Source: Plantibacter elymi (nom. nud.)
Lineage (GTDB): Bacteria; Actinomycetota; Actinomycetes; Actinomycetales; Microbacteriaceae
Direction: 5' to 3'
Assembly (NCBI RefSeq): GCF_900177795.1
Contig: NZ_FXWJ01000003.1
Span: 310,001 to 374,000 of the forward strand
Length of the DNA: 64,000 nt
Position numbers and translations under genes: made by a program. The notes beneath the pieces were generated by a model that did not search any database, was not told the origin of the DNA, and was given only the letters and a program-made list of their open reading frames with translations. Positions 1 through 64,000 of this stretch are shown here, one piece after another. Position 1 is the stretch's first letter. Every line of letters starts with the position of its first letter.

Positions 1-2246
1 CGACCGGAGCTCTCACGGACCACCGAGGTGCCGAGGGGCTGGGCGAGGGCGAGCGGGAGGGCGATCACCGCGGCGGCGAGGACCATGACGAGCGCCGGAA
101 CGGCCCGGAACCGCGGGATGCGGTCGAGGCCGAGGGTCGCAGCACCCACGATCCCGAGCCAGTACAGGCTGATCGCCGCGCCGGCCCAGACGGGGACGGC
201 CGTTCCGGCGGCGGAGGCGAGGAGGAGATGCGTGGCGAACACCGCCGACACGAGTCCGAGGAACGCCGCGATGAGCAACGGGACGGCCCGTCGGGACCCC
301 GGGAGGAACAGGGCCAGCAGAGCGACGATCGCGAGTGGCGCGAGCAGCGCGGGCACCACGATGGCGGGGGCCGCACCCGGCAGCCCGAGCGCTGCACCGA
401 GCTGGCTCCATCCGCCCAGGCTGCCGCTGGGGAAGCCGAGGGACAGTTGCCAGCCGGACGCCGCGGTCCCGGGCGTCGCGACGCCCGGGTCGGCGAGGAG
501 TCCGAGCCAATTGTTGCGATGGATGCCCTGCTGCCAGATGAGCGGGGCGAACAGCGCGATGGCGGGGATCGGGACGAGTCCGACCCTGGCGACACCCCGA
601 CCGGCGAAGATCATCGCGACGACCCAGATGACGAGCAACGCCGGGGCGAGGGAGGGTGAGCTCGCGACGATCGCGGCGAACAGGAAGGCGCTCGTGCCGG
701 CTGCAGCCCACGACCGGGACGCGACCGCACCCGCGTAGAAGAGCCAGGGCAGCAGGACGTGCACGATGACCGCCGCGGGACGGCCTTCGGCGAGCGCGGT
801 CAGGAGCGTCGGGGCGAGCGCCCAGAGCAGCGCCGCCACCGCACGAGCACCGCTGCGCTCCGTGAGCCGGGTGGCGGCGAACCAGGCGCCGAGCGCAGAG
901 AGCGGCAGCGCGAGCAGGAAGAGGAGGACCAGGGAGAACGAGGGCTGCCAGAAGGTGATGCTCCCGAGCACCGCGAGGACCGCGCTGAACGGGTCGGCGG
1001 CACCGACGAAGCCGAGACCGACGTCGCGCCACCCGAAGCCGATGTGCTGCCAGAGGTCGCCGACCGTCGCCGAGAGCGGAAGGAGCCCCCCGCCGGTGAG
1101 GTACGTGGCCCCGAGGAGCGGAGCGAGGATCGCGGCGCCGACGACTGCCGTCGCGAGGACGACCCAGGCACCTCCGCCGGAGAAGAAGCGGAGGTCGCGT
1201 TCCTCGCCGATGAAGCCGATCTGCGTCGCCTCCCGCGCGAGCGCGCGTTTGCGTCTGACCTCGTCGAGCCTCATCCGCAAGCCGGCGATGCTCGACCAGC
1301 CCAGGGTCCGGTTCTTCGCGAGCTGGCGCCGGGCACTGCCGACCTTCGTCCCGGAGAACGCGACGGCGAACGCCGCCGAGAGCTCGCCGAGCACGAGTTC
1401 GGGTTGCTTCTTCACGAAGTGGCCGATGACTCGCAGGATGGCGAGGGGCACCAAGCTGAGCCAGTGCACCGGCACCATGATCCCGGGGGCATAGACGAGA
1501 CGGCGGTGGAGCTGTGCGGCGCGGGCCTGGCGGTGGCGGCGGCGACGCGCACCGAGCCGGTTCGACCAGGAGGGCCCGGCGATGCCTTCACCTGCGGAGG
1601 CGACCCGCGCCGTCGGCACGACCGCGACCAGGTAGCCCGCGAGGCGGGTCCTGATGCAGAAGTCGAGGGCGTCGTCCGCCACGAGGGCCTGGTCGAAGCC
1701 GCCCAACTGGTCCCACAGCTGATGACGGACGAGCATACCGGCCGGACCGACCGCCATCACGTCGTTCATCGTGTCGTGCTGGGCCTGGTCGAGCTCGTCC
1801 TCGACCACCGGGACGGCCGCCCCGAGAGAGGTGATCGTCTCGCCGTAGCGGCGGAGGAAGGACGCATCGTCCCAGTCGAGGATCTTCGGGCCGGCCACAC
1901 CGACGGACGGCGAGACCTCCAGGGCGCCCAACAGGGCGGCGAGCGCCGTCGGTTCTGGAGCCGTGTCCTCGGAGAGCAACCAGAGCATCTGCTCGGCGTC
2001 CTCCGGCTGATCGGTGACCCGGACGCCGGCCGCCACGGCCTGCGCGAAGCTGAGGTCCTCGGTCGAGGTCACGAGCTTCATGCCGGGGACGCGACCGAGT
2101 TCCTCGATCGTCGCCTCACTCCCGCGCATGGCGACGGCGATGATCCCGTCCGCCGGACGGGTCTGGGCACGGAGGGCGTCGAGCGTGCGCGCGAGCGGCT
2201 CTGAGCCGTCGCGCACCACGAGAATCGCCGTTACTCGGGGAGACAT
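1..2246 (-). CDS. Large membrane glycosyltransferase, family 2 (3' end outside window)
   Basis: Reading the minus strand from ATG at 2246 gives an open frame that runs without a stop to the window edge (at least 748 codons), so the C-terminus is missing. The first ~240 residues form a GT-A type glycosyltransferase (start MSPRVTAILVVRDG, a nucleotide-binding region near the acidic stretch ILDWDD, later LGGFDQALVADDALDFC). After ~350 residues come many hydrophobic segments, so this is a GT2 catalytic head fused to a polytopic membrane domain. Fusions of this kind are common in actinobacteria upstream of whiB and probably act in cell-envelope polysaccharide synthesis; donor and acceptor cannot be read from the sequence. 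The start lies 7 nt downstream of a TAGTCT box, suggesting leaderless translation. Confidence 0.85.
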   Translation of the reverse strand, partial: MSPRVTAILVVRDGSEPLARTLDALRAQTRPADGIIAVAMRGSEATIEELGRVPGMKLVTSTEDLSFAQAVAAGVRVTDQPEDAEQMLWLLSEDTAPEPTALAALLGALEVSPSVGVAGPKILDWDDASFLRRYGETITSLGAAVPVVEDELDQAQHDTMNDVMAVGPAGMLVRHQLWDQLGGFDQALVADDALDFCIRTRLAGYLVAVVPTARVASAGEGIAGPSWSNRLGARRRRHRQARAAQLHRRLVYAPGIMVPVHWLSLVPLAILRVIGHFVKKQPELVLGELSAAFAVAFSGTKVGSARRQLAKNRTLGWSSIAGLRMRLDEVRRKRALAREATQIGFIGEERDLRFFSGGGAWVVLATAVVGAAILAPLLGATYLTGGGLLPLSATVGDLWQHIGFGWRDVGLGFVGAADPFSAVLAVLGSITFWQPSFSLVLLFLLALPLSALGAWFAATRLTERSGARAVAALLWALAPTLLTALAEGRPAAVIVHVLLPWLFYAGAVASRSWAAAGTSAFLFAAIVASSPSLAPALLVIWVVAMIFAGRGVARVGLVPIPAIALFAPLIWQQGIHRNNWLGLLADPGVATPGTAASGWQLSLGFPSGSLGGWSQLGAALGLPGAAPAIVVPALLAPLAIVALLALFLPGSRRAVPLLIAAFLGLVSAVFATHLLLASAAGTAVPVWAGAAISLYWLGIVGAATLGLDRIPRFRAVPALVMVLAAAVIALPLALAQPLGTSVVRESSG

Positions 2247-2253
2247 CGGATTC

Positions 2254-2259
2254 AGACTA
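2254..2259 (-). promoter_or_regulatory. -10 box of probable leaderless promoter, membrane GT2 gene
   Basis: On the minus strand TAGTCT ends 7 nt before the ATG at 2246. This matches the actinobacterial TANNNT -10 placed so that transcription would start at or next to the start codon. No clear -35 is visible. Confidence 0.5.
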
Positions 2260-2357
2260 AGCGGGTCCGGCCGGAAGATCGGGAACCGAGCGGGCGCGCC
2301 CCGAATCGGGGGTGTCCCGGTGAGCCAGGAGGGGTTCGGTCAGCGTTCGCCGACGGC

Positions 2358-2687
2358 TCAGACGGCGCGTTTGCGCAGTTTGCGACGCTCGCGTTCGGAC
2401 AGTCCGCCCCAGATGCCGAAACGCTCGTCGTTCGCCAGCGCGTACTCGAGGCACTGCGACTTGACGTCGCAGCTGGTGCAGATCCGCTTCGCGTCGCGCG
2501 TGGAGCCACCCTTCTCAGGGAAGAACGCCTCGGGGTCGGTCTGCGCACACAGGGCGTCGGTCTGCCAGGAGAGCTGGGTGTCGTCCTCGCCCTCCGCAGC
2601 GGGCTGGCGGACGCCGGGGACTCCCAGATTGACCGGATCGACGAACCAGTCGTCGGGTACTCCGGCACGATACTCAGGAATCGCCAT
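2358..2687 (-). CDS. whiB: WhiB-family iron-sulfur transcriptional regulator
   Basis: This is a 109-residue protein with the four cluster-binding cysteines of the Wbl family at residues 47, 70, 73 and 79 (C-X22-C-X2-C-X5-C), followed by the GIWGG turn at 91-95 and a basic tail (RERRKLRKR) for DNA contact. Wbl proteins bind a [4Fe-4S] cluster and usually regulate together with the primary sigma factor. Position next to mannose and cell-envelope genes recalls the whiB2/whmD type, but that subclass is an inference. An upstream in-frame ATG at 2720 would add 11 residues; 2687 is preferred because GGGGAG lies 5 nt before it. An 18-nt-spaced promoter overlapped by a palindrome lies upstream. Confidence 0.93.
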   Translation of the reverse strand: MAIPEYRAGVPDDWFVDPVNLGVPGVRQPAAEGEDDTQLSWQTDALCAQTDPEAFFPEKGGSTRDAKRICTSCDVKSQCLEYALANDERFGIWGGLSERERRKLRKRAV

Positions 2688-2732
2688 ACCGTCTCCCCAC
2701 CTACTCGTACCCTGCGCCACGCGGCGCGATAC

Positions 2733-2765
2733 ATAATTACACCCTTGTAGTTATGGTCGAGTCAA
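2733..2765 (-). promoter_or_regulatory. whiB promoter with overlapping palindromic operator
   Basis: On the minus strand a TTGACT -35 (2760-2765) and a TGTAAT -10 (2736-2741) are separated by 18 nt. A near-perfect palindrome, ATAATTACA-CCCT-TGTAGTTAT (2733-2754, one mismatch in 9-bp arms), covers the -10 and most of the spacer. A protein bound there would block RNA polymerase, so this is a likely repressor site. The TACA-N4-TGTA core resembles sites of dimeric winged-helix repressors, but the regulator is unknown. Confidence 0.6.
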
Positions 2766-2873
2766 GTCGCACATCGTAAAGCCTCAATCACGAGGTGAGG
2801 GTTCGCGACGCGCCGGGTGTGACCCGAACTGGGTGTCAGGACCCGTCGGGGCGGATCGTGCGGCCGCGCGACG

Positions 2874-3836
2874 TCAGTCGGCGGCGCGCCTGGCCCGCCA
2901 CGCGCTCTCCACCATCTGGCGCAGATCGTGGCGCATCCGCCAGTCGAGATCACGAGCTGCAAGCGCGCCGGACGCGACGATCCGTGCGGGATCGCCCGCC
3001 CTCCGCGGCATGATCTCGGGGGTGAAATCGATCCCGGTCACGTCTGCCATCGCGGTCATGATCTCGCCGACGCTCGACCCGTCCCCGCTCCCGAGGTTGT
3101 AGGCCGCCTCGAGGGGTTCACCCGCATCGAGCCGCTTGGCTGCAGCCACGTGAGCGGCCGCGAGATCCGCGACGTGCAGGTAGTCGCGGACGCAGGTGCC
3201 GTCCGGCGTCGGGTAGTCGTCGCCGTTGATCCGAGGGGTGCGTCCGGCGAGGAGCGCGTCGAAGACGAGCGGGAACAGGTTGTGCGGGCTCGTGTCGTAG
3301 ACCTCGTCCGTCCCGGAGCCGACGACGTTGAAGTAGCGCAGCGAGGTGTGGCGCAACCCGGTGGCGACACCCTGGTCGCGGAGCAGCCACTCGCCGATGA
3401 GCTTGGTCTCGCCGTAGGGCGACTCGGGCGCTTTCGGGGTGTCCTCGGTGACGAGGTCGACGTCCGTGGTCCCGTACACCGCGGCGCTCGACGAGAACAC
3501 GATGCGCTCCACCCGGTGCTCCTCCATTGCGGCGAGCAGCATCGCGGTGGCCGTGACGTTCTGGGCGTAGGTGTGGAGCGGGCGCTGCACGGAGACACCC
3601 GCGTACTTGTACCCGGCGACATGGACGACGCCGCTCAGCTCGAACTCGGAGAACGTGCGCTCGAGGACCGAGCCGTCGAGGAGCGTCCCACGGACGAAGG
3701 GCGCTCCCGCGGGGACGAAGCGCTCGTGTCCGCTCGACAGGTCGTCGAGGACGACGACGTCGATCCCCTCCGCCTGGAAGGCCCGAACCACATGGGCGCC
3801 GATGTATCCGGCTCCGCCCGTCACCAGCCACGCCAC
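2874..3836 (-). CDS. galE: UDP-glucose 4-epimerase
   Basis: This 320-residue extended short-chain dehydrogenase interconverts UDP-glucose and UDP-galactose, supplying UDP-Gal for surface polymers. It has the NAD-binding GGAGYIG motif at residues 7-13, a DDLSSGH segment typical of GalE, the SSSAAVYG serine region near 115-122, and the catalytic pair Tyr141/Lys145 (YGETK). Length is close to the usual 320-340. Translation starts at GTG (3836) behind a GGAGGAAG ribosome site. It lies between whiB and a tiny membrane protein on the same strand, as a separate unit with a TAGTCT box upstream. Confidence 0.93.
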   Translation of the reverse strand: MAWLVTGGAGYIGAHVVRAFQAEGIDVVVLDDLSSGHERFVPAGAPFVRGTLLDGSVLERTFSEFELSGVVHVAGYKYAGVSVQRPLHTYAQNVTATAMLLAAMEEHRVERIVFSSSAAVYGTTDVDLVTEDTPKAPESPYGETKLIGEWLLRDQGVATGLRHTSLRYFNVVGSGTDEVYDTSPHNLFPLVFDALLAGRTPRINGDDYPTPDGTCVRDYLHVADLAAAHVAAAKRLDAGEPLEAAYNLGSGDGSSVGEIMTAMADVTGIDFTPEIMPRRAGDPARIVASGALAARDLDWRMRHDLRQMVESAWRARRAAD

Positions 3837-3890
3837 GATGCTTCCTCCAGGGAGTCCTCCACCTGCCGTGCTGCAGACGGAGTGACCAGA

Positions 3891-4034
3891 CTACTGGAGG
3901 CGCGTGCGCCGTGCGGCGGGGCGATCGGGGACGCGGCGATAGCCGTCGGTCAGGACGGCACGGAGGGTCGCTGCGGAGGCGACGACCGCGACGAGGACGA
4001 TGATGAGGCCGACGACGAGTGCGATGATGGACAT
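3891..4034 (-). CDS. Small single-span membrane protein
   Basis: A 47-residue frame from ATG 4034 (MSIIALVVGL...) holds one strongly hydrophobic segment at residues 2-24 and then a short basic, arginine-rich tail. I do not recognise a family. The start is supported by a TAGAGT box ending 7 nt upstream, the same leaderless arrangement seen at other genes here. An upstream ATG at 4088 would run across the intergenic palindrome and is less likely. It is divergent from the AraC-type regulator. Confidence 0.55.
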   Translation of the reverse strand: MSIIALVVGLIIVLVAVVASAATLRAVLTDGYRRVPDRPAARRTRLQ

Positions 4035-4041
4035 GTCTGAA

Positions 4042-4047
4042 ACTCTA
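4042..4047 (-). promoter_or_regulatory. -10 box of probable leaderless promoter, small membrane protein
   Basis: TAGAGT on the minus strand ends 7 nt before the ATG at 4034. Confidence 0.45.
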
Positions 4048-4061
4048 AGAATGGCGAAAAA

Positions 4062-4077
4062 CTGCCACCAGTGGCAG
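4062..4077. promoter_or_regulatory. Palindromic operator candidate in divergent promoter region
   Basis: CTGCCAC-CA-GTGGCAG is a perfect inverted repeat with 7-bp arms. Another half-site, CTGCCA, lies at 4101-4106, between the palindrome and the regulator start at 4127. The position suggests autoregulation by the adjacent AraC-type protein and possible control of the divergent small membrane gene. Confidence 0.5.
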
Positions 4078-4126
4078 GATGGACGCAAAGCAGCACATTC
4101 CTGCCAAATCGATCATCGGAGGTCCC

Positions 4127-5107
4127 ATGCTGTCGAAGGTCGCCCTGCTCGCCATCCCGGGGCTGCAACCGTTCGAGTTCAGCGTCGTCTGCGAGGTCTT
4201 CGGCATCGACCGGTCGGACCAGGGCGGTCCCGCCTTCGATCTCCGCATCGTCACCAAGGACCCCGGTCCCGTCCGGATGAACCTGAGCGACGACGGTGCG
4301 CGGGGCTTCGACATGATCGTCGACGACGACCTGTCCTTCGCGGCCGAAGCGGACCTCGTGGTGATCACCGGTCGTGGTGGATCGCGTGGCGGAGCGGTCG
4401 ACGAGGCCTACCTCGACGTCCTCCGAGCCGCGGAGGCACGGGGTGCCTGGGTCCTCAGCGTGTGCAGCGGGTCGTTCGTCCTCGGTCAGGCAGGGCTGCT
4501 CGACGGTCGGCGCAGCACGACCCACTGGATGTACACCAGCGAGCAGCAGACGATGTTCCCGGGCACCATCGTCGACCCCGACGTGCTGTTCGTCGAGGAC
4601 CGCAAGGTCATCACGGGCGCGGGAACCGCTGCGGGCATCGACGCGTGTCTGCACCTGGTGCGGCAGGAGTACGGCGCGGCGAGCGCCAACGTCATCGCCC
4701 GCCGGATGGTCGTCCCGCCACAGCGCGACGGCGGTCAGGCACAGTACGTCCTCTCCCCCGTCGCGGCGCAGCAGTGCGAGTCGCTCGCCCCGGTCGTCGA
4801 CTGGATGCTCGACCACCTCGCCGAGGACCTGCCCATCGGGCGTCTCGCGCGGCAGGCGCACATGTCCGAGCGGACCTTCGCACGCCGCTTCCGCTCGGAA
4901 CTCGGCAGCACGCCGGCCGCCTGGCTGAACCGGCAACGCCTGTTCCGAGCGCAGGAGATGCTCGAACGCACCGACCACGGTGTCGAGCGGATCGCGGCCG
5001 ACACCGGGTTCGGCACCGCCGCGGTCCTCCGTCACCACTTCGACCGCGTCCTCGGCACCACGCCCGCCGCCTACCGCCGCAGTTTCGGGGTCCGGGAGAG
5101 CGCCTGA
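4127..5107 (+). CDS. GATase1/DJ-1-domain AraC-family transcriptional regulator (FtrA/GlxA type)
   Basis: This 326-residue protein has an N-terminal DJ-1/PfpI-like class I amidotransferase domain (about residues 1-190) with a cysteine in the nucleophile-elbow position (Cys113, SVCSGSFVLG). A C-terminal AraC double helix-turn-helix follows (about 225-320; LARQAHMSERTFARRFRSEL, then ERIAADTGFGT). Regulators of this layout respond to small metabolites, often amino-acid or amine derivatives; the ligand here is unknown. The start at 4127 is chosen over 4079 because GGAGG lies just before it and the N-terminus then matches the family (MLSKVALLAIPG). A TGCCA palindrome upstream is a likely binding site. 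Confidence 0.88.
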   Translation: MLSKVALLAIPGLQPFEFSVVCEVFGIDRSDQGGPAFDLRIVTKDPGPVRMNLSDDGARGFDMIVDDDLSFAAEADLVVITGRGGSRGGAVDEAYLDVLRAAEARGAWVLSVCSGSFVLGQAGLLDGRRSTTHWMYTSEQQTMFPGTIVDPDVLFVEDRKVITGAGTAAGIDACLHLVRQEYGAASANVIARRMVVPPQRDGGQAQYVLSPVAAQQCESLAPVVDWMLDHLAEDLPIGRLARQAHMSERTFARRFRSELGSTPAAWLNRQRLFRAQEMLERTDHGVERIAADTGFGTAAVLRHHFDRVLGTTPAAYRRSFGVRESA

Positions 5108-5138
5108 GCCGCGTGGACCGGACCAGTCGGCCGGGCGG

Positions 5139-6338
5139 TCAGCCCTGGGTGGTCGCGAGGAAGAGAGTCCCGGTCCCGGAGAAGCACAGCTCCGCCTCGT
5201 CGGGCGTGATGAAGGCGTAGCCACCCCGATCGAGCTCCAAGGACGAGGTGGCTCCGGTGATCCGCACCGAACCGTCGGTCACGATCGCGATGCCGGGTCC
5301 GGGGAGGTGGAACGAGGGATCCTGCTCGGACGGCTCATCGGACAGGTCCACTCGCAGCAGCTCGAAATCGGGTACGTCCGGCACGAAGAGGCTGCGTCCC
5401 CCGCCCAGGTCCGTCGGGGTCAGCCGCGGCACCGGACGCGGTTCGAACTCCAGGACGTCGAGCAGCTCGGGCACGTCGACGTGCTTCGGGGTGAGCCCCC
5501 CGCGCAGGACGTTGTCGCTCGCGGCCATGAGCTCGACGCCGATCCCGCGGAGGTACGCGTGGATGTTGCCGGCCGGGAGGTAGAGAGCCTCCCCCGCTCG
5601 CAACGTGACGAGGTTGAGGAGGAGGGCGACCGCGATGCCGGGATCGCCCGGATACTCCTCCGCGAGCCGCCCCACCAGGGCCCGCTCGGCGTCGAATGCA
5701 CCCGAGCCGGGAGCAGCAGCGGACACGACGAGGGCGTCCAACAGCCCGCCGGGGCGGTGTTCGAGCAGGATCCGCACGGTATCGCGGAGCCCGTCAGGAG
5801 CGGCGACCATCCCCCGCAGCATGTTGATGTGCGCCGCAGCAGCCGGGTCGGGTGCCGAGGCCCCCAGCTCGATGAGTAGGGCGTCAGTCGCGGGGAGCTC
5901 GCGGAAGCCGCAGAGCGCCTCGAAGCCGTCCCGGAGCGCGACGATGAGTTCCGGTTTGTGGAGGGCGTCCTTGTAGTTGCGGTGCGGAGCATCGAGCGGG
6001 ACCCCTCGCGCGTTCTCGGCGGCGAAGCCCGCGGCGGCCCGGTGCAGGTCGGGGTGGGCCTGCAACGAGAGCGGATGGGCAGCCGCGAGGACCTTGAGGA
6101 GGAACGGCAACGAGCCGTGCCCGCCGAGCGCGGCGGGATCGGCGGCGAGCCAGCGCTCGAGATCGGCGTGTCCCCCCACCGTCGACGGATCCGCGATCGG
6201 CGTCGGGGCCCCCGGGTGTGCACCGAGCCACAGTTCCGCCTCCGGACGTCCTGAGGGCTCGGACCCGAGCACCTCCGCGATCGCCGTCGACGACCCCCAC
6301 GCGTAGTCACGAGGAGTGGCATGGAGCGGCACGAACAT
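5139..6338 (-). CDS. manA: Mannose-6-phosphate isomerase, class I
   Basis: This 399-residue zinc enzyme interconverts fructose 6-phosphate and mannose 6-phosphate, the entry point to GDP-mannose and so to the GDP-colitose-type branch further along. It carries the type I signature with metal-ligand residues Gln93 and His95 (SLQAHPDLHR), Glu130 (HKPELIVAL) and a later histidine in YLPAGNIHAYL, followed by MAASDNVLRGGLTPKHVDV. The start at ATG 6338 (MFVPLHATPRDYAWG) follows an AAAGGG site. It converges on the regulator gene with a 31-bp gap. No manB or manC gene is present in the window. Confidence 0.95.
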   Translation of the reverse strand: MFVPLHATPRDYAWGSSTAIAEVLGSEPSGRPEAELWLGAHPGAPTPIADPSTVGGHADLERWLAADPAALGGHGSLPFLLKVLAAAHPLSLQAHPDLHRAAAGFAAENARGVPLDAPHRNYKDALHKPELIVALRDGFEALCGFRELPATDALLIELGASAPDPAAAAHINMLRGMVAAPDGLRDTVRILLEHRPGGLLDALVVSAAAPGSGAFDAERALVGRLAEEYPGDPGIAVALLLNLVTLRAGEALYLPAGNIHAYLRGIGVELMAASDNVLRGGLTPKHVDVPELLDVLEFEPRPVPRLTPTDLGGGRSLFVPDVPDFELLRVDLSDEPSEQDPSFHLPGPGIAIVTDGSVRITGATSSLELDRGGYAFITPDEAELCFSGTGTLFLATTQG

Positions 6339-6518
6339 GGTGGAGCCCTTTCGACGGACGAGGGTGACGCGCCAGCCGGAGCCTGGGCCGCTTGGCGTCG
6401 TCCTACAAGCCGTGCGACGCGGTCGCCCGGCACCGTGCACCAAACTACCAAGCCGTTGTCCGCGCCGAGCGCACCTGCCTAGGCTGGCCTGGACGCCGAT
6501 CCGGCGCCAGCGGACGCA

Positions 6519-7712
6519 ATGGAGCAACGGACCATGATCTTCGAACCCCTCGCCAGCGACTTCTACGGCTTCGAGAGCCTCCTGACGGCTCCCGAGCAGG
6601 AGGCCATCGCCCGACTCCGCGCCTGGGCCGAGACCGAGGCGAAGCCGATCGTGAACGAGTACTGGGAGCGGGCCGAGTTCCCGAAGCACCTCATCACCCC
6701 GCTGCTCGAGCTCGACGTCGCCCGGTGGGCCTGGCCGGAGACGACGCCGTTCGAGAACAGCGCCGTGTTCCGCGGCCTCGCCTCGATGGAGCTCTCCCGG
6801 ATCGACGCGTCGATCTCCACCTTCGTCGGGGTGCAGGACGGCCTCACCATGGGGTCGATCAGCGAGTGCGGTTCCCAGGAGCAGCAGGACGAGTGGCTCC
6901 CGAAGCTCGCCTCCGGCGAGGTCCTCGGCGCCTTCGGTCTCACCGAGCCGCAGTCGGGGTCGGACAGCGCGCAGGGTCTCCGCACCACGGCCACGAGGGA
7001 CGGCGACGACTGGATCCTGTCCGGCTCGAAACGGTGGATCGGCAACGCGACCTTCAGCGACATCACGATCATCTGGGCGAAGGACACGGCCGACGGTCAG
7101 GTGAAGGGCTTCATCGTGCCGACCGACTCCCCCGGCTACTCCGCGACGAAGATCGAGGGCAAGATCAGCCTGCGCATGGTGCAGAACGCCGACATCACCC
7201 TCGAGGACGTCCGGGTCCCCGAGCGCCTCCGGCTGCAGCACGCGAACTCCTTCCGCGACACGGCGAAGGTCCTGCGGCTCACCCGCGCGGGCGTCGCCTG
7301 GTCGAGTGTCGGCGTCGCCGTCGGTGCGTACGAGGCGGCGGTCGCCTACGCCAAGGAGCGCGTGCAGTTCGGCAAGCCGATCGCTGGCCACCAGCTGATC
7401 CAGGACCTCCTCTCGAAGTGCCTCGGGAACATCACGGCATCGATGGCGATGTGTGTCCGGGTCTCGCAGATGCTCGACGAGGGCACCCAGCGCGACGAGC
7501 ACTCCGCGCTCGCCAAGGCGTTCTGCACCGCGCGGATGCGCGAGACGGTCGCCTGGGCACGGGAGATCATGGGCGGGAACGGCATCGTGCTGGACTACCA
7601 CGCCGCCCGGTTCTTCGCGGATGCCGAAGCCCTCTACAGCTATGAGGGCACGCGGGAGATGAACGCGCTCATCGTCGGGCGGGCCATCACCGGCACCGCG
7701 GCGTTCGTCTGA
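6519..7712 (+). CDS. Acyl-CoA dehydrogenase, glutaryl-CoA dehydrogenase-like
   Basis: This 397-residue FAD enzyme has the acyl-CoA dehydrogenase fold. The middle domain shows FGLTEPQSGSD and the substrate-loop region RWIGNATFSD. The C-terminal segment YEGTREMNALIVGRAITG puts the catalytic glutamate at about residue 376, in the position and context of glutaryl-CoA dehydrogenases rather than medium-chain enzymes. The oxidative decarboxylation of glutaryl-CoA is therefore the best guess, but other short-chain substrates are possible. No lysine- or glutarate-degradation genes lie nearby. ATG 6519 or ATG 6534 could be the start. It appears monocistronic and unrelated to the polysaccharide genes. 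Confidence 0.85.
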   Translation: MEQRTMIFEPLASDFYGFESLLTAPEQEAIARLRAWAETEAKPIVNEYWERAEFPKHLITPLLELDVARWAWPETTPFENSAVFRGLASMELSRIDASISTFVGVQDGLTMGSISECGSQEQQDEWLPKLASGEVLGAFGLTEPQSGSDSAQGLRTTATRDGDDWILSGSKRWIGNATFSDITIIWAKDTADGQVKGFIVPTDSPGYSATKIEGKISLRMVQNADITLEDVRVPERLRLQHANSFRDTAKVLRLTRAGVAWSSVGVAVGAYEAAVAYAKERVQFGKPIAGHQLIQDLLSKCLGNITASMAMCVRVSQMLDEGTQRDEHSALAKAFCTARMRETVAWAREIMGGNGIVLDYHAARFFADAEALYSYEGTREMNALIVGRAITGTAAFV

Positions 7713-7753
7713 CCACCGCGCTGGACCGGGGCCTCGGTGCCGGCCGCAGCCGC

Positions 7754-7759
7754 TACCCT
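7754..7759 (+). promoter_or_regulatory. -10 box of probable leaderless promoter, first O-antigen-ligase-like gene
   Basis: TACCCT ends 9 nt before the ATG at 7769, with no Shine-Dalgarno sequence between them apart from a GGGGG run. Confidence 0.45.
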
Positions 7760-7768
7760 GGGGGCACG

Positions 7769-9196
7769 ATGCTGTCCACCGAACCCGCCCCGCCCCGCCC
7801 GCCGGCAGCGCTGACGACCCGCGCGCTCGTCGTCAGGCACGTCGCGGTGTTCGCGACGTTCGCGGTGCTCGCCGGGACGTTCTGGACGAACCTCTTCACC
7901 ATCTGGGGCTACACGGCGGTGGCACTCATCTCAGGTGCCGCTGCGCTCACGTGCCTGATGGTCGTCCGCCCGGACTGGCGCCGCACCCGGGTGCCGTGGT
8001 CGCTCGTCGGGTACGGTGTGCTGTCGATCGTCTCGCTCGCCTGGTCGGCCTACCCGAGCGGCACGGCCGCGACCCTGCTCGGTGCTGCGCTGTGCACCAT
8101 CCTCGGCGTGACCCTCGCCAGCTGCTTCTCCTGGCCAGAAGTCGTCCGAGTCCTCGGCCGAGCCGTGACGTGGGTGCTGTCACTCTCCCTCCTGTTCGAG
8201 TTCGTCGTCGCAGCGTTCATCCGGCACCCGGTGCTCCCGAACTTCTACGCCGGTGACGCGGCTGACCCGCCCCTGCTCGACTACTGGTCGCGAGACCTGC
8301 TGTTCTCGGGAGGACGCATCCAGGGCATCTCGGGGAACGCCAACCTCCTCGCCGTGGTCGCGCTGCTCGGGATCATCGTCTTCGGGCTCCGACTGGCGGC
8401 GCGGCGCGACGAGCCCGGCGCAGCCACGCTGACCGGCCCGGAACGTCGCTGGACCCTGCTCATCCGCCTCGGTCTCTCCGTCGTGATGTTCCTCCTGAGC
8501 TTCTCGACCACCATCCTGCTCGCCGCCGTGGTGACGGCGGTGGTCCTCGCCGCTGCACTGGCGATCCGTCGGGCACCTCGCCCGGAGGCGAGGACACCGG
8601 TGTACCTCGGCTTCCTCGGCGTCGGTATCGTCGGCGCGGTGGGAGCGGTCGTCTTCCGGACGCAACTCCTCGGCCTCCTCGGGAAGAGCCCGGACCTCAC
8701 CGGTCGACTCGACATCTGGGCGACCGTCTGGCGCCTCATCGAACAGCGGCCGGTCTTCGGTTGGGGCTTCTCGAGCCCGTGGGCACCGTGGGAGCCGCTC
8801 TTCACCGACCTCGTCATCCGACGCGGCGTCCGACAGCTCCAGGCGCACAACGCGTGGCTCGACGTCTGGTTCCAACTCGGCGTCGTCGGCCTCGTGCTCT
8901 TCGCGGCGGTCGTCCTGTCCATGTTGACCCGCACCTGGTTCCTCGCCGTCGACCGTCCACGCGTCGACCTCGACGCGCGGCGTCCGTACACGGCCCTCTC
9001 GCTCGCCCCCGTCCTCATCGCGGTCTCCCTCGTCGTGCAGTCGGTCGCGGAGAGTCGGTTGCTCATCGAGTCCGGCTGGGTCCTCCTCGTGCTCCTCGTC
9101 GTGAAGACCAAGCAGGAACCCGCCTGGCCGATCCCCGCCGTCGCCGCGTCGTCCGATCTCGCACCCGCGCACCGGCGCGACGTCGTCGGCGGATGA
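7769..9196 (+). CDS. O-antigen ligase/polymerase-like polytopic membrane protein
   Basis: This 475-residue protein has about ten to twelve hydrophobic segments. The O-antigen-ligase (Wzy_C) type pattern shows in a long loop with GRLDIWATVWRLIEQRPVFGWG and a QLQAHNAWLDVWFQLG segment, the usual signature with the conserved histidine. In Gram-positive bacteria such proteins act as polymerases or transferases of undecaprenyl-linked repeat units on the outer membrane face. The next gene, 7 nt downstream, is a paralog, so the two are probably co-transcribed. Which of the two is the polymerase cannot be decided from sequence. Confidence 0.85.
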   Translation: MLSTEPAPPRPPAALTTRALVVRHVAVFATFAVLAGTFWTNLFTIWGYTAVALISGAAALTCLMVVRPDWRRTRVPWSLVGYGVLSIVSLAWSAYPSGTAATLLGAALCTILGVTLASCFSWPEVVRVLGRAVTWVLSLSLLFEFVVAAFIRHPVLPNFYAGDAADPPLLDYWSRDLLFSGGRIQGISGNANLLAVVALLGIIVFGLRLAARRDEPGAATLTGPERRWTLLIRLGLSVVMFLLSFSTTILLAAVVTAVVLAAALAIRRAPRPEARTPVYLGFLGVGIVGAVGAVVFRTQLLGLLGKSPDLTGRLDIWATVWRLIEQRPVFGWGFSSPWAPWEPLFTDLVIRRGVRQLQAHNAWLDVWFQLGVVGLVLFAAVVLSMLTRTWFLAVDRPRVDLDARRPYTALSLAPVLIAVSLVVQSVAESRLLIESGWVLLVLLVVKTKQEPAWPIPAVAASSDLAPAHRRDVVGG

Positions 9197-9203
9197 GCCC
9201 GGC

Positions 9204-10481
9204 GTGAGACCGGCGGACTTCGACGCGTTCTCCGTCGCCGCGCGCGTCCTGTCGTCTGCGCCGTTGGCCGCCGCGTTCGCCACCATCGCCGTCGCGACCG
9301 CCTTCGGTGAGCACCTCGTCACGAGCCTGATCGGTGTCGCCGGGTTCAGCGCGATGCTCGTGGGCCTCGCGACGATCGGCACGGGCATCCTCCTCGCACG
9401 CCTCCCCATCATCGAGTGGCGTGGCCTCCTGCCGATCTCAGTCCTGCTGTTCCTCGCCTGGAGCGCGCTGTCGCTGGTGTGGAGCGCCACGCCGCTCGCG
9501 ACCGTGCCCGCCATCGGCGGGCAGCTCGCGTGGGCCTTCATCGCCATCGTGATCGCGCTGACCCGCGACACCATCCAGATCGTCCGGGCGACGGGCACCG
9601 CCTTCCGCGCGCTCCTCGGCACCTCGCTGGCCCTCGAGGTCGTGAGCGGCGTCCTCATCGACACCCCGCTGCCGTTCCTCGGGATCAGCGGGAACCTCGC
9701 CTTCGGTGGCCCGTTGGAGGGGGTCTTCGGAAGCCGGAGCGCCCTCGGCATCGCGGCCCTGCTCGGTCTCGTCACCTTCGTCGTCGAATGGCGGACCCGT
9801 TCCGTGCGTCATGGGGTGACGATCGGGTCCATCGCCCTCGCCGCCGGGCTCATCCTGGGCACGCGCTCGCCGAGCATCGCGCTCCTCGCCGCGGCCCTCA
9901 GCATCGCGACCGCCGTGCTCTACGTCTTCCGACAACTCCGACCGGAGCTGCGCCGCACCTGGCAGTTCGTCCTCCTCACCGTCCTCGCGCTCGTCGGCCT
10001 CATCGGGTACCTCTTCCGGTCCGAGGTGTTCCGCGTCCTCGGTCTCGGGCTCGAGATCGAGCAGCGTTACGCACTCTGGCAGGAGACCCTGCGACGCCTG
10101 GCTCCGAGTGAGATCAACGGCTGGGGATGGACGGGCGGCTGGGTCTCCGATGCCGTCCCATACCGGTTCATCGACGCTGGCCTCGGCCGCACGAACGACT
10201 CGGCGCTGAACGCCTACCTGGACGTGTACCTGCAGCTCGGACTGATCGGGCTCGCCCTGTTCCTCCTCCTCGGCGGCCTGGCGCTCGTGCGGACCTGGCT
10301 CATCGCGACCAACCGGCGGAGCGTCGTGCACGTCTGGGCTGCGCTCATCGTCGTGACCCTGCTCGCATCGGGCGCTGCCGAGAGCAGCCTGCTGCTGAGC
10401 GGCGGGTGGTTGCTCCTCGTGGTCTGCGCCGTCATCGGTGCCGGCGGGCTGAGCTGGCGGCACAAGCTCCCCGAACGCTGA
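9204..10481 (+). CDS. O-antigen ligase/polymerase-like membrane protein, tandem paralog
   Basis: This 425-residue multi-span protein starts at GTG 9204 just after the preceding ligase-like gene. It shares the family loop: YALWQETLRRLAPSEINGWGWTG followed later by TNDSALNAYLDVYLQLGLIG, in which the usual histidine of the HNxWLD motif is replaced (SALNAYLD). That substitution could alter or remove catalytic function, leaving one active enzyme and one specialised partner. It converges on the glycosylphosphotransferase gene with only a 19-bp gap. Confidence 0.82.
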   Translation: MRPADFDAFSVAARVLSSAPLAAAFATIAVATAFGEHLVTSLIGVAGFSAMLVGLATIGTGILLARLPIIEWRGLLPISVLLFLAWSALSLVWSATPLATVPAIGGQLAWAFIAIVIALTRDTIQIVRATGTAFRALLGTSLALEVVSGVLIDTPLPFLGISGNLAFGGPLEGVFGSRSALGIAALLGLVTFVVEWRTRSVRHGVTIGSIALAAGLILGTRSPSIALLAAALSIATAVLYVFRQLRPELRRTWQFVLLTVLALVGLIGYLFRSEVFRVLGLGLEIEQRYALWQETLRRLAPSEINGWGWTGGWVSDAVPYRFIDAGLGRTNDSALNAYLDVYLQLGLIGLALFLLLGGLALVRTWLIATNRRSVVHVWAALIVVTLLASGAAESSLLLSGGWLLLVVCAVIGAGGLSWRHKLPER

Positions 10482-10500
10482 ACCCGGCCGCGGTTCCGGA

Positions 10501-11946
10501 TCACCGTGCATCGGTTCCCGGGACGACGACCGCTCGCACCGTCTGCGCGAGGATCCTCAGATCCACCGCAGCCGACCAGTTCTCCACGTAGTACAGGTCG
10601 AGATCGACCGAGTCGTCCCAGGAGAGGTTGGACCGCCCGCTGACCTGCCACAGTCCGCTCATACCCGGCTTCACCAGGAGGCGTCGCTGCGCGAGCAGGT
10701 CGTAGCGCTCGACCTCCCAGTCCCGATGGGGCCTCGGACCGACGAGGCTCATCGAACCACCGAGCACGTTCAACAGCTGCGGCAGCTCGTCGAGCGAGTA
10801 TTTCCGGAGGACCCGTCCGATCGGCGTCACGAGCGGGTTGTCCGGGGCCTTCGTCAGCAGTTCGTCCGCGTGCTGCTGCACCGCGAGGGCTGCCCCGGTG
10901 TCGGCGTCGGCGGCCATCGAGCGGAACTTCAGGATACGGAACGGGCGGCCGCGCAGACCGATACGCTCCTGCCGGTACAGCACTGCCCCTCGGCTCGTCG
11001 TCTTCACCGCCACCGCGACCGCGAGCATCACCGGGGCCAGGAGCACGAGCAGCGTCGCGGACCCGATGATGTCGAACGTCCGCTTCGCCGCAGCCTTGGC
11101 CCCGGACATCTCGAGATGGTCCACGTGGATGAGCGGGATGCCGGCCACCGCCTGCAGGTACAGGCGGGTCGAGGCCACACCCGTCAGCGTCGGCGCGATG
11201 ATGAACTTCACCCCGCGCTCGCTGAGGTCCCAACCCAGGCGTCGGAGTTCTGCAGGGGTGAGTTCGACGGGGCCGACGAGGATCACGGTGTCCGCTTGGA
11301 CCTCCATCGCGGCGTCGAGGATCGACGGCCGCCCGGCGAGGACCGGGGCGTCCGCGATGCGTGCATCGTCGTCGATGCCCGGGGTCGCGACTCCCACCAC
11401 CCGATGCCCTGCCCAGTCGCCCCGTCGCATGCGCTCGGCGACATGCACCGCGTGGTCGCGGTCACCCACGAGCAGCGTGCGGTAGACGAGTGCGCTTCCG
11501 CGCCGCCGCGCACGGAGGTGTCGACGGGCGCCCCAGCGGACCGCCAGGAGCAGGGCGACCCCGAGCGGCATGGCTGTGAGCAGGAACCCGCGTCCGATCT
11601 CGAGCTTGAGGAGGTAGGACGCCATCGCCACCGTGCCGAAGACCGTCGTCGTCACGACGACGACCCGTCGATACGGCGTCCACCCGTCCGCCAGGACCCG
11701 CGGGTGGCGCGACCGGGCAGCGGCCAGGGGCGACCACCACGCGACGGCGAGCGCGAGGGTGACTACGGGATAGCCGAGGTCGAAGCGTCCGAACGACCCG
11801 ACGACCTTCACGGTCCCGTGCCAGTACGCGTCCCACCACAGGAGCTGGGTCACGCTGAGCGCCAGCGTGACGGCCAGGAGGTCGAGGACGAGGATCACGC
11901 GTGAGCACCGGCGCTCCCAGAGGCGTCGAGCTTCGACGAAGGGCAT
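10501..11946 (-). CDS. Exopolysaccharide polyprenyl glycosylphosphotransferase (initiating enzyme)
   Basis: This 481-residue protein transfers a sugar-1-phosphate from a nucleotide sugar to undecaprenyl phosphate and so starts the repeat unit. It has the WbaP/CpsE layout: about five N-terminal membrane segments, a central Rossmann-like CoA-binding-type domain (LLVGDRDHAVHVAERMR), and the C-terminal transferase domain starting at KRTFDIIGSATLL. That domain contains ILKFRSM, the SLDELPQLLNVL motif, SLVGPRP and KPGMSGLWQVSGRS, all hallmarks of the active site. Start ATG 11946 has GGAAGG upstream. The first sugar (Glc, Gal or GalNAc) cannot be told. It is divergent from the pyruvyl transferase gene. 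Confidence 0.93.
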   Translation of the reverse strand: MPFVEARRLWERRCSRVILVLDLLAVTLALSVTQLLWWDAYWHGTVKVVGSFGRFDLGYPVVTLALAVAWWSPLAAARSRHPRVLADGWTPYRRVVVVTTTVFGTVAMASYLLKLEIGRGFLLTAMPLGVALLLAVRWGARRHLRARRRGSALVYRTLLVGDRDHAVHVAERMRRGDWAGHRVVGVATPGIDDDARIADAPVLAGRPSILDAAMEVQADTVILVGPVELTPAELRRLGWDLSERGVKFIIAPTLTGVASTRLYLQAVAGIPLIHVDHLEMSGAKAAAKRTFDIIGSATLLVLLAPVMLAVAVAVKTTSRGAVLYRQERIGLRGRPFRILKFRSMAADADTGAALAVQQHADELLTKAPDNPLVTPIGRVLRKYSLDELPQLLNVLGGSMSLVGPRPHRDWEVERYDLLAQRRLLVKPGMSGLWQVSGRSNLSWDDSVDLDLYYVENWSAAVDLRILAQTVRAVVVPGTDAR

Positions 11947-12087
11947 GACGGTGGCCTTCCTAGGTTCGGACTGATCCAGTCAGCCGGACCGGTCCCGGCT
12001 GGGGCCGCAAGCGAGGCGACCGATATTCGAGCATAATGTATTTAACCAACTCATATCCGCTGATGCGAGCGGGCCGGACGGAGTGCC
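11947..12087. promoter_or_regulatory. Divergent intergenic region with AT-rich core
   Basis: A 141-bp gap separates the divergent glycosylphosphotransferase and pyruvyl transferase genes. Positions about 12022-12058 are markedly AT-rich for this genome (including cataatgtatttaacc), which fits promoter DNA. I cannot assign single -35/-10 pairs with confidence. Confidence 0.35.
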
Positions 12088-13017
12088 ATGACCTATCTCG
12101 AGACCATGCGTCGACGCACGGAAGCGGCGTTCACCGCATTGCACCGAGGCGTCTCCGAGCTCCACTACACGCAGTTCCCCGACCACAAGAACTCCGGCGA
12201 CTCGGCCATCGCTCTCGGACAGGCCCGGTTCTGGCGGGAACACGGCATCGCGGTCCGCACCACGTCGAGCGCCGGGAGCATGCCGGAGCGGGTCCGAGAC
12301 TCGTCGATCCCGGTCCTCATCCAGGGCGGCGGCAATCTCGGAGGCCTCTACCCGGTGCTGAGCGAGGCTCGCTACGAACTCGCGGAGCGCCTCCCTGCCG
12401 ACACGTTGCTCATCCAGGCACCGCAGTCGGTCGTGTTCCCCACGGATGCAGACCGCCGGACGTTCTCCCGACGGTTCGCCGCCCGACCCAACCTGCGGGT
12501 CGCCGTCCGCGACCAGACCTCCTACGACCTCCTCCGCGACGAGGTCGAGGACCTCAGCCTCTCGCCGGACGCGGTGCATCTCCTCGGCTCGATCAGCGCC
12601 CCCGAACCGACGCAGCGGCGCATCGTCATCGCCCGGACGGACGACGAGACCTCGGGTCGGCTCGCGGGCTCCGAGAGCGCCGACTGGCCAGCCGACCCCC
12701 TGGACCTCCGGGCACACGAGTGGCTCGGCTGGCGGGCGGCGAAGCACCCGGCCCTGAAGCCGCTCATGGCGCGGGACCACGAGGCGTGGATGCGGCGGGC
12801 GGAGCGCCGCTTCACCGCGGCGGTCCGACTCATCTCCCGCGGCGAGGAGGTCGTCACGGATCGCCTGCACGCCATGCTGATCGCCCTGCAGATGGGACGC
12901 CACGTCATCGCGATCGACAACAACAACCGCAAGCTGACCAGGTACGCGGAGACCTGGTTCGGCGCGCTCCAGCCGTCGTTACGGTTCGAGCACGCTCCGC
13001 ACACGCTCCGTCCGTGA
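12088..13017 (+). CDS. Polysaccharide pyruvyl transferase family protein
   Basis: This 309-residue protein belongs to the pyruvyl-transferase family that adds phosphoenolpyruvate-derived ketal groups to sugars of exopolysaccharides. Supporting features are the N-terminal NSGDSAIALGQ segment, the LIQGGGNLGGLYP glycine motif near residue 75, and the C-terminal motif ISRGEEVVTDRLHAMLIALQMG followed by IDNNNRKL, diagnostic for EpsO/PssK-like members. A pyruvate ketal would give the polymer a negative charge. Its stop overlaps the start of the next gene by four bases (GTGA), so the two are translationally coupled. Confidence 0.88.
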   Translation: MTYLETMRRRTEAAFTALHRGVSELHYTQFPDHKNSGDSAIALGQARFWREHGIAVRTTSSAGSMPERVRDSSIPVLIQGGGNLGGLYPVLSEARYELAERLPADTLLIQAPQSVVFPTDADRRTFSRRFAARPNLRVAVRDQTSYDLLRDEVEDLSLSPDAVHLLGSISAPEPTQRRIVIARTDDETSGRLAGSESADWPADPLDLRAHEWLGWRAAKHPALKPLMARDHEAWMRRAERRFTAAVRLISRGEEVVTDRLHAMLIALQMGRHVIAIDNNNRKLTRYAETWFGALQPSLRFEHAPHTLRP

Positions 13018-14351
13018 CCGCCCGGCAGTCCTCCGAACCCCTGACCCGGCGGGAACTGACCCGTGCCCGGGCCGACGCCGCCGCCCGCCGGACCGAGTAC
13101 CGCCATCGGCTGATCCAGCGGACACCCGGGATCGGCGATCGCGGGCACCACCGTCCGTTCGTCGGCGGGTCGCTCCTCATGATCGCCTCACTCCTCGCGC
13201 TCGCCTGGGTGGCAGCCGAACAACCAGGACTGCCCGGGCACTTCGCGAATGACGAGGGCACGATCATCAGCGTGAACCGGGGGACGTTCACCGAGGCCGA
13301 CTCCTCGTTCCAGCTCATCGCCGCGGTCTACCGCTGGATGGGCCTCGCCGAAATGCCGACGCTCGCCGCGCTCGTCGGTGTCGCGAGCTACCTGCTCGTC
13401 CTGACGGTGGCGATCTCACGCACCCGGACGACGACGGCCGAGTGGGTGGACTGGGCCATCATCATCTGCTGCGTCGCGCTCGCCGCCGTCTACCACGGCG
13501 CATACACGAAGGACCTGCTGACCGTGGGAGCGGTCCTCACGCTCGTCGTCAACCGGGGACGAGGCCTGCCGGCCGAGCTGGTACCGGTGGCCGCGATGCT
13601 GCTGTACGCCCAGGGCTTCCGCACGTACTGGTTCCTCGTGGCCGGTCTCTACCTGGCGCTCCGTCTCGCACTGCGGGCGCGGCGCGGCTGGACAGCCACC
13701 CTGGCGCTCATCCTGGTGCTCTACGCCGGGCTGTCCGTCGTCTTCCCGCTGGTCGTCGGTGTCGACCTCGACCACTACCGCCTGATGGTGAACGAGCACC
13801 GCACCGCGGAATCGGTCAACACCTTGATCGTGCAGTTCTTCCCCGGTGCCGGCCCCGTGTCCGGGTTCGTCAACAGTGTCCTCACCTTCGCCTCGTTCGT
13901 CATCCCGATCCCGCTGATGCTCCGCGGCGGGGCGATCTACCTGGTCGTGGCGCTCGTCCTGCTCGCCATCTGGGGGTCGCTCATCGCCGCGATCCGGTCG
14001 GCGAGGATCCGAGCGCCCCGCGGCTCGTCGGTCCTCACGGCGTTCCAGAACCGGTTGTTCGCGGCGATCCTCGCGTTCCTGATCGTGCAGTCGATCTTCG
14101 AGCCGGACTACGGCTCGTTCCTCCGGCATCTCACACCGATGCTCATCGTCGCCGTGTGCCTCCTCCTGAGCCTGCGGCCCGGAGCGACGGGAGCCTCAGC
14201 CCGGCGGGGGCCGACATCCGCCGCATGCCGTCGGGGTCAGCGACCCGTGGGCACGACGGATGCTGCCGCGACGCGCACGTCGGCTGCGACGCGCGCCCAG
14301 GAGAACGGACCCGCTGCAGCGAGCACCCCCGCCGTGGAGAGCGCCTGGTAA
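13014..14351 (+). CDS. Polytopic membrane protein, EpsG/Wzy-like candidate polymerase
   Basis: The reading frame from GTG 13014 encodes 445 residues with about nine hydrophobic segments between residues 45 and 395. It lacks the Wzy_C ligase motif, but size and context (directly coupled to a pyruvyl transferase, between glycosyltransferases) suggest a repeat-unit polymerase of the EpsG type; no motif proves this. The last ~55 residues form an Ala/Thr/Arg-rich tail that lies antisense to the end of the next gene, giving a 115-bp convergent overlap. The membrane part ends near SLRPG, so the natural stop may have been lost. Confidence 0.7.
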   Translation: MTARQSSEPLTRRELTRARADAAARRTEYRHRLIQRTPGIGDRGHHRPFVGGSLLMIASLLALAWVAAEQPGLPGHFANDEGTIISVNRGTFTEADSSFQLIAAVYRWMGLAEMPTLAALVGVASYLLVLTVAISRTRTTTAEWVDWAIIICCVALAAVYHGAYTKDLLTVGAVLTLVVNRGRGLPAELVPVAAMLLYAQGFRTYWFLVAGLYLALRLALRARRGWTATLALILVLYAGLSVVFPLVVGVDLDHYRLMVNEHRTAESVNTLIVQFFPGAGPVSGFVNSVLTFASFVIPIPLMLRGGAIYLVVALVLLAIWGSLIAAIRSARIRAPRGSSVLTAFQNRLFAAILAFLIVQSIFEPDYGSFLRHLTPMLIVAVCLLLSLRPGATGASARRGPTSAACRRGQRPVGTTDAAATRTSAATRAQENGPAAASTPAVESAW

Positions 14352-15349
14352 CGACCGGCGTCGGCGAGGAGCTCCTCCAGCGCGTCGGCGAGCGCGGTCG
14401 ACGTCACCGCCGTGGCCACGATGCCCGATCCCGACGCGATCGCCTGCTCGGCGAGTCCGCCGACCGGCGTCACGACGGACGGCACCCCGAGTGCCATTGC
14501 ATAGGCGAGCACACCGGACTGACTGGCCTCGGTGTACGGCAGCAGGGCGATGTCGAAGCCGTCCACCACGTCGACGATCTCCTCCTGGGCGACCCAGCGG
14601 TTCTCCAGTTCGTCGTCCGGGTGGTGCAGGAGTGCGAGGGCGTCGTCGGTCCCGGACCCGACGACCCGAAGCCGGACGCGGACACCGCGACGGCGCAGTT
14701 CGGTGATCGCCGCCACACCGAGACCGAGCCCCTTGTACGCCGACAGCCGACCGAAGCATCCGACGACCGGAACGCCCTCCCGGTGCGTCGACCGGACCAC
14801 GGCACGGCCCGCGTCGACCCGGTACGCGGCGTGGACGGTCTCGTGGACACGGTCCGCGCGGAACTCACCACGGGACGTGAGTGCAGCGGCGACCGGGGCG
14901 GAGAACACGATCGCTCCGTCAGTCGCCCGACGCTCGGCACGACGCAGGAGGTGCTCGAGCCGCGAGAAGTCCCCGGGGTGCATCGTCGCGTCATGGACGC
15001 AGAGCAGACTCCGACGACCACCGAAGCGGAACACGGGCGCGACCACCCCCTGCCAGAGCTGCTCCATCGCGATGACGACGACGTCGATGCGATGCCGACG
15101 GAGGAAGCGGTCGAGCCGGAGCGCCGCCCAGAGGAGGCGCGGGAGGCCGAGCACCGCGCCGCGCTTGTCGCGATACGTGCGGATCGTGAAGGACGGCACC
15201 CCGAGGGCGACGAACCGCTCCGCCACCTCGGCGTCGAGGGAATAGGACACGACGACATCGCAGCCGTCCTCCTGAAGCGCCTGAGCCAGTTCCTGGGCGA
15301 AGAGCGGGCCTCCCCCGGTCCGACCCCACTGCACGACCGCGACGCGCAT
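14237..15349 (-). CDS. Glycosyltransferase family 4
   Basis: This 370-residue GT-B enzyme has the N-terminal start MRVAVVQWGRTGGGP with the glycine-rich loop of GT4 enzymes. The C-terminal nucleotide-sugar-binding half contains GCFGRLSAYKGLG, the ELENRWVAQEEI segment, and LPYTEASQSGVLAYAMALGVPSVVTPVGGL, in which the usual E-x7-E motif is degenerate. Donor and acceptor are unknown. The start ATG 15349 overlaps the stop of the upstream glycosyltransferase by ATGA, so the two form an operon. Its 3' end overlaps the convergent membrane-protein gene by 115 bp. Confidence 0.87.
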   Translation of the reverse strand: MRVAVVQWGRTGGGPLFAQELAQALQEDGCDVVVSYSLDAEVAERFVALGVPSFTIRTYRDKRGAVLGLPRLLWAALRLDRFLRRHRIDVVVIAMEQLWQGVVAPVFRFGGRRSLLCVHDATMHPGDFSRLEHLLRRAERRATDGAIVFSAPVAAALTSRGEFRADRVHETVHAAYRVDAGRAVVRSTHREGVPVVGCFGRLSAYKGLGLGVAAITELRRRGVRVRLRVVGSGTDDALALLHHPDDELENRWVAQEEIVDVVDGFDIALLPYTEASQSGVLAYAMALGVPSVVTPVGGLAEQAIASGSGIVATAVTSTALADALEELLADAGRYQALSTAGVLAAAGPFSWARVAADVRVAAASVVPTGR

Positions 15350-16482
15350 CAGGCCACCTGCGGTATCCGGTACGCCTCGGCGAGGGCCGCCCGTTGGCGG
15401 GCCGGGGTGTGATCCTTGAGGCGTTCCGACCAGCGGGAGACGTTCCGCTCCGCCCAGGTGGCGAACGCCTCCGGGCCGGCCAGCCTCCGGGCGACCATCA
15501 CCTCGAGGCCGCGGTCGAGGGTGAGGACGTCCGGGAGCGCCCCGAACGCGGCGATCGGGCGGACGAGCGTCGGGACGCCGGCCTGCACGGCCTCCAGGAC
15601 GGCGAGCGGAAACCCTTCCCAGGCGGCCGTGTGGAGGTAGACGTCGCTCCGTGCAAGGCGCGAGCCCACCTCGGCGTGCGGGATCCAACCGGTGACCTCG
15701 ACGCCGGCCGTCTCCAGTCGGGTGACGTCGTCGACGCGGCCTCCGCCCATCCACACGGGAGCGACCTCGACCCCGCCCGACCGGATCGACGCGACCGCCT
15801 CGGCGAACCGCATCGGATCCTTCTGCGGAGCGATGCGTCCGAGACTCGTGACCCGCAGCGGCCGATGGAGGTCCGGGTCATCGTTCCGGCGAGCGCTGGG
15901 AGGCGGAACCGCGACCACGTTCGGCACGTGGACCACCCGTGGCCGCAAGGGTCCGCGCCGTTCCGCGGTTGCCGCCTCCCCCTCGGAACAGGCGGCGATG
16001 GTCTCGACGTTGAACGAGAGCAACCATTCCACGGCACGGAACGCTCGACGACTCCATCGCGGGAGGTCGGCACGCTCGAACGCGTAACAGTGCGGGGTGT
16101 AGACGATGCGGGACCGCGGCGAGCTGCGCATGGCGACACGGGCGTACGCACCGGCGAAACTCGAGTGGGCGTGCACGATGTCCGCGCCCGTCCGACGCCG
16201 TGCGCTCCTGATCGCGCGCACGGCACCGAGCCGGCTCCGACCGAGCGCGGTGACCGACGCGAAGCGGTCGAACAGGCTGTCGTCGACCGATGCCCCCACC
16301 GGAACCTCGGCGAGCAGATGGTGTTCGACCCCGGCGGGCGCGTTCCGGACGTACGCGTCGATGGCGACCGGAATACCTCCCGCATAGCAATCGGTGACGT
16401 GGAGAACGGTTGCGGTCGCCGCCGGGGGAACGTGCGGCGTGTGCGACGGATCAGTAGGATCGTCATATCTCATATGTTGCAT
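15349..16482 (-). CDS. Glycosyltransferase family 4
   Basis: This 377-residue GT-B enzyme has CYAGGIPVAID in the acceptor-binding half, DIVHAHSSFAGAYARVA, a TPHCYAF segment, and the donor half with SLGRIAPQKDPMRFAEAV and HTAAWEGFPLAVLEAVQAGVP, which carries the family E-x7-E motif (EGFPLAVLE). It is likely a cytoplasmic enzyme extending the lipid-linked repeat unit. It is coupled by a four-base overlap to the following GT4 gene and divergent from the GT2 gene at 16536. Confidence 0.88.
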   Translation of the reverse strand: MQHMRYDDPTDPSHTPHVPPAATATVLHVTDCYAGGIPVAIDAYVRNAPAGVEHHLLAEVPVGASVDDSLFDRFASVTALGRSRLGAVRAIRSARRRTGADIVHAHSSFAGAYARVAMRSSPRSRIVYTPHCYAFERADLPRWSRRAFRAVEWLLSFNVETIAACSEGEAATAERRGPLRPRVVHVPNVVAVPPPSARRNDDPDLHRPLRVTSLGRIAPQKDPMRFAEAVASIRSGGVEVAPVWMGGGRVDDVTRLETAGVEVTGWIPHAEVGSRLARSDVYLHTAAWEGFPLAVLEAVQAGVPTLVRPIAAFGALPDVLTLDRGLEVMVARRLAGPEAFATWAERNVSRWSERLKDHTPARQRAALAEAYRIPQVA

Positions 16483-16535
16483 GTTAGTCGGTCGGTTCAG
16501 TAGGTTGTCACCGCCCGTTCCACCCCTGGAGACCT

Positions 16536-17381
16536 GTGTATTCGATCGTCATCCCGTGCCGGAACGGCTCGGCCACCCTCTCAGACCAACTCGAGGCGCT
16601 CCTCGCTCAGCAGCACGCCGCGGACGTCGAGATCATCGTCGCCGACAACGGCTCGAGCGACGGGACGGCCGAGCTGGTGCGCCGGTTCATCGAGATGGAC
16701 GAGCGCATCCGACTCGTCGGCGCCGGAGGAAGACCTGGAATCAACCACGCTCGCAATGTCGGCATCCTGGCCTCTCGAGGAACCGCCGTGCTGTTCTGCG
16801 ATGCCGACGACGTCGTCGAACCAGGGTGGATCGAGGCGCACGTGCGCGCGTTCGAGCGGGGCGCGGACTGTGTGGGCGGACCGCTCCGACGGGTCCTCCC
16901 GAACGGCATGTCAGACGGTACACAGGAGGCGGTCAGCACGTTGCACCGATTCCATCCGTGGCCGCCGGGAGCGAACTGCGGCGTCAGACGAGACGTCTTC
17001 GACCGGATCGGTGGCTTCGATGAATCACTCCGGGGAGGAGGCGATGAGACCGACTTCTTCTGGCGCGCCGCAGAAGCAGGCCACCCGACGACTGCCGTCC
17101 CCGAAGCCCTGGTCGAGTATCGCTTGCGCGAGAACCTCCGGGCGGTGTCACGGCAATTCTTCGCCTATGGTCGAGGGACGGTCCGACTGTTCCACCGACA
17201 CGGTTCGCGAGGCATGCCACGATCCCTCGGCTGGGATCTGCCCGCGGTCATCGTCGTCGGAGTCCTGCAGATCGTGTCGGCTCGCCCGGGAAGCGCCCGA
17301 CGCCGCCGAGGTGTCGAACGGCTGGCGTCGCGAGCCGGGCGCCTGGTCGAGAGCATGCATTCGAGGACGTGGTACCTGTGA
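16536..17381 (+). CDS. Glycosyltransferase family 2
   Basis: This 281-residue GT-A enzyme has the N-terminal SIVIPCRNGSATL, the nucleotide-binding VADNGSSDGTAEL, the metal-binding DxD-type FCDADDVVEPGW near residue 93, and GGFDESLRGGGDETDFFWRA in the acceptor region. One hydrophobic segment near the C-terminus (VIVVGVLQIVSA) may anchor it to the membrane. The start is GTG 16536 behind TGGAGACC. It is probably one of the enzymes building the repeat unit; donor unknown. Confidence 0.88.
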   Translation: MYSIVIPCRNGSATLSDQLEALLAQQHAADVEIIVADNGSSDGTAELVRRFIEMDERIRLVGAGGRPGINHARNVGILASRGTAVLFCDADDVVEPGWIEAHVRAFERGADCVGGPLRRVLPNGMSDGTQEAVSTLHRFHPWPPGANCGVRRDVFDRIGGFDESLRGGGDETDFFWRAAEAGHPTTAVPEALVEYRLRENLRAVSRQFFAYGRGTVRLFHRHGSRGMPRSLGWDLPAVIVVGVLQIVSARPGSARRRRGVERLASRAGRLVESMHSRTWYL

Positions 17382-17420
17382 CGACCCGCGTCCGCACCAC
17401 GTCGTGCTCGAGGCCAGGCG

Positions 17421-17972
17421 TCACCACCACCACACCTTGTTCCGTTTCGCCTCGAGGCGGTAGGCGTCGACCTTCGGGCGTTCGGCGATGACGCTGGCCG
17501 GAACCCCACCCACCATGGTCCAGGCGGCGACATCCTTCGTGACGACCGCCCCGGCCGCGACCACCGCCCCCTCCCCGACAGACACCCCGGGCAGGATGAT
17601 CGACCTGGCATTGATCCAGGCGCGGTCGCCGATCCGTACCGGAGCCGACACGTACGCGAAGTCGGGCGAGCGGATGTCATGTTGGGCGGTCCAGATCTGT
17701 GCTCCACTGTTGATACTCACATGGGATCCGACCGACAGCCCACCGCGCGCATCCAGGGTCACGCCCTCGGCAATGAAGCAGTCCACCCCGAGGACGAGCC
17801 GCCGGGCGACACGGACCTGGAGTCCGTGGTGGATCGCACACCCCGCACCGATCGCCGCACCCCAGCCGCGCAGCGCGATGATACGAAGCCCGTTGCTCGG
17901 CGTCATCGATGCCAGCCACAGCACGACCACCTCGATCGAACCGACGATGAGGCCCAGCCGTTTGCGCATCAT
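17421..17972 (-). CDS. Hexapeptide-repeat sugar O-acetyltransferase
   Basis: This 183-residue left-handed beta-helix protein has hexapeptide repeats from about residue 38 to 160 and the catalytic-type histidine in WTAQHDIRSPDF, followed by RIGDRAWINARSIILPGVSVG. This is the layout of WcaF/maltose-acetyltransferase-like enzymes that acetylate sugar hydroxyls with acetyl-CoA. A hydrophobic N-terminal stretch (IVGSIEVVVLWLASM) precedes the helix. It probably decorates the polymer. It is convergent with the GT2 gene and divergent from the flippase gene across an AT-rich 81-bp gap. Confidence 0.87.
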   Translation of the reverse strand: MMRKRLGLIVGSIEVVVLWLASMTPSNGLRIIALRGWGAAIGAGCAIHHGLQVRVARRLVLGVDCFIAEGVTLDARGGLSVGSHVSINSGAQIWTAQHDIRSPDFAYVSAPVRIGDRAWINARSIILPGVSVGEGAVVAAGAVVTKDVAAWTMVGGVPASVIAERPKVDAYRLEAKRNKVWWW

Positions 17973-18053
17973 GTTTCATCCCCACTCACACGTACAAACA
18001 AAGATACTGACATATCATCGAGGATCGCAAGGTCCCCACGAACGAGTCGTGCC

Positions 18054-19334
18054 GTGATCAACCTCGCGTGGTCGGTGCTCGAGCGGGTCCTGCCGCGCGC
18101 GGCCTCGGCGCTCATCATGCTCGTCTTGGCCGCGAGCCTCGCGCCGTCCGTCGTCGGCATGTACGCGTGGATGGTCCTCGCCCTCACGCTGGTCCAGACC
18201 GTCGGCGACACGGCCGCTCGGCAGACCGCCGTCGTCCACGACGGGACCGCTTCCGGGGCACGATTCATCGGACGGTTCCGGGTGTGGTCCGCCGTCGTCG
18301 GAGGAGCCCTCCTCTCGGTCGTCGTCATGGCGCTCCTCCTCACACAGGCGGAGCAGGACCGGTGGCAGGCGCTCGCCCTCGCGCCGTTCGTCCTCGTCCC
18401 CGCCGCGTCGGCCGCCGGTATCGATGCCCTGGTCAGACTGCAGCGATCGGGGCGTTGGAAGGACATCGCATCGAATCAGGCATGGTCGTCGACCTGCTCC
18501 CTCCTGTGCAGCGTGCCGACGCTGGTCGCGACAGGGTCGCTCCTCGCGAGCGCGCTGCAGGCGCTCCTCGCCGAAGCCGGGTTCGCCGTCCTCAACCGTC
18601 GGCGAGCGGCGCGACTGGGACGTGGAGCAGACACCGGGACGCGACCCTCGGAGCTGACCGGCGGCGTGTTCCGCGACTACCTGCACACGGCGCTCTTCGC
18701 CCTCCTCGGTTGGGGACAGGGACAGACCGACCGCCTCTCGATCGGGGGTCTTGCGGGCGGTTCGCGCCTGGGCCAATACGCATTCGCCATGTCGTTGTCA
18801 CGCAGCATCGGCGACGCGGCGGCGCTTGCCGCGGTCAACGTCCTCCGGCCGGCCCTCACCGAGGCGGCACGTGACGGCCGAGGGTCCGAGATCGTCGCGG
18901 TCACGGAAGCTTCGCTCCGACGATCGCTGGTCCTGGCGGTCCTGGCCGCCGTGGCGACGAGCATCGGGGTTGAGCTGATCGTGGCCCCCTTCCTCGCAGA
19001 CGACTGGGACCCCGCCCTCGCACTCGTCCCCATCCTCGCCCTGTCGGTCGCTCCCTCGGTCGTCGCCTGGTCGATCACAGCGGTCCTCCAGGCCGAGAGC
19101 CGGATGCGCTGGGCGAGTCCGATCAAAGCGGTCGGCGTGCTGCTGTCCCTCCCGGTCGGCCTCGTCGCCCTCCAGGACCTGCAGCTCGCGGCCTGGCTCG
19201 TGAACGCCCGGGAACTCGTCGTGATGGCGCTGCTCCTCCTCGCCGCTCGCCACCGGGCCCCGTGGCGGGGTGGCCTCCTCGCCCTCGGCGTCGTCCTGGT
19301 CGGCGCGGCCGTATGGCATCTGACCCGAGGCTAG
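18054..19334 (+). CDS. Wzx-type polysaccharide flippase
   Basis: This 426-residue protein has about twelve hydrophobic segments in the MOP/MVF polysaccharide-transporter pattern, with typical GRFRVWSAVVGG, GWGQGQTDRLSIGGL (charged residues in the seventh-helix region) and AFAMSLSRSIGD. It would flip undecaprenyl-linked repeat units. Translation most likely starts at GTG 18054; an ATG far upstream would extend across the divergent acetyltransferase gene. Its stop overlaps the convergent GT2 gene by four bases. A second flippase is encoded at 31613-32902. Confidence 0.85.
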   Translation: MINLAWSVLERVLPRAASALIMLVLAASLAPSVVGMYAWMVLALTLVQTVGDTAARQTAVVHDGTASGARFIGRFRVWSAVVGGALLSVVVMALLLTQAEQDRWQALALAPFVLVPAASAAGIDALVRLQRSGRWKDIASNQAWSSTCSLLCSVPTLVATGSLLASALQALLAEAGFAVLNRRRAARLGRGADTGTRPSELTGGVFRDYLHTALFALLGWGQGQTDRLSIGGLAGGSRLGQYAFAMSLSRSIGDAAALAAVNVLRPALTEAARDGRGSEIVAVTEASLRRSLVLAVLAAVATSIGVELIVAPFLADDWDPALALVPILALSVAPSVVAWSITAVLQAESRMRWASPIKAVGVLLSLPVGLVALQDLQLAAWLVNARELVVMALLLLAARHRAPWRGGLLALGVVLVGAAVWHLTRG

Positions 19335-20320
19335 GCCGGCTGCAGCAGATCCCTCAGGATGTCCAGCGCCCCCTGGCTCGCATACCGCTGGTACTCGCCG
19401 CGGGGAGCACGCAGCATGACGGGGAGGATCCGTCGCCACCGGGCCGGAGCGAGATCGGCCCGGAACCGCTCGAAGGCCGCTTTGGCGACGACCGCCGAGG
19501 GGTCGGCGCGCGGCGCGGGATCACGGGCGTCGTCGAGCCAGGAAGCGAGCCCTGCGACGCGATCCGCGATGTCGCTGTTGCGCTGCCGCCCCGGCTGCAT
19601 CAGTCTCGAGATCTTGTACGCCAGCGTCGGCTCGACGATCCCGATCTGGTTCGCGCCGTGCTGCCGGTAGTCGACGAGCGGTTCATCCAGGAACTCGATC
19701 GGTCCTCGTGATGCGGCGACGATCGCCAACCACTCGTCGTGGACCCACGGTGCGGGGAACGGCGCGGCCGCGTCGAAGACCGCACGTCGGAACATCGCGG
19801 TCGCGCCAGTGACGAGGTTGCGTCGCAAGAGCACACCGAACGCGTCGCCCGCGCGGATGCGGTCGCGCTCGTGCGGCCCGATCGACAGCGAGGCGAAGAG
19901 GGTGGTGCCGAGCGGAGCACCGTCGGCTCCGACGAGCCGCGCGTCGGAGCACACGAGTTGCAGTTCCGGTCGCGCGTCGAAGGCAGCCAGCGCACGCTCG
20001 AGACGGTCGGGCCGCCACACGTCGTCCTGGTCGGACAGGACGACCAGGTCTCCGACGGTCGCACGGATGGCACGCTCGAAGTTGCGCGTCACGCCGAGCG
20101 CGGTCGGGTTGCGCAGGAATCGCACCGGGACCGGCGACGTGGCGGCGAACCGCTCGACGATGACCGACGTACCGTCGGTCGACCCGTCGTCGCTGATCAC
20201 GATCTCGCCGGGCAGCACGGTCTGCCGGGCGATGCTCGCCAGCTGATCGCCGAGGAACGCCTCACCGTTGTAGGTGCACAGGGAGACGGAGACGCGTGCG
20301 TCGACTGGTGCTCCTGGCAT
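19331..20320 (-). CDS. Glycosyltransferase family 2, rhamnosyltransferase-like
   Basis: This 329-residue GT-A enzyme has SVSLCTYNGEAFLGDQL, VISDDGSTDGT, and the extended metal-binding motif VLSDQDDVWRPDRL. That last motif is typical of GT2 rhamnosyl- and related transferases of rhamnan-type polymers. The C-terminal third is basic and helical. The start at 20320 is preferred because GAGGAGCGG precedes it; a GTG/ATG farther upstream (20368) would add 16 residues. If it uses dTDP-rhamnose, the donor would come from the rml genes near 53 kb. Confidence 0.85.
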   Translation of the reverse strand: MPGAPVDARVSVSLCTYNGEAFLGDQLASIARQTVLPGEIVISDDGSTDGTSVIVERFAATSPVPVRFLRNPTALGVTRNFERAIRATVGDLVVLSDQDDVWRPDRLERALAAFDARPELQLVCSDARLVGADGAPLGTTLFASLSIGPHERDRIRAGDAFGVLLRRNLVTGATAMFRRAVFDAAAPFPAPWVHDEWLAIVAASRGPIEFLDEPLVDYRQHGANQIGIVEPTLAYKISRLMQPGRQRNSDIADRVAGLASWLDDARDPAPRADPSAVVAKAAFERFRADLAPARWRRILPVMLRAPRGEYQRYASQGALDILRDLLQPA

Positions 20321-20379
20321 TGACCCGCTCCTCACCGCTCGCCGGACCGCCCACCAGCCTATCCCCACCGTCTCGCTGG

Positions 20380-20385
20380 TATCCT
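20380..20385 (+). promoter_or_regulatory. -10 box of probable leaderless promoter, GT4 gene
   Basis: TATCCT ends 8 nt before the ATG at 20394 with no ribosome-binding sequence between. Confidence 0.5.
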
Positions 20386-20393
20386 CGGGCCTT

Positions 20394-21488
20394 ATGCCCC
20401 GCGTAGCCGTCGACCTCCTCTCCTACACCGGGACGAAGGGCGGCATGGAGACCTACGCCCGCGAGCTCTATCGGGAGATCGGCCGACAGGGCAGCGAGTT
20501 CGAGTTCGTCGGGCTCGCCAGCCGAGAGGGATACCGGCTCGACCGCTCATGGTTCCCCGGCGAGATGGTCGACACCGGGATCAGCGGCGAGAACCGGTTC
20601 ATCTGGGCCTACGGCGAGCTGTTCCAGGTGGCTCGTCAGGCGAAGCGACACGGAGCGGACCTCATCCACTCCCCCGCCACGCTCGGGCCGGCGCGCTCGT
20701 CGATGCCGTCGGTCGTCACCATGCACGACATGCTGTACTGGAGCAATCCGGAGCTCATGACGACGCCGTTGTACACCCGCCCCGTGAAGCTCATGGAGCG
20801 CCTCACCTCCAAGAACGCGACCAGGGTCCTCACGATCAGCGAGGTCTCCCGTTCCGAGATCGAGAAATATCTGCACGTCCCGCGGGCCAGGATCGACCTC
20901 GTCCCGCTGGCCGGCACCATGCCGACCATCGACGGCCGGCGTGAACCCGATCAGGAGCGACCGTTCGTCCTCGCGACCGGTAACCGTCGCCCCCACAAGA
21001 ACTGGGCCAGCCTCATCCGAGCGCTGCCGTTGCTCGCCGAGCACGAACGCCCGCGGCTCGTGATCACCGGCAGCCACGGAGAGGACCCCCTGCAGGCGGT
21101 CGTCGAGGAGACCGGCATGCAGGACTGGGTCGAGCTCAAGGGCTGGCTCACGAGCGATGAGCTCGGAGAGCTCTACCGGCGGGCGACCATCATGGCGATG
21201 CCCTCGTTCGTCGACGGCTTCAGCCTCCCCGCGCTCGAATCCATGATGGTGGGTCTCCCGGTCATGATGAGCGACATCCCCGTCTACCACGAGGTCTGCG
21301 GAGATGCGGCCCTCTACCTGGACCCCAGGTCACTCGACAGCATCGCATCGGTCATGCGCACTGCCGTGACCCGGCCCGATGAGATGCGACGCCTCGCCGC
21401 GGCCGGTCTCGAGCAGGCGGAGCGGTTCTCCTGGGAGCGCACGGCGACCCAGACGCTCGAGACCTTCAGACAGGCCCTGACGGTCTAG
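20394..21488 (+). CDS. Glycosyltransferase family 4, copy A of a flanking paralog pair
   Basis: This 364-residue GT-B enzyme has GTKGGMETYARELY as its N-terminal glycine loop, HSPATLGPARSSMPSVVTMHD, the donor-binding VLATGNRRPHKNWASL, and a C-terminal SFVDGFSLPALESMMVGLPVM with the E-x7-E-like motif. It is closely related to the gene at 28360, about two thirds identical by eye over the first 77 residues, and has the same strand. The two copies bracket the minus-strand phosphorylase/colitose block. The substrate is unknown; GDP- or dTDP-sugar transfer is plausible from context. Confidence 0.88.
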   Translation: MPRVAVDLLSYTGTKGGMETYARELYREIGRQGSEFEFVGLASREGYRLDRSWFPGEMVDTGISGENRFIWAYGELFQVARQAKRHGADLIHSPATLGPARSSMPSVVTMHDMLYWSNPELMTTPLYTRPVKLMERLTSKNATRVLTISEVSRSEIEKYLHVPRARIDLVPLAGTMPTIDGRREPDQERPFVLATGNRRPHKNWASLIRALPLLAEHERPRLVITGSHGEDPLQAVVEETGMQDWVELKGWLTSDELGELYRRATIMAMPSFVDGFSLPALESMMVGLPVMMSDIPVYHEVCGDAALYLDPRSLDSIASVMRTAVTRPDEMRRLAAAGLEQAERFSWERTATQTLETFRQALTV

Positions 21489-21544
21489 CGTCGCACCGCT
21501 CCCGGCCCAACGGCCAGGAACCGGCGCACGGGGCAGACCGCCTT

Positions 21545-21583
21545 CCGCTGAGCCACTCGACGGTCGGTCGAGTGCCTCAGCGG
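21545..21583. terminator. Strong hairpin between convergent genes (bidirectional terminator)
   Basis: The arms CCGCTGAGCCACTCGAC (21545-21561) and GTCGAGTGCCTCAGCGG (21567-21583) pair over 17 positions with one mismatch around a 5-nt loop. It lies between the converging GT4 gene and GH65 gene. There is no U-tract. Confidence 0.65.
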
Positions 21584-21597
21584 ACGGCGGGAGTCGC

Positions 21598-24117
21598 TTA
21601 CTCCGACTGCGGCTGGATGATCGGGATGGACTCGGTGTCGGCCGGGCCGAGCGCGATCGTCGGCATCGACACGGTGATGAGCGAGCCGTCGGCACGGCGG
21701 CTGCCCTCGATGTCGCTCGCGCTCGGCTCGCCGACGAGGTGCGGACCCTGGTTGTCGAGCGGAACGGTGACCGTCGTCCCGGCCTCGACGAGGACGTTGC
21801 CGCCGCCGACGACGAACGAGGCGGAATCGCCCTCCTCGACGGTGAACCGCATCTCGGTGCGCCGGACGGAGATGCGCACCCGCGTTCCCTTGACCGTGAG
21901 CCGGAAGGTGATGCCCTGCCAGTCGACCGGCAGGCGCGGTGAGAAGGAGATGACGCCGCCGTGGTCTCGCATGCCGGCGAAGCCGAGCACGAGCGCACTC
22001 CACACGCCACCGGTGGAGGCGACGTGCACGCCGTCCGGCGTGTTGCGGTGCAGGTTCGCGAGGTCGACGAACAGCGCCGACCAGAAGTACTTGAGCGCGA
22101 GCCGCTGGTACCCGACCTCGGCGGCGATGATCGACTGCACGACCGCCGACAGGGTCGAGTCGCCCGTCGTCAGCGGATCGTAGTAGTCGAAGTCGGCGAG
22201 CTTCTCCTCGTCGGTGAAGTGGTCGCCCTGCAGGAGCAGCGCCAGCACGACGTCCGCCTGCTTGAGCACCTGGAACCGGTAGATGACGAGCGGGTGGAAG
22301 TGCAGGAGCAGCGGGAGGTGCTCGGGAGGCGTGTGATCGAGGTCCCACAGCTCCTTCTCGAGGAACTGGGCGTCCTGCGGGTGGATGCCGAGCCGCTTGT
22401 CGAAGGGGATGTGCATGTGCTCGGCGGCGCGCTGCCACTCGCGGACCTCGGCGTCGTCGAGCGACAGCCGCGTGACCAGGCGTTCGAAGGAGGCCGGATC
22501 GTCCTCGCGAAGGCGCTCCACGGCCTCGACGGCCGACAGCAGGTTCGACCGCGCCATGACGTTCGTGTAGAGGTTGTCGTTCACCACGGTCGTGTACTCG
22601 TCGGGCCCCGTGACCCCGTAGATGTGGAAGGAGTCCTTGCCGTTCGCGCGCCAGAAGCCCAGGTCGGCCCACATGCGCGCCGTCTCGACGAAGATGTCGA
22701 CGGCTCCGCGAGCGAGGAAGTCCTCATCCCCCGTCGCCGCGACGTACTGCCGCAGCGCATAGGAGATGTCGGCGTCGATGTGGTACTGCGCCGTGCCGGC
22801 CGCGTAGTACGCGGACGACTCGAGCCCGTTGATCGTGCGCCACGGGAACAGGGCGCCGTGCTGGTTGAGCTCGGTCGCGCGGGAGCGGGCGGCGTCGAGC
22901 ATGTTCTGACGGAACCGGAGGGCGTTCCGCGCAACGAGCGGTGCCGTGTAGCTGAGGAACGGGAGGACGTAGACCTCGGTGTCCCAGAAGTAGTGGCCGC
23001 CGTACCCGGAGCCGGACACGCCCTTCGCCGCGACACCGCCGCCGTCCGTGCGTGCGGACGCCTGCGCCAGCTGGAAGAGGTTCCAACGCGTCGCCTGCTG
23101 GATGGCCGGCTGTCCGTGGACCTCGACGTCGGAGCGCGCCCAGAAGTCCTCGAGCCACAGCTCCTGGTTGCGGATCGCCGATTCGATGCCGTTCTCAGCG
23201 GAACGGTCGAGCGTGCGGGCACAACGGTCGGCGAGTTCCTTCGGGGGGACGGCGTTGGAGGTGTGGTAGCTGATGATCTTGGTGAGCTTCGTGGGCACGC
23301 CCGCGCGGCCGCGGATCGTGTACACGTGCTTCGCGAGGTCGGCCTCGATGTGCGTCGAGACCTCGTACTCGTTCTCGGTCTCGATCGTGTGGTCGGCGCC
23401 GGCCACGATCGTCATGCCGGAGTTCGTCGTCTGGTAGCCGAGCATCGCGCGCGGACCATCGATGAGCTTGTACCGCGGCTGCAGCACCCGCTCGGTGAGG
23501 GACTCCGCCTTGCGCGGATCACCCATCCCCGGCTCGGGTGCGTTCGTCAGGTAGTCGTCCTGACGGTCCTGACGGTTGATGATCTGGCTGGAGAGCACGA
23601 GCGACGCGTCCGCGTCGAGCAACGTGACCTCGTAGTCGAGGACCGCGAGATGGCGGTCGGTGAAGGACACCATGCGACGGGAGCGGATGTGGACGCGCTT
23701 CCCGGAGGGCGTCCGCCATTCGAGTTCACGGCTGAGGACACCGGTCTTGAAGTCGAGGCGACGCTCGAAGCTCAGGAGGTCGGCGTCGTTGAGGATCAAC
23801 GGCTCGTCGTCGACGTAGAGGCGGACGACCTTCGTGTCGGGCGCGTTGACGATCGTCTGGCCGACGCGGGCGAAGCCGAACGCCTCCTCGGCGTGACGGA
23901 TCGGCCAGGTCTCGTGGAACCCGTTGATGAACGTGCCGTGGACGTGGCCGTCGCGGCCCTCCTCGACGTTGCCGCGGAAGCCGAGGTAGCCGTTGCCGAG
24001 CGCGAACAGGGTCTCAGTCGTGCCCTCGTCGTCCGCGTCGACATGCGTCTCGACGAGTGCCCAGTCGTCGAGCGGGAACCGATGACGGTCGAGCGGGTCG
24101 CTGGTGATGTGGTTCAT
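21598..24117 (-). CDS. Glycoside hydrolase family 65 disaccharide phosphorylase
   Basis: This 839-residue protein of GH65 cleaves alpha-glucosidic disaccharides (maltose, trehalose or kojibiose) with phosphate to give beta-glucose 1-phosphate. It has the N-terminal beta-sandwich (LFALGNGYLGFRGNVEEG), the (alpha/alpha)6 barrel with SGSGYGGHYFWDTEVYVLPF, the general-acid glutamate Glu507 in GVTGPDEYTT, and a C-terminal beta-sheet domain. Length is slightly above the usual 750-790. It overlaps the downstream-acting mutase gene by four bases, which fits conversion of the product to glucose 6-phosphate. The exact disaccharide cannot be determined by eye. Confidence 0.9.
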   Translation of the reverse strand: MNHITSDPLDRHRFPLDDWALVETHVDADDEGTTETLFALGNGYLGFRGNVEEGRDGHVHGTFINGFHETWPIRHAEEAFGFARVGQTIVNAPDTKVVRLYVDDEPLILNDADLLSFERRLDFKTGVLSRELEWRTPSGKRVHIRSRRMVSFTDRHLAVLDYEVTLLDADASLVLSSQIINRQDRQDDYLTNAPEPGMGDPRKAESLTERVLQPRYKLIDGPRAMLGYQTTNSGMTIVAGADHTIETENEYEVSTHIEADLAKHVYTIRGRAGVPTKLTKIISYHTSNAVPPKELADRCARTLDRSAENGIESAIRNQELWLEDFWARSDVEVHGQPAIQQATRWNLFQLAQASARTDGGGVAAKGVSGSGYGGHYFWDTEVYVLPFLSYTAPLVARNALRFRQNMLDAARSRATELNQHGALFPWRTINGLESSAYYAAGTAQYHIDADISYALRQYVAATGDEDFLARGAVDIFVETARMWADLGFWRANGKDSFHIYGVTGPDEYTTVVNDNLYTNVMARSNLLSAVEAVERLREDDPASFERLVTRLSLDDAEVREWQRAAEHMHIPFDKRLGIHPQDAQFLEKELWDLDHTPPEHLPLLLHFHPLVIYRFQVLKQADVVLALLLQGDHFTDEEKLADFDYYDPLTTGDSTLSAVVQSIIAAEVGYQRLALKYFWSALFVDLANLHRNTPDGVHVASTGGVWSALVLGFAGMRDHGGVISFSPRLPVDWQGITFRLTVKGTRVRISVRRTEMRFTVEEGDSASFVVGGGNVLVEAGTTVTVPLDNQGPHLVGEPSASDIEGSRRADGSLITVSMPTIALGPADTESIPIIQPQSE

Positions 24118-24977
24118 GCCTGGTCCTCGGAGGAGTCGTGGGGTGCCGTGGGGGTCTGGTCGTCGGCCGGATCGTCCGGCCCGGCTGTTCGCGAGGCCGA
24201 CCGCAGCGGGTCGACGAGGTCGGCGAGGTCGTCGACCACGATGTCGGCGCCCGCGTCGATGAGCGCCTGGTGCCCGATGCCGCGGTCGACGCCGAGCACG
24301 AGACCGAAGTCACCGCGACGCCCCGCCTCGACGCCGGAATGCGCGTCCTCGACCACGACGCACTCAGCCGGGGAGCGGCCGAGCAGACGACCGGCCTCGA
24401 CGTAGGTGTCCGGAGCGGGCTTGCCGGCGATCCCCTCGCGCGCGGCGACGACGCCGTCCATCACGACCGGGAACCGCTCACGGAGTCCTGCCGCTCGGAG
24501 GACGACCTCGGCGTTCTTGGAACTGGACACCACGGCGACCTGGAGGCCTGCCTGCTCGACGGTGTCGAGGAAGGTCAACGATCCCGGGTACGCCGCGATG
24601 CCGTCGGCTTCCAGGACGGCCGAGAAGACCGAGTTCTTCCGGTTGCCGAGGCCACACACGGTCTCGAGCTCGGGGGCGTCGGACGGCGAGCCCTCGGGAA
24701 GCGTGATGCCACGCGACGCGAGCATCGCGCGCACCCCGTCGTACCGCGGCTTGCCGTCGATGTACTGGAAGTAGTCGGCGTCGGTGTACGGCTCAGTGAT
24801 CCCGCGGGCGACGAGCTCGTCGGTGAAGAGCTTCGCCCAGGCATGCATGTGGATCTCTGCGGTCGGGGTGATGACGCCGTCGAGGTCGAACAGCACCGCC
24901 TTGCATCCGAGGAGGCGCGAGGCCGCCTCGGGAAGGCTCAGGACGTCGTTCGATGGCGCGTTGATCGGCTGGTTCAC
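24114..24977 (-). CDS. HAD hydrolase, beta-phosphoglucomutase type
   Basis: This 287-residue HAD-superfamily protein has the catalytic motif FDLDGVITPT with nucleophile Asp31 and Asp33, motif II VAVVSSSKNA, the motif III lysine in GIAGKPAPDTYVEA, and VVVEDAHSGVEAG. This is the beta-phosphoglucomutase pattern, with a helical cap. It would convert beta-glucose 1-phosphate from the coupled GH65 phosphorylase to glucose 6-phosphate. It starts at GTG 24977 and its stop overlaps the phosphorylase start by four bases. An acidic C-terminal tail is longer than usual. Confidence 0.9.
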   Translation of the reverse strand: MNQPINAPSNDVLSLPEAASRLLGCKAVLFDLDGVITPTAEIHMHAWAKLFTDELVARGITEPYTDADYFQYIDGKPRYDGVRAMLASRGITLPEGSPSDAPELETVCGLGNRKNSVFSAVLEADGIAAYPGSLTFLDTVEQAGLQVAVVSSSKNAEVVLRAAGLRERFPVVMDGVVAAREGIAGKPAPDTYVEAGRLLGRSPAECVVVEDAHSGVEAGRRGDFGLVLGVDRGIGHQALIDAGADIVVDDLADLVDPLRSASRTAGPDDPADDQTPTAPHDSSEDQA

Positions 24978-25064
24978 GGTGCACGGTCCTCGTCGGTCGG
25001 GGGAAGAGGTGGACAGTGGGACGGAAGCTGCTGCGGACCGGTGGGGCGACCGCGCAGACCCAGC

Positions 25065-26252
25065 CTAGGAGAGTTTGGCCACCGCGTCGTACACGCGGTC
25101 GATACCGGCGTGGACCGGGAAGTGGTGGTTGCCCACGAAGAGCCCGTCCTCGTGGATCTTGTCGGCGGCGGGGAGTTCAGCCGGGACCTTCGCGTCGAGG
25201 TACTTCATGACCGGGTTCTTCGTGAAGTTGCCCGCCACGATGGGCCGTGACTCGATCCCCTCGGCAGCGAACGCCCGCACGACCTCCTTGCGTCGGCCGG
25301 CGAGCGCGCCCTCGAGCACGAGGGAGAAGCCGAACCAGCTGCTCTCGCCCTGCTCGCGCTGGATGCGCACGGAGTCGAGGTCGGCGAAGCGTTCCGTCCA
25401 GTACACGGCGTTCTCGCGACGACCGGCGATGAGCGATGGGACCTTCTGGATCTGCTCGATGCCGATCGCGCCGGACATCTCGAGCGGACGGACGTTGTAG
25501 CCGGGAAGGACGAAGCGGAAGAGGTCGTCCCACTCGTCGCCCGACTTGTCGTGCACGGCGTTCTGCTCGGGGAGTCCGCGCGTCCAGCCGTGGGCCCGCA
25601 GCGAGATGAGCATCTGCGCCGTGGCCTCGTCGTCCGTCAGGATCATCCCACCCTCCATCGTCGAGATGTGGTGGGAGAAGAAGGCGCTGAACGTGCCCAT
25701 CGCGCCGACCGTGCCGGCGAACCGACCGTCGTCCTTCGCGCCGAGCGACTCGCAGTTGTCCTCCAACAGGAGGAGACCGTGACGTTCGGCGAGCGCCGTG
25801 AGCGCCGCGAAGTCGTTCGGGTTGCCAAGGAGGTTGACCGCGAAGATCGCCTTGGTGCGCGGGGTGATTGCGGCCTCGGCGAGCGAGAGGTCCAGGTTGA
25901 GCGTGTCGACGTCGATGTCGACGAAGCTCGGGATGAGGCCGTACTGCTGGAGCGGGTAGTAGGTGGTGGCCCAGGAGACGGCGGGCACCAGGACCTCGTC
26001 ACCGGCCTGCAGGTCGACCCGGTCGTCGAGGACGGCCGCCGCGATCGCGAGCAGGTTCGCGCTGGACCCCGAGTTGACCATGACGCCGAAACCGGCGCCG
26101 AACGCGGTGGCGAAGTCGCGCTCGAACTGCGCGACGAGCGGCCCCATGGTGAAGCGGCCGCTGTCGACGACGCGCTGGATGGCGGCGTATTCCGCGGCAT
26201 CCCAGGAGGACGTGGCGAGGGGGAAACCGGAGTCGAAGGTGTCGTCGGTCAT
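25065..26252 (-). CDS. colD: GDP-4-keto-6-deoxy-D-mannose 3-dehydratase (ColD-like)
   Basis: This 395-residue PLP enzyme has the DegT/AHBA fold. The catalytic lysine of aminotransferases is replaced by histidine: the segment FFSHHISTMEGG places His194 where the neighbouring family member at 38823 has Lys179 (FYATKNITTAEGG). Histidine at this site is the known hallmark of ColD (His188 in the E. coli enzyme), which removes the 3-hydroxyl of GDP-4-keto-6-deoxymannose instead of transferring an amino group to C4. RfbH-type dehydratases also have His, but they need an Fe-S cysteine motif, which is absent here. The length fits ColD (~388). It is coupled by an ATGA overlap to the colC-like gene. Confidence 0.85.
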   Translation of the reverse strand: MTDDTFDSGFPLATSSWDAAEYAAIQRVVDSGRFTMGPLVAQFERDFATAFGAGFGVMVNSGSSANLLAIAAAVLDDRVDLQAGDEVLVPAVSWATTYYPLQQYGLIPSFVDIDVDTLNLDLSLAEAAITPRTKAIFAVNLLGNPNDFAALTALAERHGLLLLEDNCESLGAKDDGRFAGTVGAMGTFSAFFSHHISTMEGGMILTDDEATAQMLISLRAHGWTRGLPEQNAVHDKSGDEWDDLFRFVLPGYNVRPLEMSGAIGIEQIQKVPSLIAGRRENAVYWTERFADLDSVRIQREQGESSWFGFSLVLEGALAGRRKEVVRAFAAEGIESRPIVAGNFTKNPVMKYLDAKVPAELPAADKIHEDGLFVGNHHFPVHAGIDRVYDAVAKLS

Positions 26253-27184
26253 GCTGTCTGTGGCTCCTGAGCTGCGAGGTAGGCGTGGTAGCTCGCGGCG
26301 ACGCCGGCCGCGAGCGGGGTGGTGGGGTTCCAGCCGAGCGCGCGGGCGGCGGCGGAGTCGAGCAGGCGCTGGTGCACGCCGGACGGCTTGGTGGCGTCGT
26401 ACCGGAAGCGACCGGTGAAGCCGACGGCGCGACCGGCTGCTTCGTAGTACTCGGTGATGCTGTGGTCGACACCAGGCCCGAGGTTGAGCGTGACGGGCCA
26501 CGCGTCGAGTGAGCCGAGCTGCGTGACGAGCCACGCCGCGAGGTCGGGCGTGTAGGTGAACTCCCGTCGGGCGGTGCCGTCGCCCCAGACCTCGACCTCG
26601 TCGGAGCCGCCGGTGACTGCGGCATGGACTTTGCCGAGCGCCGCGGCGATGAGGTGTGCCTGCCCGTGCGTGTAGTCGTCGCCCGGGCCGTAGAGGTTCG
26701 ACGGCACTGCTGCGCGATAGGCGAAGCCATACTGACGACTGGCGTACTCGCAGAGCTTCGTCCCGGCGATCTTCGCGAGCGCATATCCCTCGTTCGCGCC
26801 CTCCAGTGTGCCGCTGAGGAGCGCGTCCTCACCGATCGGCTGTGGGAGCCCCTCGGGGTAGATCGCCGCGCTCGACACGTAGAGCAGCTCGGGGACACCG
26901 GCGTCGATCGCGCCTCGGATGACCGAGGTGTCGATCAGGAGGTTGTCGAGCAGGAAGTCGGTGGGGCGCTGCAGCTTCGCCTGGATGCCGGCGACCTTCG
27001 CTGCGGTGTGCACGATCGCGTCCGGCGCCGTCCGACCGATGAGGGCTGCGACGGCGGCGCGATCGGTGAGGTCGGCGTCCGCGCGCGTCGCCACGATCAG
27101 TTCGTCGGCGGCGCGGAGCGTGGGCCAGACCTCGGCGATGCTCGAACCGAGCATGCCGGCACCACCGGTGAGGAGGACGCGCAC
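26249..27184 (-). CDS. NAD(P)-dependent epimerase/reductase, GDP-L-colitose (or L-fucose) synthase-like
   Basis: This 311-residue SDR resembles GDP-L-fucose synthase and its ColC relatives. It has LLTGGAGMLGSSIAEVW at the N-terminus, HTAAKVAGIQAKLQRPTDFLLDN (the family A-x-V-x-G-I motif), SSAAIYP, the catalytic YALAK Tyr/Lys pair, and SNLYGPGDDY. These enzymes epimerise C5 (and C3 in fucose synthase) and reduce C4. Position directly between gmd and the colD-like dehydratase makes GDP-colitose synthase (ColC) the most coherent assignment; sequence alone does not separate it from fucose synthase. Start is GTG 27184, 5 nt after the gmd stop. Confidence 0.8.
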   Translation of the reverse strand: MRVLLTGGAGMLGSSIAEVWPTLRAADELIVATRADADLTDRAAVAALIGRTAPDAIVHTAAKVAGIQAKLQRPTDFLLDNLLIDTSVIRGAIDAGVPELLYVSSAAIYPEGLPQPIGEDALLSGTLEGANEGYALAKIAGTKLCEYASRQYGFAYRAAVPSNLYGPGDDYTHGQAHLIAAALGKVHAAVTGGSDEVEVWGDGTARREFTYTPDLAAWLVTQLGSLDAWPVTLNLGPGVDHSITEYYEAAGRAVGFTGRFRYDATKPSGVHQRLLDSAAARALGWNPTTPLAAGVAASYHAYLAAQEPQTA

Positions 27185-27189
27185 CGCGC

Positions 27190-28239
27190 CTAGACCTCCG
27201 CGGTGTCGATGTAGGGCTTGCCCGACGCCTCGAGTTCGGCGACGTCGGAGTCGACCATGATCTGCGCGAGCCGCGGCGGGAGCACCTTCGGGGTCCAGCC
27301 GAGGACGGACTCGGCCTTCGCGTAGTCGCCGATCAGCGCGTCGACCTCGGTGGGGCGGAGGTAGCGCTCGTCGAACTTGACGTACTGCTCCCAGTCGAGG
27401 TCGAGCCGCTCGAAGGAGAACTGCAGGAAGTCCTTGACCGTGTACGCCGTGTTGGTGGCGAGCACGAAGTCGGTCGGCTCGTCGGCCTGCAGCATCCGCC
27501 ACATGCCCTCGACGTAGTCGGGCGCGTAGCCCCAGTCTCGGACGGCGTCGAGGTTGCCCATGTAGAGGAAGTCCTGCCGACCGGCGGCGATCCGCGCAGC
27601 GGCGCGCGTGATCTTGCGGGTCACGAAAGTGCCACCGCGTCGCGGCGACTCGTGGTTGAACAGGATGCCGTTGACCGCGAACATGCCGTAGGCCTCGCGG
27701 TAGTTCCGGGTGATCCAGTAGGAGTAGACCTTCGCGACGCCGTAGGGCGAACGCGGGTAGAAGGGGGTCTCCTCGTTCTGCGGCGGCGGCGTCGCACCGA
27801 ACATCTCGGAGCTCGAGGCCTGGTAGAAGCGGCAGTGCAGACCGATCTGGCGGATGGCCTCGAGCAACCGGACCGTCCCGATGCCGGTCGTGTCGCCCGT
27901 GTACTCGGGCTCGTCGAAGCTCACGCGCACGTGCGACTGGGCGGCGAGGTTGTAGACCTCGTCGGGCTGGATCTCCGCGAGCAGGGTCGCCAGGCGCGAA
28001 CCGTCGGCCAGGTCGGCGAAGTGCAACTGGAGCCGGGGCGAGCCGTCGTGGGTCGCCTCGGGGTCGTAGATGTGGTCGATCCGCCCGGTGTTGAAGGTCG
28101 ACGCACGACGCACGAAGCCGTGTACCTCGTACCCCTTCGACAGGAGGAGTTCTGCGAGGTAGCTGCCGTCCTGACCGGTGATACCGGTGATGACGGCTTT
28201 CTTGATGGGGGTCTGGGTCACGGGGTGCTGCTCCGTCAT
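27190..28239 (-). CDS. gmd: GDP-mannose 4,6-dehydratase
   Basis: This 349-residue extended SDR converts GDP-D-mannose to GDP-4-keto-6-deoxy-D-mannose. It has [18 protein letters not shown] at residues ~14-31, the family motifs [20 protein letters not shown] and [30 protein letters not shown] (Ser/Glu/Tyr/Lys catalytic set), and [17 protein letters not shown]. Start ATG 28239 is chosen since GGAGCGG precedes it. It is first in the order gmd, colC-like, colD-like on the minus strand. GDP-mannose would come from mannose 6-phosphate made by ManA; manB and manC must be elsewhere. Confidence 0.95.
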
Positions 28240-28345
28240 GGGGTCCGCTCCGGATCGCTTCGCGCTGATCCTCGGTGAATGGTTCGTTCCTCTGCTGAGG
28301 CACATCGACCCGCCCGAGCTTACCCGAGCACCCCTCACCCACCGC

Positions 28346-28351
28346 TATGCT
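28346..28351 (+). promoter_or_regulatory. -10 box of probable leaderless promoter, GT4 copy B
   Basis: TATGCT ends 8 nt before the GTG at 28360, the same geometry as at copy A (20380). Confidence 0.5.
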
Positions 28352-28359
28352 CGGCTCTC

Positions 28360-29472
28360 GTGCCTCTGCTTGCCGTCGATCTCCTGTCCTTCACCGGGAC
28401 GAAGGGCGGCATGGAGACCTACACCCGTGAGCTCTACCGAGCAGTCGGTCCGCAGGCTGCGGAATTCGACCTCGTCGGTCTGGCCAGCGCGGAGGCGATG
28501 CTGGGCGATCTCTCCTGGTTCCCCGGCGAGATCGTCCCCACCGGGATCAGCGGCGAGAACCGTTTCGTGTGGGCGGCCGGCGAACTCTGGCGGATCGCCG
28601 GGATCGCGAGGAAGCACGGAGCGGACGTCATCCACGCGCCCGCGACACTCGGGCCGGCTCGCTCCGCGCTCCCCCTCGTGGTCACCATGCACGACCTGCT
28701 GTACTGGAGCCACCCGGACCTGATGTCGACGCCCTTCTACACCGGGCCGGTGAAGTGGATGGAGCGTCGGGTCTCGCGGGCGGCCTCCCGCATCATCACG
28801 ATCAGTGAGGTCTCGAAGGCGGAGATCGTCAAGTACCTCGGGACCGACCCGGACCTGATCGACGTCATCCCGCTGGCCGCGTCGACACCGTGGACGGCCA
28901 CCCGGGAACCGGATCGCGAGCACCCGTTCATCCTCGCCACGGGCAACCGCCGCCCGCACAAGAACTACGAAGGATTGATCCGAGCGCTCGCCCTCGTCGA
29001 GGAACGGGTGCGCCCGCGTCTCGTCGTGACCGGCAGTCACGGGCTCGACGATCCGCTGCGGGCCGTCGTCGCCGAACTCGGCCTGGAGCGGTTCGTGGAG
29101 CTGCGGTCCTGGCTGTCCCCGGAGGAGCTGGGTGAGCTCTACCGCACGACGACCGCTCTGGCCGTGCCCTCGTTCGCCGAAGGGTTCAGCCTGCCGCCGC
29201 TCGAGGCGATGCTCAGCGGCGTTCCGGTGCTCGTGAGTGACATCGACGTCCACCGGGAGGTGTGCGGTGATGCAGCGTTGTTCGTCGATCCCCACGACCT
29301 CGCGTCGATCGCGGCCGGTCTCCGCACCCTGGCGACCGACCCAGCCGAGGTGACGAGCCTCACCGAGCGCGGGCGGGCGAGAGCAGCCGCCTTCAGCTGG
29401 GCGTCGACCGCCGAGCGCACGCTCGATGCGTTCCGTGCTGCGCTCGACCCGACGGCGGCGCGACCCCGCTGA
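28360..29472 (+). CDS. Glycosyltransferase family 4, copy B of a flanking paralog pair
   Basis: This 370-residue GT-B enzyme starts at GTG (VPLLAVDLLSFTGTKGG). It shares with the gene at 20394 the segments GTKGGMETY, WFPGE, TGISGENRF, HAPATLGPARS and TGNRRPHKN, as well as the C-terminal SFAEGFSLPPLEAMLSGVPVL with the E-x7-E motif. The two copies also share long stretches of near-identical DNA, for example caccgggacgaagggcggca. It is divergent from gmd. One or both may transfer the colitose-type sugar, but this is only an inference from position. Confidence 0.88.
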   Translation: MPLLAVDLLSFTGTKGGMETYTRELYRAVGPQAAEFDLVGLASAEAMLGDLSWFPGEIVPTGISGENRFVWAAGELWRIAGIARKHGADVIHAPATLGPARSALPLVVTMHDLLYWSHPDLMSTPFYTGPVKWMERRVSRAASRIITISEVSKAEIVKYLGTDPDLIDVIPLAASTPWTATREPDREHPFILATGNRRPHKNYEGLIRALALVEERVRPRLVVTGSHGLDDPLRAVVAELGLERFVELRSWLSPEELGELYRTTTALAVPSFAEGFSLPPLEAMLSGVPVLVSDIDVHREVCGDAALFVDPHDLASIAAGLRTLATDPAEVTSLTERGRARAAAFSWASTAERTLDAFRAALDPTAARPR

Positions 29473-29525
29473 ACCGCGATCGGGCGCTCACGGCCCGGCG
29501 ATCTCGGCCGCCGGAGGAAGCTTGC

Positions 29526-29531
29526 TAGCGT
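29526..29531 (+). promoter_or_regulatory. -10 box of probable leaderless promoter, GT2 gene
   Basis: TAGCGT ends 6 nt before the GTG at 29538. Confidence 0.5.
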
Positions 29532-29537
29532 AGCCGG

Positions 29538-30425
29538 GTGACGCTCGACATCATGATGCCCTTCTACGGCCGCTTCGACCACTTCCAGGCGGCGGTGGAG
29601 AGCGTGCTCGCGCAGTCCGACCCCGACTGGACGCTGACGATCGTCGACGACGTCTATCCGGACCTCGCTCCCGGCGAATGGGCCGTCGCCCTCGGTGACC
29701 CGCGCATCACCTACCTCCGGAACGAGGTGAACCTGCGCCCCTCGAAGAACTACCGCAAGTGCGTGAGCCTCATGACGGGCGAGTTCTCCGTCATCATGGG
29801 CTGTGACGACGTGATGCTGCCGAACTACGTCCGTCGCGTGCGCGAGCTCATCGCCGAGCACCCCGACGCCTCGATCATCCAGCCCGGCGTGTCCGTCATC
29901 GACGAACACGGCACCCCGTCCAGTCCGCTCGCCGATCGGATCAAGGCGATGTACCGGTTCTCCGGCACGGGAGCCCGCGAGTACCGGGGCGAGCAGCTCG
30001 CCACGAGCCTGCTCCGCGGCAACTGGACCTACTTCCCGTCGCTCGTCTGGCGGGTCGAGGCGCTCCGGAAGCACCAGTTCCGGCTCGACCTCGACGTCGT
30101 GCAGGACCTCGCGATGCTCCTCGAGATCACGAAGGACGGCGGGAGCCTCGTCCTCGACGACGAGATCTGCTTCGCCTACCGGAGACACTCCCAGAGTGTG
30201 TCCGCGGTCACCGGACCGGACGGATCGAAGTTCCGGCAGGAGCGGACCCTGTTCGCCGAAGCGCGACGCGATCTCACCGCGCTGGGATGGAAGCGCGCGG
30301 CCCGAGCGGCCGCGAACCACTGGACCTCGCGTGCCAACGCGCTCAGCGAGCTGCCGGCGGCGTTGCGGTCCCGCAACGCCGCAGGGCGTCGAGCCCTGCT
30401 CGAGCACGTGTTCGCCAGGGTCTGA
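29538..30425 (+). CDS. Glycosyltransferase family 2
   Basis: This 295-residue GT-A enzyme has DIMMPFYGRFDHFQAAVESVL, LTIVDDVYPDLAP, the metal-binding GCDDVMLPNYV, and WTYFPSLVWRVEAL followed by VQDLAMLLEI in the acceptor half. The C-terminal ~60 residues are basic and helical, likely for membrane association. The start GTG 29538 stands 6 nt after a TAGCGT box. Donor and linkage are unknown. Confidence 0.87.
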   Translation: MTLDIMMPFYGRFDHFQAAVESVLAQSDPDWTLTIVDDVYPDLAPGEWAVALGDPRITYLRNEVNLRPSKNYRKCVSLMTGEFSVIMGCDDVMLPNYVRRVRELIAEHPDASIIQPGVSVIDEHGTPSSPLADRIKAMYRFSGTGAREYRGEQLATSLLRGNWTYFPSLVWRVEALRKHQFRLDLDVVQDLAMLLEITKDGGSLVLDDEICFAYRRHSQSVSAVTGPDGSKFRQERTLFAEARRDLTALGWKRAARAAANHWTSRANALSELPAALRSRNAAGRRALLEHVFARV

Positions 30426-30468
30426 CCGCCCCACGCCCCACCTCCCGAGCGCTCCGCCCTCCGATTGC

Positions 30469-30474
30469 TAGGAT
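30469..30474 (+). promoter_or_regulatory. -10 box of probable leaderless promoter, DPM1-like gene
   Basis: TAGGAT ends 7 nt before the ATG at 30482, supporting that start over upstream in-frame alternatives. Confidence 0.5.
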
Positions 30475-30481
30475 TCCGCAC

Positions 30482-31219
30482 ATGACGACCTCCCTCGCCG
30501 GCACCCTCATCGTCATGCCGGCACTCAACGAGGAAGCCTCTGTGGCGGCGGTCGTCCGCGAGGTCCACGAGAAGCTCCCCGGGGTCGCCGTGCTGGTCGT
30601 CAACGACGGCTCGACCGACGCCACCACGACCGAAGCGCGTGCCGCGGGCGCGATCGTCGCCGAACTCCCCTTCAACCTCGGGGTCGGCGGCGCGATGCGC
30701 GCGGGGTTCAAGTACGCGCTCGCCCACGGCTACCGCAACGTCGTGCAGGTCGACTCGGACGGCCAGCACGACCCCGCCGGGGTCGTCCGCCTGGTCGAGG
30801 AGCTCCAGTCCGCCGACCTCGTCCTCGGCGCACGCTTCGCCGGCGAGGGCGATTACGAGGTCCGGGGTCCCCGGAGGTGGGCGATGGTCGTGCTGTCCGG
30901 CGCTCTGAGCGGCGTCGCCAGGACGAAGCTCACCGACACCACCAGCGGATTCCGTGCCACGGGCCCTCGTGCCGTCCGCCTCTTCGCGGAGCACTACCCG
31001 GCCGAGTACCTCGGTGACACCATCGAGTCGCTCGTGATCGCCGCACGCGCCGGCTGCGTCATCCGGCAGGTGCCCGTCGCCATGCGTCCGCGCGCCGGTG
31101 GCACTCCTTCGCACAATCCGTTCAAGGCTGCCCGCTACCTCGCCCGGGCCGGTCTCGCGCTCGTCTTCGCGCTGATCCGACCACCCGTCGCGCTCCACGA
31201 AGGGGTGGTGACGGCGTGA
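30482..31219 (+). CDS. Glycosyltransferase family 2, polyprenyl-phosphate glycosyltransferase type
   Basis: This 245-residue GT-A enzyme is of the dolichyl/polyprenyl-phosphate mannose synthase type. It has VMPALNEEASVAAVV, VLVVNDGSTDAT, NLGVGGAMRAGFKYAL, the metal-binding VQVDSDGQHDP, and the TSGFRATG and EYLGDTIESLV segments of DPM1-like enzymes. It would load a sugar on undecaprenyl phosphate at the cytoplasmic face. It overlaps the following DUF2304 gene by four bases, a frequent partnership, and lacks its own C-terminal membrane helices, so the partner may anchor it. Confidence 0.85.
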   Translation: MTTSLAGTLIVMPALNEEASVAAVVREVHEKLPGVAVLVVNDGSTDATTTEARAAGAIVAELPFNLGVGGAMRAGFKYALAHGYRNVVQVDSDGQHDPAGVVRLVEELQSADLVLGARFAGEGDYEVRGPRRWAMVVLSGALSGVARTKLTDTTSGFRATGPRAVRLFAEHYPAEYLGDTIESLVIAARAGCVIRQVPVAMRPRAGGTPSHNPFKAARYLARAGLALVFALIRPPVALHEGVVTA

Positions 31220-31602
31220 TCCCCATCGGCACGTACATCCTCGGCATCGTCGCGGCCCTGTTCACGCTCGGCCTCGTCGTCGAGATGCTCCGTCGGCGCC
31301 AGCTCCGCGAACGCCATGCGATCTGGTGGCTGATCGCGGGCCTGCTCGCACTCGTCATCGGTGTCTTCCCGCAGGTCCTCGTGTGGGCAGCCGGCGTGAT
31401 CGGCGTCGAGATCCCGACGAACCTGGTCTTCTTCGTCAGCATCCTCATCCTCTTCCTCGTCAGCATCCAGCACAGCTCGGAACTCACGACGCTGGAGAAC
31501 CGCAGCCGCACCCTCGCCGAAGAGGTCGCGCTGCAGGACCTCCGCATCCGCACACTGGAGCAGCGGCTGGCCGACACGCGTCGAGGCGACCGCTCCTCCT
31601 GA
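31216..31602 (+). CDS. DUF2304 membrane protein
   Basis: This 128-residue protein has three hydrophobic segments (about residues 5-22, 35-60 and 68-83) with RRRQLRERHAIWWLIAGLLAL between the first two, followed by a coiled-coil-like C-terminus (LENRSRTLAEEVALQDLRIRTLEQRL). This matches the DUF2304 family, found beside DPM1-like GT2 genes in actinobacteria. It starts at GTG 31216, inside the stop of the GT2 gene. A scaffold or anchor role for the GT2 is inferred, not shown. Confidence 0.8.
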   Translation: MIPIGTYILGIVAALFTLGLVVEMLRRRQLRERHAIWWLIAGLLALVIGVFPQVLVWAAGVIGVEIPTNLVFFVSILILFLVSIQHSSELTTLENRSRTLAEEVALQDLRIRTLEQRLADTRRGDRSS

Positions 31603-31612
31603 GGCCGACGGT

Positions 31613-32902
31613 TCAGGCAGACGGCGGCACCGGCGGGGCGTCCGCTCCGGCGACGTCCGCCCTCGGCGGTCGGAACAGGGCCGCGCCCTGCAGCAGGAGT
31701 CCCGCGGCCGGGCCGATGGTCAGCGCCAGGATCGTCCGCTCGTGCAGGCCGAGGGGAAGGAGCAGCACTCCCACCGTCACGACGGCGGCGAGGATCCAAC
31801 CACCCGCGAACGCTCCGTGCTGTGCGCGGGACAGGGTGGCGGCACCGGTCACGCAGAGCACGCCGACGAGGCCGGCGGTCGCGACGAGCAGGCCGATCGT
31901 GCCGCCCGCCAGAACGTCGGAACGTCCGAAGAGGACCGAGAGCGCCCAGGGACCGAGCCACCAGGCGAGGAGCGCGAGGAGTCCTGCACCGATGAGGACG
32001 AGCGCGGAGAGTCTGGCTACCCAGCCGAGGACCGCGTCGGCATGGGATCGGAACACCACCACGAGGTAGCTCTGCAGCGCGAGGACGACGATGACGATCG
32101 GTGCGCGAGTGAGGGTGATCGCGTACGTCAGCGAGCCGAACGCGTCCGGCGACACCGTGTCGCCAGTGGCCTGGATCATCAGCGGGAGACCACTGACCAT
32201 GACGCCGGTCGCCGCGGCCGCGACGACGGTGCGCAGCACGTTCCAGCTGAGTTCCCTCGGTCCGACGTCGACGGCGAACCGCCCCACGACCCCGCGGCGG
32301 ATGAACAGCCAGAGGACGAGCGGGGTGATGGCGAAGGGCAGGGCCACGCCCCAGGCGAGGACGGCGGTGTCGGTCGTGACCAGGAGCAGGCCGCCGACGA
32401 GCGCGAATCGGAGGACGCCGTCGATCACGGTCATCGCGGCCGCTGCGACCCAGAACGACAGCCCGTACAGCACGCCGGACACGGCTGCCACCACCAGGTA
32501 GGCGGAGACGCCGAGGACGAGTGGTGGCACGAGCGCCCAACCCTCGTCGGGGAACACCGCGCCGACCCAGATCCAGGCCGAACCGGCGAGGATCGCCGCC
32601 ACCCCGACCACCGCCACGAGGGTGAAGTTGCGCACCACCGGGGCTCGTCGGGTCTCGCCGGGACCAGCCCCGGATCGGTCGACCGGGTGCGTCGCACGGG
32701 CGATCTCCTGCTGTGCGCCGGACAACGCGCTGACGAGGAGGTAGAGCGCCGACCAGAAGACCGCGAACGAGGCGTAGGCGGCGGTCCCGAGCGCCACCCC
32801 GGTGACGATCTGCAGCAGGTACCCCGCTCCCCCACCGACGGCGGTGGCCAGCAGGATCAGGACGGCGCCGTTCGGCCCGCGGCGCGCGACCTCGGGAGGC
32901 AC
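31613..32902 (-). CDS. Second Wzx-like polysaccharide flippase or related MOP-family protein
   Basis: This 429-residue membrane protein has about twelve hydrophobic segments in the MOP-family pattern (AVGGGAGYLLQIVTGVALGTAAYASFAVFW at the N-terminus; TYAITLTRAPIVIVVLALQSYLVVVF in the middle). Start is GTG 32902, 5 nt after the stop of the upstream epimerase gene, so the two are co-transcribed. It probably flips a lipid-linked sugar or repeat unit different from that served by the flippase at 18054. Similarity between the two flippases is low by eye. Confidence 0.78.
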   Translation of the reverse strand: MPPEVARRGPNGAVLILLATAVGGGAGYLLQIVTGVALGTAAYASFAVFWSALYLLVSALSGAQQEIARATHPVDRSGAGPGETRRAPVVRNFTLVAVVGVAAILAGSAWIWVGAVFPDEGWALVPPLVLGVSAYLVVAAVSGVLYGLSFWVAAAAMTVIDGVLRFALVGGLLLVTTDTAVLAWGVALPFAITPLVLWLFIRRGVVGRFAVDVGPRELSWNVLRTVVAAAATGVMVSGLPLMIQATGDTVSPDAFGSLTYAITLTRAPIVIVVLALQSYLVVVFRSHADAVLGWVARLSALVLIGAGLLALLAWWLGPWALSVLFGRSDVLAGGTIGLLVATAGLVGVLCVTGAATLSRAQHGAFAGGWILAAVVTVGVLLLPLGLHERTILALTIGPAAGLLLQGAALFRPPRADVAGADAPPVPPSA

Positions 32903-32906
32903 GTCC

Positions 32907-33992
32907 CTATTCCTGGACGTCGGCACCACGCTGGGCGGCGATCCACTCCTGCAGTGCGGCGACGCCTCGCGTGACGTCCCAGGCGGGGGCCCAGTCGAGA
33001 CCGGCGAGCGAGTCCTCGATGCTGCACTCGGCGTGCCGGACGTCGCCGTCGCGGTACATGCCGTTGACCACCGGAGCCGGAGCGTCGTGGTAGGCGGCGA
33101 TCGCCTGGGCGAGCTCGAGGATCGTGGTGCCGACACCGGACCCGATGTCGAACCGCGACACGTCCGCCGCGGGCCCGGCCGTGATGACGGCTCGGAAGGA
33201 TTCGGCGATGTCGTCGATGAACACGAAGTCGCGGACGATCCGGCCGTCCTCGTAGACCTGGATGGTGCCGCCGTCCATGGCGAGCTGGGAGAACAGGGAC
33301 ACGATGCCCGTGTAGGAGTTGATGAGCGACTGGCCAGGACCGTACACGTTCTGCAGTCGCAGGACGGTCAGCTTGGCGTCATGGGCGGCCGACCAGGCGG
33401 ACAGGATGTGCTCCTGGGCGAGCTTGGTCGCTCCGTAGACGCTCGTGGGGGCCGGCATCGTCACGGCGGCTCGGCTCGGCAACGGCTTCGCTGCCGGGAA
33501 GTCCCACTCGCCCCGCTCGAACTGGGCGTGCGAACGCTGTCCCGGCTCGAAGACGGTGCCGTCCTCACGCTGCCATTGGCCCTCGCCGTAGACGGCGCGA
33601 CTCGACGAGAGGACGAAGTGCGCGGGCACCTGACCCGCACGCCCCAGGGCGTCCAGCATCTCCGTCGTGCCGACGACGTTGGCCTCGGCGTGACTCGTCG
33701 CCGCGTGGAGCGACTGCGCCGTGCCGGTCTCAGCAGCGAGGTGCACGATGACGTCGGGCCGGACGTCGGCGAGCAGCGCGTCCCACGCCGCGGCGTCGGT
33801 GACGTCGCCGACGACGAGTTCAGCCGCCTCATGGAGGTCCGCCGGGCGCTCCGCGCTCGGGTGCACCTGCGGGTGCAGGTTGTCGATGACGACCCAGCGC
33901 TCCGCGGTCGCAGCCAGCTTGTGCGAGAGTGCGCAGCCGATGAAGCCGGCGCCTCCCGTCACGAGAACGGTCCCGAGGGTTGATGCAGTCAC
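32907..33992 (-). CDS. NAD-dependent sugar-nucleotide epimerase, dTDP-L-rhamnose 4-epimerase-like
   Basis: This 361-residue extended SDR has VLVTGGAGFIGCALSHKL at the N-terminus, VIDNLHPQVHP, HLAAETGTAQSLHA, SSSRAVYGEG, and the catalytic YGATK. The DNL-x-PQVH segment is one I associate with dTDP-L-rhamnose 4-epimerases, which make dTDP-6-deoxy-L-talose; a long insert with EFERG-like sequence before YGATK also fits that group. Other UDP-sugar epimerase activities remain possible. It overlaps the upstream acyltransferase gene by four bases and precedes a flippase. Confidence 0.7.
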   Translation of the reverse strand: MTASTLGTVLVTGGAGFIGCALSHKLAATAERWVVIDNLHPQVHPSAERPADLHEAAELVVGDVTDAAAWDALLADVRPDVIVHLAAETGTAQSLHAATSHAEANVVGTTEMLDALGRAGQVPAHFVLSSSRAVYGEGQWQREDGTVFEPGQRSHAQFERGEWDFPAAKPLPSRAAVTMPAPTSVYGATKLAQEHILSAWSAAHDAKLTVLRLQNVYGPGQSLINSYTGIVSLFSQLAMDGGTIQVYEDGRIVRDFVFIDDIAESFRAVITAGPAADVSRFDIGSGVGTTILELAQAIAAYHDAPAPVVNGMYRDGDVRHAECSIEDSLAGLDWAPAWDVTRGVAALQEWIAAQRGADVQE

Positions 33993-35218
33993 GAAGCGGT
34001 GTCCTTAGCTGTAGGCGAGTCGACATTCGATGGTACTGGACGAGTCCGTGGCGAGAGGAAGGCGATGCCTCGGCCCGGCCCACGGTCCTTCAACGCCATC
34101 GCCCGCTTCTCGACGATGTGCCAGCTCAACCAGGCGCACCCTGCGGTGACGACGATCGTGAGCGCGACCCAGGCCCAGTAGCCGAGCAGGTGCCAGCCGA
34201 GGAACGCGGTGAACTGCTGCACGAGGAAGCCGTACACGTACATGCCATAGGAGTAGTCGTTCTTCGCGCCGATCCACTGGACGCGCTTGGGCAGTCGAGC
34301 CGCGAGCCAGAGGACGAAGTAGGCGTAGGCCGGATACCCCAGGAAGAACCACCCGCCGGTGAAGAGCGTGACGACCATCACGACACCGCACGCCGCGCCG
34401 ATCCAGTCGTTCAGCGGGATCCTCCGCGAGTACATGGCGAGTGTCGACCCGATGAGGAAGACGAGCGTCAGGGTGATCTTGAACCGGTCGGCGAAGTAGG
34501 GCAGGTACGTCTGCACCGTGAGCGGAGACAGGGTGTGCACGACCAACAGGAGGTAAAAGACCCCGGCGAGCGCCGGCACGACCCACTTCGCCCGGCGGAG
34601 GGCGCCGGTCACGAGCAGGATGGCGATGAGGAGGTAGCAGGACCACTCGTAGACCAGCGTCCACAGTGAACCGTTGAACACGCTCTGCCCACCCAGTGAC
34701 CGACCATAGGGAGTGGTCTGCGCGAAGATGTCGGAGATGCCGTACTGCCGCATGATCAGGTCGGCGTTCAGCAGCACGTAGGTGATCGGCTGACCACCGA
34801 CGTAGGAGCGGAGGGTGTTGCCCGCCAGCACCCACGCGATCGGACCGACGACGAGTGCGCCGACGATCAGCACCGTCCAGAACGCCGGGAAGATCCTGAG
34901 GGCCCGCCGCCAGAGGAACTGCACGATGTCGGCCGACGCGCCACTCTTGGCGATCAGGTACCCGCTGACGGCGAAGAACCCGGCGACGGCGATGCCGCCG
35001 ATCGTGTCCTGACCTCGGCTGAGGTGCAGCAACGGGTCCTCGCCCCAGCCTCCCGTCGGGAATGCGTGGGAGAAGATGACGGCGGACGCGAGCACCAGGC
35101 GGATGACGCCGAGCGAGTTGCGGTGGCCGGCGAGACCCTCGCTGAGCGAGACCCACGTCCCGCGCGTGCCACGAGGCCGAGGCGGCTGATCGAACGGTAC
35201 GTTCGTCGTCGACGTCAT
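33989..35218 (-). CDS. Acyltransferase family 3 (OafA/WecH-like) membrane protein
   Basis: This 409-residue protein has about ten hydrophobic segments. Acyltransferase-3 features are VIRLVLASAVIFSHAFPTGG with the conserved histidine in the first helix, GFFAVSGYLIAKS, FLWRRALRIFPAFW with the conserved arginines, and SLWTLVYEWSCYLL. Such proteins move acyl (often acetyl) groups across the membrane to modify polysaccharide. The coupled epimerase suggests that the acylated residue could be 6-deoxytalose or rhamnose. A TAGTCT box lies about 34 nt upstream. Confidence 0.88.
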   Translation of the reverse strand: MTSTTNVPFDQPPRPRGTRGTWVSLSEGLAGHRNSLGVIRLVLASAVIFSHAFPTGGWGEDPLLHLSRGQDTIGGIAVAGFFAVSGYLIAKSGASADIVQFLWRRALRIFPAFWTVLIVGALVVGPIAWVLAGNTLRSYVGGQPITYVLLNADLIMRQYGISDIFAQTTPYGRSLGGQSVFNGSLWTLVYEWSCYLLIAILLVTGALRRAKWVVPALAGVFYLLLVVHTLSPLTVQTYLPYFADRFKITLTLVFLIGSTLAMYSRRIPLNDWIGAACGVVMVVTLFTGGWFFLGYPAYAYFVLWLAARLPKRVQWIGAKNDYSYGMYVYGFLVQQFTAFLGWHLLGYWAWVALTIVVTAGCAWLSWHIVEKRAMALKDRGPGRGIAFLSPRTRPVPSNVDSPTAKDTAS

Positions 35219-35251
35219 GCGGTCCGATCGGTTGCACGGGAGGGTCGACCC

Positions 35252-35257
35252 AGACTA
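35252..35257 (-). promoter_or_regulatory. -10 box upstream of acyltransferase gene
   Basis: TAGTCT on the minus strand lies 33 nt before the ATG at 35218. The rest of the 231-bp gap 35219-35449 holds the repeat at 35290 and no convincing gene. Confidence 0.4.
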
Positions 35258-35289
35258 CCGCGCACCTGTCGGGTATCCCGGCGTTCCAC

Positions 35290-35331
35290 GCACGCGCCAG
35301 TAGACCGACCGGCGAACGAACGGCATCGACG
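35290..35331 (+). repeat. 42-bp direct repeat, copy 1 (orphan promoter-like copy)
   Basis: These 42 bp match 36438-36479 at 38 positions. The shared core contains CCAGTAGAC followed by GACCGGCGAACGAACGGC. Copy 1 has TAGACC where copy 2 has the -10-like TAGACT. No convincing plus-strand gene follows copy 1, so it may be the remnant of a duplicated 5' region. Confidence 0.7.
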
Positions 35332-35449
35332 ACTCTTCCGGGCGGCTCCGACCATGGAGCCATCACACGTCGACGAGCAGGACAGCCGCCCCGTCTCGAC
35401 GCGTGAGTCGGCGCCTCCCGGCGGTCTGAAGCTTCCGGAATCGCCGCGG

Positions 35450-36346
35450 TCAGATCACGTGGGTGCGGCGACGGGTGCGGACGCGTCGCGACCACCCTGC
35501 GGCGGCCATGACGACTCCTCCGAGGCCCACCAGGACGAGTCCGAACGGCGATGCCTCGAAACCGGTGTCGGGAAGGCGGGGTACACCGCCATCCGATCCG
35601 GCATCCGGCAACGCCGCCGACGCCGGCCCGGCCTCGACCGTGAACGTGTGGGCGACCGGGCTCGAGATGCCGCCCTCCTGCTCCTCCGTCACGCTGACCT
35701 CGTGATCTCCAGGACCGACCGCGGTGTCGAACCGCAGTTGGAAGAGTCCCTCGGCGTTCGGTGTCGCCTCGGCGGTCTGCGGGACGCCGTCCAGGACCGC
35801 GCGGATGATCGACCCCTGGGCCGCGAACCCGGCGACCTCGACGGGAGCTTCACTCAGCGGGAAGACGTGCTTGTCGACGGGTGAGAGGATCCGAGGCGGG
35901 AAGTACAGCGAGAACGACAGGAACGCGGGCTCGGACGTCTCGGTGCCGACGGTCTGCGTGGCACTGAAGTCGTACTCGTTCGACGGGAACAGGGGCGGGA
36001 TGAACGGGACCGACCAGGTTCCGTCGGGCTGGACGACGGCCGTCCTCGTGCCTCCGCCGTCGAGCGCGATCGTCGCTCCCGGAACACCCGTGCCGAAGAT
36101 GCCGTACAGAACACCGGGTATGCGCTCGCCGTCGTCAGGAGAGGTGAACACGGGCGGCTGCAGCGCTGCGGCCGGGGCCACCTCCTCCGGTGTCACCGGC
36201 GGCACGTCGACGACGGATCGAGCCGTCGCGGACACCGGCGAGAGACCGGCCGGCGCGAGCACACTCGCCCCCGCGAGAACGAGCACGATGACTCCGTACC
36301 GGTGCTTCCCGTGCAGCAGCGATCTGCGCGAATTCCCCATCGACAT
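35450..36346 (-). CDS. LPXTG-anchored cell-wall surface protein
   Basis: This 298-residue exported protein has an N-terminal signal sequence (basic GKHRYG, then hydrophobic VIVLVLAGASVLAPAG, cleavage likely after VSATA near residue 41). Its body is of beta-sandwich type with Ig-like repeated strands (for example PPVFTSPDDGERIPG and PPRILSPVDKHVFPL at equivalent positions). The C-terminal sorting signal is LPDTG at residues 258-262, then a hydrophobic span and an RRVRTRRR tail. Sortase would attach it to peptidoglycan. The start at 36346 follows GGGGGGA. Two Ig-like modules might bind the surface polymer. A TACTAT box lies 29 nt upstream. Confidence 0.88.
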   Translation of the reverse strand: MSMGNSRRSLLHGKHRYGVIVLVLAGASVLAPAGLSPVSATARSVVDVPPVTPEEVAPAAALQPPVFTSPDDGERIPGVLYGIFGTGVPGATIALDGGGTRTAVVQPDGTWSVPFIPPLFPSNEYDFSATQTVGTETSEPAFLSFSLYFPPRILSPVDKHVFPLSEAPVEVAGFAAQGSIIRAVLDGVPQTAEATPNAEGLFQLRFDTAVGPGDHEVSVTEEQEGGISSPVAHTFTVEAGPASAALPDAGSDGGVPRLPDTGFEASPFGLVLVGLGGVVMAAAGWSRRVRTRRRTHVI

Positions 36347-36375
36347 GGTCGTCCCCCCAAGTAATTCGATGGCTG

Positions 36376-36381
36376 ATAGTA
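36376..36381 (-). promoter_or_regulatory. -10 box upstream of LPXTG protein gene
   Basis: TACTAT on the minus strand lies 29 nt before the ATG at 36346. Confidence 0.4.
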
Positions 36382-36437
36382 GCGTGTCTCCTCGCCCGAC
36401 GGGTCGAACGCTGCCGTTCCGCGCACACGCCCGTGGC

Positions 36438-36479
36438 GCACACGCCAGTAGACTGACCGGCGAACGAACGGCGGCGACG
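36438..36479 (+). repeat. 42-bp direct repeat, copy 2 (5' region of DUF2142 gene)
   Basis: This is the partner of 35290-35331, with four mismatches. It lies 29 bp before the ATG at 36509 and contains TAGACT at 36449-36454, a good -10 hexamer. It is therefore probably the promoter/leader start of the DUF2142 gene. Confidence 0.7.
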
Positions 36480-36508
36480 CCCAGCATTCCGATTGGACCA
36501 TTCCGCGC

Positions 36509-38071
36509 ATGGCAGCTCCAGCTCCGACCGTCGGCCCGACTCGATGGGAACGACGGCGGTGGGTCACCTTCGTCATCGCGTTCCTCGCGGTCCTCGCCCC
36601 CATGTCCCTCTGGGCGCTGGCGTCACCCATCGGCTCGGTGCCGGACGAGCCATCCCACGCGATCCGAGCCGCCGCGGTCGCGCGCGGAGAGTTCGCGTCC
36701 ATCCCGTGGCCTGAGAACCCGGGTCTGGCCGAGGCCACCGTGCCGGAGAACATCGCCAACGCGCACGCACTCGCGTGCTTCGCCTTCAAGAGCGAGACGA
36801 CGACGGCAGACTGCCAATACCCGATACGGGACCGCAGCGAGAAGCTCGTGACCACCGGATCGTCCGCCGGCGCCAACAGTCCGCTCTTCTACGCCATCGT
36901 CGGCTGGCCCTCCCTGCTCGTCGACGGTGACGCGGTCTTCTACGCCATGCGCCTGGCCGGCGCCGTGGTCTCAGCGCTCGCACTGGCCGCGATGTTCATG
37001 CAGTTGACCCTCCTCCCGCGTTGGCGCTGGGCGGTCACCGGGGCGGTCGTCGGCATCACGCCGATGGTCCTCTACCTCGGCGGATCCATCAACCCGAACG
37101 GTGTCGAGGTGGCAGCCGCCGGCGGGCTCTTCGCGACCCTCGTCGCGATGACGAGGGGGACGGCCCGCGGTCGGCTCCTCTGGGAACAGGCGATCCTCGC
37201 GCTGGTCACGGCGATCCTCCTCATGAGCACGCGCAGCATCTCGCTCCTGTGGATCGCGATCATCCTCGGCGTGGCGATCTTCCTCGGAACCCGGGGTCGG
37301 ACGTTCCAGCTCCTCCGGTCACCGCAGGGCATCACCCTCCTGATCGCCACCGCCGCAATCGGCCTGGCGACCGTCGCCTGGTACCTGAACCCACCCGCGC
37401 TCGAGGGCGAGCCGGCCTCGAGCGTGGGCCTCGTCAGTTACGCCTTCGCAGCAGGTTCGATCCTGCTCCGGTCCTTCGACTGGGTGCTCGGGATGATCGG
37501 CCTGTTCGGATGGGTCGACACTCCCGCCCCCTCCGCCACGGTGTTCGCCTGGAGCACGGCACTCGTCGCGATGCTCGGCGTCTCCGTCGTCTGGGGTCGT
37601 CGCCGGACGACCATGGCCTCGTGGGCACTGGTCGTCGTCTGTCTGCTCGTGCCTGCCGCCGTCACGATCTCGGTGTACGCGCAGTACGGGTACATCTGGC
37701 AGGGCCGCTACATGCTGGCGATGCTGATCTGCTTGCTGATCTGCGCCGGGCTCGCACTCGACGACGCATCGCGGGAGGCCGATCGCCTGACGACTCGGCT
37801 GATCACCGGTGGGTTCGCCGCACTCGCCATCGGTCACCTCTTCGCGTTCGTCTTCGCGATGCAGCGCTTCGCCGTCGGATCGGCTATCGACTTCGGGGAG
37901 TTCTTCTTCGCCCCGAAGTGGCAGCCTCCCCTCGGGTGGCAGACGCTTGCGATGCTCTTCGCGCTCGTCCTCGTCGTCGACGTCCTCCTCGCGCGCCGGC
38001 TGTTCCGCGCCGCGCCGACCGCCGAACCGGCAGCGGTCCTCGAGGACGCGAGCACGGAGGCCCCGGCTTAG
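36509..38071 (+). CDS. DUF2142 membrane protein (GT-C-like), copy A
   Basis: This 520-residue protein has about twelve hydrophobic segments. It shows the DUF2142 pattern: an early extracytoplasmic loop with PIGSVPDEPSHAIRAAAVARG, a GGSINPNGVEVAAAGG segment and YGYIWQGRYMLAML late in the protein. The acidic residue pair in the first loop recalls GT-C transferases using polyprenyl-phosphate sugars. It probably adds a sugar outside the membrane. It is a paralog of 42398-43978 on the opposite strand. Its stop overlaps the convergent LpxA-like gene by four bases. Confidence 0.83.
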   Translation: MAAPAPTVGPTRWERRRWVTFVIAFLAVLAPMSLWALASPIGSVPDEPSHAIRAAAVARGEFASIPWPENPGLAEATVPENIANAHALACFAFKSETTTADCQYPIRDRSEKLVTTGSSAGANSPLFYAIVGWPSLLVDGDAVFYAMRLAGAVVSALALAAMFMQLTLLPRWRWAVTGAVVGITPMVLYLGGSINPNGVEVAAAGGLFATLVAMTRGTARGRLLWEQAILALVTAILLMSTRSISLLWIAIILGVAIFLGTRGRTFQLLRSPQGITLLIATAAIGLATVAWYLNPPALEGEPASSVGLVSYAFAAGSILLRSFDWVLGMIGLFGWVDTPAPSATVFAWSTALVAMLGVSVVWGRRRTTMASWALVVVCLLVPAAVTISVYAQYGYIWQGRYMLAMLICLLICAGLALDDASREADRLTTRLITGGFAALAIGHLFAFVFAMQRFAVGSAIDFGEFFFAPKWQPPLGWQTLAMLFALVLVVDVLLARRLFRAAPTAEPAAVLEDASTEAPA

Positions 38072-38730
38072 ATCGGATCGCGCCCCTCGACGACCGACGA
38101 GCCGAGCGCGTCCGCGAACCGTTCGCGCAGGCTCTCGATCTGCTCGACGGACAGTCCGGCAGCCTCGGCCCCGCGTCGATTGACGTCGCGGACGCGAGCA
38201 GGACTTCCGTACGCCTTCGCGTACGCCGGGACATCGCGCGTGACGACCGCCCCCATGCCCACCATCGCGCCGGCGCCGATCGTCCGGCGCTGATGGACGA
38301 GTGCCCCCAGCCCGATGTTGGCACCGTCGCCGACGACGACGTGGCCGGCCAGCCGGACGCCACCCGCGACCGTCACCGCTCGAGCGAGCTGCACGTCGTG
38401 CGCGACGTAGGCCTGGTTCATGATGAAGGCGTCGTCGCCGACGGTCGTCGCACGCTGCCATCCCTGATGGATCTGAGCCTGCTCCCGCACGACGGTGCGG
38501 TCACCGATGACCACTCCGGCTGGACGTGCTGCACCGGTGCGCGACTCATCGCGACCGGCATGCGGGAAGTCGCGTACCTCGGGAGGTGCACCGATGATCG
38601 CCCCACTCCCGATGAAGTTCCCGTCGCCGATCACGACCGGTCCCGTGATCACGACGAACGCACCGATCACGTTGCCATCGCCCATCCTGATGTCGCCGTC
38701 GAGCACTGCGGTGGGGTGGATCGTGTTCAT
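38068..38730 (-). CDS. LpxA-like hexapeptide acyltransferase (sugar 3-N- or 3-O-acyl)
   Basis: This 220-residue left-handed beta-helix protein is more like LpxA than like the usual sugar N-acetyltransferases. Equivalents of E. coli LpxA residues are visible: His111 (for catalytic His125, in NQAYVAHDVQL), His130 (for His144, RLAGHVVVG), His146 (for His160, ALVHQRRTIG), and an RRG pair near the C-terminus. Tyr108 replaces His122, and the substrate loop near residues 49-60 is altered. The C-terminal helical part is shorter than in the 262-residue LpxA. With the divergent aminotransferase and dehydrogenase it would acylate a 3-amino sugar nucleotide. The start sits 6 nt after a TACACT box. Confidence 0.8.
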   Translation of the reverse strand: MNTIHPTAVLDGDIRMGDGNVIGAFVVITGPVVIGDGNFIGSGAIIGAPPEVRDFPHAGRDESRTGAARPAGVVIGDRTVVREQAQIHQGWQRATTVGDDAFIMNQAYVAHDVQLARAVTVAGGVRLAGHVVVGDGANIGLGALVHQRRTIGAGAMVGMGAVVTRDVPAYAKAYGSPARVRDVNRRGAEAAGLSVEQIESLRERFADALGSSVVEGRDPI

Positions 38731-38736
38731 GCGGCA

Positions 38737-38742
38737 AGTGTA
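38737..38742 (-). promoter_or_regulatory. -10 box of probable leaderless promoter, LpxA-like gene
   Basis: TACACT on the minus strand ends 6 nt before the ATG at 38730. Confidence 0.5.
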
Positions 38743-38822
38743 CGTCTGACCGGTCCGCTCGATCGGACGAGGTATCGTAGGGGTTGGGGGGCCGTCTCCC
38801 GCGCACGCAAGAACGAGGCAGC

Positions 38823-39926
38823 ATGATTCCAATCACCACCGTCCGGTTCGGAGCTGAAGAGGAACGACGGGTGGTCGAGGTCATCCGGTCGGGCAGCATC
38901 GCTCAAGGACCCGTCGTGGCCGAACTCGAGGACCGCTTCGCCCGGATGCACGACGCCCGGCACGCGATCGCGGTGAACAACGGCACCACCGCCCTCATCG
39001 CAGCGCTCCAGGTCCTCGACCTCCGTCCTGGCGACGAGGTCATCACCTCGCCGTTCACGTTCGTGGCGACCATCAACGCCATCCTCCAGACCGGGGCGAC
39101 CGTGCGATTCGCCGACATCCACGACACCGACTTCGGGCTCGATGCGACGTCCGTCGCCGGGCTCATCTCCGACCGCACCCGCGTGATCATGCCGGTCCAC
39201 CTGTACGGCCAGATGGTCGACATGGCGCCGTTGGCCGAGCTCGCCACGGCGAACGACCTCGTGATCGTGGAGGACTCGGCACAGTCGCATGGCGCGCGGT
39301 ACCGCGGACGCGCCGCCGGGAGCTTCGGACTCGGCACGTTCTCGTTCTACGCGACGAAGAACATCACGACCGCTGAGGGTGGCATGATCACGACGGACGA
39401 CGACGCGCTCGCGGACCGTCTGCGCGTCCTCCGCAACCAGGGCATGCGCGCCCGCTACGAGTACGTCACCGTGGGCAACAACTTCCGGCTCACCGACCTC
39501 CATGCCGCGTTGGCGATCCCGCAACTCGACCGCTACGACGAGACCGTGCGGCTTCGCCGAGCGAACGCGGCGGCCCTCACCGCAGGTCTCGCCGACGTTC
39601 CCGGCATCAGGACCCCGGCGACCTTCGCCGACCGCGACCATGTCTGGCATCAGTACACCGTCCGCGTGACCGACGAATCAGCGACGACGCGCGACGACTT
39701 CCCGGCCGCGCTCGCCGAGCGTGGCGTCGGGAGCGGCATCTACTACCCGAAACTCATCCTCGACTACGACGCGTATCGAGGACGCCCTGATGTCGCCGAG
39801 GACTCGACCCCGACGGCGGCCACGGTCGCTGCGCAGGCGCTGTCCTTGCCCGTGCACACCGAGCTCTCGCCCGAGGATCTCGACACGATCATCGACGCCG
39901 TGCGTGACGTGGCGGCGGGTCGCTGA
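38823..39926 (+). CDS. DegT/DnrJ/EryC1-family sugar aminotransferase (GnnB/WlbC-like)
   Basis: This 367-residue PLP enzyme has the full aminotransferase set: NNGTTALIAAL for phosphate binding, the pyridine-ring aspartate in EDSAQSHGA (Asp151), and the Schiff-base Lys179 in FYATKNITTAEGG. Together with the coupled Gfo/Idh/MocA dehydrogenase it fits the GnnA/GnnB or WlbA/WlbC logic, in which C3 is oxidised to a ketone and then aminated to give a UDP-3-amino sugar. The start ATG 38823 follows AACGAGGCAGC. Its stop shares one base with the next start (TGATG), so the two are coupled. Confidence 0.88.
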   Translation: MIPITTVRFGAEEERRVVEVIRSGSIAQGPVVAELEDRFARMHDARHAIAVNNGTTALIAALQVLDLRPGDEVITSPFTFVATINAILQTGATVRFADIHDTDFGLDATSVAGLISDRTRVIMPVHLYGQMVDMAPLAELATANDLVIVEDSAQSHGARYRGRAAGSFGLGTFSFYATKNITTAEGGMITTDDDALADRLRVLRNQGMRARYEYVTVGNNFRLTDLHAALAIPQLDRYDETVRLRRANAAALTAGLADVPGIRTPATFADRDHVWHQYTVRVTDESATTRDDFPAALAERGVGSGIYYPKLILDYDAYRGRPDVAEDSTPTAATVAAQALSLPVHTELSPEDLDTIIDAVRDVAAGR

Positions 39927-40894
39927 TGGGCGCGCGGAAACGATTCGTCGTCGTCGGTGCGGGAATGATGGGCACCAATCACGCGAGGGTGGTCGCTCAA
40001 TCGGAGTCTGCCGAGCTCGCGGTCCTCGTCGACCCACGCAGCGACGTCGGTACACGACTCGCCGAGCAGCATGGCGCGAGCTGGGCGCCGGAACTCCCCT
40101 CGCTCGACGGGATCGACGGCGTCATCGTCGCAGCAGCGACCGAGGCCCATCATGAACTCGCGATGCAGGTGCTCGCGGCAGGGGTCCCGCTCCTGATCGA
40201 GAAGCCCATCGCGGCCGGGATCGAGCACTCCCGAGAAGTGGTCGCGACGGCGGAGGCGAACGACATCCCACTCATGTGCGGACTCCTCGAGCGCTTCAAT
40301 CCGGCGGTGCTCACCGCCCGCTCCTTCATCGAGACTCCGATCCACATCTCGGCCATCCGGCACTCTCCCTACGCCCCCCGGATCCGCACCGGGGTCGCCT
40401 GGGACCTGCTCGTGCACGATGTCGACCTCGCGATCGTGTTCGCCGGCGGGGTACCGGAGACGGTGTCCTCGACGCTCGGGCACTTCCATCCGTCTTCCCT
40501 CGCCGACGCGGAGGACGTCGCGGAGACCATCCTCGGCTTCGACACGGGTGCGATCGCCCACATCTCCGCCAGCCGGATGGGACAGAAGAAGATCCGGCAG
40601 GTGTCGGTTTCTGAGCGCGAGCGACTGATCGAGATCGATCTCCTCCGCCGCGACGTGACGGTGTACCGTCATGTCTCCGAGGACCTCGTGGCGGGCGCTC
40701 ATCGCGGCTACCGGCAGCAGACGGTCATCGAGATCCCCGAGATGGTCACGAGTGTCGAACCGCTCACGGCACAGTTCGCGCACTTCTGCGGCATCATCGA
40801 CGGCTCGATCGATGCCGGCAAGGAGCGACGAAGCCTCCTCCCCGCCCACGAGGTGATCGCGAAGGTCCTCGACTCCGCTCCGGCGATGGCGTGA
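39926..40894 (+). CDS. Gfo/Idh/MocA-family sugar-nucleotide dehydrogenase (GnnA/WlbA-like)
   Basis: This 322-residue NAD(P)-dependent oxidoreductase has the Rossmann motif VVVGAGMMGTNHARVV, the lysine of LLIEKPIAAG, and the LLVHDVDLAIVFAGG segment with the family His/Asp. It would oxidise the 3-hydroxyl of a UDP-N-acetylhexosamine (or its uronate), supplying the keto sugar for the aminotransferase encoded just before it. It is translationally coupled on both sides, TGATG upstream and GTGA downstream, so four genes form one operon. Confidence 0.87.
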   Translation: MGARKRFVVVGAGMMGTNHARVVAQSESAELAVLVDPRSDVGTRLAEQHGASWAPELPSLDGIDGVIVAAATEAHHELAMQVLAAGVPLLIEKPIAAGIEHSREVVATAEANDIPLMCGLLERFNPAVLTARSFIETPIHISAIRHSPYAPRIRTGVAWDLLVHDVDLAIVFAGGVPETVSSTLGHFHPSSLADAEDVAETILGFDTGAIAHISASRMGQKKIRQVSVSERERLIEIDLLRRDVTVYRHVSEDLVAGAHRGYRQQTVIEIPEMVTSVEPLTAQFAHFCGIIDGSIDAGKERRSLLPAHEVIAKVLDSAPAMA

Positions 40895-41346
40895 CCTCGC
40901 CGACACCCGGGCGCCGCGGACGCGTCCGCGGGCTGCTCTGGAACAGCGGTGTGCGCTATCTGCTGGTAGGTGGATCGGCGTTCCTCGTGGACCTCGGCAT
41001 GTTGGCCCTGTTCTACAACGTGTTCGGCTGGACCCTGTGGATCGCGACCACGGTCGCCTTCCTGTTGAGCTTCGTCTACACCTACTCGATGCAGCGTGTC
41101 TTCGCGTTCGGGTCGAGCGCACCGCAGGGTGCAGCCCTCATCAAGTACGCTGCTCTCGTCGCGTTCAACACGATCGCCACAGCGTCCATCGTGTCACTCA
41201 TCGACACCACGTTCGCCGGCTGGATCGGCGGCAAGATCGTCGCCACCGTCGCCACGACGGTGTGGAACTACTTCATCTACCGGTACTGGGTGTTCGCCCA
41301 CCGGACTGAGACACCGACCGGGCCCGCCGGTCTCCAGGAGGAATAG
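40891..41346 (+). CDS. GtrA-family membrane protein
   Basis: This 151-residue protein has four hydrophobic segments and GtrA features: GVRYLLVGGSAFLVDLGMLALFY at the N-terminus and ATTVWNYFIYRYWVFAH at the C-terminus. GtrA proteins are thought to flip polyprenyl-phosphate-linked single sugars to the outer face. It starts at GTG 40891 within the stop of the dehydrogenase gene and is followed 3 nt later by a GT2 gene, the classical GtrA/GtrB pairing. Confidence 0.88.
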   Translation: MTSPTPGRRGRVRGLLWNSGVRYLLVGGSAFLVDLGMLALFYNVFGWTLWIATTVAFLLSFVYTYSMQRVFAFGSSAPQGAALIKYAALVAFNTIATASIVSLIDTTFAGWIGGKIVATVATTVWNYFIYRYWVFAHRTETPTGPAGLQEE

Positions 41347-41349
41347 ACC

Positions 41350-42312
41350 GTGTTCAACGGAGCCATCATCGCGGCAGTCGTGCCGGCGTATCGCGAGGAG
41401 AAGATGATCTCGACGGTCATCGACACCATGCCGGAATTCGTCGACCACATCGTCATCGTCGACGACTGCAGCCCGGACGACACCAGCGGTGTGGTGGCTG
41501 CATCGACCGACGATCGCGTCGTGCTCATCCGGCACGAGGAGAACCAAGGCGTCGGCGGAGCGATCATCACGGGTCACCGACGCGCGATGGAGCTCGGCGC
41601 GGACGTGAACGTCATCATGGCCGGCGACGCGCAGATGGATCCGGCCTATCTCCCCGAGCTGCTCAACAAGGTCACCACTGACGGGTACGGTTTCGCTAAG
41701 GCGAACCGGTTCTTCTCCCCCGAGTCGTTCCATGGCATGCCGGGCTACCGCGTCTTCGGCAACATCGTGTTGTCGTTCATGACGAAACTCGCATCGGGGT
41801 ACTGGCACCTCTTCGACCCGCAGAACGGGTACACGGCCGTGCGAACCTCGGAGTTGCGCCGCGTTCCGCTCGACAACGTGTCGCGACGATACAGCTTCGA
41901 GAACGACTTCCTGATCCATCTGAACATCCTGCAGGTGCCTGCGATCGATGTCCCCATCCCCGCCGTCTACGGCGAAGAGGTGTCGAGCATCAAGCTGAGT
42001 CGCGTCATCCCCGAGCTCCTCAGCCTCCTGACGCAGGGCTTCTGGCGGCGCATCTGGTACCGCTACGTCCTGTGGTCGTTCTCGCCGATCGCGCTGCTGC
42101 TCACCCTCGGGCTGGTGCTGTTCGTCTTCGGTCTCGCGGTGGCGATCTGGGTCTGCTTCCAGGTCGCAGCTTCGGTCGTGGCGACGGCAGCCACGGTGAT
42201 GCTCGCGGCACTCCCCCTGATGCTCGGAACGCAGATGCTCATCAGCGCCTTGCAACTCGACATCCAGGCGAGCCCGCAGACTCCCACGCACGCGCCTTTC
42301 CCCGACAACTGA
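41350..42312 (+). CDS. GtrB-like polyprenyl-phosphate glycosyltransferase (GT2) with C-terminal helices
   Basis: This 320-residue enzyme has a GT-A head (AAVVPAYREEKMISTVID, IVDDCSPDDTSGVV, NQGVGGAIITGHRRAM, metal-binding MAGDAQMDP) and two C-terminal membrane helices (about residues 240-300). It would move the sugar made by the preceding enzymes from its nucleotide to undecaprenyl phosphate, for flipping by the coupled GtrA. The segment SGYWHLFDPQNGYTAVR is typical of this GT2 subgroup. Start GTG 41350 has AGGAGG 8 nt upstream. It converges on the second DUF2142 gene. Confidence 0.87.
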   Translation: MFNGAIIAAVVPAYREEKMISTVIDTMPEFVDHIVIVDDCSPDDTSGVVAASTDDRVVLIRHEENQGVGGAIITGHRRAMELGADVNVIMAGDAQMDPAYLPELLNKVTTDGYGFAKANRFFSPESFHGMPGYRVFGNIVLSFMTKLASGYWHLFDPQNGYTAVRTSELRRVPLDNVSRRYSFENDFLIHLNILQVPAIDVPIPAVYGEEVSSIKLSRVIPELLSLLTQGFWRRIWYRYVLWSFSPIALLLTLGLVLFVFGLAVAIWVCFQVAASVVATAATVMLAALPLMLGTQMLISALQLDIQASPQTPTHAPFPDN

Positions 42313-42397
42313 TCAGGCACTCACCGACGATGACGATCGGCGTCGGTCGAACGACGTGGAGGCTGGTCGCCGATCAGGTGCCATCCGCGCGAACGGT

Positions 42398-43978
42398 TCA
42401 GGGGGTCTGCGAGGCAGGCTCATGCGAGGCGGTCACCGGCGTTTCGAGACCTGTCGCCGGCCGTTCAGCTCGCGCCGAGGCGCCAAGCCAGACGAGACTC
42501 GCTGATGCGGCCGCTGCCAGCACGAGCCACGGCCAGAACCCCAGCGGCGGAAGCCAGAGCGCGCCCCGGAGCATGTCGATCCAATCGACCGTCGCACCGG
42601 TCGCGTACCGCCGGATCGACGTCGCCACGGCACCGACGTGGGCGAGCACGACGAGTGTGCCGACGATCCAGTACACACGATGCTGAACGCGCTCGGCGAT
42701 GCGGATCTCGCCGCGATCCGGGCTGACCGACAGCGCGATGACGGCGTAGACGAACAGTGCCGAGAACGCGACGAGCGTGTAGCGGCCCTGCCAGATGTAT
42801 CCCGAGTTCACGACGGATGCCGCTTGGATCGCGGGGGGTCCGAGGAACACGATCGCGAGCATGAGCAGGAAGCCGACGAGGAGGCGACCACGAAGCAGCA
42901 CCGCCGCGGCGACCGCGAGGACGACGGCGAGCGCACTCCAGAGGACGTAGACGAACGCCGGGTTCCAGGTGTCCAGCCATCCGAAGACCCCGACGATCCC
43001 GGCATCGAACGAACGGTCGAGCAGCATCGTCACGAACGCGCGGACCGGTCCCACCGTACCCGCTCCTGCGAAGGTGCCGAGCTGTCCGAGCGTGTTCGTA
43101 GCCAGCACCCACGCCGCGGCACCTCCGGTCGCGAGCGCTACGACGCCGATCGCGATCCAGGTCGAGGCTCGCGTGAAGACGGCGCGAAGCCGCTGCGGGG
43201 GCGTCACGACCAGGACCACGAGGATGAAGAGGAGCAGCCAGAGGGGCGAGATGCTGCGGGCGTTGACGGTCAGTGCGCCGGCGACGGCGACACCGGCCAT
43301 CGACCACCCGAACCCTCGGTCGGGACTGGACCCGATCGTCACCCGGAGCAACAAGGCGAGCACGGCCATCGACCCGGCGATCTCGAGCGAGTTCGGATTG
43401 ACGGAGCCGTTCAGGAAGAAGAGCATCGGCGTCGCGGCGGTGAGGAAGCCGACGGTCGTGAGCCATGGACGCCTCAACGACAGGAGGGCCGTGAAGGCGA
43501 TGGCCAACAGCGCCGATGACAATGCGGCGCTCACGAGGCGCATGCCGAAGACGACCTGTTTCGACTCCGCGAGCACGAGGCTCGGCCAACCGACGAGAGC
43601 GTAGTAGGTGGGGTTGTAGAGCCCGGCCGAGGTCGTCGCCTCGGTGAGGCCGAGACCGCTACCAGCCGTCACGGAACATGATGCGGGAGCCGTCGCCTGG
43701 AAGGCGTAACATCCTGGCCACGACTGCGCTCCGGCCACACTTCGGGGAACCTGGACCGAGGTCCATGACGGCTTCTCGGTCGGTTCACCGATCGGCTGGC
43801 CGTGCACGACGGCAGCTGCCTTGATGATGTGCGACGGTTCGTCCGGGCTGCCTCCCAGCGGTGTGGAGATGGCCCAGACGGTGGACAGCAGGAACAGTCC
43901 CGCGAAACTCGTGAGGAGGACCCGCCACGTCCGGGCCTGCATCCAGGAATGAAGACGAGACACACGTACCCCCTGCAT
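42398..43978 (-). CDS. DUF2142 membrane protein (GT-C-like), copy B
   Basis: This 526-residue protein with about twelve hydrophobic segments is a paralog of the gene at 36509. Shared landmarks are PLGGSPDEPSHIIKAAAVVHG in the first outer loop, NGSVNPNSLEIAGSMAVLAL and NSGYIWQGRYTLVAF. It probably transfers a polyprenyl-phosphate-bound sugar outside the membrane. ATG 43978 or a GTG 18 nt later (with GGGGGTAC upstream) could be the start. Together with copy A it brackets the amino-sugar operon in inverted orientation. Confidence 0.83.
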   Translation of the reverse strand: MQGVRVSRLHSWMQARTWRVLLTSFAGLFLLSTVWAISTPLGGSPDEPSHIIKAAAVVHGQPIGEPTEKPSWTSVQVPRSVAGAQSWPGCYAFQATAPASCSVTAGSGLGLTEATTSAGLYNPTYYALVGWPSLVLAESKQVVFGMRLVSAALSSALLAIAFTALLSLRRPWLTTVGFLTAATPMLFFLNGSVNPNSLEIAGSMAVLALLLRVTIGSSPDRGFGWSMAGVAVAGALTVNARSISPLWLLLFILVVLVVTPPQRLRAVFTRASTWIAIGVVALATGGAAAWVLATNTLGQLGTFAGAGTVGPVRAFVTMLLDRSFDAGIVGVFGWLDTWNPAFVYVLWSALAVVLAVAAAVLLRGRLLVGFLLMLAIVFLGPPAIQAASVVNSGYIWQGRYTLVAFSALFVYAVIALSVSPDRGEIRIAERVQHRVYWIVGTLVVLAHVGAVATSIRRYATGATVDWIDMLRGALWLPPLGFWPWLVLAAAASASLVWLGASARAERPATGLETPVTASHEPASQTP

Positions 43979-44059
43979 TGCGCAGACTGCCGTGTACTCT
44001 GCGACCGATCGAATTGGAACCCGCCCAGTCTAGCGGCGAGTCCCCGGGCCCGCTCGGCC

Positions 44060-46294
44060 CTACTTCACCGATCCACCGGTCGCGGGCGACCACTGGATGG
44101 TGCCGCCCTGGAAGGTCTGGGTGCAGGTTCCATCGCCCGTGCACGTCTGGTTCGCCGTGGGCCATCCGAGCGGCCCGGTGACGCCACCCTTGGTGTTGTA
44201 GAACGCGCGGATCTCTCCGGTGAGCACGGCGGCACCCGTCGTCGCCGTCCAGGCGATCGCGCCGTTCACGAAGGCGTTCACCCATCCAGAGGTCGACCCG
44301 CTGATGGCGACCGAGCTCCCCGTCGGCGCGCCGAGTGCACCGCTTTGGCCACCGGCCTGCGTGTACGCGGCCGCGATCTGCGGCTGCAGCACCGCGCCCG
44401 TGCCGTCCGACTGCACGACGACGACGCCGCCCTGGAAGGACTGCGTGCAGACACCCGAGACGCAGCTGGCCGCGCCTGTGGGCCAGCCGAGCGAACCGCC
44501 GATGCCACCACGAGCGTTGAAGAACGTCCGGACGACGCCCTGGATGGGGAATCCGCCGGTCGAGGCGTTCCAGGCGATCGCGCCGCCTTCGAACGCCTGC
44601 ACGATGCCTCCGTTGAGCGGGATCGGACCCGTCTGCGGCCAACCGAGCGAGCCCGTCGTGCCGCCTGCGGCCGTGTAGGGCGTCATGATCGAGGTCGGGA
44701 TCGAGAACCCACCCTTGGCCGCCGAGAAGATGACCGAGCCACCGGCGAAGGCCTGGGTGCAGGTGCCGTCTCCGCCGCAGCTCTGTGCGCCGGTCGGCCA
44801 GCCCAGTGGGCCTGCGATGCCCCCGGACGCGTTGAAGGCGTTACGCACGTCTCCCTGGAGGAGCTGCGCGGCACCGTTGGTCGCGATCGTGATCGCTCCC
44901 TTTTCGAACGCCTGCACGGTGCCACCGCCGTTGTCGGCGATGGCGATCGCCGAGGTCACGGGCAGCCCGAGCGTGCCGCCCATGCCACCTGCGGCCTTGT
45001 ACGCGGTGAGCATGGCTCCGGAGACGCTTCGTGAGCCATAGCTCGCGGAGTTGTACACGAGCCCGCCTTGGAACTCCTGGCGACAGGTGCCGGAAGCGCA
45101 GATCTCCTCGCTCACGGGCCACCCGAAGGAGCCACCGATGCCGCCCAACTGGTTGAAGTGGGTCCGGATCGAACCGAGGATGGTGAAGCCTCCCGCAGCC
45201 GAGTACGCGACGGCACCGCCAGCGAACGCCTGCACCTTCCCGCCACCGTTCGCAGTGACCGTGTTCATGTCGCTCGCGGGCCAGCCGAGCGCGCCGGACA
45301 CGCCGCCCCGGGTGTTGTAGTAGTTCCGGATGTCACCGGACAGGGCGTAGGCGCCCAGCGGGGCGGACCAGGCGATCGCGCCTCCCGCGAATCCGCGGAC
45401 GATGCCGCCGCCGTTCGCCGTGATGGCGTTGTACCCGGTGACAGCGGCTCCGAGATACCCGTTGACCCCGCCCGCGTTCTGGTAGGCGTTGTCGATGGCC
45501 ATGGCACCGCGGCTGGTCGTGGGGCCGAACCAGTCGGTGAAGATCCGCCAGAAGTTGCGGTTGCCGTACGCGCCGCAGCCGTCACCGGTGCCGTACAGGT
45601 TGGCGAGCGCTGAAGCGTTCGGCTGGTAGGGCGTGTAGTTGTAGAGGCCGGCGGTGGCCTGGTTCTGGATGTACACGGCGCTCGAACCGCAGTTGGCGTT
45701 CGGGTTGAACCTGATCGAGTTCACACGTCCGGCGATGTGGTTCCACCGGGTGGGGTTGGCTGCATAGTTCTTGAACTGCAATGCGGCCGCATAGACCTGG
45801 TTGAAGAAGCCGTAGTACTCCGTGTCGCAGTCCGCCGTGTCGGGGCACCCGTAGCCCATCGCGCTGCGGTACTGGCGCGCGGACGGCCAGTCGTCCGTGA
45901 TCAGGCTCTGCTCCTTCTCGAGGAGTACGATGAGCGCCTTCTGGCTGATGCCGCACGCAGCGCCCACTCTGGCGATGATGTCGGCCGCACTCTCGTTCCC
46001 GCCGGTGTACGCACCGCACCGCCCGGAGACGGCGCCGCGGTTGGGGGTGATCTGGCGGTAGTCCTTCAGACACGTGTACCCGGAGCGACAGCTCGACACG
46101 CGCGAGTTCAGGAACGCCTGGACCTGGGGTGCGGACATCTGCCCACCGTCGAAGAACAGATCGTCGCTGATGATGTTCCCCGGGTTGAAGTCCCGTGCGT
46201 CGGCTGCAGCCGCTTGTTCGGGGGCGGCCCCGAGCGTGAGTCCGCTGACGAGCAGTGCGATCACTGCGGCCACGGCGATGAAGCTGCGTTTCAT
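44060..46294 (-). CDS. Secreted LGFP-repeat cell-wall protein
   Basis: This 744-residue exported protein has a signal peptide (MKRSFIAVAAVIALLVSGLT..., cleavage near AAA-AD at ~35). A cysteine-containing N-terminal domain follows, to about residue 270 (ALIVLLEKEQSLI resembles a lysozyme-like helix, unproven). Then come nine LGFP repeats of ~53 residues, each with the core GG-x-x-G-x-LG-x-P and a later F-x-GG pair (for example GGVSGALGWPAS and GGIGGSLGWPTG). LGFP repeats are associated with cell-wall binding in actinobacteria. The start overlaps the lipoprotein stop by four bases. Confidence 0.9.
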   Translation of the reverse strand: MKRSFIAVAAVIALLVSGLTLGAAPEQAAAADARDFNPGNIISDDLFFDGGQMSAPQVQAFLNSRVSSCRSGYTCLKDYRQITPNRGAVSGRCGAYTGGNESAADIIARVGAACGISQKALIVLLEKEQSLITDDWPSARQYRSAMGYGCPDTADCDTEYYGFFNQVYAAALQFKNYAANPTRWNHIAGRVNSIRFNPNANCGSSAVYIQNQATAGLYNYTPYQPNASALANLYGTGDGCGAYGNRNFWRIFTDWFGPTTSRGAMAIDNAYQNAGGVNGYLGAAVTGYNAITANGGGIVRGFAGGAIAWSAPLGAYALSGDIRNYYNTRGGVSGALGWPASDMNTVTANGGGKVQAFAGGAVAYSAAGGFTILGSIRTHFNQLGGIGGSFGWPVSEEICASGTCRQEFQGGLVYNSASYGSRSVSGAMLTAYKAAGGMGGTLGLPVTSAIAIADNGGGTVQAFEKGAITIATNGAAQLLQGDVRNAFNASGGIAGPLGWPTGAQSCGGDGTCTQAFAGGSVIFSAAKGGFSIPTSIMTPYTAAGGTTGSLGWPQTGPIPLNGGIVQAFEGGAIAWNASTGGFPIQGVVRTFFNARGGIGGSLGWPTGAASCVSGVCTQSFQGGVVVVQSDGTGAVLQPQIAAAYTQAGGQSGALGAPTGSSVAISGSTSGWVNAFVNGAIAWTATTGAAVLTGEIRAFYNTKGGVTGPLGWPTANQTCTGDGTCTQTFQGGTIQWSPATGGSVK

Positions 46295-46755
46295 GGGATC
46301 TCCAACGTGGTGGGTTCCGAACTGAGCGAGGGCTGTGCGGTCGAGCTGTACTCGAGGGTCACGGTCCAGGTGCCGGGCGTGAAGAGCCCGGCGTCGAGCT
46401 GCGTCACCCCGCACGAGGTCTGGGCCCGGTCTGCGAGGCCTTCGACATCCGTGCGCTGCTCCGAGGTGCCGTTCGCAACCACCCAGGTGCACACGCCGCC
46501 GTTCTCGACCACGCCCGAGATGTAACCGGACACCGAGACGTGCGCCTGATCGCCGTCGAGTTCGGCGAACACGATGACCGCGTCCGGCCGAGCGGTCGGC
46601 TCGGGAGGCATCGGTGCGTCCGTCCCCTTGTCGACGTCGGGCGGCGTGCTGATGGCGGTCGAGACGGGGTTCGAGAACCACGAGCAGCCCGCGAGCCCCG
46701 TCATCAGGACGACCGCGGTGAGTACCGCCATCGTTCGATTCCGATGGTTCCGCAT
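46291..46755 (-). CDS. Small lipoprotein coupled to LGFP-repeat protein
   Basis: This 154-residue protein has a lipoprotein signal peptide: basic MRNHRNR, hydrophobic core, and the lipobox LAGC with the modified cysteine at about residue 24. The mature part is a single beta-rich domain with two cysteines (VCTWVVANG and TSCGVTQLD) likely to form a disulfide. I do not recognise its family. Start ATG 46755 has AGAGGA upstream. The four-base overlap with the LGFP gene suggests that the two act together at the cell surface. Confidence 0.8.
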   Translation of the reverse strand: MRNHRNRTMAVLTAVVLMTGLAGCSWFSNPVSTAISTPPDVDKGTDAPMPPEPTARPDAVIVFAELDGDQAHVSVSGYISGVVENGGVCTWVVANGTSEQRTDVEGLADRAQTSCGVTQLDAGLFTPGTWTVTLEYSSTAQPSLSSEPTTLEIP

Positions 46756-46859
46756 GTCGTCGTTCCTCTCGTGCCCCGGACGGGTGCCACAAGAGTATCG
46801 GGATCGCGCGGTCTCACGCGACGTGGAGACGGACATCTGACGCGCAGAGGCCTGACGTC

Positions 46860-46883
46860 GACGCGTCCTCGGGAGGACCCGTC
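46860..46883 (-). terminator. Hairpin directly after glycosyltransferase stop
   Basis: The arms GACGCGTCCT and AGGACCCGTC pair at nine of ten positions around CGGG. The hairpin overlaps the stop codon of the minus-strand gene ending at 46882. There is no U-tract. Confidence 0.45.
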
Positions 46884-48081
46884 AGCGTGACGCCTTCAGC
46901 GCGAGCTTGACGAGCGGCTTCGTCGTGACCCGATCGAAATCGCGCTCGACGTTCGCGAGCGCGTCGGTGAGACCGGCGACGTCGCCGCGCAGGAACTCTG
47001 CGTCGCGCTGCACACGCGACAGCTCTCGGACATAGGATCCGAACGCCTGCTGGACGAGGTCGTGGGCACGCGCACGACGTCGGTCGATCGGAGCGACGTC
47101 GCGTCGGTGGGCCTCGATGTACTCGAGCAGCGTCTCGATGCGCGCGGAGAGTTCGTATCGACGGAGCGCCAGGGTCCGGAGTTCATCGGCTCGGACACGT
47201 GCTTCGGCGAGGCCGTCCCGGATCTCCGCGGCGATCTCGGCGGCACTCTTCGAGGCGAACCCCCGACCGGAGAAGTTCTCGTACGCCGTCTGCTCCAGGT
47301 TGTCCTGATCGAGCCACCCAGGACCGCCGAACTGGTCGTACACGTACACTGGCGTCCCGACGACCATGCTGTACTGCACCGTCTTGCCGATCGTGACGAC
47401 CGCGTCCGCCGATGCGATGAGATCCGGTGTGACACGCTGCGGTTCGGCGCCGAGATCGCGCTGCGAACCGACCAGCGCGACCTCGAAGTCATCACGCAAC
47501 GAGTCGACCGCCTCGCGGACCTCCGGCGCCAGGTGGTTCGACACGACGAGGATGCGCCCGGTCCCGTCGCCCCGGCGCTGCGCGGCGAAGCCCGGGGACG
47601 CCGGATTCCCCATCACCTGCAACCGCTCGGCGGGGAGGTCGTCGTAGATCCCGGTGGCGACATGGACGTCGCGCGACTTCGGCGACTCGAACAGGACCGC
47701 TGTCGCCAGCTCCGTCTCGAGCGCCGCGGCCATGAAGAACTCCGCCGCCAGGATCGAGGACATGTGATGGAAGACGAAGACGATGCGCTCCGCATGCTCG
47801 AGGACGGCCATCGGCAACATGGAATGGTGCACCCACGCGAGATCGGGCAGACGATCCCGGAGGTTCTCCTCCAGTGCCGGGTCGTCGAGCTGGAGCAACG
47901 TCACCCCGGCCATGCCCTGCAGGCCGTCCGACGCCGGGTGGCCGATCGCATGCGTCACGACGAGCACCTCGGCGCCCTCGCCTGCGAAGTACTCGGCGAG
48001 TTCGAGTGTCACGATCTCGGAGCCCTGATACCTGATCAAGTGCGCCTGGGTGAGCAGGATCTTCATTCCGGAGAGTCGCAT
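46882..48081 (-). CDS. Glycosyltransferase-like protein (GT-B fold), function uncertain
   Basis: This 399-residue protein starts MRLSGMKILLTQAHLIRYQG; the inner ATG at 48066 is an equally good start. The N-terminal half looks like a GT-B domain (GSEIVTLELAEYFAGEG), and the second half has LVVSNHLAPEV, VVTIGKTVQYSMVVGTPVYVYD and FGGPGWL. The first residues after MKI match GT4-type enzymes, but the E-x7-E motif is absent. The C-terminal ~100 residues are charged and helical (probable coiled coil). It is divergent from the ABC-transporter operon, so a role in that polymer pathway is inferred. Confidence 0.65.
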   Translation of the reverse strand: MRLSGMKILLTQAHLIRYQGSEIVTLELAEYFAGEGAEVLVVTHAIGHPASDGLQGMAGVTLLQLDDPALEENLRDRLPDLAWVHHSMLPMAVLEHAERIVFVFHHMSSILAAEFFMAAALETELATAVLFESPKSRDVHVATGIYDDLPAERLQVMGNPASPGFAAQRRGDGTGRILVVSNHLAPEVREAVDSLRDDFEVALVGSQRDLGAEPQRVTPDLIASADAVVTIGKTVQYSMVVGTPVYVYDQFGGPGWLDQDNLEQTAYENFSGRGFASKSAAEIAAEIRDGLAEARVRADELRTLALRRYELSARIETLLEYIEAHRRDVAPIDRRRARAHDLVQQAFGSYVRELSRVQRDAEFLRGDVAGLTDALANVERDFDRVTTKPLVKLALKASR

Positions 48082-48120
48082 GTCTCGGCACCGTTCTTGA
48101 GGTCGGGGGCGGGGCTGCAC

Positions 48121-48298
48121 GAATCGTCGGATCGACGTCCATTCGCGACGCCCCAGTCTATCGGACGGTGTCCGAGCGGCACCGCGACACCGGGAGTGCC
48201 CTACAGCGCCAGTGGACGCTCAGGAAGGTACAGTATGTTCGATTGGCTGGTGCGTCCGTATCGTTCTGCACTTCGGCCATCCCGACAAAAGAGGTTGA
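48121..48298. promoter_or_regulatory. Divergent promoter region of ABC export operon and GT-like gene
   Basis: On the minus strand TAGACT (about 48155-48160) is a -10 candidate for the GT-like gene. On the plus strand TACAGT (about 48230-48235) is a -10 candidate for the transporter operon, leaving a ~60-nt leader that ends in AAAGAGG before the ATG at 48299. Confidence 0.4.
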
Positions 48299-49135
48299 AT
48301 GCAGTACTTCAAGGAGCTGGCGTCCGCCAGAGAACTCCTCGCGAATCTCACGCTTCGCGACATCCGAGGGCAATACAAGCGCACCGTCCTCGGGCGCGTC
48401 TGGTCCCTGGCGAGCCCGCTGTCAGCGATGCTCGTCTACACCTTCGTCTTCTCGTTCATCTTCAACATCAAGCCCGCTGCGGGTGACCCGAGCGGGGTGA
48501 ACGTCTTCGCGATCTGGCTGCTCTGCGGCCTGCTTCCATGGACCTTCTTCTCCGCCGCGATCTCCGCCGGCATGGGTTCACTGGTCGGCAACTCCGGCCT
48601 GATCACGAAGGTGTACTTCCCGAGGGTCGTCCTCCCGATCTCCTCCGTGCTCACGGTCGGGTACAACTGGCTCTTCGAGATGGCGGTCCTGACGATCGCC
48701 TTGCTGATCGTCGGCGCGTTCGTCCTGCCGTGGCTCCCCCTCGTCGTCCTGATGATGCTGATCCTGGTCGTCTTCGCGACCGGCGTCGGTCTCGCACTCT
48801 CCGTCGCGAACGTCTATTTCCGCGACACCCAGTACCTGCTGAGCATCGTCCTGCAGATCTGGATGTACCTGACCCCGATCGTGTACCCCGAGAGCCTGGT
48901 CCGCGACCAGTCGGACAAGGTCGGCGGACTCTTCGGCACGAACATCGAAGTCATGGACATCTACTCGTTGAACCCGATGCTCCACTTCGTGCACGTGTTC
49001 CGGAACATCATGTACGACAACCGCTGGCCGGATTCGGCCGATGTGTGGGCGTGCGTCGCGTGGGCCGTCGCCGCGATCGCGGTGGGTCTGTTCGTGTTCG
49101 CGCGCAAGGAGAAGAGACTGGCGGAGATCCTATGA
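48299..49135 (+). CDS. wzm: Polysaccharide ABC transporter permease (Wzm/TagG type)
   Basis: This 278-residue membrane protein of the ABC-2 type has six hydrophobic segments. Landmarks are NLTLRDIRGQYKRTVLGRVWSLASPL near the N-terminus, NSGLITKVYFPRVVLPIS, and IWMYLTPIVYPESLV followed by NPMLHFVHVFRNIMYD, the typical ABC2 export signature. It would form the channel that exports a complete lipid-linked polysaccharide. Translation starts at ATG 48299 behind AAAGAGG and is coupled by ATGA to the ATPase gene. Confidence 0.93.
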   Translation: MQYFKELASARELLANLTLRDIRGQYKRTVLGRVWSLASPLSAMLVYTFVFSFIFNIKPAAGDPSGVNVFAIWLLCGLLPWTFFSAAISAGMGSLVGNSGLITKVYFPRVVLPISSVLTVGYNWLFEMAVLTIALLIVGAFVLPWLPLVVLMMLILVVFATGVGLALSVANVYFRDTQYLLSIVLQIWMYLTPIVYPESLVRDQSDKVGGLFGTNIEVMDIYSLNPMLHFVHVFRNIMYDNRWPDSADVWACVAWAVAAIAVGLFVFARKEKRLAEIL

Positions 49136-49866
49136 GCGACATCGCGGTGAGCGTCGAATCGATCAGCAAGAAGTTCCGGCTGTATCACGAGCGCAATCAG
49201 AGCATCAAGTCAGCGATCATGCGGCGTCGCGTCTCCGTCCACGAAGACTTCTGGGCACTGAACGACATCAGCTTCGAGGTCCCCCGCGGGTCCACCTTCG
49301 GACTCATCGGGAGCAACGGTTCCGGCAAGTCGACGCTCCTGAAGTGTCTCGCGAAGATCCTGTACCCCGAGCACGGGACGATCACCGCGAACGGCAAGGT
49401 CGCCGCACTGCTCGAGGTCGGTTCGGGGTTCCACCCGGAGCTGTCCGGACGCGAGAACATCTACCTGAACGGGTCGATCCTCGGCATGAGCCGCAAGGAG
49501 ATCGACAGCAAGTTCGACGCCATCGTGGAGTTCTCCGGTGTCGAGCAGTTCATCGATCAGCCCGTGAAGAACTACTCGTCGGGCATGTACGTCCGCTTGG
49601 GGTTCTCCGTCGCGATCAACGTCAACCCGGACATCCTCGTCGTAGACGAGGTCCTGGCCGTCGGTGACGCCGAGTTCCAGGCGAAGTGCTTCCAGAAGTT
49701 CCAGGACTTCAAGGCGGCTGGGAAGACGGTGATCCTCGTCAGCCACTCGATGGCCACCGTCAAGTCGATGTGTGACCACGCTGCTTGGATCAACAAGGGC
49801 AACCTGCAGGCCGTCGGGCCCGCAGCATCGACGATCGCGGCTTACGAGTCGTCCTACCCGTCGTGA
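49132..49866 (+). CDS. wzt: Polysaccharide ABC transporter ATPase (Wzt/TagH type)
   Basis: This 244-residue ATPase has Walker A GSNGSGKST (residues 60-68), the ABC signature YSSGMYVRLGFS, Walker B ILVVDEVLAVGD, and the H-loop LVSHSM. The domain order and the NQSIKSAIMRRR N-terminal region match Wzt/TagH/RfbB exporters. It ends shortly after the H-loop, so it lacks the C-terminal carbohydrate-binding domain of many Wzt proteins; substrate recognition is then probably by the lipid or reducing end. It is coupled to its neighbours by ATGA and GTGA overlaps. Confidence 0.93.
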   Translation: MSDIAVSVESISKKFRLYHERNQSIKSAIMRRRVSVHEDFWALNDISFEVPRGSTFGLIGSNGSGKSTLLKCLAKILYPEHGTITANGKVAALLEVGSGFHPELSGRENIYLNGSILGMSRKEIDSKFDAIVEFSGVEQFIDQPVKNYSSGMYVRLGFSVAINVNPDILVVDEVLAVGDAEFQAKCFQKFQDFKAAGKTVILVSHSMATVKSMCDHAAWINKGNLQAVGPAASTIAAYESSYPS

Positions 49867-50786
49867 ACCTCGGCCGTCGCATCCGCGGTCGCCTCGGTCG
49901 TGAGCGCGTGGCGTTGCAGACGAAGGCGAAGGCGACGATCGCGGCTGGTGCGACACAGCTCGAGTACACCCGCCGGGTCCGGTGGCGGAATCGACCGACC
50001 ACCTATCGTGTCGTCCGCGGGCTCTCGCAGGTGAGTGCTCCGCGCATCGTCGGGATGATCCGTCTGCGTGACGAGGCGCTGCTGCTCAACGACACGCTCG
50101 ACCATCTCGCGGGCATCGTGGACACGATCATCGTGTTCGACGATGCGAGCACCGACCGCAGTGTCGAGATCGCCCTCGCCCACCCCGCCGTCCACGAAGT
50201 GATCCGCAATCGATCCTGGCGTTCCGACAACCGCATCTGGGAGGAGACCGCCAATCGGCGGCTGCTCATGCAGCGCGCACGCCGCCTCTCCCCCGAGTGG
50301 GTCTTCTACTCGGATGCGGACGAGCGCTTCGAAGGGGACATCAGGACGTTCCTGCTCGACGAATGCCCGGCAGACGTCACGTCCGTCCGTGTCTCCTTGT
50401 TCGACGCGTATCTCACGGAATCCGATGCGCGCGCGTTCACTCCGACCGACCGGCTGTGGAACTTCCGTTCCCGCTTCGGACCCGAGCGTCGGAACATCCT
50501 GATGGCCTGGCGGCTGCTCCCCGGAGTGGACTACCGACTTCCGGATTCTCGAGAGCCACAAGGCATCACTGGCACCACGGTGGTGCGGTTCTCCTGTCAG
50601 CATTACGGCAAAGCGCTCTCCGTCGAGCAGTGGGACGAGACCTGTCGGTACTACATGGCGCACTTCCCCGCCCTGTATCGCGACAAGTGGGCCGCCAGGC
50701 TCGGCAAGGCGATCCATACGGAGTCGGACTTCGGTCGGCCGCTGTACAGCTGGTCGGACGTGCGTGATCACGCCGTCGACATCTAG
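49863..50786 (+). CDS. Glycosyltransferase family 2 with metal-binding DADE motif
   Basis: This 307-residue GT-A enzyme starts at GTG 49863 inside the ATPase stop. It has IVGMIRLRDEALLLNDTLDHL, IVFDDASTDRSVE, and WVFYSDADERFEGDI with the acidic metal site. The family resembles GT2 enzymes annotated as glycosyltransferases with a DxDE motif (GT92-like in part), with an N-terminal basic extension of ~60 residues. It is third in the transporter operon, so it is likely involved in the ABC-exported polymer. Confidence 0.82.
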   Translation: MNLGRRIRGRLGRERVALQTKAKATIAAGATQLEYTRRVRWRNRPTTYRVVRGLSQVSAPRIVGMIRLRDEALLLNDTLDHLAGIVDTIIVFDDASTDRSVEIALAHPAVHEVIRNRSWRSDNRIWEETANRRLLMQRARRLSPEWVFYSDADERFEGDIRTFLLDECPADVTSVRVSLFDAYLTESDARAFTPTDRLWNFRSRFGPERRNILMAWRLLPGVDYRLPDSREPQGITGTTVVRFSCQHYGKALSVEQWDETCRYYMAHFPALYRDKWAARLGKAIHTESDFGRPLYSWSDVRDHAVDI

Positions 50787-50813
50787 CTGCCCCCGCCTCA
50801 CCGACACACGATG

Positions 50814-51737
50814 TCACGGCGCGGCGAGCACGTCCTCATACGTGCGGCGGATGCCGTCACCCAGCGTGGTGAGTTCGATCGGACCGAACTCCTGCGCCCA
50901 GCGGTTCGTGTCGAGGATCACCTTGTCGATGAAGGTGGGCGGCGTCGCTCGCTCCTCGATGTCGAAGTCGACACCCGTCACCAGGCGCAGTTCGTCCAGG
51001 ATGTCCGTGACGGACAACCCGAATCCGCTGCCCAGGTTGTAGAGGTCGAACTCGGTCTCCCGCCCCACGAACGCGACGATCATACGAACGAGGTCTTCGA
51101 CGAAGATGTAGTCGCGCACCATCGAGCCGTCACCGAACCGGACCACCGGCCGGCCCTCTGCGATGTTGCGCAGTGCGATGGGGATGAGACCTTGCCGTCG
51201 ACCTGGATGCTGCCGTGTGCCGTACGGATTGGAGATGCGCAGGGCCGTCGATGCGAGTCCGTGACGCGTCCGGAAGTAGTGGAGGTAGTGTTCGATCGCG
51301 AGCTTCCCGATGCCGTACGGCGAGATCGGCATCGCGCGGTCGCCCTCGGCGTAGCGGTCCCGCCCCTGCGGGCCGTAGATGGCACCCCCTGTCGAGGCGA
51401 AGTAGAAGCGCTTGACCCCGGCACTCGAGGCCGACTCGAGCAGTTCGACCGACTGGGCGATGTTCGTCCGGATGTCGAGTGTGGGGTCGCTCTCGGCGGT
51501 CGCCGGCGACGTCGTCGACAACAGATGGAGCACGTAGTCCTGCCCGGAGACGGCCTCGTCGAGGTCGGCCCGGCTCAGGAACTCGCCGCGGATCAGCCTG
51601 ATGCCGTCCGTTCGGAACGTGGGAGCCGCCCCACTGAAGCGGTCGAACGCGGAGACCTCGTGCCCTGCGCGCTGCAGGGCCTCGACCAGATGGGACCCGA
51701 TGAATCCGTTCGCCCCGATGACCAGCGTCTTAGCCAC
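50814..51737 (-). CDS. NAD-dependent sugar-nucleotide epimerase/dehydratase
   Basis: This 307-residue extended SDR has VIGANGFIGSHLVEAL, HLLSTTSPATAES, FASTGGAIYGPQG and the catalytic YGIGK. The class cannot be fixed further; it resembles UDP-glucose 4-epimerase-like members of surface-polysaccharide loci. The GTG start (51737) overlaps the end of the upstream rhamnosyltransferase gene by 8 bases. It is the last gene of a minus-strand run beginning at rmlC. Confidence 0.82.
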   Translation of the reverse strand: MAKTLVIGANGFIGSHLVEALQRAGHEVSAFDRFSGAAPTFRTDGIRLIRGEFLSRADLDEAVSGQDYVLHLLSTTSPATAESDPTLDIRTNIAQSVELLESASSAGVKRFYFASTGGAIYGPQGRDRYAEGDRAMPISPYGIGKLAIEHYLHYFRTRHGLASTALRISNPYGTRQHPGRRQGLIPIALRNIAEGRPVVRFGDGSMVRDYIFVEDLVRMIVAFVGRETEFDLYNLGSGFGLSVTDILDELRLVTGVDFDIEERATPPTFIDKVILDTNRWAQEFGPIELTTLGDGIRRTYEDVLAAP

Positions 51738-52980
51738 GCATTGCCCGTTCGAACGCGTCGACGAACTGCGTGCCGGAGTCGGCCCAGTCGACGTCCTCGA
51801 CGGATGCGGACATGGCGATGGACCGCTCGATCGCGTCCGGTCGGTCCAGGACCTCGACGAGCGTCTTCGCGATGAGCCGCGGCGAGGGCTGGACGTACTC
51901 GATGTTCGCATTGTCGGACACCATGCGGTTGTTCGGCCCGTCGTTGACGACCGGCGTGACGCCGGCCGACATGAGCTCGAGCGGCAGCAACGACATGTTC
52001 GTCAGGGACAGGACGAGACCGGCACCGCAACGGTTGTACACCGCGTTGAGCTGGTCGATCTCCATGCTCGCGAGGTTGTTGTGCTTGAACGGGATGATGA
52101 ACTCGGAGACGTCCCAGCCGGCGAGGTTGATCGTCACGTCGGGACGCATCCGTGCGAACTCGGTGAGCGCGAGGATGCCCAGCTCGAACGCGCGTCGGGG
52201 CGTCACGGGGCGTGCGTAGAAGAAGATCTCGTTCCGCTTGCCGCGGTTGGTGACGCTGTAGTGGGCCTTGTCGACCGCGAAGTCGAAGGAGTCGCACGGC
52301 ATGCCGTAGTCGGTGCTCAGCTTGTGTTTCAGCCAGCCGCCGGCGGTGATGCCGTGGAAGCCGAACTTGTAGGTGTTCTCAGCGAGGAGAGCCTGCGAGC
52401 CCAGCGGGTAGAACAGCGGCTCGAAGTCCTGGACGAAATAGAAGCGTCGAGCGGAGGAGGCGTCGCGGTACACCGGGTACGCGGTCTCCCAGCCGGTGGC
52501 GAAGAGCGCCTGCGTGTCGGCGCGCACGCCGGCGTCGCGGTCGTACTCGACGATCTCGGCACGGAGGTTCGGGTACGCGCTCGACTCCCTGAGCATGGCC
52601 TTCGTCGCGGCAAGGGTCGGAGCCGCCCCGACGTTGTCGTACAGGTAGATCGTGCACTCGTGCCCGGCCTGCTCGGCGAAGTTGATGAACCGGAACAGGT
52701 TCTGGTGTCCGCCACTCTCCTTGCCGGGAGGGGACATGATCCACGCGATCTTCACCGGCCCTTCGGCGACCGTGACCGGGTGTTCGAAGCGTTCGGCGCG
52801 CTCGGTCCAGTCGACGTCCGAGACGTCGAGCGAGTCGACCAGCATGCCGCCCGCCGGTTCGCGCGTCAGCAGCTTCAGCGCGGCCCGCTGAGCGATGTAG
52901 CCGAAGAGGTTGCGGATGCCCTCGTCCTTCGCGAGCTTTCGCGCGCGTCCGGCCTTCTGGCGCAGGCGGTTCACAGCCAT
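51730..52980 (-). CDS. Rhamnosyltransferase, WsaF-like family
   Basis: This 416-residue enzyme has a GT-B fold. The segment FVQDFEPLFYPLGSQALLAENT with FGFHGITAGGWL matches the WsaF-type rhamnosyltransferases of rhamnan polymers, and the donor half contains NIEYVQPSPRLIAKTL. It probably transfers rhamnose from dTDP-L-rhamnose, consistent with direct coupling to rmlA: the rmlA stop and this start share one base (TGATG). The first ~90 residues are a basic extension. ATG 52980 is the only good start. Confidence 0.82.
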   Translation of the reverse strand: MAVNRLRQKAGRARKLAKDEGIRNLFGYIAQRAALKLLTREPAGGMLVDSLDVSDVDWTERAERFEHPVTVAEGPVKIAWIMSPPGKESGGHQNLFRFINFAEQAGHECTIYLYDNVGAAPTLAATKAMLRESSAYPNLRAEIVEYDRDAGVRADTQALFATGWETAYPVYRDASSARRFYFVQDFEPLFYPLGSQALLAENTYKFGFHGITAGGWLKHKLSTDYGMPCDSFDFAVDKAHYSVTNRGKRNEIFFYARPVTPRRAFELGILALTEFARMRPDVTINLAGWDVSEFIIPFKHNNLASMEIDQLNAVYNRCGAGLVLSLTNMSLLPLELMSAGVTPVVNDGPNNRMVSDNANIEYVQPSPRLIAKTLVEVLDRPDAIERSIAMSASVEDVDWADSGTQFVDAFERAMRG

Positions 52981-53849
52981 CAGCGACCCACCTCGACCAG
53001 CGTCTGCAGGTATCTGCCGTAGCCGCTCTTCACGAGCGGGGCAGCGAGCGCAGCGAGTTGCGCGTCGTCGATCCACCCGGCGCGCCAAGCGATCTCCTCG
53101 ATGCAGCCCACCTTGAAGCCCTGGCGGTCCTCGATGACGCGCACGTACTCGGACGCCTGCATCATCGACTCGAAGGTGCCGGTGTCGAGCCACGCGGTAC
53201 CGCGGTCGAGCACCTGCACCTGCAGGTCGCCCTGTTCGAGGTAGCGTTCGTTGACGGTCGAGATCTCGAGCTCACCGCGAGCGGAGGGTTCGATGGTCTT
53301 GGCGATCTCGACGATCGAGTTGTCGTAGAAGTACAGGCCGGGGACGGCGTAGTTGCTCTTCGGCTTCTCGGGCTTCTCCTCGATGGAGAGCGCCTTGAAG
53401 GCGTCGTCGAACTCGACGACGCCGTACGCCTTCGGATCGGCGACCTGGTAGGCGAAGATGAGCGCACCGTCGATGTCGTTGTGGCTGCGGAGGGCGGAAC
53501 CGAGGCCGGTGCCGTGGAAGATGTTGTCGCCGAGGACGAGGGCGACGCTCTCGTCGCCGATGAACTCCTCACCGATGATGAAGGCCTGTGCCAGGCCGTC
53601 GGGCGAGGGCTGCACCGCGTACTCGAGCCGGATGCCGAGGTCGTCACCATTGCCGAGGAGTGCACGGAACTGCTCGTTGTACTCAGGGGTGGTGATGATG
53701 AGGATCTCCTTGATCCCCGCCATCATGAGCGTCGACAGGGGGTAGTAGATCATCGGCTTGTCGTAGATCGGCATGAGCTGCTTGGAGATGCCCTTGGTGA
53801 TCGGCCAGAGCCGCGTGCCGGATCCACCGGCGAGAATGATGCCGCGCAT
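52980..53849 (-). CDS. rmlA: Glucose-1-phosphate thymidylyltransferase
   Basis: This 289-residue nucleotidyltransferase forms dTDP-glucose from glucose 1-phosphate and dTTP, the first step of dTDP-L-rhamnose synthesis. It has [18 protein letters not shown] at residues 8-25, [22 protein letters not shown] and FVE-type FTWLDTG-like [12 protein letters not shown]. Length and motifs match RmlA closely. It lies 2 nt after rmlC on the same strand and is coupled to a rhamnosyltransferase. rmlB is missing from this operon. Confidence 0.96.
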
Positions 53850-53851
53850 CG

Positions 53852-54457
53852 TCAGTTCCCCTTCAAGGTCGCGTAGAACGCCCGGGCGTCGTCCCAGGTC
53901 GGCAGGAGGCCGGCGGCGGCCGCCTCGTCGAGGCCGGGGGCCTCGGTGTCCTTCGGTGAGAGCAGCGGGGTGCCTGCCTCCGGCGGGATGACGAGACCGA
54001 CCCGCTCGTCGAGCGGGTTGATGCCGTGCTCGCGGTCGGGGCGGTAGACGTCGGTCACGAGGTAGCTGACGGTGGCGTCGTCGGTGAGCGCCACGAAGCA
54101 GTGGCCGAGGCCCTCGGAGATGAAGATGGCCTTGCGGTCGGTGTCGTCGAGCAACACCGAATCCCACTGGCCGAACGTCGGCGAGCCCACACGGATGTCG
54201 ATGACGTAGTCGAGGACGGCACCGCGGGTGGCCGTGACGTACTTCGCCTGGCCGATCGGGATGTCCGCGAAGTGGATGCCACGCACCGAGCCACGCTTCG
54301 AGACCGAGGTGTTGGACTGGGCCAGCTTGATGGACCGACCGGTGGCCTCTTCGAGCTTGTCGAAGCGGTACCACTCGAGGAAGACCCCTCGGTCGTCACC
54401 GAACTGCTTCGGGGTGATCTCATAGCTGTCAGGGATGTTCAGTTCGCGGATCTGCAC
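53852..54457 (-). CDS. rmlC: dTDP-4-dehydrorhamnose 3,5-epimerase
   Basis: This 201-residue cupin-fold enzyme inverts C3 and C5 of dTDP-4-keto-6-deoxyglucose. It has [30 protein letters not shown] with Arg59 and catalytic His62, [20 protein letters not shown] and [16 protein letters not shown]. The start is GTG 54457, 6 nt after a TAGACT box, so translation may be leaderless. It is first in the rmlC-rmlA-rhamnosyltransferase-epimerase operon. Confidence 0.96.
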
Positions 54458-54463
54458 CCGGGG

Positions 54464-54469
54464 AGTCTA
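54464..54469 (-). promoter_or_regulatory. -10 box of probable leaderless promoter, rmlC operon
   Basis: TAGACT on the minus strand ends 6 nt before the GTG at 54457. On the other strand TAATCG (about 54515-54520) may serve the gtrA-rmlD operon. Confidence 0.5.
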
Positions 54470-54546
54470 CCAAGAGGAGCCTGAGCACGGTCGTCGAGGA
54501 CCCGGCCTCAGGCATAATCGAGTGTCCGCGCACAGAACGGCCCGCC

Positions 54547-55140
54547 ATGATCCCTCTGCTCCGCCGCCTCTGGAACGGCGTCGCCGCCTACGCGGTGAAG
54601 TTCGGTGTCGTCGGACTCATCGGCTTCGGCCTCGACGTGCTCGTGTTCAACCTGCTCCGCGTCGGCGTCTTCGGGCACGACCACCTCGCGCAGTCCCCCA
54701 TCGGCGCCAAGGTCATCAGCGTGTCCGTCGCGATCGTCTTCAACTGGATCGGCAACCGGTACTGGACCTTCCGCGAGCACCGCCGGAAGAACTTCCTCCT
54801 CGAGCTCGGCGAGTACGTCATCGTCTCCCTGGGTGGGATGGCCATCGCGGTCGGATGCCTCTTCGTCAGCCACTACGTCCTCGGCTTCACCTCCCTCCTC
54901 GCCGACAACGTCGCGTCGAACGTCATCGGGCTCGGCCTCGGGACCCTCTTCCGCTTCTTCCTCTACCGGTTCTGGGTCTACGGACATCATCGGGCCGACG
55001 GCCTGGCCAACCTCGCCCGGGCCGAGGAGGCACAGCGGACCCTGTTCGAGGAGCCGCCGACCGACGCCGCCCGGTCAGCGGCCTCCCCGACCGAGCCGGG
55101 TACGATGAACGGGCCACTCCCGAGAGGACCCCTATCTTGA
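54547..55140 (+). CDS. GtrA-family membrane protein
   Basis: This 197-residue protein has four hydrophobic segments with VVGLIGFGLDVLVFNLLRVG and VFNWIGNRYWTFREHRRKN, both typical of GtrA. A C-terminal acidic tail of ~45 residues extends it beyond the usual 130-150. It may flip a polyprenyl-phosphate sugar; no GtrB-like gene is adjacent here. Its stop overlaps the TTG start of rmlD by four bases. Confidence 0.87.
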   Translation: MIPLLRRLWNGVAAYAVKFGVVGLIGFGLDVLVFNLLRVGVFGHDHLAQSPIGAKVISVSVAIVFNWIGNRYWTFREHRRKNFLLELGEYVIVSLGGMAIAVGCLFVSHYVLGFTSLLADNVASNVIGLGLGTLFRFFLYRFWVYGHHRADGLANLARAEEAQRTLFEEPPTDAARSAASPTEPGTMNGPLPRGPLS

Positions 55141-55988
55141 CGTACCTGATCACCGGCGCTTCCGGCATGCTCGGCCACGACCTGCAGGAGGCCCTGACGG
55201 ATCGCGAGGTCACCGCCCTCGGTCGTGCCGAGCTCGACGTGACCGACCTCGAGGCCGTCCGCGCCGCCGTCGCGGGTCACACCGCCGTCATCAACGCCGC
55301 CGCCTACACGAAGGTCGACGACGCCGAATCACACGAAGCGGACGCAGCCGCTGTGAACGCCATCGGCGCCCGCAACCTCGCGGTCGCCGCCCGGGAGGCC
55401 GGCGCGAAGCTCGTCCAAGTGTCCACCGACTACGTCTTCGACGGCTCCGCCACCTCGCCGTATCAGGAGGACCACCCGCTGGCACCGATCAGCGCCTATG
55501 GCCGGACGAAGGCCGACGGGGAGCGAGCCGTCCTCGCCGAGCACCCGAACGGCGGTTACATCGTCCGCACGGCCTGGCTGTACGGCAAGAACGGACCGAA
55601 CTTCGCCGCCACCATGGCGAAGCTCGCGGCGAACGGCGTCGACCCGGCCGTCGTCACCGACCAGCTGGGACAGCCCACGTGGACCGCCGATCTCGCCGCG
55701 CAGATCGTCGCGCTGCTCGACGCCGACGCACCCGCCGGGGTCTACCACGGCACCAACGCCGGGCAGGCCTCCTGGTACGAGTTCGCCCAGGCGGTCTTCG
55801 CGGCGGTCGGCGCGGATCCCGCTCGGGTCTCCCCCACCGACAGCTCGGCGTTCGTCCGCCCCGCGCCGCGCCCCGCCTATTCGGTGCTCGGTCACGACGC
55901 CTGGTCCACCGCCGGTCTCGCCCCGATGCGTGACTGGCGGGAGGCCTTCGAGGCAGCGACGCAGCACGGCGTCGTCACGGCACCGTGA
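55137..55988 (+). CDS. rmlD: dTDP-4-dehydrorhamnose reductase
   Basis: This 283-residue SDR reduces dTDP-4-keto-L-rhamnose to dTDP-L-rhamnose. It has YLITGASGMLGHDLQEAL, NAAAYTKVDDAES, VSTDYVFDGSA, catalytic YGRTK, and RTAWLYGKNGPNF. The only start that gives the full N-terminal Rossmann motif is TTG at 55137, in TTGA overlap with the gtrA stop and behind GAGAGGA, a rare start codon. It is coupled by GTGA to a GT4 gene downstream. Confidence 0.94.
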   Translation: MTYLITGASGMLGHDLQEALTDREVTALGRAELDVTDLEAVRAAVAGHTAVINAAAYTKVDDAESHEADAAAVNAIGARNLAVAAREAGAKLVQVSTDYVFDGSATSPYQEDHPLAPISAYGRTKADGERAVLAEHPNGGYIVRTAWLYGKNGPNFAATMAKLAANGVDPAVVTDQLGQPTWTADLAAQIVALLDADAPAGVYHGTNAGQASWYEFAQAVFAAVGADPARVSPTDSSAFVRPAPRPAYSVLGHDAWSTAGLAPMRDWREAFEAATQHGVVTAP

Positions 55989-57121
55989 CCACCCTCCGCG
56001 TCGTCGTCGACCAGATCGTCGCACCGGTCGCCGGTGGAGTCGGTCGCTACTCCGAGGAACTCACCCGCGAGCTCATCGCGAGCGCCCCGGCGGGATGCGA
56101 CGTCGAGGGCATCGTCTCGGCGGTGCCGAAGGAGAAGATCGACCTCCTGGAGTCCAAGCTCCCCGGACTCGCGACGCTCCACCGGACCACCCTGCCGCGT
56201 CGCGAGCTCAGTGCCGCCTGGCAGCTCGGCATCGTGGCGCCCGGTACCGCGAACGGCATGGTGCACGCCCCGGGTCTCCTAGCCCCGCTCAACCGCCATG
56301 ACCGCATCAACGACGGCAACCAGATCGTCGTCACCATCCACGACACGCTCGCCTGGTCGCACCCCTCGTCGCTGACCCCGATGTCGGTGGCCTGGCAGAA
56401 GGCGATGGTCAAGCGGGCGCGGAAGCACGCGGACGCCATCGTGGTACCGACGCACGCGGTCGCCGACGAGCTGCGCGACATCGTCGATCTCGGCGACCGC
56501 GTCCGCGTCATCGGCGGTGCAGCCGCGACCACCCTCACCATCCCGACCGACGCCGACGGCCGCGCACGGACGCTCGAGCTCCCGTCCGAGTACCTCGTGT
56601 CGGTCGGATCGCTCGACCCTCGGCGGGGCATCACGGAGCTGATCACCGGCCTCGGCCGCCCCGGCGCCCCCGACCTCCCGTTGCTCATCGTCGGCACCGA
56701 CAGCTGGGGCGACGTCACGCTCGCGCAGGTGGCCGACGAGGCCGGTCTGCCGGAAGGGCGAGTGCGTGCCCTCGGGTTCCTCGACGACGCCGACCTCGCC
56801 GTCGTCCTCGACCGCGCGACCGCCTTCGTGTACCCGAGTCTCGCCGAAGGGTTCGGCCTGCCACTCGTCGAGGCGTTCCGCTTCGGCACGCCCGTCATCC
56901 ACTCCGACGTCCCCGCGCTCGTCGAGGTCGGCGGTGGAGCCGGCGTCGTGGTCGAGTCCGGCGCCAAGGGATACGCCGATCGACTCATCGCCACCATCAA
57001 CGACGTCATCGGCGACAGCGAACGCCTCGCCCGCCTGCGCATCCTCGGCATGGACCGCGAGCAGGCCTTCAGCTGGCGCGACTCCGCCGAACGGGTCTGG
57101 CAGCTCCACGCGGAGATCTGA
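55985..57121 (+). CDS. Glycosyltransferase family 4
   Basis: This 378-residue GT-B enzyme has APVAGGVGRYSEELTREL, VVTIHDTLAWSHP, SVGSLDPRRGITELI and YPSLAEGFGLPLVEAFRFGTPV with the E-x7-E motif (EGFGLPLVE). It follows rmlD with a four-base overlap, so a rhamnosyltransferase role is plausible. Start GTG 55985. Confidence 0.88.
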   Translation: MTTLRVVVDQIVAPVAGGVGRYSEELTRELIASAPAGCDVEGIVSAVPKEKIDLLESKLPGLATLHRTTLPRRELSAAWQLGIVAPGTANGMVHAPGLLAPLNRHDRINDGNQIVVTIHDTLAWSHPSSLTPMSVAWQKAMVKRARKHADAIVVPTHAVADELRDIVDLGDRVRVIGGAAATTLTIPTDADGRARTLELPSEYLVSVGSLDPRRGITELITGLGRPGAPDLPLLIVGTDSWGDVTLAQVADEAGLPEGRVRALGFLDDADLAVVLDRATAFVYPSLAEGFGLPLVEAFRFGTPVIHSDVPALVEVGGGAGVVVESGAKGYADRLIATINDVIGDSERLARLRILGMDREQAFSWRDSAERVWQLHAEI

Positions 57122-57224
57122 GCAGGTCGTCCCGGCTCACGACCACGTTCCCTCCGGTCCGGTGTCGAACCGACCTCTGCTGCAGGTCCGTCGTCATGTG
57201 GGACGAGTCGTGATGCGACACCCG

Positions 57225-57230
57225 TAGGGT
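57225..57230 (+). promoter_or_regulatory. -10 box of probable leaderless promoter, methyltransferase gene
   Basis: TAGGGT ends 6 nt before the GTG at 57237. Confidence 0.5.
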
Positions 57231-57236
57231 TGTCTG

Positions 57237-58055
57237 GTGACCTCTTCGAAACCACGCGAACGCTACACCCTCGGACACCACCCGAGCGTCTTGCGCACGC
57301 ACTCGTGGCGCACTGCCGAGAACTCCGCCGCATACCTCCTGCCGCACCTGCACAGCGGCCTCGAGGTGCTGGACCTCGGCAGCGGTCCCGGAACGATCAC
57401 GCTGGACTTCGCGCGCATCGTCGCACCAGGCACCGTCGTCGGCATCGACGCCGACGCCGGAGTGGTCGCGGATGCCGGCGCGCGTGCGGCAGCCGCCGGC
57501 GTCGACAACGTGTCCTACGCCGTCGGTGACGCCTACGCCCTCGATCTTCCGGACGACAGCGTGGACGTGGCCCACGCGCACCAGCTCCTCCAGCACGTCG
57601 GCGACCCCGTCTCCGTCATCCGTGAATTGCGGCGAGTGGTGCGACCCGGCGGCGTCGTGGCGTTCCGTGACATCGTCTACGGCGGCGCCGTCTGGTATCC
57701 GCTGTCCCCGGGACTCACCCGTTGGATGGAGGTCTACCAGGAGCTGGCTCGCTCGAACGGCGGCGAACCCGACGCGGGCAGCCGGCTGAAGTCCTGGGCG
57801 ATGGAAGCCGGGCTGACGGACATCCGGAGCAGCGCGAGTGTCTGGTCGTTCGAGACTCCGGAGGACCGGGAGTGGTGGGGAGGCGCGTGGTCCGAGCGAG
57901 CGCGGACCTCCAGTTTCGCCACACAGGCGCTCGAGACCGGGATCGCGGACGACGCCGACCTCGCGCTGATCTCGACGGCGTGGCGCGACTGGGTCGACGC
58001 GTCCGACGGGTGGTTCGCCGTCCCGCACGGGGAGATCGTCGCGACCGTGCGCTGA
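57237..58055 (+). CDS. Class I SAM-dependent methyltransferase
   Basis: This 272-residue protein has the SAM-binding motif I VLDLGSGPGTITLDFA (about residues 48-63), motif II GIDADAGVVADAG, and VDVAHAHQLLQHVGDPV, which places it among UbiE/MenG-like class I enzymes. The N-terminal YTLGHHPSVLRTHSWRTAEN is common in actinobacterial homologs of unknown substrate. It stands alone after the polysaccharide genes, so a polymer O-methyltransferase is possible but not supported by more than position. Confidence 0.85.
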   Translation: MTSSKPRERYTLGHHPSVLRTHSWRTAENSAAYLLPHLHSGLEVLDLGSGPGTITLDFARIVAPGTVVGIDADAGVVADAGARAAAAGVDNVSYAVGDAYALDLPDDSVDVAHAHQLLQHVGDPVSVIRELRRVVRPGGVVAFRDIVYGGAVWYPLSPGLTRWMEVYQELARSNGGEPDAGSRLKSWAMEAGLTDIRSSASVWSFETPEDREWWGGAWSERARTSSFATQALETGIADDADLALISTAWRDWVDASDGWFAVPHGEIVATVR

Positions 58056-58113
58056 GCCCGACGACAGGCTCAGGGACCGGGACGAACCGGGACGTCGGCT
58101 CAGCGACCGGGGC

Positions 58114-59487
58114 TCAGCCGGCGTCGGGCTCCGGGCTCGGCGACGGCGGGAACAGCTGGTCCTGCACCATCTGGCGGATGAGCGTGTAGTCGGGCTCTTC
58201 CGGATCGATCGTCGGCGGGACGAACTGCAGGGAGTTGATCGGCAGCTCGCGCGTCTTGAGCGCGAGGTTCACGAAGTAACCGAGCATGCCCTGGGGCACA
58301 TCGGTCTTGACGACGTCGCCTCCCGCGGCTGCGACGTCCTGGAAGCGCGCGAGGACGTTCGCCGGGTTGAACTGTTTGAGCATCGCGGTCTGCAGGATGT
58401 GCTGGCGCTCCATGCGGTCGTAGTCGCTCGTCGAGTGCCGCGACCGGGCGTACATGAGCGCCGTCCAGCCGTCCATGTGCTGCTCGCCGGGCTCGATCCA
58501 CGACGTGACGTTCTCGAGGTCGGCGTCGCCGTCCATCGGGAGCCGCTCCTTGACGTCGATGTCGACGCCGCCGAGCGTGTCGATCAGGGTGGCGAAGCCG
58601 TACATGTCGATGAGGACGTACCACTGGATGTGCAGCCCGGTGATCCCCTCGGCGGCCTGCTTCATCGCCTCGATGCCTGGCTCGCTCGCGTGGGCCGTGG
58701 CGTTCGGGAACAACTCGGGGTTCTTCAGCTCGATCTCGGTGTAGATCGAGTTGAGCTGGCAGACGTCGACGTCGCAGGAGTCGTCGTAGCCGTCGGGGTA
58801 GAGGGACGCCATCTCGCTGCCCTCGGGGAACGGGATGTCGACGAGGTCGCGCGGCATGGACATCGTCGTCGCCTGCCCGGTCTCCGCGTTGATACTGACG
58901 ACCGACATGCTGTCGGGACGCATGCCGTCGCGGTCGGGGCCAGCGTCGCCACCGAGCAGCAGGATGTTGTAGTAGCCGTCCACCGGCGGCTCCGACGGTC
59001 CGGTGTTGCCGAAGATGGAGGAGATCGAGCCGCGGGTGGCACCGGCGACGACGGCTCCGTACCCGGCGCCACCGGCCACCAGGACCATGGCGAGGGTCGT
59101 GAACAGCGCGACGCCGAGCCTGGCGTTCGGGGAGGCCTTGACGAGGCGGACGAGCCGCAGGGTGTCGAGCGTCAGCACGACCCACAGGATCGCGTAGGCG
59201 ACGAGGAGCACCTGGGCGACGGTGAGCGCGATCGGGTTCGTCGCGAGCGTGAAGAGCACCTCGCGCGCGAGGAACATGAGCGCGACGCCGACCACGACGA
59301 GCAGCCACAGGAACAGCGTGAACCCGAGCCCGAAGCGGCCGAGCTTCCGGTTCCCGGCGAGCACCTGTGCGGACCCGGGGATCAGCAGGTTGAGCAGGAC
59401 GAGCCACCAGGCGCGCTTCGTCATCACCTCGCGTGAACGGGTGTCTGGGTACCGCATCGGCTTCGCGGCGGTGGCTGCACTCGTCAT
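58114..59487 (-). CDS. LytR-CpsA-Psr (LCP) family cell-wall polymer ligase
   Basis: This 457-residue protein has three or four N-terminal membrane segments, then the extracytoplasmic LCP domain from about residue 165: [26 protein letters not shown] with the conserved Asp/Arg, [25 protein letters not shown] and [20 protein letters not shown] with the conserved arginines. LCP enzymes transfer polyprenyl-diphosphate-linked polymers to peptidoglycan, so it is the likely attachment enzyme for this locus. Several N-terminal helices are unusual; most LCPs have one. It overlaps the purE stop by four bases. Confidence 0.92.
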
Positions 59488-60014
59488 AGCTGCGCTTTGA
59501 GGTTCCGGTTCTTCTCCTCGACCGAGTCGGCGAGGGCCTCGGCGTAGGCGACGAGCGCCTGGTGCAGGGCCTCGTCGGCCGTGGCGAGGATCTTGACGGC
59601 GATCAGCGCGGCGTTCTTCGCGCCGCCGATCGAGACGGTTGCGACCGGCACGCCCGCGGGCATCTGTACGATCGACAGGAGCGAGTCGAGGCCGTCGAGG
59701 CGGGAGAGCGGCACCGGGACGCCGACCACCGGCAGGGTGGTGACGGAGGCGAGCATCCCGGGGAGGTGCGCCGCGCCACCGGCGCCGGCGATGACGACCT
59801 TCACGCCACGGCCGTGGGCGGCCTTGCCGTACGCGATCATCTTCTCGGGCGTGCGGTGGGCCGACAGCACCTCGACCTCGAACGACACGCCGAAGTCGCG
59901 GAGCACCTGCGCCGCATCGCTCATGACGTTCCAGTCGGAGTCCGAGCCCATCACGACGCCGACGAGCGGCGGGGCGTCACGGGACGGGGCGGAGTTCTCG
60001 GGCATGAGCACCAT
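59484..60014 (-). CDS. purE: N5-carboxyaminoimidazole ribonucleotide mutase
   Basis: This 176-residue enzyme of purine synthesis has [29 protein letters not shown] with the catalytic histidine, and [27 protein letters not shown], all diagnostic of class I PurE. ATG 60014 or the ATG at 60005 may be the start. The usual partner purK is not adjacent; instead an LCP gene overlaps by four bases downstream. Confidence 0.96.
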
Positions 60015-60139
60015 CGTAGATCGCGGTGCCTGAAGATCGGCTCAGGACGCACCGCAGCCGACGGACGAGCCCTGACCCGGGCGACCCCAGTCCGGGGACG
60101 CCTGCGCACCGCGCAGCGCACCGATCGACAGGTGTCTGG

Positions 60140-60145
60140 GACAAT
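60140..60145 (+). promoter_or_regulatory. -10 box of probable leaderless promoter, VIT1 gene
   Basis: GACAAT, preceded by an extended -10 TG at 60137-60138, ends 6 nt before the ATG at 60152. Confidence 0.5.
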
Positions 60146-60151
60146 CGGCGG

Positions 60152-61255
60152 ATGAGCACGTCGACCGCGGATGGATCCGCAGCACACCATGAGCCACCCA
60201 GCCAGCGCGAGCTGCGGCGGTGGCGCGGGTACCTCGCCGACGAACGCGCCGAAGCCGCCGTCTACCGGGATCTCGCCGGTCGGCGGAGCGGTGAGGAGCG
60301 CGACATCCTGCTCGCGCTCGCCGAGGCCGAGAAACGCCACGAGTCGCACTGGATCGCCCTGCTCGGCGACGACATCGGCAAGCCGCAACGCGGTGACCTG
60401 CGGACCCGGCTGCTCGGCTGGCTCGCGAGGCGGTTCGGATCCGTCTTCGTCCTGGCGCTCGTCCAGCGTGCCGAGTCACGCTCTCCCTACGCGACCGAAC
60501 GGGCGGCAACCGAGCGGATGGCCGCCGACGAGCAGATCCACGAGGAGGTCGTCCGGGGCCTGGCCGCCCGCGGACGCAACCGTCTGTCCGGAACCTTCCG
60601 GGCGGCCGTGTTCGGGGCGAACGACGGACTCGTCTCGAACCTCGCACTCGTCATCGGCATGAGCGCCACCGGCGTCGGCAACGGCGTCGTCCTCGCCGCC
60701 GGGCTGGCGGGCCTCCTGGCGGGCGCGCTGTCGATGGGAGCCGGCGAGTACGTCTCGGTCCGGTCGCAGCGGGAACTGCTCGAGGCGTCCAGCCCCAACC
60801 CGGCGGCCGACGACGCCCTCCCCCACCTCGACGTCGACGCGAACGAACTCGCGCTCGTCTATCGGGCACGCGGAATGGAGGTCGAGGAAGCCGAGGCCCA
60901 CGCCGCTGACGTCCTGGCCCGCGTCGGCGCCGGCACCTACCAGCGCGAGGCCCGCACGGCGATGGAGCACGAGGCCATCGGGACCGGGCTCGGTGCCGCG
61001 CTCTCGAGCTTCTGCTTCTTCGCATCGGGCGCCGTCATCCCGGTCCTGCCCTACCTGTTCGGGCTGCAGGGTGTCGCTGCGCTGCTCGTCGCCGCACTCC
61101 TGGTCGGGGTGGCCCTGCTCGGCACCGGCGCCGTCGTCGGGCTCCTCTCGGGCGGACCCCCGTTCCGCCGGGCACTGCGACAACTGGCGATCGGGTACGG
61201 CGCAGCGGCGGCGACCTACGTGCTCGGCCTACTCTTCGGCGCGAACGTCGGCTGA
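60152..61255 (+). CDS. Ferritin-like domain fused to VIT1/CCC1 iron or manganese transporter
   Basis: This 367-residue protein has an N-terminal ferritin-like helical region (about residues 15-150) with the E-x-x-H-type residues in AEAEKRHESHW and AADEQIHEEV. The C-terminal VIT1/CCC1 domain has five hydrophobic segments (FGANDGLVSNLALVIGMSATG, GALSMGAGEYVSVRSQREL). It resembles MbfA-type exporters that remove iron or manganese from the cytoplasm. It is a stand-alone gene, unrelated to the polysaccharide genes. Confidence 0.9.
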   Translation: MSTSTADGSAAHHEPPSQRELRRWRGYLADERAEAAVYRDLAGRRSGEERDILLALAEAEKRHESHWIALLGDDIGKPQRGDLRTRLLGWLARRFGSVFVLALVQRAESRSPYATERAATERMAADEQIHEEVVRGLAARGRNRLSGTFRAAVFGANDGLVSNLALVIGMSATGVGNGVVLAAGLAGLLAGALSMGAGEYVSVRSQRELLEASSPNPAADDALPHLDVDANELALVYRARGMEVEEAEAHAADVLARVGAGTYQREARTAMEHEAIGTGLGAALSSFCFFASGAVIPVLPYLFGLQGVAALLVAALLVGVALLGTGAVVGLLSGGPPFRRALRQLAIGYGAAAATYVLGLLFGANVG

Positions 61256-61387
61256 CCCGACCGTCGGCTGTCCGCCGAGCGATACCGGGAGCCGATGCGA
61301 ACCCGTCATCTGCCGTCCACGAGCGCGTCACCGGCGTTCCCTACGCTGAGCTCGCTGTCCGTCGACCCGGAGGGCGGAGGAGGGCGC

Positions 61388-63481
61388 GTGAGGGAGGTGC
61401 AGGACCGGACCGACGCGTCTCCCCTCCTCGGAGCAGTTCCGCGCACGCAGCCCGACATCCAGTTGCTCCGCGCGATCGCCGTCCTGTCCGTCGTGGTCTT
61501 CCACCTGTCGTCGAGCCTCCTGCCCGGTGGGTACGCCGGCGTCGACGTGTTCTTCGTCGTCAGCGGATATCTGATCACGAGCCACCTCGCACGCCAGGCC
61601 GACGAGACGGGCCGCGTCGACCTCCCGGCGTTCTGGGCCCGCCGGATCCGGCGACTCCTGCCGGCCGCCCTGCTCGTCCTCGCCGTCACCGCCGTGCTCA
61701 TCTGGCGGCTGGCCCCGCCGAGCGCCTGGACGCAGTTCTTCACCGAGACCGTGGCGAGCGCGACCTCCTGGGAGAACTGGTTCCTGGCCGGGAGCTCCGT
61801 GGACTATCTCGCACAGGGCAGCGCCGCGTCACCGGTCCAGCACTTCTGGTCGCTCTCCGTCGAAGAGCAGTTCTACCTCGGCTGGCCACTCGTCGTCCTG
61901 CTGTGCGTGTGGCTCACCCGGCGGCGACCGTCGGACCTCCGCCGCACCCTCGGTGTGGCGCTCGGGATCATCGGTGCCCTCTCTCTCCTGTGCTCGGTCC
62001 TGTACACCGCGGCGGATCCGGCACCGGCGTACTTCGCCACACCGACCCGTGCCTGGGAGTTCGCGGCCGGCGGTCTGCTCGCGCTCCTCGGGCCGGCCGT
62101 GGTCGTCCACCGCACCCGCTGGCGGACGGCCTCCGGCGTCCTCGGCGTCGTCCTCCTGGCGGTCGCGCTGGTCGCCTTCACCGAGCAGACGGCCTTCCCC
62201 GGGATCGCCGCCGCCCTCCCCGTCCTCGGGACGCTCCTCGTGATCCTCGGTGGGTCGTCGACCCATCGGTGGTCCGTGACGACCCTTGCGCGCACACGTG
62301 CGTCGCTCCTCCTCGGCGATCTCTCCTATTCGCTGTACCTGTGGCACTGGCCGCTCATCGTGGTCGCGCCGTGGGTGCTCGGCGTGCCCGTCGCGCTCGG
62401 CGACCCGCTCGGTCTGGCGGTCGCTGCCGCACTCCTGGTCGTCGCCGTGGTCCTCGCCGCACTGACGAAACGGTTCGTCGAGGACCCCGTCCGACGAGCC
62501 CCGGTCCTCGCGCACGCGCGCTCCGCACGGAGCGTCCTGCTGGCGGGCGCGGCGACCGCACTCGTGCTCTGCATCCCGGCGGCGGGGTTGCTGACCGTCG
62601 CCGCCGAGGAACGGACCCTCGCGAGCACCGTGGACGCCTACGTCTCGGACGGCGAGCCGTGTTTCGGTGCCGATGCGGCCGCGTCGGGCTGCACCAATCC
62701 GGCGTTGGCGGACGAACTCCTGCCGCCGCTGTCGGTGCGGACCGAGGACACTGGCGACACCTTCCGGTGTTCCGCAGCCGCAGACGCCCCGGACTTCCCC
62801 GGCTGCACCTTCGGTTCCGAGCGCCCGGACGCCACGCGGGTCGCGCTCACCGGCAACTCCCACGCCACGATGCTCATCCCCGGACTCGTCGACCAGCTCG
62901 AGGCACGCAACTGGCGGCTCGACGTGTACGTCGGCAAGGGCTGCGAGTGGCGGGCACCGGGACCCGACGACTCGGCGGCCTGCGACGCCCGGCGGACGCT
63001 CATGCAGGAGGCGTTCACGGGTGAGCGCCCGTACGACATCATCCTGGTGACCTCCAAGAGCCCGGACGAGACCTCGGTGGCCGAACAGGCCGCGATCCGC
63101 GGCGCGACGCTCGCCGCGTGGAGACCGGTGCTCGAGCAGGGGACGTCGATCGTGGTGCTGCGGGACAATCCCCGCGTGCCGAACGAAGCCGCGGCGTGCG
63201 TCGACCGCACGAGTGCCGCCGAGCTCATCGCGGGGGCGTGCGCCTTCCCCGTGGCCGAGGCGTACCCGACGTTCGACCTGAACACCGCCACGGCGGCGAT
63301 GACCGACGGCGCCGTGCCGGTCGTGGATCTCGGCGAGCTGTACTGCGCGGCCGGGACCTGTCCGCTCGCCGTCGGGAACGTGCTCGTCTATCGCGATCTG
63401 CACCACATCACGGCCACCTGGTCGCGGACCCTGGGCCCGTTCCTCGTCGACCGGATCCGAGCCGCCACCTCCCGTGGGTGA
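61388..63481 (+). CDS. OafA/YrhL-type acyltransferase 3 with C-terminal SGNH domain
   Basis: This 697-residue membrane protein starts at GTG 61388 behind GGAGG. Its N-terminal acyltransferase-3 domain (ten or so hydrophobic segments) has LLRAIAVLSVVVFHLSSSLLPGGY, the conserved histidine, GVDVFFVVSGYLI and FWARRIRRLLPAAL. The C-terminal extracytoplasmic SGNH hydrolase-like domain has TGNSHATML (Gly-Asn-Ser-His instead of GDSH) and the catalytic-type Asp/His pair in YRDLHHIT. Such fusions O-acetylate cell-surface polymers or peptidoglycan. Several cysteines in the SGNH part (CFGADAAASGC, CSAAADAPDFPGC) may form disulfides. Confidence 0.9.
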   Translation: MREVQDRTDASPLLGAVPRTQPDIQLLRAIAVLSVVVFHLSSSLLPGGYAGVDVFFVVSGYLITSHLARQADETGRVDLPAFWARRIRRLLPAALLVLAVTAVLIWRLAPPSAWTQFFTETVASATSWENWFLAGSSVDYLAQGSAASPVQHFWSLSVEEQFYLGWPLVVLLCVWLTRRRPSDLRRTLGVALGIIGALSLLCSVLYTAADPAPAYFATPTRAWEFAAGGLLALLGPAVVVHRTRWRTASGVLGVVLLAVALVAFTEQTAFPGIAAALPVLGTLLVILGGSSTHRWSVTTLARTRASLLLGDLSYSLYLWHWPLIVVAPWVLGVPVALGDPLGLAVAAALLVVAVVLAALTKRFVEDPVRRAPVLAHARSARSVLLAGAATALVLCIPAAGLLTVAAEERTLASTVDAYVSDGEPCFGADAAASGCTNPALADELLPPLSVRTEDTGDTFRCSAAADAPDFPGCTFGSERPDATRVALTGNSHATMLIPGLVDQLEARNWRLDVYVGKGCEWRAPGPDDSAACDARRTLMQEAFTGERPYDIILVTSKSPDETSVAEQAAIRGATLAAWRPVLEQGTSIVVLRDNPRVPNEAAACVDRTSAAELIAGACAFPVAEAYPTFDLNTATAAMTDGAVPVVDLGELYCAAGTCPLAVGNVLVYRDLHHITATWSRTLGPFLVDRIRAATSRG

Positions 63482-63503
63482 CCAGTCCCTGATCGGGTGG
63501 AGT

Positions 63504-63670
63504 GCCAGCGCGGTGCGCTGATGCGAGGGTGTCGAACCCGGCGTCGGCGCGGTGCGCTGGCGCGAGCGCGGCGGAACCGGCACGAGCGCGGGGCACACGC
63601 GTGAGCGCGCCCCTCCGGAGACCCGCGCTGACGTCCCCGACCCGCGGTGACGTCAGCGCACCGCGCTGGC
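63504..63670. repeat. 18-bp perfect inverted repeat between convergent genes
   Basis: GCCAGCGCGGTGCGCTGA (63504-63521) is the exact reverse complement of 63653-63670. A related GCGGTGCGCTGGCGC lies between. The ~220-bp gap 63482-63702 has no convincing gene; the arms may form a long-range hairpin or a terminator for both convergent genes. Confidence 0.5.
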
Positions 63671-63702
63671 GACCACCCGGGAGAGCTCGGGCGCGGGAGC
63701 GG

Positions 63703-64000
63703 TCAGGCGGAGGTGGGCTCGTACTGCCGACGGTCGCCGACGACGCCCGCGAAGCGGAACGGCGCGCTGGTCTCACGAGGGCGGTCGGAGTCGTGGACGT
63801 CGGCCGACGCCGCGTCCTCCAGGAGCTGCAGGTAGCGGGCGTCGTCGACGACCGTCCTGGCATCGAGCTGCGCACGGTTCGCGTCGCTCCGCAGAGCCGA
63901 GCGGTAACCCGGACGCACGATGCCGCTGAAGCACTCCGCGACCGCACCCGAGCCGTAGCTGAGGAACGCGATACGCCGACCGGTGAGGTCGTCGTCGCCG
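63703..64000 (-). CDS. mvaS: Hydroxymethylglutaryl-CoA synthase, C-terminal part (5' end outside window)
   Basis: The minus-strand frame from the window edge to a stop at 63703 gives the last ~98 residues of a protein with LTGRRIAFLSYGSGAVAECFSGIV. This is the C-terminal SYGSG-x-x-AE-F-F-SG segment of HMG-CoA synthases of the mevalonate pathway. It ends with a FRFAGVVGDRRQYEP tail. The catalytic cysteine lies beyond the window. The mevalonate pathway is present in only some actinobacteria. Confidence 0.8.
   Translation of the reverse strand, partial: GDDDLTGRRIAFLSYGSGAVAECFSGIVRPGYRSALRSDANRAQLDARTVVDDARYLQLLEDAASADVHDSDRPRETSAPFRFAGVVGDRRQYEPTSA

Follow-up and report, generated by a model that had tools for sequence, protein, structure and literature searches.

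What might a Gram-positive actinobacterium do with an acyltransferase of the LpxA type that is encoded beside genes for amino sugar synthesis and membrane glycosylation? This question is raised by a locus of Plantibacter elymi within the 64,000 nucleotides of contig NZ_FXWJ01000003.1 analyzed here (the window). The likely product of the cluster is an unusual amino sugar, acetylated twice and destined for the cell wall, made with the help of a relative of LpxA, an enzyme familiar chiefly from Gram-negative lipid A; the chemistry has precedents elsewhere. Specifically, we assign a probability of about 0.62 to the reading that a trio of acyltransferase, aminotransferase and dehydrogenase makes a neutral UDP-2,3-diacetamido-2,3-dideoxyhexose for a wall or surface polysaccharide.

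The computed gene content, coordinates and Pfam assignments agree with the first-pass annotation of the locus, which had described an acyltransferase gene head-to-head with a DegT-Gfo/Idh-GtrA-GT2 operon and a DUF2142 gene on either side. The acyltransferase (38068..38730, minus strand; 220 aa; Pfam Hexapep), an LpxA-like left-handed beta-helix protein and putative UDP-3-amino-sugar N-acetyltransferase, is separated by a divergent intergenic region of 92 bases (38731..38822), in which both promoters presumably lie, from the start of a DegT/DnrJ/EryC1/StrS aminotransferase gene (38823..39926, plus strand; 367 aa; PF01041, 2.1e-114), the proposed 3-aminotransferase. On the same strand follow a Gfo/Idh/MocA dehydrogenase (39926..40894; 322 aa; Pfam GFO_IDH_MocA; proposed GnnA-like UDP-sugar 3-dehydrogenase), a GtrA-type membrane protein (40891..41346; 151 aa; PF04138, 4.4e-16; proposed flippase subunit) and a GtrB/PpgS/AglJ-like GT2 glycosyltransferase (41350..42312; 320 aa; PF00535, Glycos_transf_2, 1.4e-17; proposed polyprenyl-phosphate loader). 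The coupling claimed for these four genes was also found when their junctions were read directly: the DegT stop and the Gfo/Idh start have one base in common (TGATG), the final 4 bases of Gfo/Idh (GTGA) are also the first 4 of GtrA, and 3 bases separate the GtrA stop from the GT2 start. The two DUF2142 membrane proteins are possible outer-face glycosyltransferases. One (36509..38071, plus strand; 520 aa; PF09913, 3.3e-41) is of uncertain membership in the cassette, and the end of its gene overlaps the acyltransferase gene by 4 bases; the other (42398..43978, minus strand; 526 aa; PF09913, 4.5e-42) is convergent with GT2. An ABC-2 transporter pair is located at 48299-49866.

Judged by sequence, the acyltransferase is nearer to LpxA than to WlbB or QdtC, yet it is not LpxA. 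In the PDB sequence search it scored 110.2 bits with LpxA (1.1e-30) and 97.8 bits with 8E62 (6.4e-27) versus 45.6 bits with WlbB and 47.1 bits with the pilin glycosylation protein 4M98. LpxA was also the closest fold to its predicted structure (pLDDT 86.4), and 8E62 was a further fold relative (35% identity over 165 residues). The phylogenetic tree, which was built without WlbB and PglD rows, separated a QdtC-type clade from the acyltransferase family with support of 100/100 and was compatible with LpxA lying either beside or within that family. These scores and the separate clade argue for the LpxA relationship proposed initially. It is hardly credible that the locus instead combines a sugar acetyltransferase of the WlbB, QdtC or PglD type with a polyol dehydrogenase; the dehydrogenase reached 93.6 bits on an inositol model versus 139.7 on the UDP-GlcNAc 3-dehydrogenase model. 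The PDB title of 8E62, from Psychrobacter cryohalolentis, reads ‘N-acetyltransferase required to produce Diacetamido-2,3-dideoxy...’, and therefore an LpxA-like 3-N-acetyltransferase is already known.

A closer functional equivalence to LpxA would mean a true fatty-acyl enzyme, one that takes a (hydroxy)acyl chain off acyl-ACP, places it on the 3-amino nitrogen and thus starts a lipid-A-like glycolipid. This would fit the closeness to LpxA in sequence and fold and also the computed residue correspondence. The catalytic H125 of LpxA, together with H144 and H160, is matched by His111, His130 and His146, kept in 81, 80 and 81 of the 81 family members, respectively; with Q161 and N198 (LpxA numbering) included, each is kept in at least 80/81. 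Met occupies the ‘ruler’ position, as in Pseudomonas LpxA. While these histidines are equivalent as originally claimed, the RRG motif is not, since it aligns at LpxA 199-201 and not with R204-R205-G206; positions 204-206 are Ala-Ala-Gly in the acyltransferase, with Arg at 204 in 78/81 family members. Against a fatty-acyl enzyme, the protein remained below the NCBIfam LpxA cut-offs (149.1 bits on NF003657, cut-off 226; 136.7 bits on TIGR01852, cut-off 231.05). The LpxA His122 position is Tyr108, and Tyr in 75/81 members, a feature that the family has in common with 8E62, unlike E. coli and P. aeruginosa LpxA; the same applies to HQR (70/81). All of the 8E62 letters Tyr-x-Ala-His-Asp, His-Gln-Arg and Gly-Met-Gly are matched by the family, the last within [MI][VI]GM[GS] in 78/81 members, although GMG is not diagnostic of the 8E62 type because P. 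aeruginosa LpxA has it too. The C-terminus stops short of the E. coli LpxA end (median length of the 80 relatives 239 aa; 1LXA 262), with two C-terminal helices and low-confidence final residues in the model, and the LpxA C-terminal domain (Acetyltransf_11) was matched weakly (20.5 of 24.5 bits).

The remainder of the genome also speaks against lipid-A-like chemistry. After the acyltransferase, the next-best match to an LpxA model had 32.9 bits. LpxC and LpxB had no match across the genome, whereas the controls, E. coli among them, did match, and a Pfam scan of 21 window proteins turned up neither FabZ nor any Lpx family beyond the weak C-terminal match of the acyltransferase itself. We consider a fatty-acyl enzyme highly improbable. 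The same holds for the wider proposal that an LpxA-related enzyme of lipid-A-free Actinomycetota puts a short or medium fatty acyl, not acetyl, on a UDP-3-amino sugar that is then flipped and attached outside; if true, this would amount to a Gram-positive equivalent of the opening reaction of lipid A synthesis, and it might be related to the lineage that gave rise to LpxA. Annotation of a Gram-positive gene as ‘LpxA’ does not by itself imply lipid A.

GnnA was the nearest solved relative of the dehydrogenase by sequence and fold, as its earlier description as GnnA-like had implied. It was the top row in the PDB sequence search (7BVJ) and in two structural comparisons, one of them with Foldseek (1.4e-25); by structural Z it was tied with PmdC and GenD2. 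The best NCBIfam model was NF040723 (UDP-GlcNAc 3-dehydrogenase; about 139.5-139.7 bits, well under the cut-off of 450), on which the protein scored highest among 20 matches in the genome (next best 99.7 bits). In a midpoint-rooted tree the window-type dehydrogenases formed their own group, with one doubtful long row within it, beside GnnA and haloarchaea. The DegT protein had broad matches, with perosamine synthetase foremost. The position apart from GnnA, the low model score, the structural tie with GenD2 and other enzymes that use different substrates, and the broad DegT matches would suit a trio whose starting material is some other nucleotide sugar (dTDP-, GDP-, or UDP- without a 2-acetamido group) and which yields a different 3-amino sugar. 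We regard this as unlikely, as GnnA is still the top row by three measures and 8E62 belongs, by its title, to a diacetamido-sugar pathway. LpxA, too, acts on UDP-GlcNAc. Moreover, the Gfo/Idh partners at two loci with the same acyltransferase and a different Gfo/Idh (L079 and L115) scored 204.5 and 233.4 bits on NF040723. This was also the best model of a haloarchaeal Gfo/Idh (L153; 243.3 bits, under the same cut-off), and the DegT protein is 43% identical to a haloarchaeal DegT sited between an acyltransferase and this UDP-GlcNAc 3-dehydrogenase-like protein. A 3-acylamino sugar, the product suggested at first, is the likely outcome of the trio.

Conservation of the trio was computed for the 80 relatives listed of 138 found, on which all counts of family loci rest; these 80 fall within Actinomycetota. 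The acyltransferase-Gfo/Idh neighbourhood exceeds chance: a Gfo/Idh gene lay at most 1.5 kb away at 53/80 family loci versus 1/20 loci of other hexapeptide proteins from the same bacterial family. DegT by itself was not enriched (37/80 versus 10/20). The orthologous DegT-Gfo/Idh pair occurred at 40 of the 80 loci, in 37 of them divergently, with 101-229 bases between the match starts in 28 and 1.1-5.2 kb in the other nine. A sugar 6-dehydrogenase was near one of the 40 pair loci and, hence, a neutral sugar is most likely; the window contained no match to this enzyme. WecB-like 2-epimerases were near 8/40 pair loci versus 1/40 other loci, and the four of these eight that were checked by family were all below the cut-off.

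For substrate, acyl donor, step order and destination we infer the following. The Gfo/Idh/MocA enzyme would act on a UDP-2-acetamido sugar, with UDP-GlcNAc as the likeliest substrate, and oxidize its hydroxyl group at C3; the PLP-dependent DegT enzyme would aminate the resulting 3-ketone. The LpxA-like enzyme, with His111 as base, would then acetylate the 3-amino group from acetyl-CoA, and the sugar, neutral and not a uronic acid, would be incorporated into a wall or surface polysaccharide.

Several known systems resemble this proposal. Pcryo_0615 (8E62) of P. cryohalolentis, whose sugar is reportedly a glucuronic acid (going by the title of Hofmeister et al. 2023), shares the LpxA-like beta-helix, the three motifs and the proposed 3-N-acetylation of a UDP-3-amino sugar. 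It differs in its Gram-negative host, whereas here LpxC and LpxB are without a match in the genome and the 6-dehydrogenase without one in the window. The GnnA/GnnB-LpxA system of GlcN3N lipid A uses an acyl-ACP donor and has lipid A as product. There, LpxA-type acylation comes after C3 oxidation and amination of UDP-GlcNAc, the GnnA/GnnB reactions described in part of PMC5644692; the low LpxA scores and the lack of an LpxC or LpxB match set our locus apart. The WbpA/B/E/D/I (WlbA/B) pathway to UDP-ManNAc3NAcA (outlined in an excerpt of PMC10622841) runs through an identical succession of reactions, with a dehydrogenase followed by an aminotransferase and an N-acetyltransferase. Its sugar is a uronic acid and its acetyltransferase is WlbB-type, in contrast to our locus with an LpxA-like enzyme and no 6-dehydrogenase nearby. 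Haloarchaeal plasmid operons (L153, L156) have overlapping genes in the order acyltransferase-DegT-Gfo/Idh, but in L153 the acyltransferase is of the QdtC type and a nucleotide sugar dehydrogenase is next. The Methanococcus acetyltransferase MMP0350 is placed among the closest systems by its description in portions of PMC2952790 and PMC2913515. In PMC13274773, the Streptomyces utr genes are linked to a teichuronic-acid-like wall polymer with GlcNAc3NAcA/ManNAc3NAcA, that is, 2,3-diacetamido sugars in an actinobacterial wall, with a proposed aminotransferase, oxidase and N-acetyltransferase (UtrJ); these sugars are uronic acids from a proposed Pseudomonas-like pathway. The earlier remark that no described system of this kind was known is thus weakened by 8E62 and by these Streptomyces walls. 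What would be new is that a widespread group of Actinomycetota relies on an acetyltransferase of the LpxA type as its alternative to the WlbB/QdtC type. If this is right, 2,3-diacetamido sugars become predictable in walls where they have perhaps not been sought. In a Streptomyces wall polymer such sugars are, according to the same paper (PMC13274773), part of a receptor for antibacterial umbrella toxins; therefore the trio would mark a surface variable that may matter to phages and competitors.

The tie of the trio to GtrA, GT2 and DUF2142 is loose. As an optional continuation, GT2 would load the sugar on undecaprenyl phosphate, GtrA would flip it and a DUF2142 protein would transfer it outside; we hold this weakest step of the proposal tentatively, at slightly under even odds. 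GtrA/GtrB and PpgS systems include a small GtrA-type partner. In corynebacterial PpgS and GtrA-GtrB outer-face glycosylation, as far as PMC9671496 describes it, a GT2 polyprenyl-phosphate loader is likewise present, and the possible DUF2142 transferase distinguishes our locus. In PMC12599335, too, a transferase or polymerase role of DUF2142 is put forward as a hypothesis. The NCBIfam matches of GT2 to AglJ (1.4e-13) and PpgS (5.7e-12) were both below cut-off. The complete package first claimed was present at a minority of loci: GtrA+GT2 accompanied 10/40 pairs and was lacking in the fetched stretch at 30/40. In addition, two genomes (G064, G106) carry GT2 orthologues (77-79% identical) that are accompanied by GtrA but not by the trio; in G106 their neighbours are a nucleotide sugar dehydrogenase and a WecB that scored above cut-off. 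These distributions and the ABC-2 transporter pair would agree with an independent GtrA/GT2/DUF2142 module that loads another sugar (e.g., glucose or GlcNAc), while ordinary cytoplasmic glycosyltransferases use the amino sugar and the ABC transporter of the locus exports it. We judge this possible but somewhat doubtful, given the start-stop coupling through all four window genes and a five-gene order held at 10/80 listed loci from several genera (GT2 identity 76-86%). Relatives of the DUF2142 protein at 42398..43978 (42-46%) adjoin GT2 at three loci (L047, L050, L051) and lie ~2.3 kb away at a fourth (L052).

Between 36.5 and 44.0 kb the window holds, in order, a DUF2142 gene (+), the gene of the LpxA-like acyltransferase (−, 38068–38730), the genes of a DegT aminotransferase, a Gfo/Idh dehydrogenase, GtrA and a GT2 glycosyltransferase (all +), and a second DUF2142 gene (−). 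The four genes from DegT to GT2 are tightly coupled in the window sequence, which bears out the operon described in the first-pass annotation. Because glycosyltransferases, an acyltransferase-3 protein, a NAD-dependent epimerase, an ABC-2 type transporter with its ATPase (48299–49866) and RmlC are located around this operon, the region is a surface polysaccharide region.

A contig scan confirmed 138 relatives of the acyltransferase. The best 80 of these 138 were taken for comparison, and all 80 were titled as actinobacterial. A locus was considered to contain the pair if DegT (≥50% identity to the window protein) and Gfo/Idh (≥40%) were encoded side by side. This was the case at 40 of the 80 loci, with the pair divergent from the acyltransferase gene at 37 and co-directional at three. 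The other 40 loci contained DegT and Gfo/Idh below these limits (16), Gfo/Idh only (9), DegT only (7), or neither (8). Within 1.5 kb of the acyltransferase gene, Gfo/Idh was found at 53/80 loci and DegT at 37/80, compared to 1/20 and 10/20, respectively, at control loci of other hexapeptide proteins, a comparison that somewhat favours the family since the queries were taken from the window, and in which two control loci had shortened flanks and one (L015) was a weak relative of the family. Therefore, Gfo/Idh is the enriched partner, and a nearby DegT is a frequent feature of hexapeptide-protein loci overall. Two Leucobacter-type loci with the same acyltransferase family encode a different Gfo/Idh protein (L079:7012–7884 and L115:4978–5928), which scored higher than the window type on the UDP-GlcNAc 3-dehydrogenase model (204.5 and 233.4 bits, respectively). 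Loci of this type seem to have replaced one dehydrogenase with another.

The window protein and its 80 relatives, 81 sequences in all, were aligned with E. coli LpxA, whose residue numbers and roles (H122, H125, H144, H160, Q161, G173, N198 and R204) serve as the reference. H125, H160 and Q161 were kept in 81/81 family proteins, and H144 and N198 in 80/81 each. H122 was replaced by Tyr in 75/81 and G173 by Met in 81/81. The position of R204 was Arg in 78/81, and the window protein has Ala there (stretch aligned to LpxA 199–206). The alignment ruled out its RRG, previously read as an LpxA-equivalent motif. Pcryo_0615 of Psychrobacter cryohalolentis (PDB 8E62), by title an N-acetyltransferase for a 2,3-diacetamido sugar, has the same tyrosine and HQR as the family, whereas the LpxA proteins of E. 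coli and P. aeruginosa differ at both. The GMG letters of the family are common to 8E62, but also to P. aeruginosa LpxA.

A first acyltransferase tree, which included other hexapeptide proteins, was too noisy for use. The second tree comprised 24 family sequences, three LpxA, three QdtC-type proteins and 8E62, with 11 other hexapeptide sequences and LpxD dropped. LpxA and the QdtC type each formed one clade (100/100 for both), and the window acyltransferase clustered with seven actinobacterial sequences (97/93). The family appeared as a single clade in 7% of 200 bootstrap trees, and the placement of LpxA and 8E62 relative to it was without support. In the own genome (4.12 Mb, 8 contigs), the LpxA model matched the window acyltransferase with 134.5 bits, and every other match scored 32.9 bits or less. 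LpxC and LpxB had zero matches in this genome, with control genomes positive.

Nucleotide-sugar 6-dehydrogenases were rare, being encoded at 1/40 pair loci and 2/40 others, and the own genome encodes one above cut-off, which lies outside the window. On haloarchaeal plasmids, acyltransferase, DegT and Gfo/Idh genes were followed by a nucleotide sugar dehydrogenase in two of three stretches (L153:3263–7357, L156:2140–6468), and the L153 acyltransferase is of the QdtC type; the third stretch had no adjacent DegT or acyltransferase gene in its gene table, which is itself incomplete. The rarity of the 6-dehydrogenase at pair loci, together with the haloarchaeal operons, one of them containing a QdtC-type enzyme, thus suggests one pathway with two acetyltransferase types and a neutral product, a UDP-2,3-diacetamido sugar, in window-type loci. 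WecB-like epimerases were present at 8/40 pair loci (L055, L057, L070, L073, L074, L077, L086, L089; at most some 8 kb from the trio of acyltransferase, DegT and Gfo/Idh genes) versus 1/40 others. They could possibly give the manno form of the sugar, a weak lead. 4/4 tested scored under the WecB cut-off, and seven are opposite in strand to the trio.

The link between the trio and the proposed loading of the sugar by GtrA/GT2 and its outer-face transfer by DUF2142 is loose. GtrA and GT2 accompanied the trio at 10/40 pair loci, eight of these also with DUF2142, and GT2 was the most conserved piece at the 10 complete loci (76–86% versus 52–67% for the other enzymes). GT2–GtrA orthologues also occur without the trio in two genomes, G064 (L158:7924–9395) and G106 (L159:7842–9222), in the latter adjoining the genes of a nucleotide sugar dehydrogenase and of a WecB that exceeds its cut-off. 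DUF2142 is proposed as a polymerase or transferase in lactococcal wall polysaccharide loci in a study that still calls for validation (PMC12599335), and is also treated in PMC9746298. Because GT2–GtrA occur without the trio and the DUF2142 role is a proposal, loading and outer-face transfer are possible steps outside our core claim.

Earlier papers cover the WbpA/B/E/D/I pathway (PMC10622841), GnnA/GnnB (PMC5644692), MMP0350 (PMC2952790, PMC2913515), PpgS (PMC9671496), and a 2,3-diacetamido sugar in actinobacterial (Streptomyces) walls (PMC13274773). Such a sugar in actinobacterial walls and an LpxA-like 3-N-acetyltransferase are thus already known separately. Among top-ranked open-licence papers, we found neither an LpxA-like amino-sugar system in Gram-positives nor a description of the combination in this actinobacterial family. 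Papers matched by PDB code were all unrelated among the 20 listed of 50.

Across 150 genomes of the bacterial family, including the own genome and some that coincide with those of the 80 relatives, close relatives of the acyltransferase (E < 1e-40) were present in 9 of the 149 others, Gfo/Idh relatives (1e-40) in five, and GT2 relatives (1e-60) in five, three at 78–86% and two at 39–40%. Neither of the two same-genus genomes matched any of these three proteins at the same E levels. Elsewhere in the window, the second DUF2142 gene adjoins that of an LGFP-repeat protein with nine repeat stretches (44060–46792, −), an RmlC-type epimerase is encoded at 53852–54457, another GtrA-type gene lies at 54547–55140, and a glycoside hydrolase family 65 protein is encoded at 21598–24117 (−).
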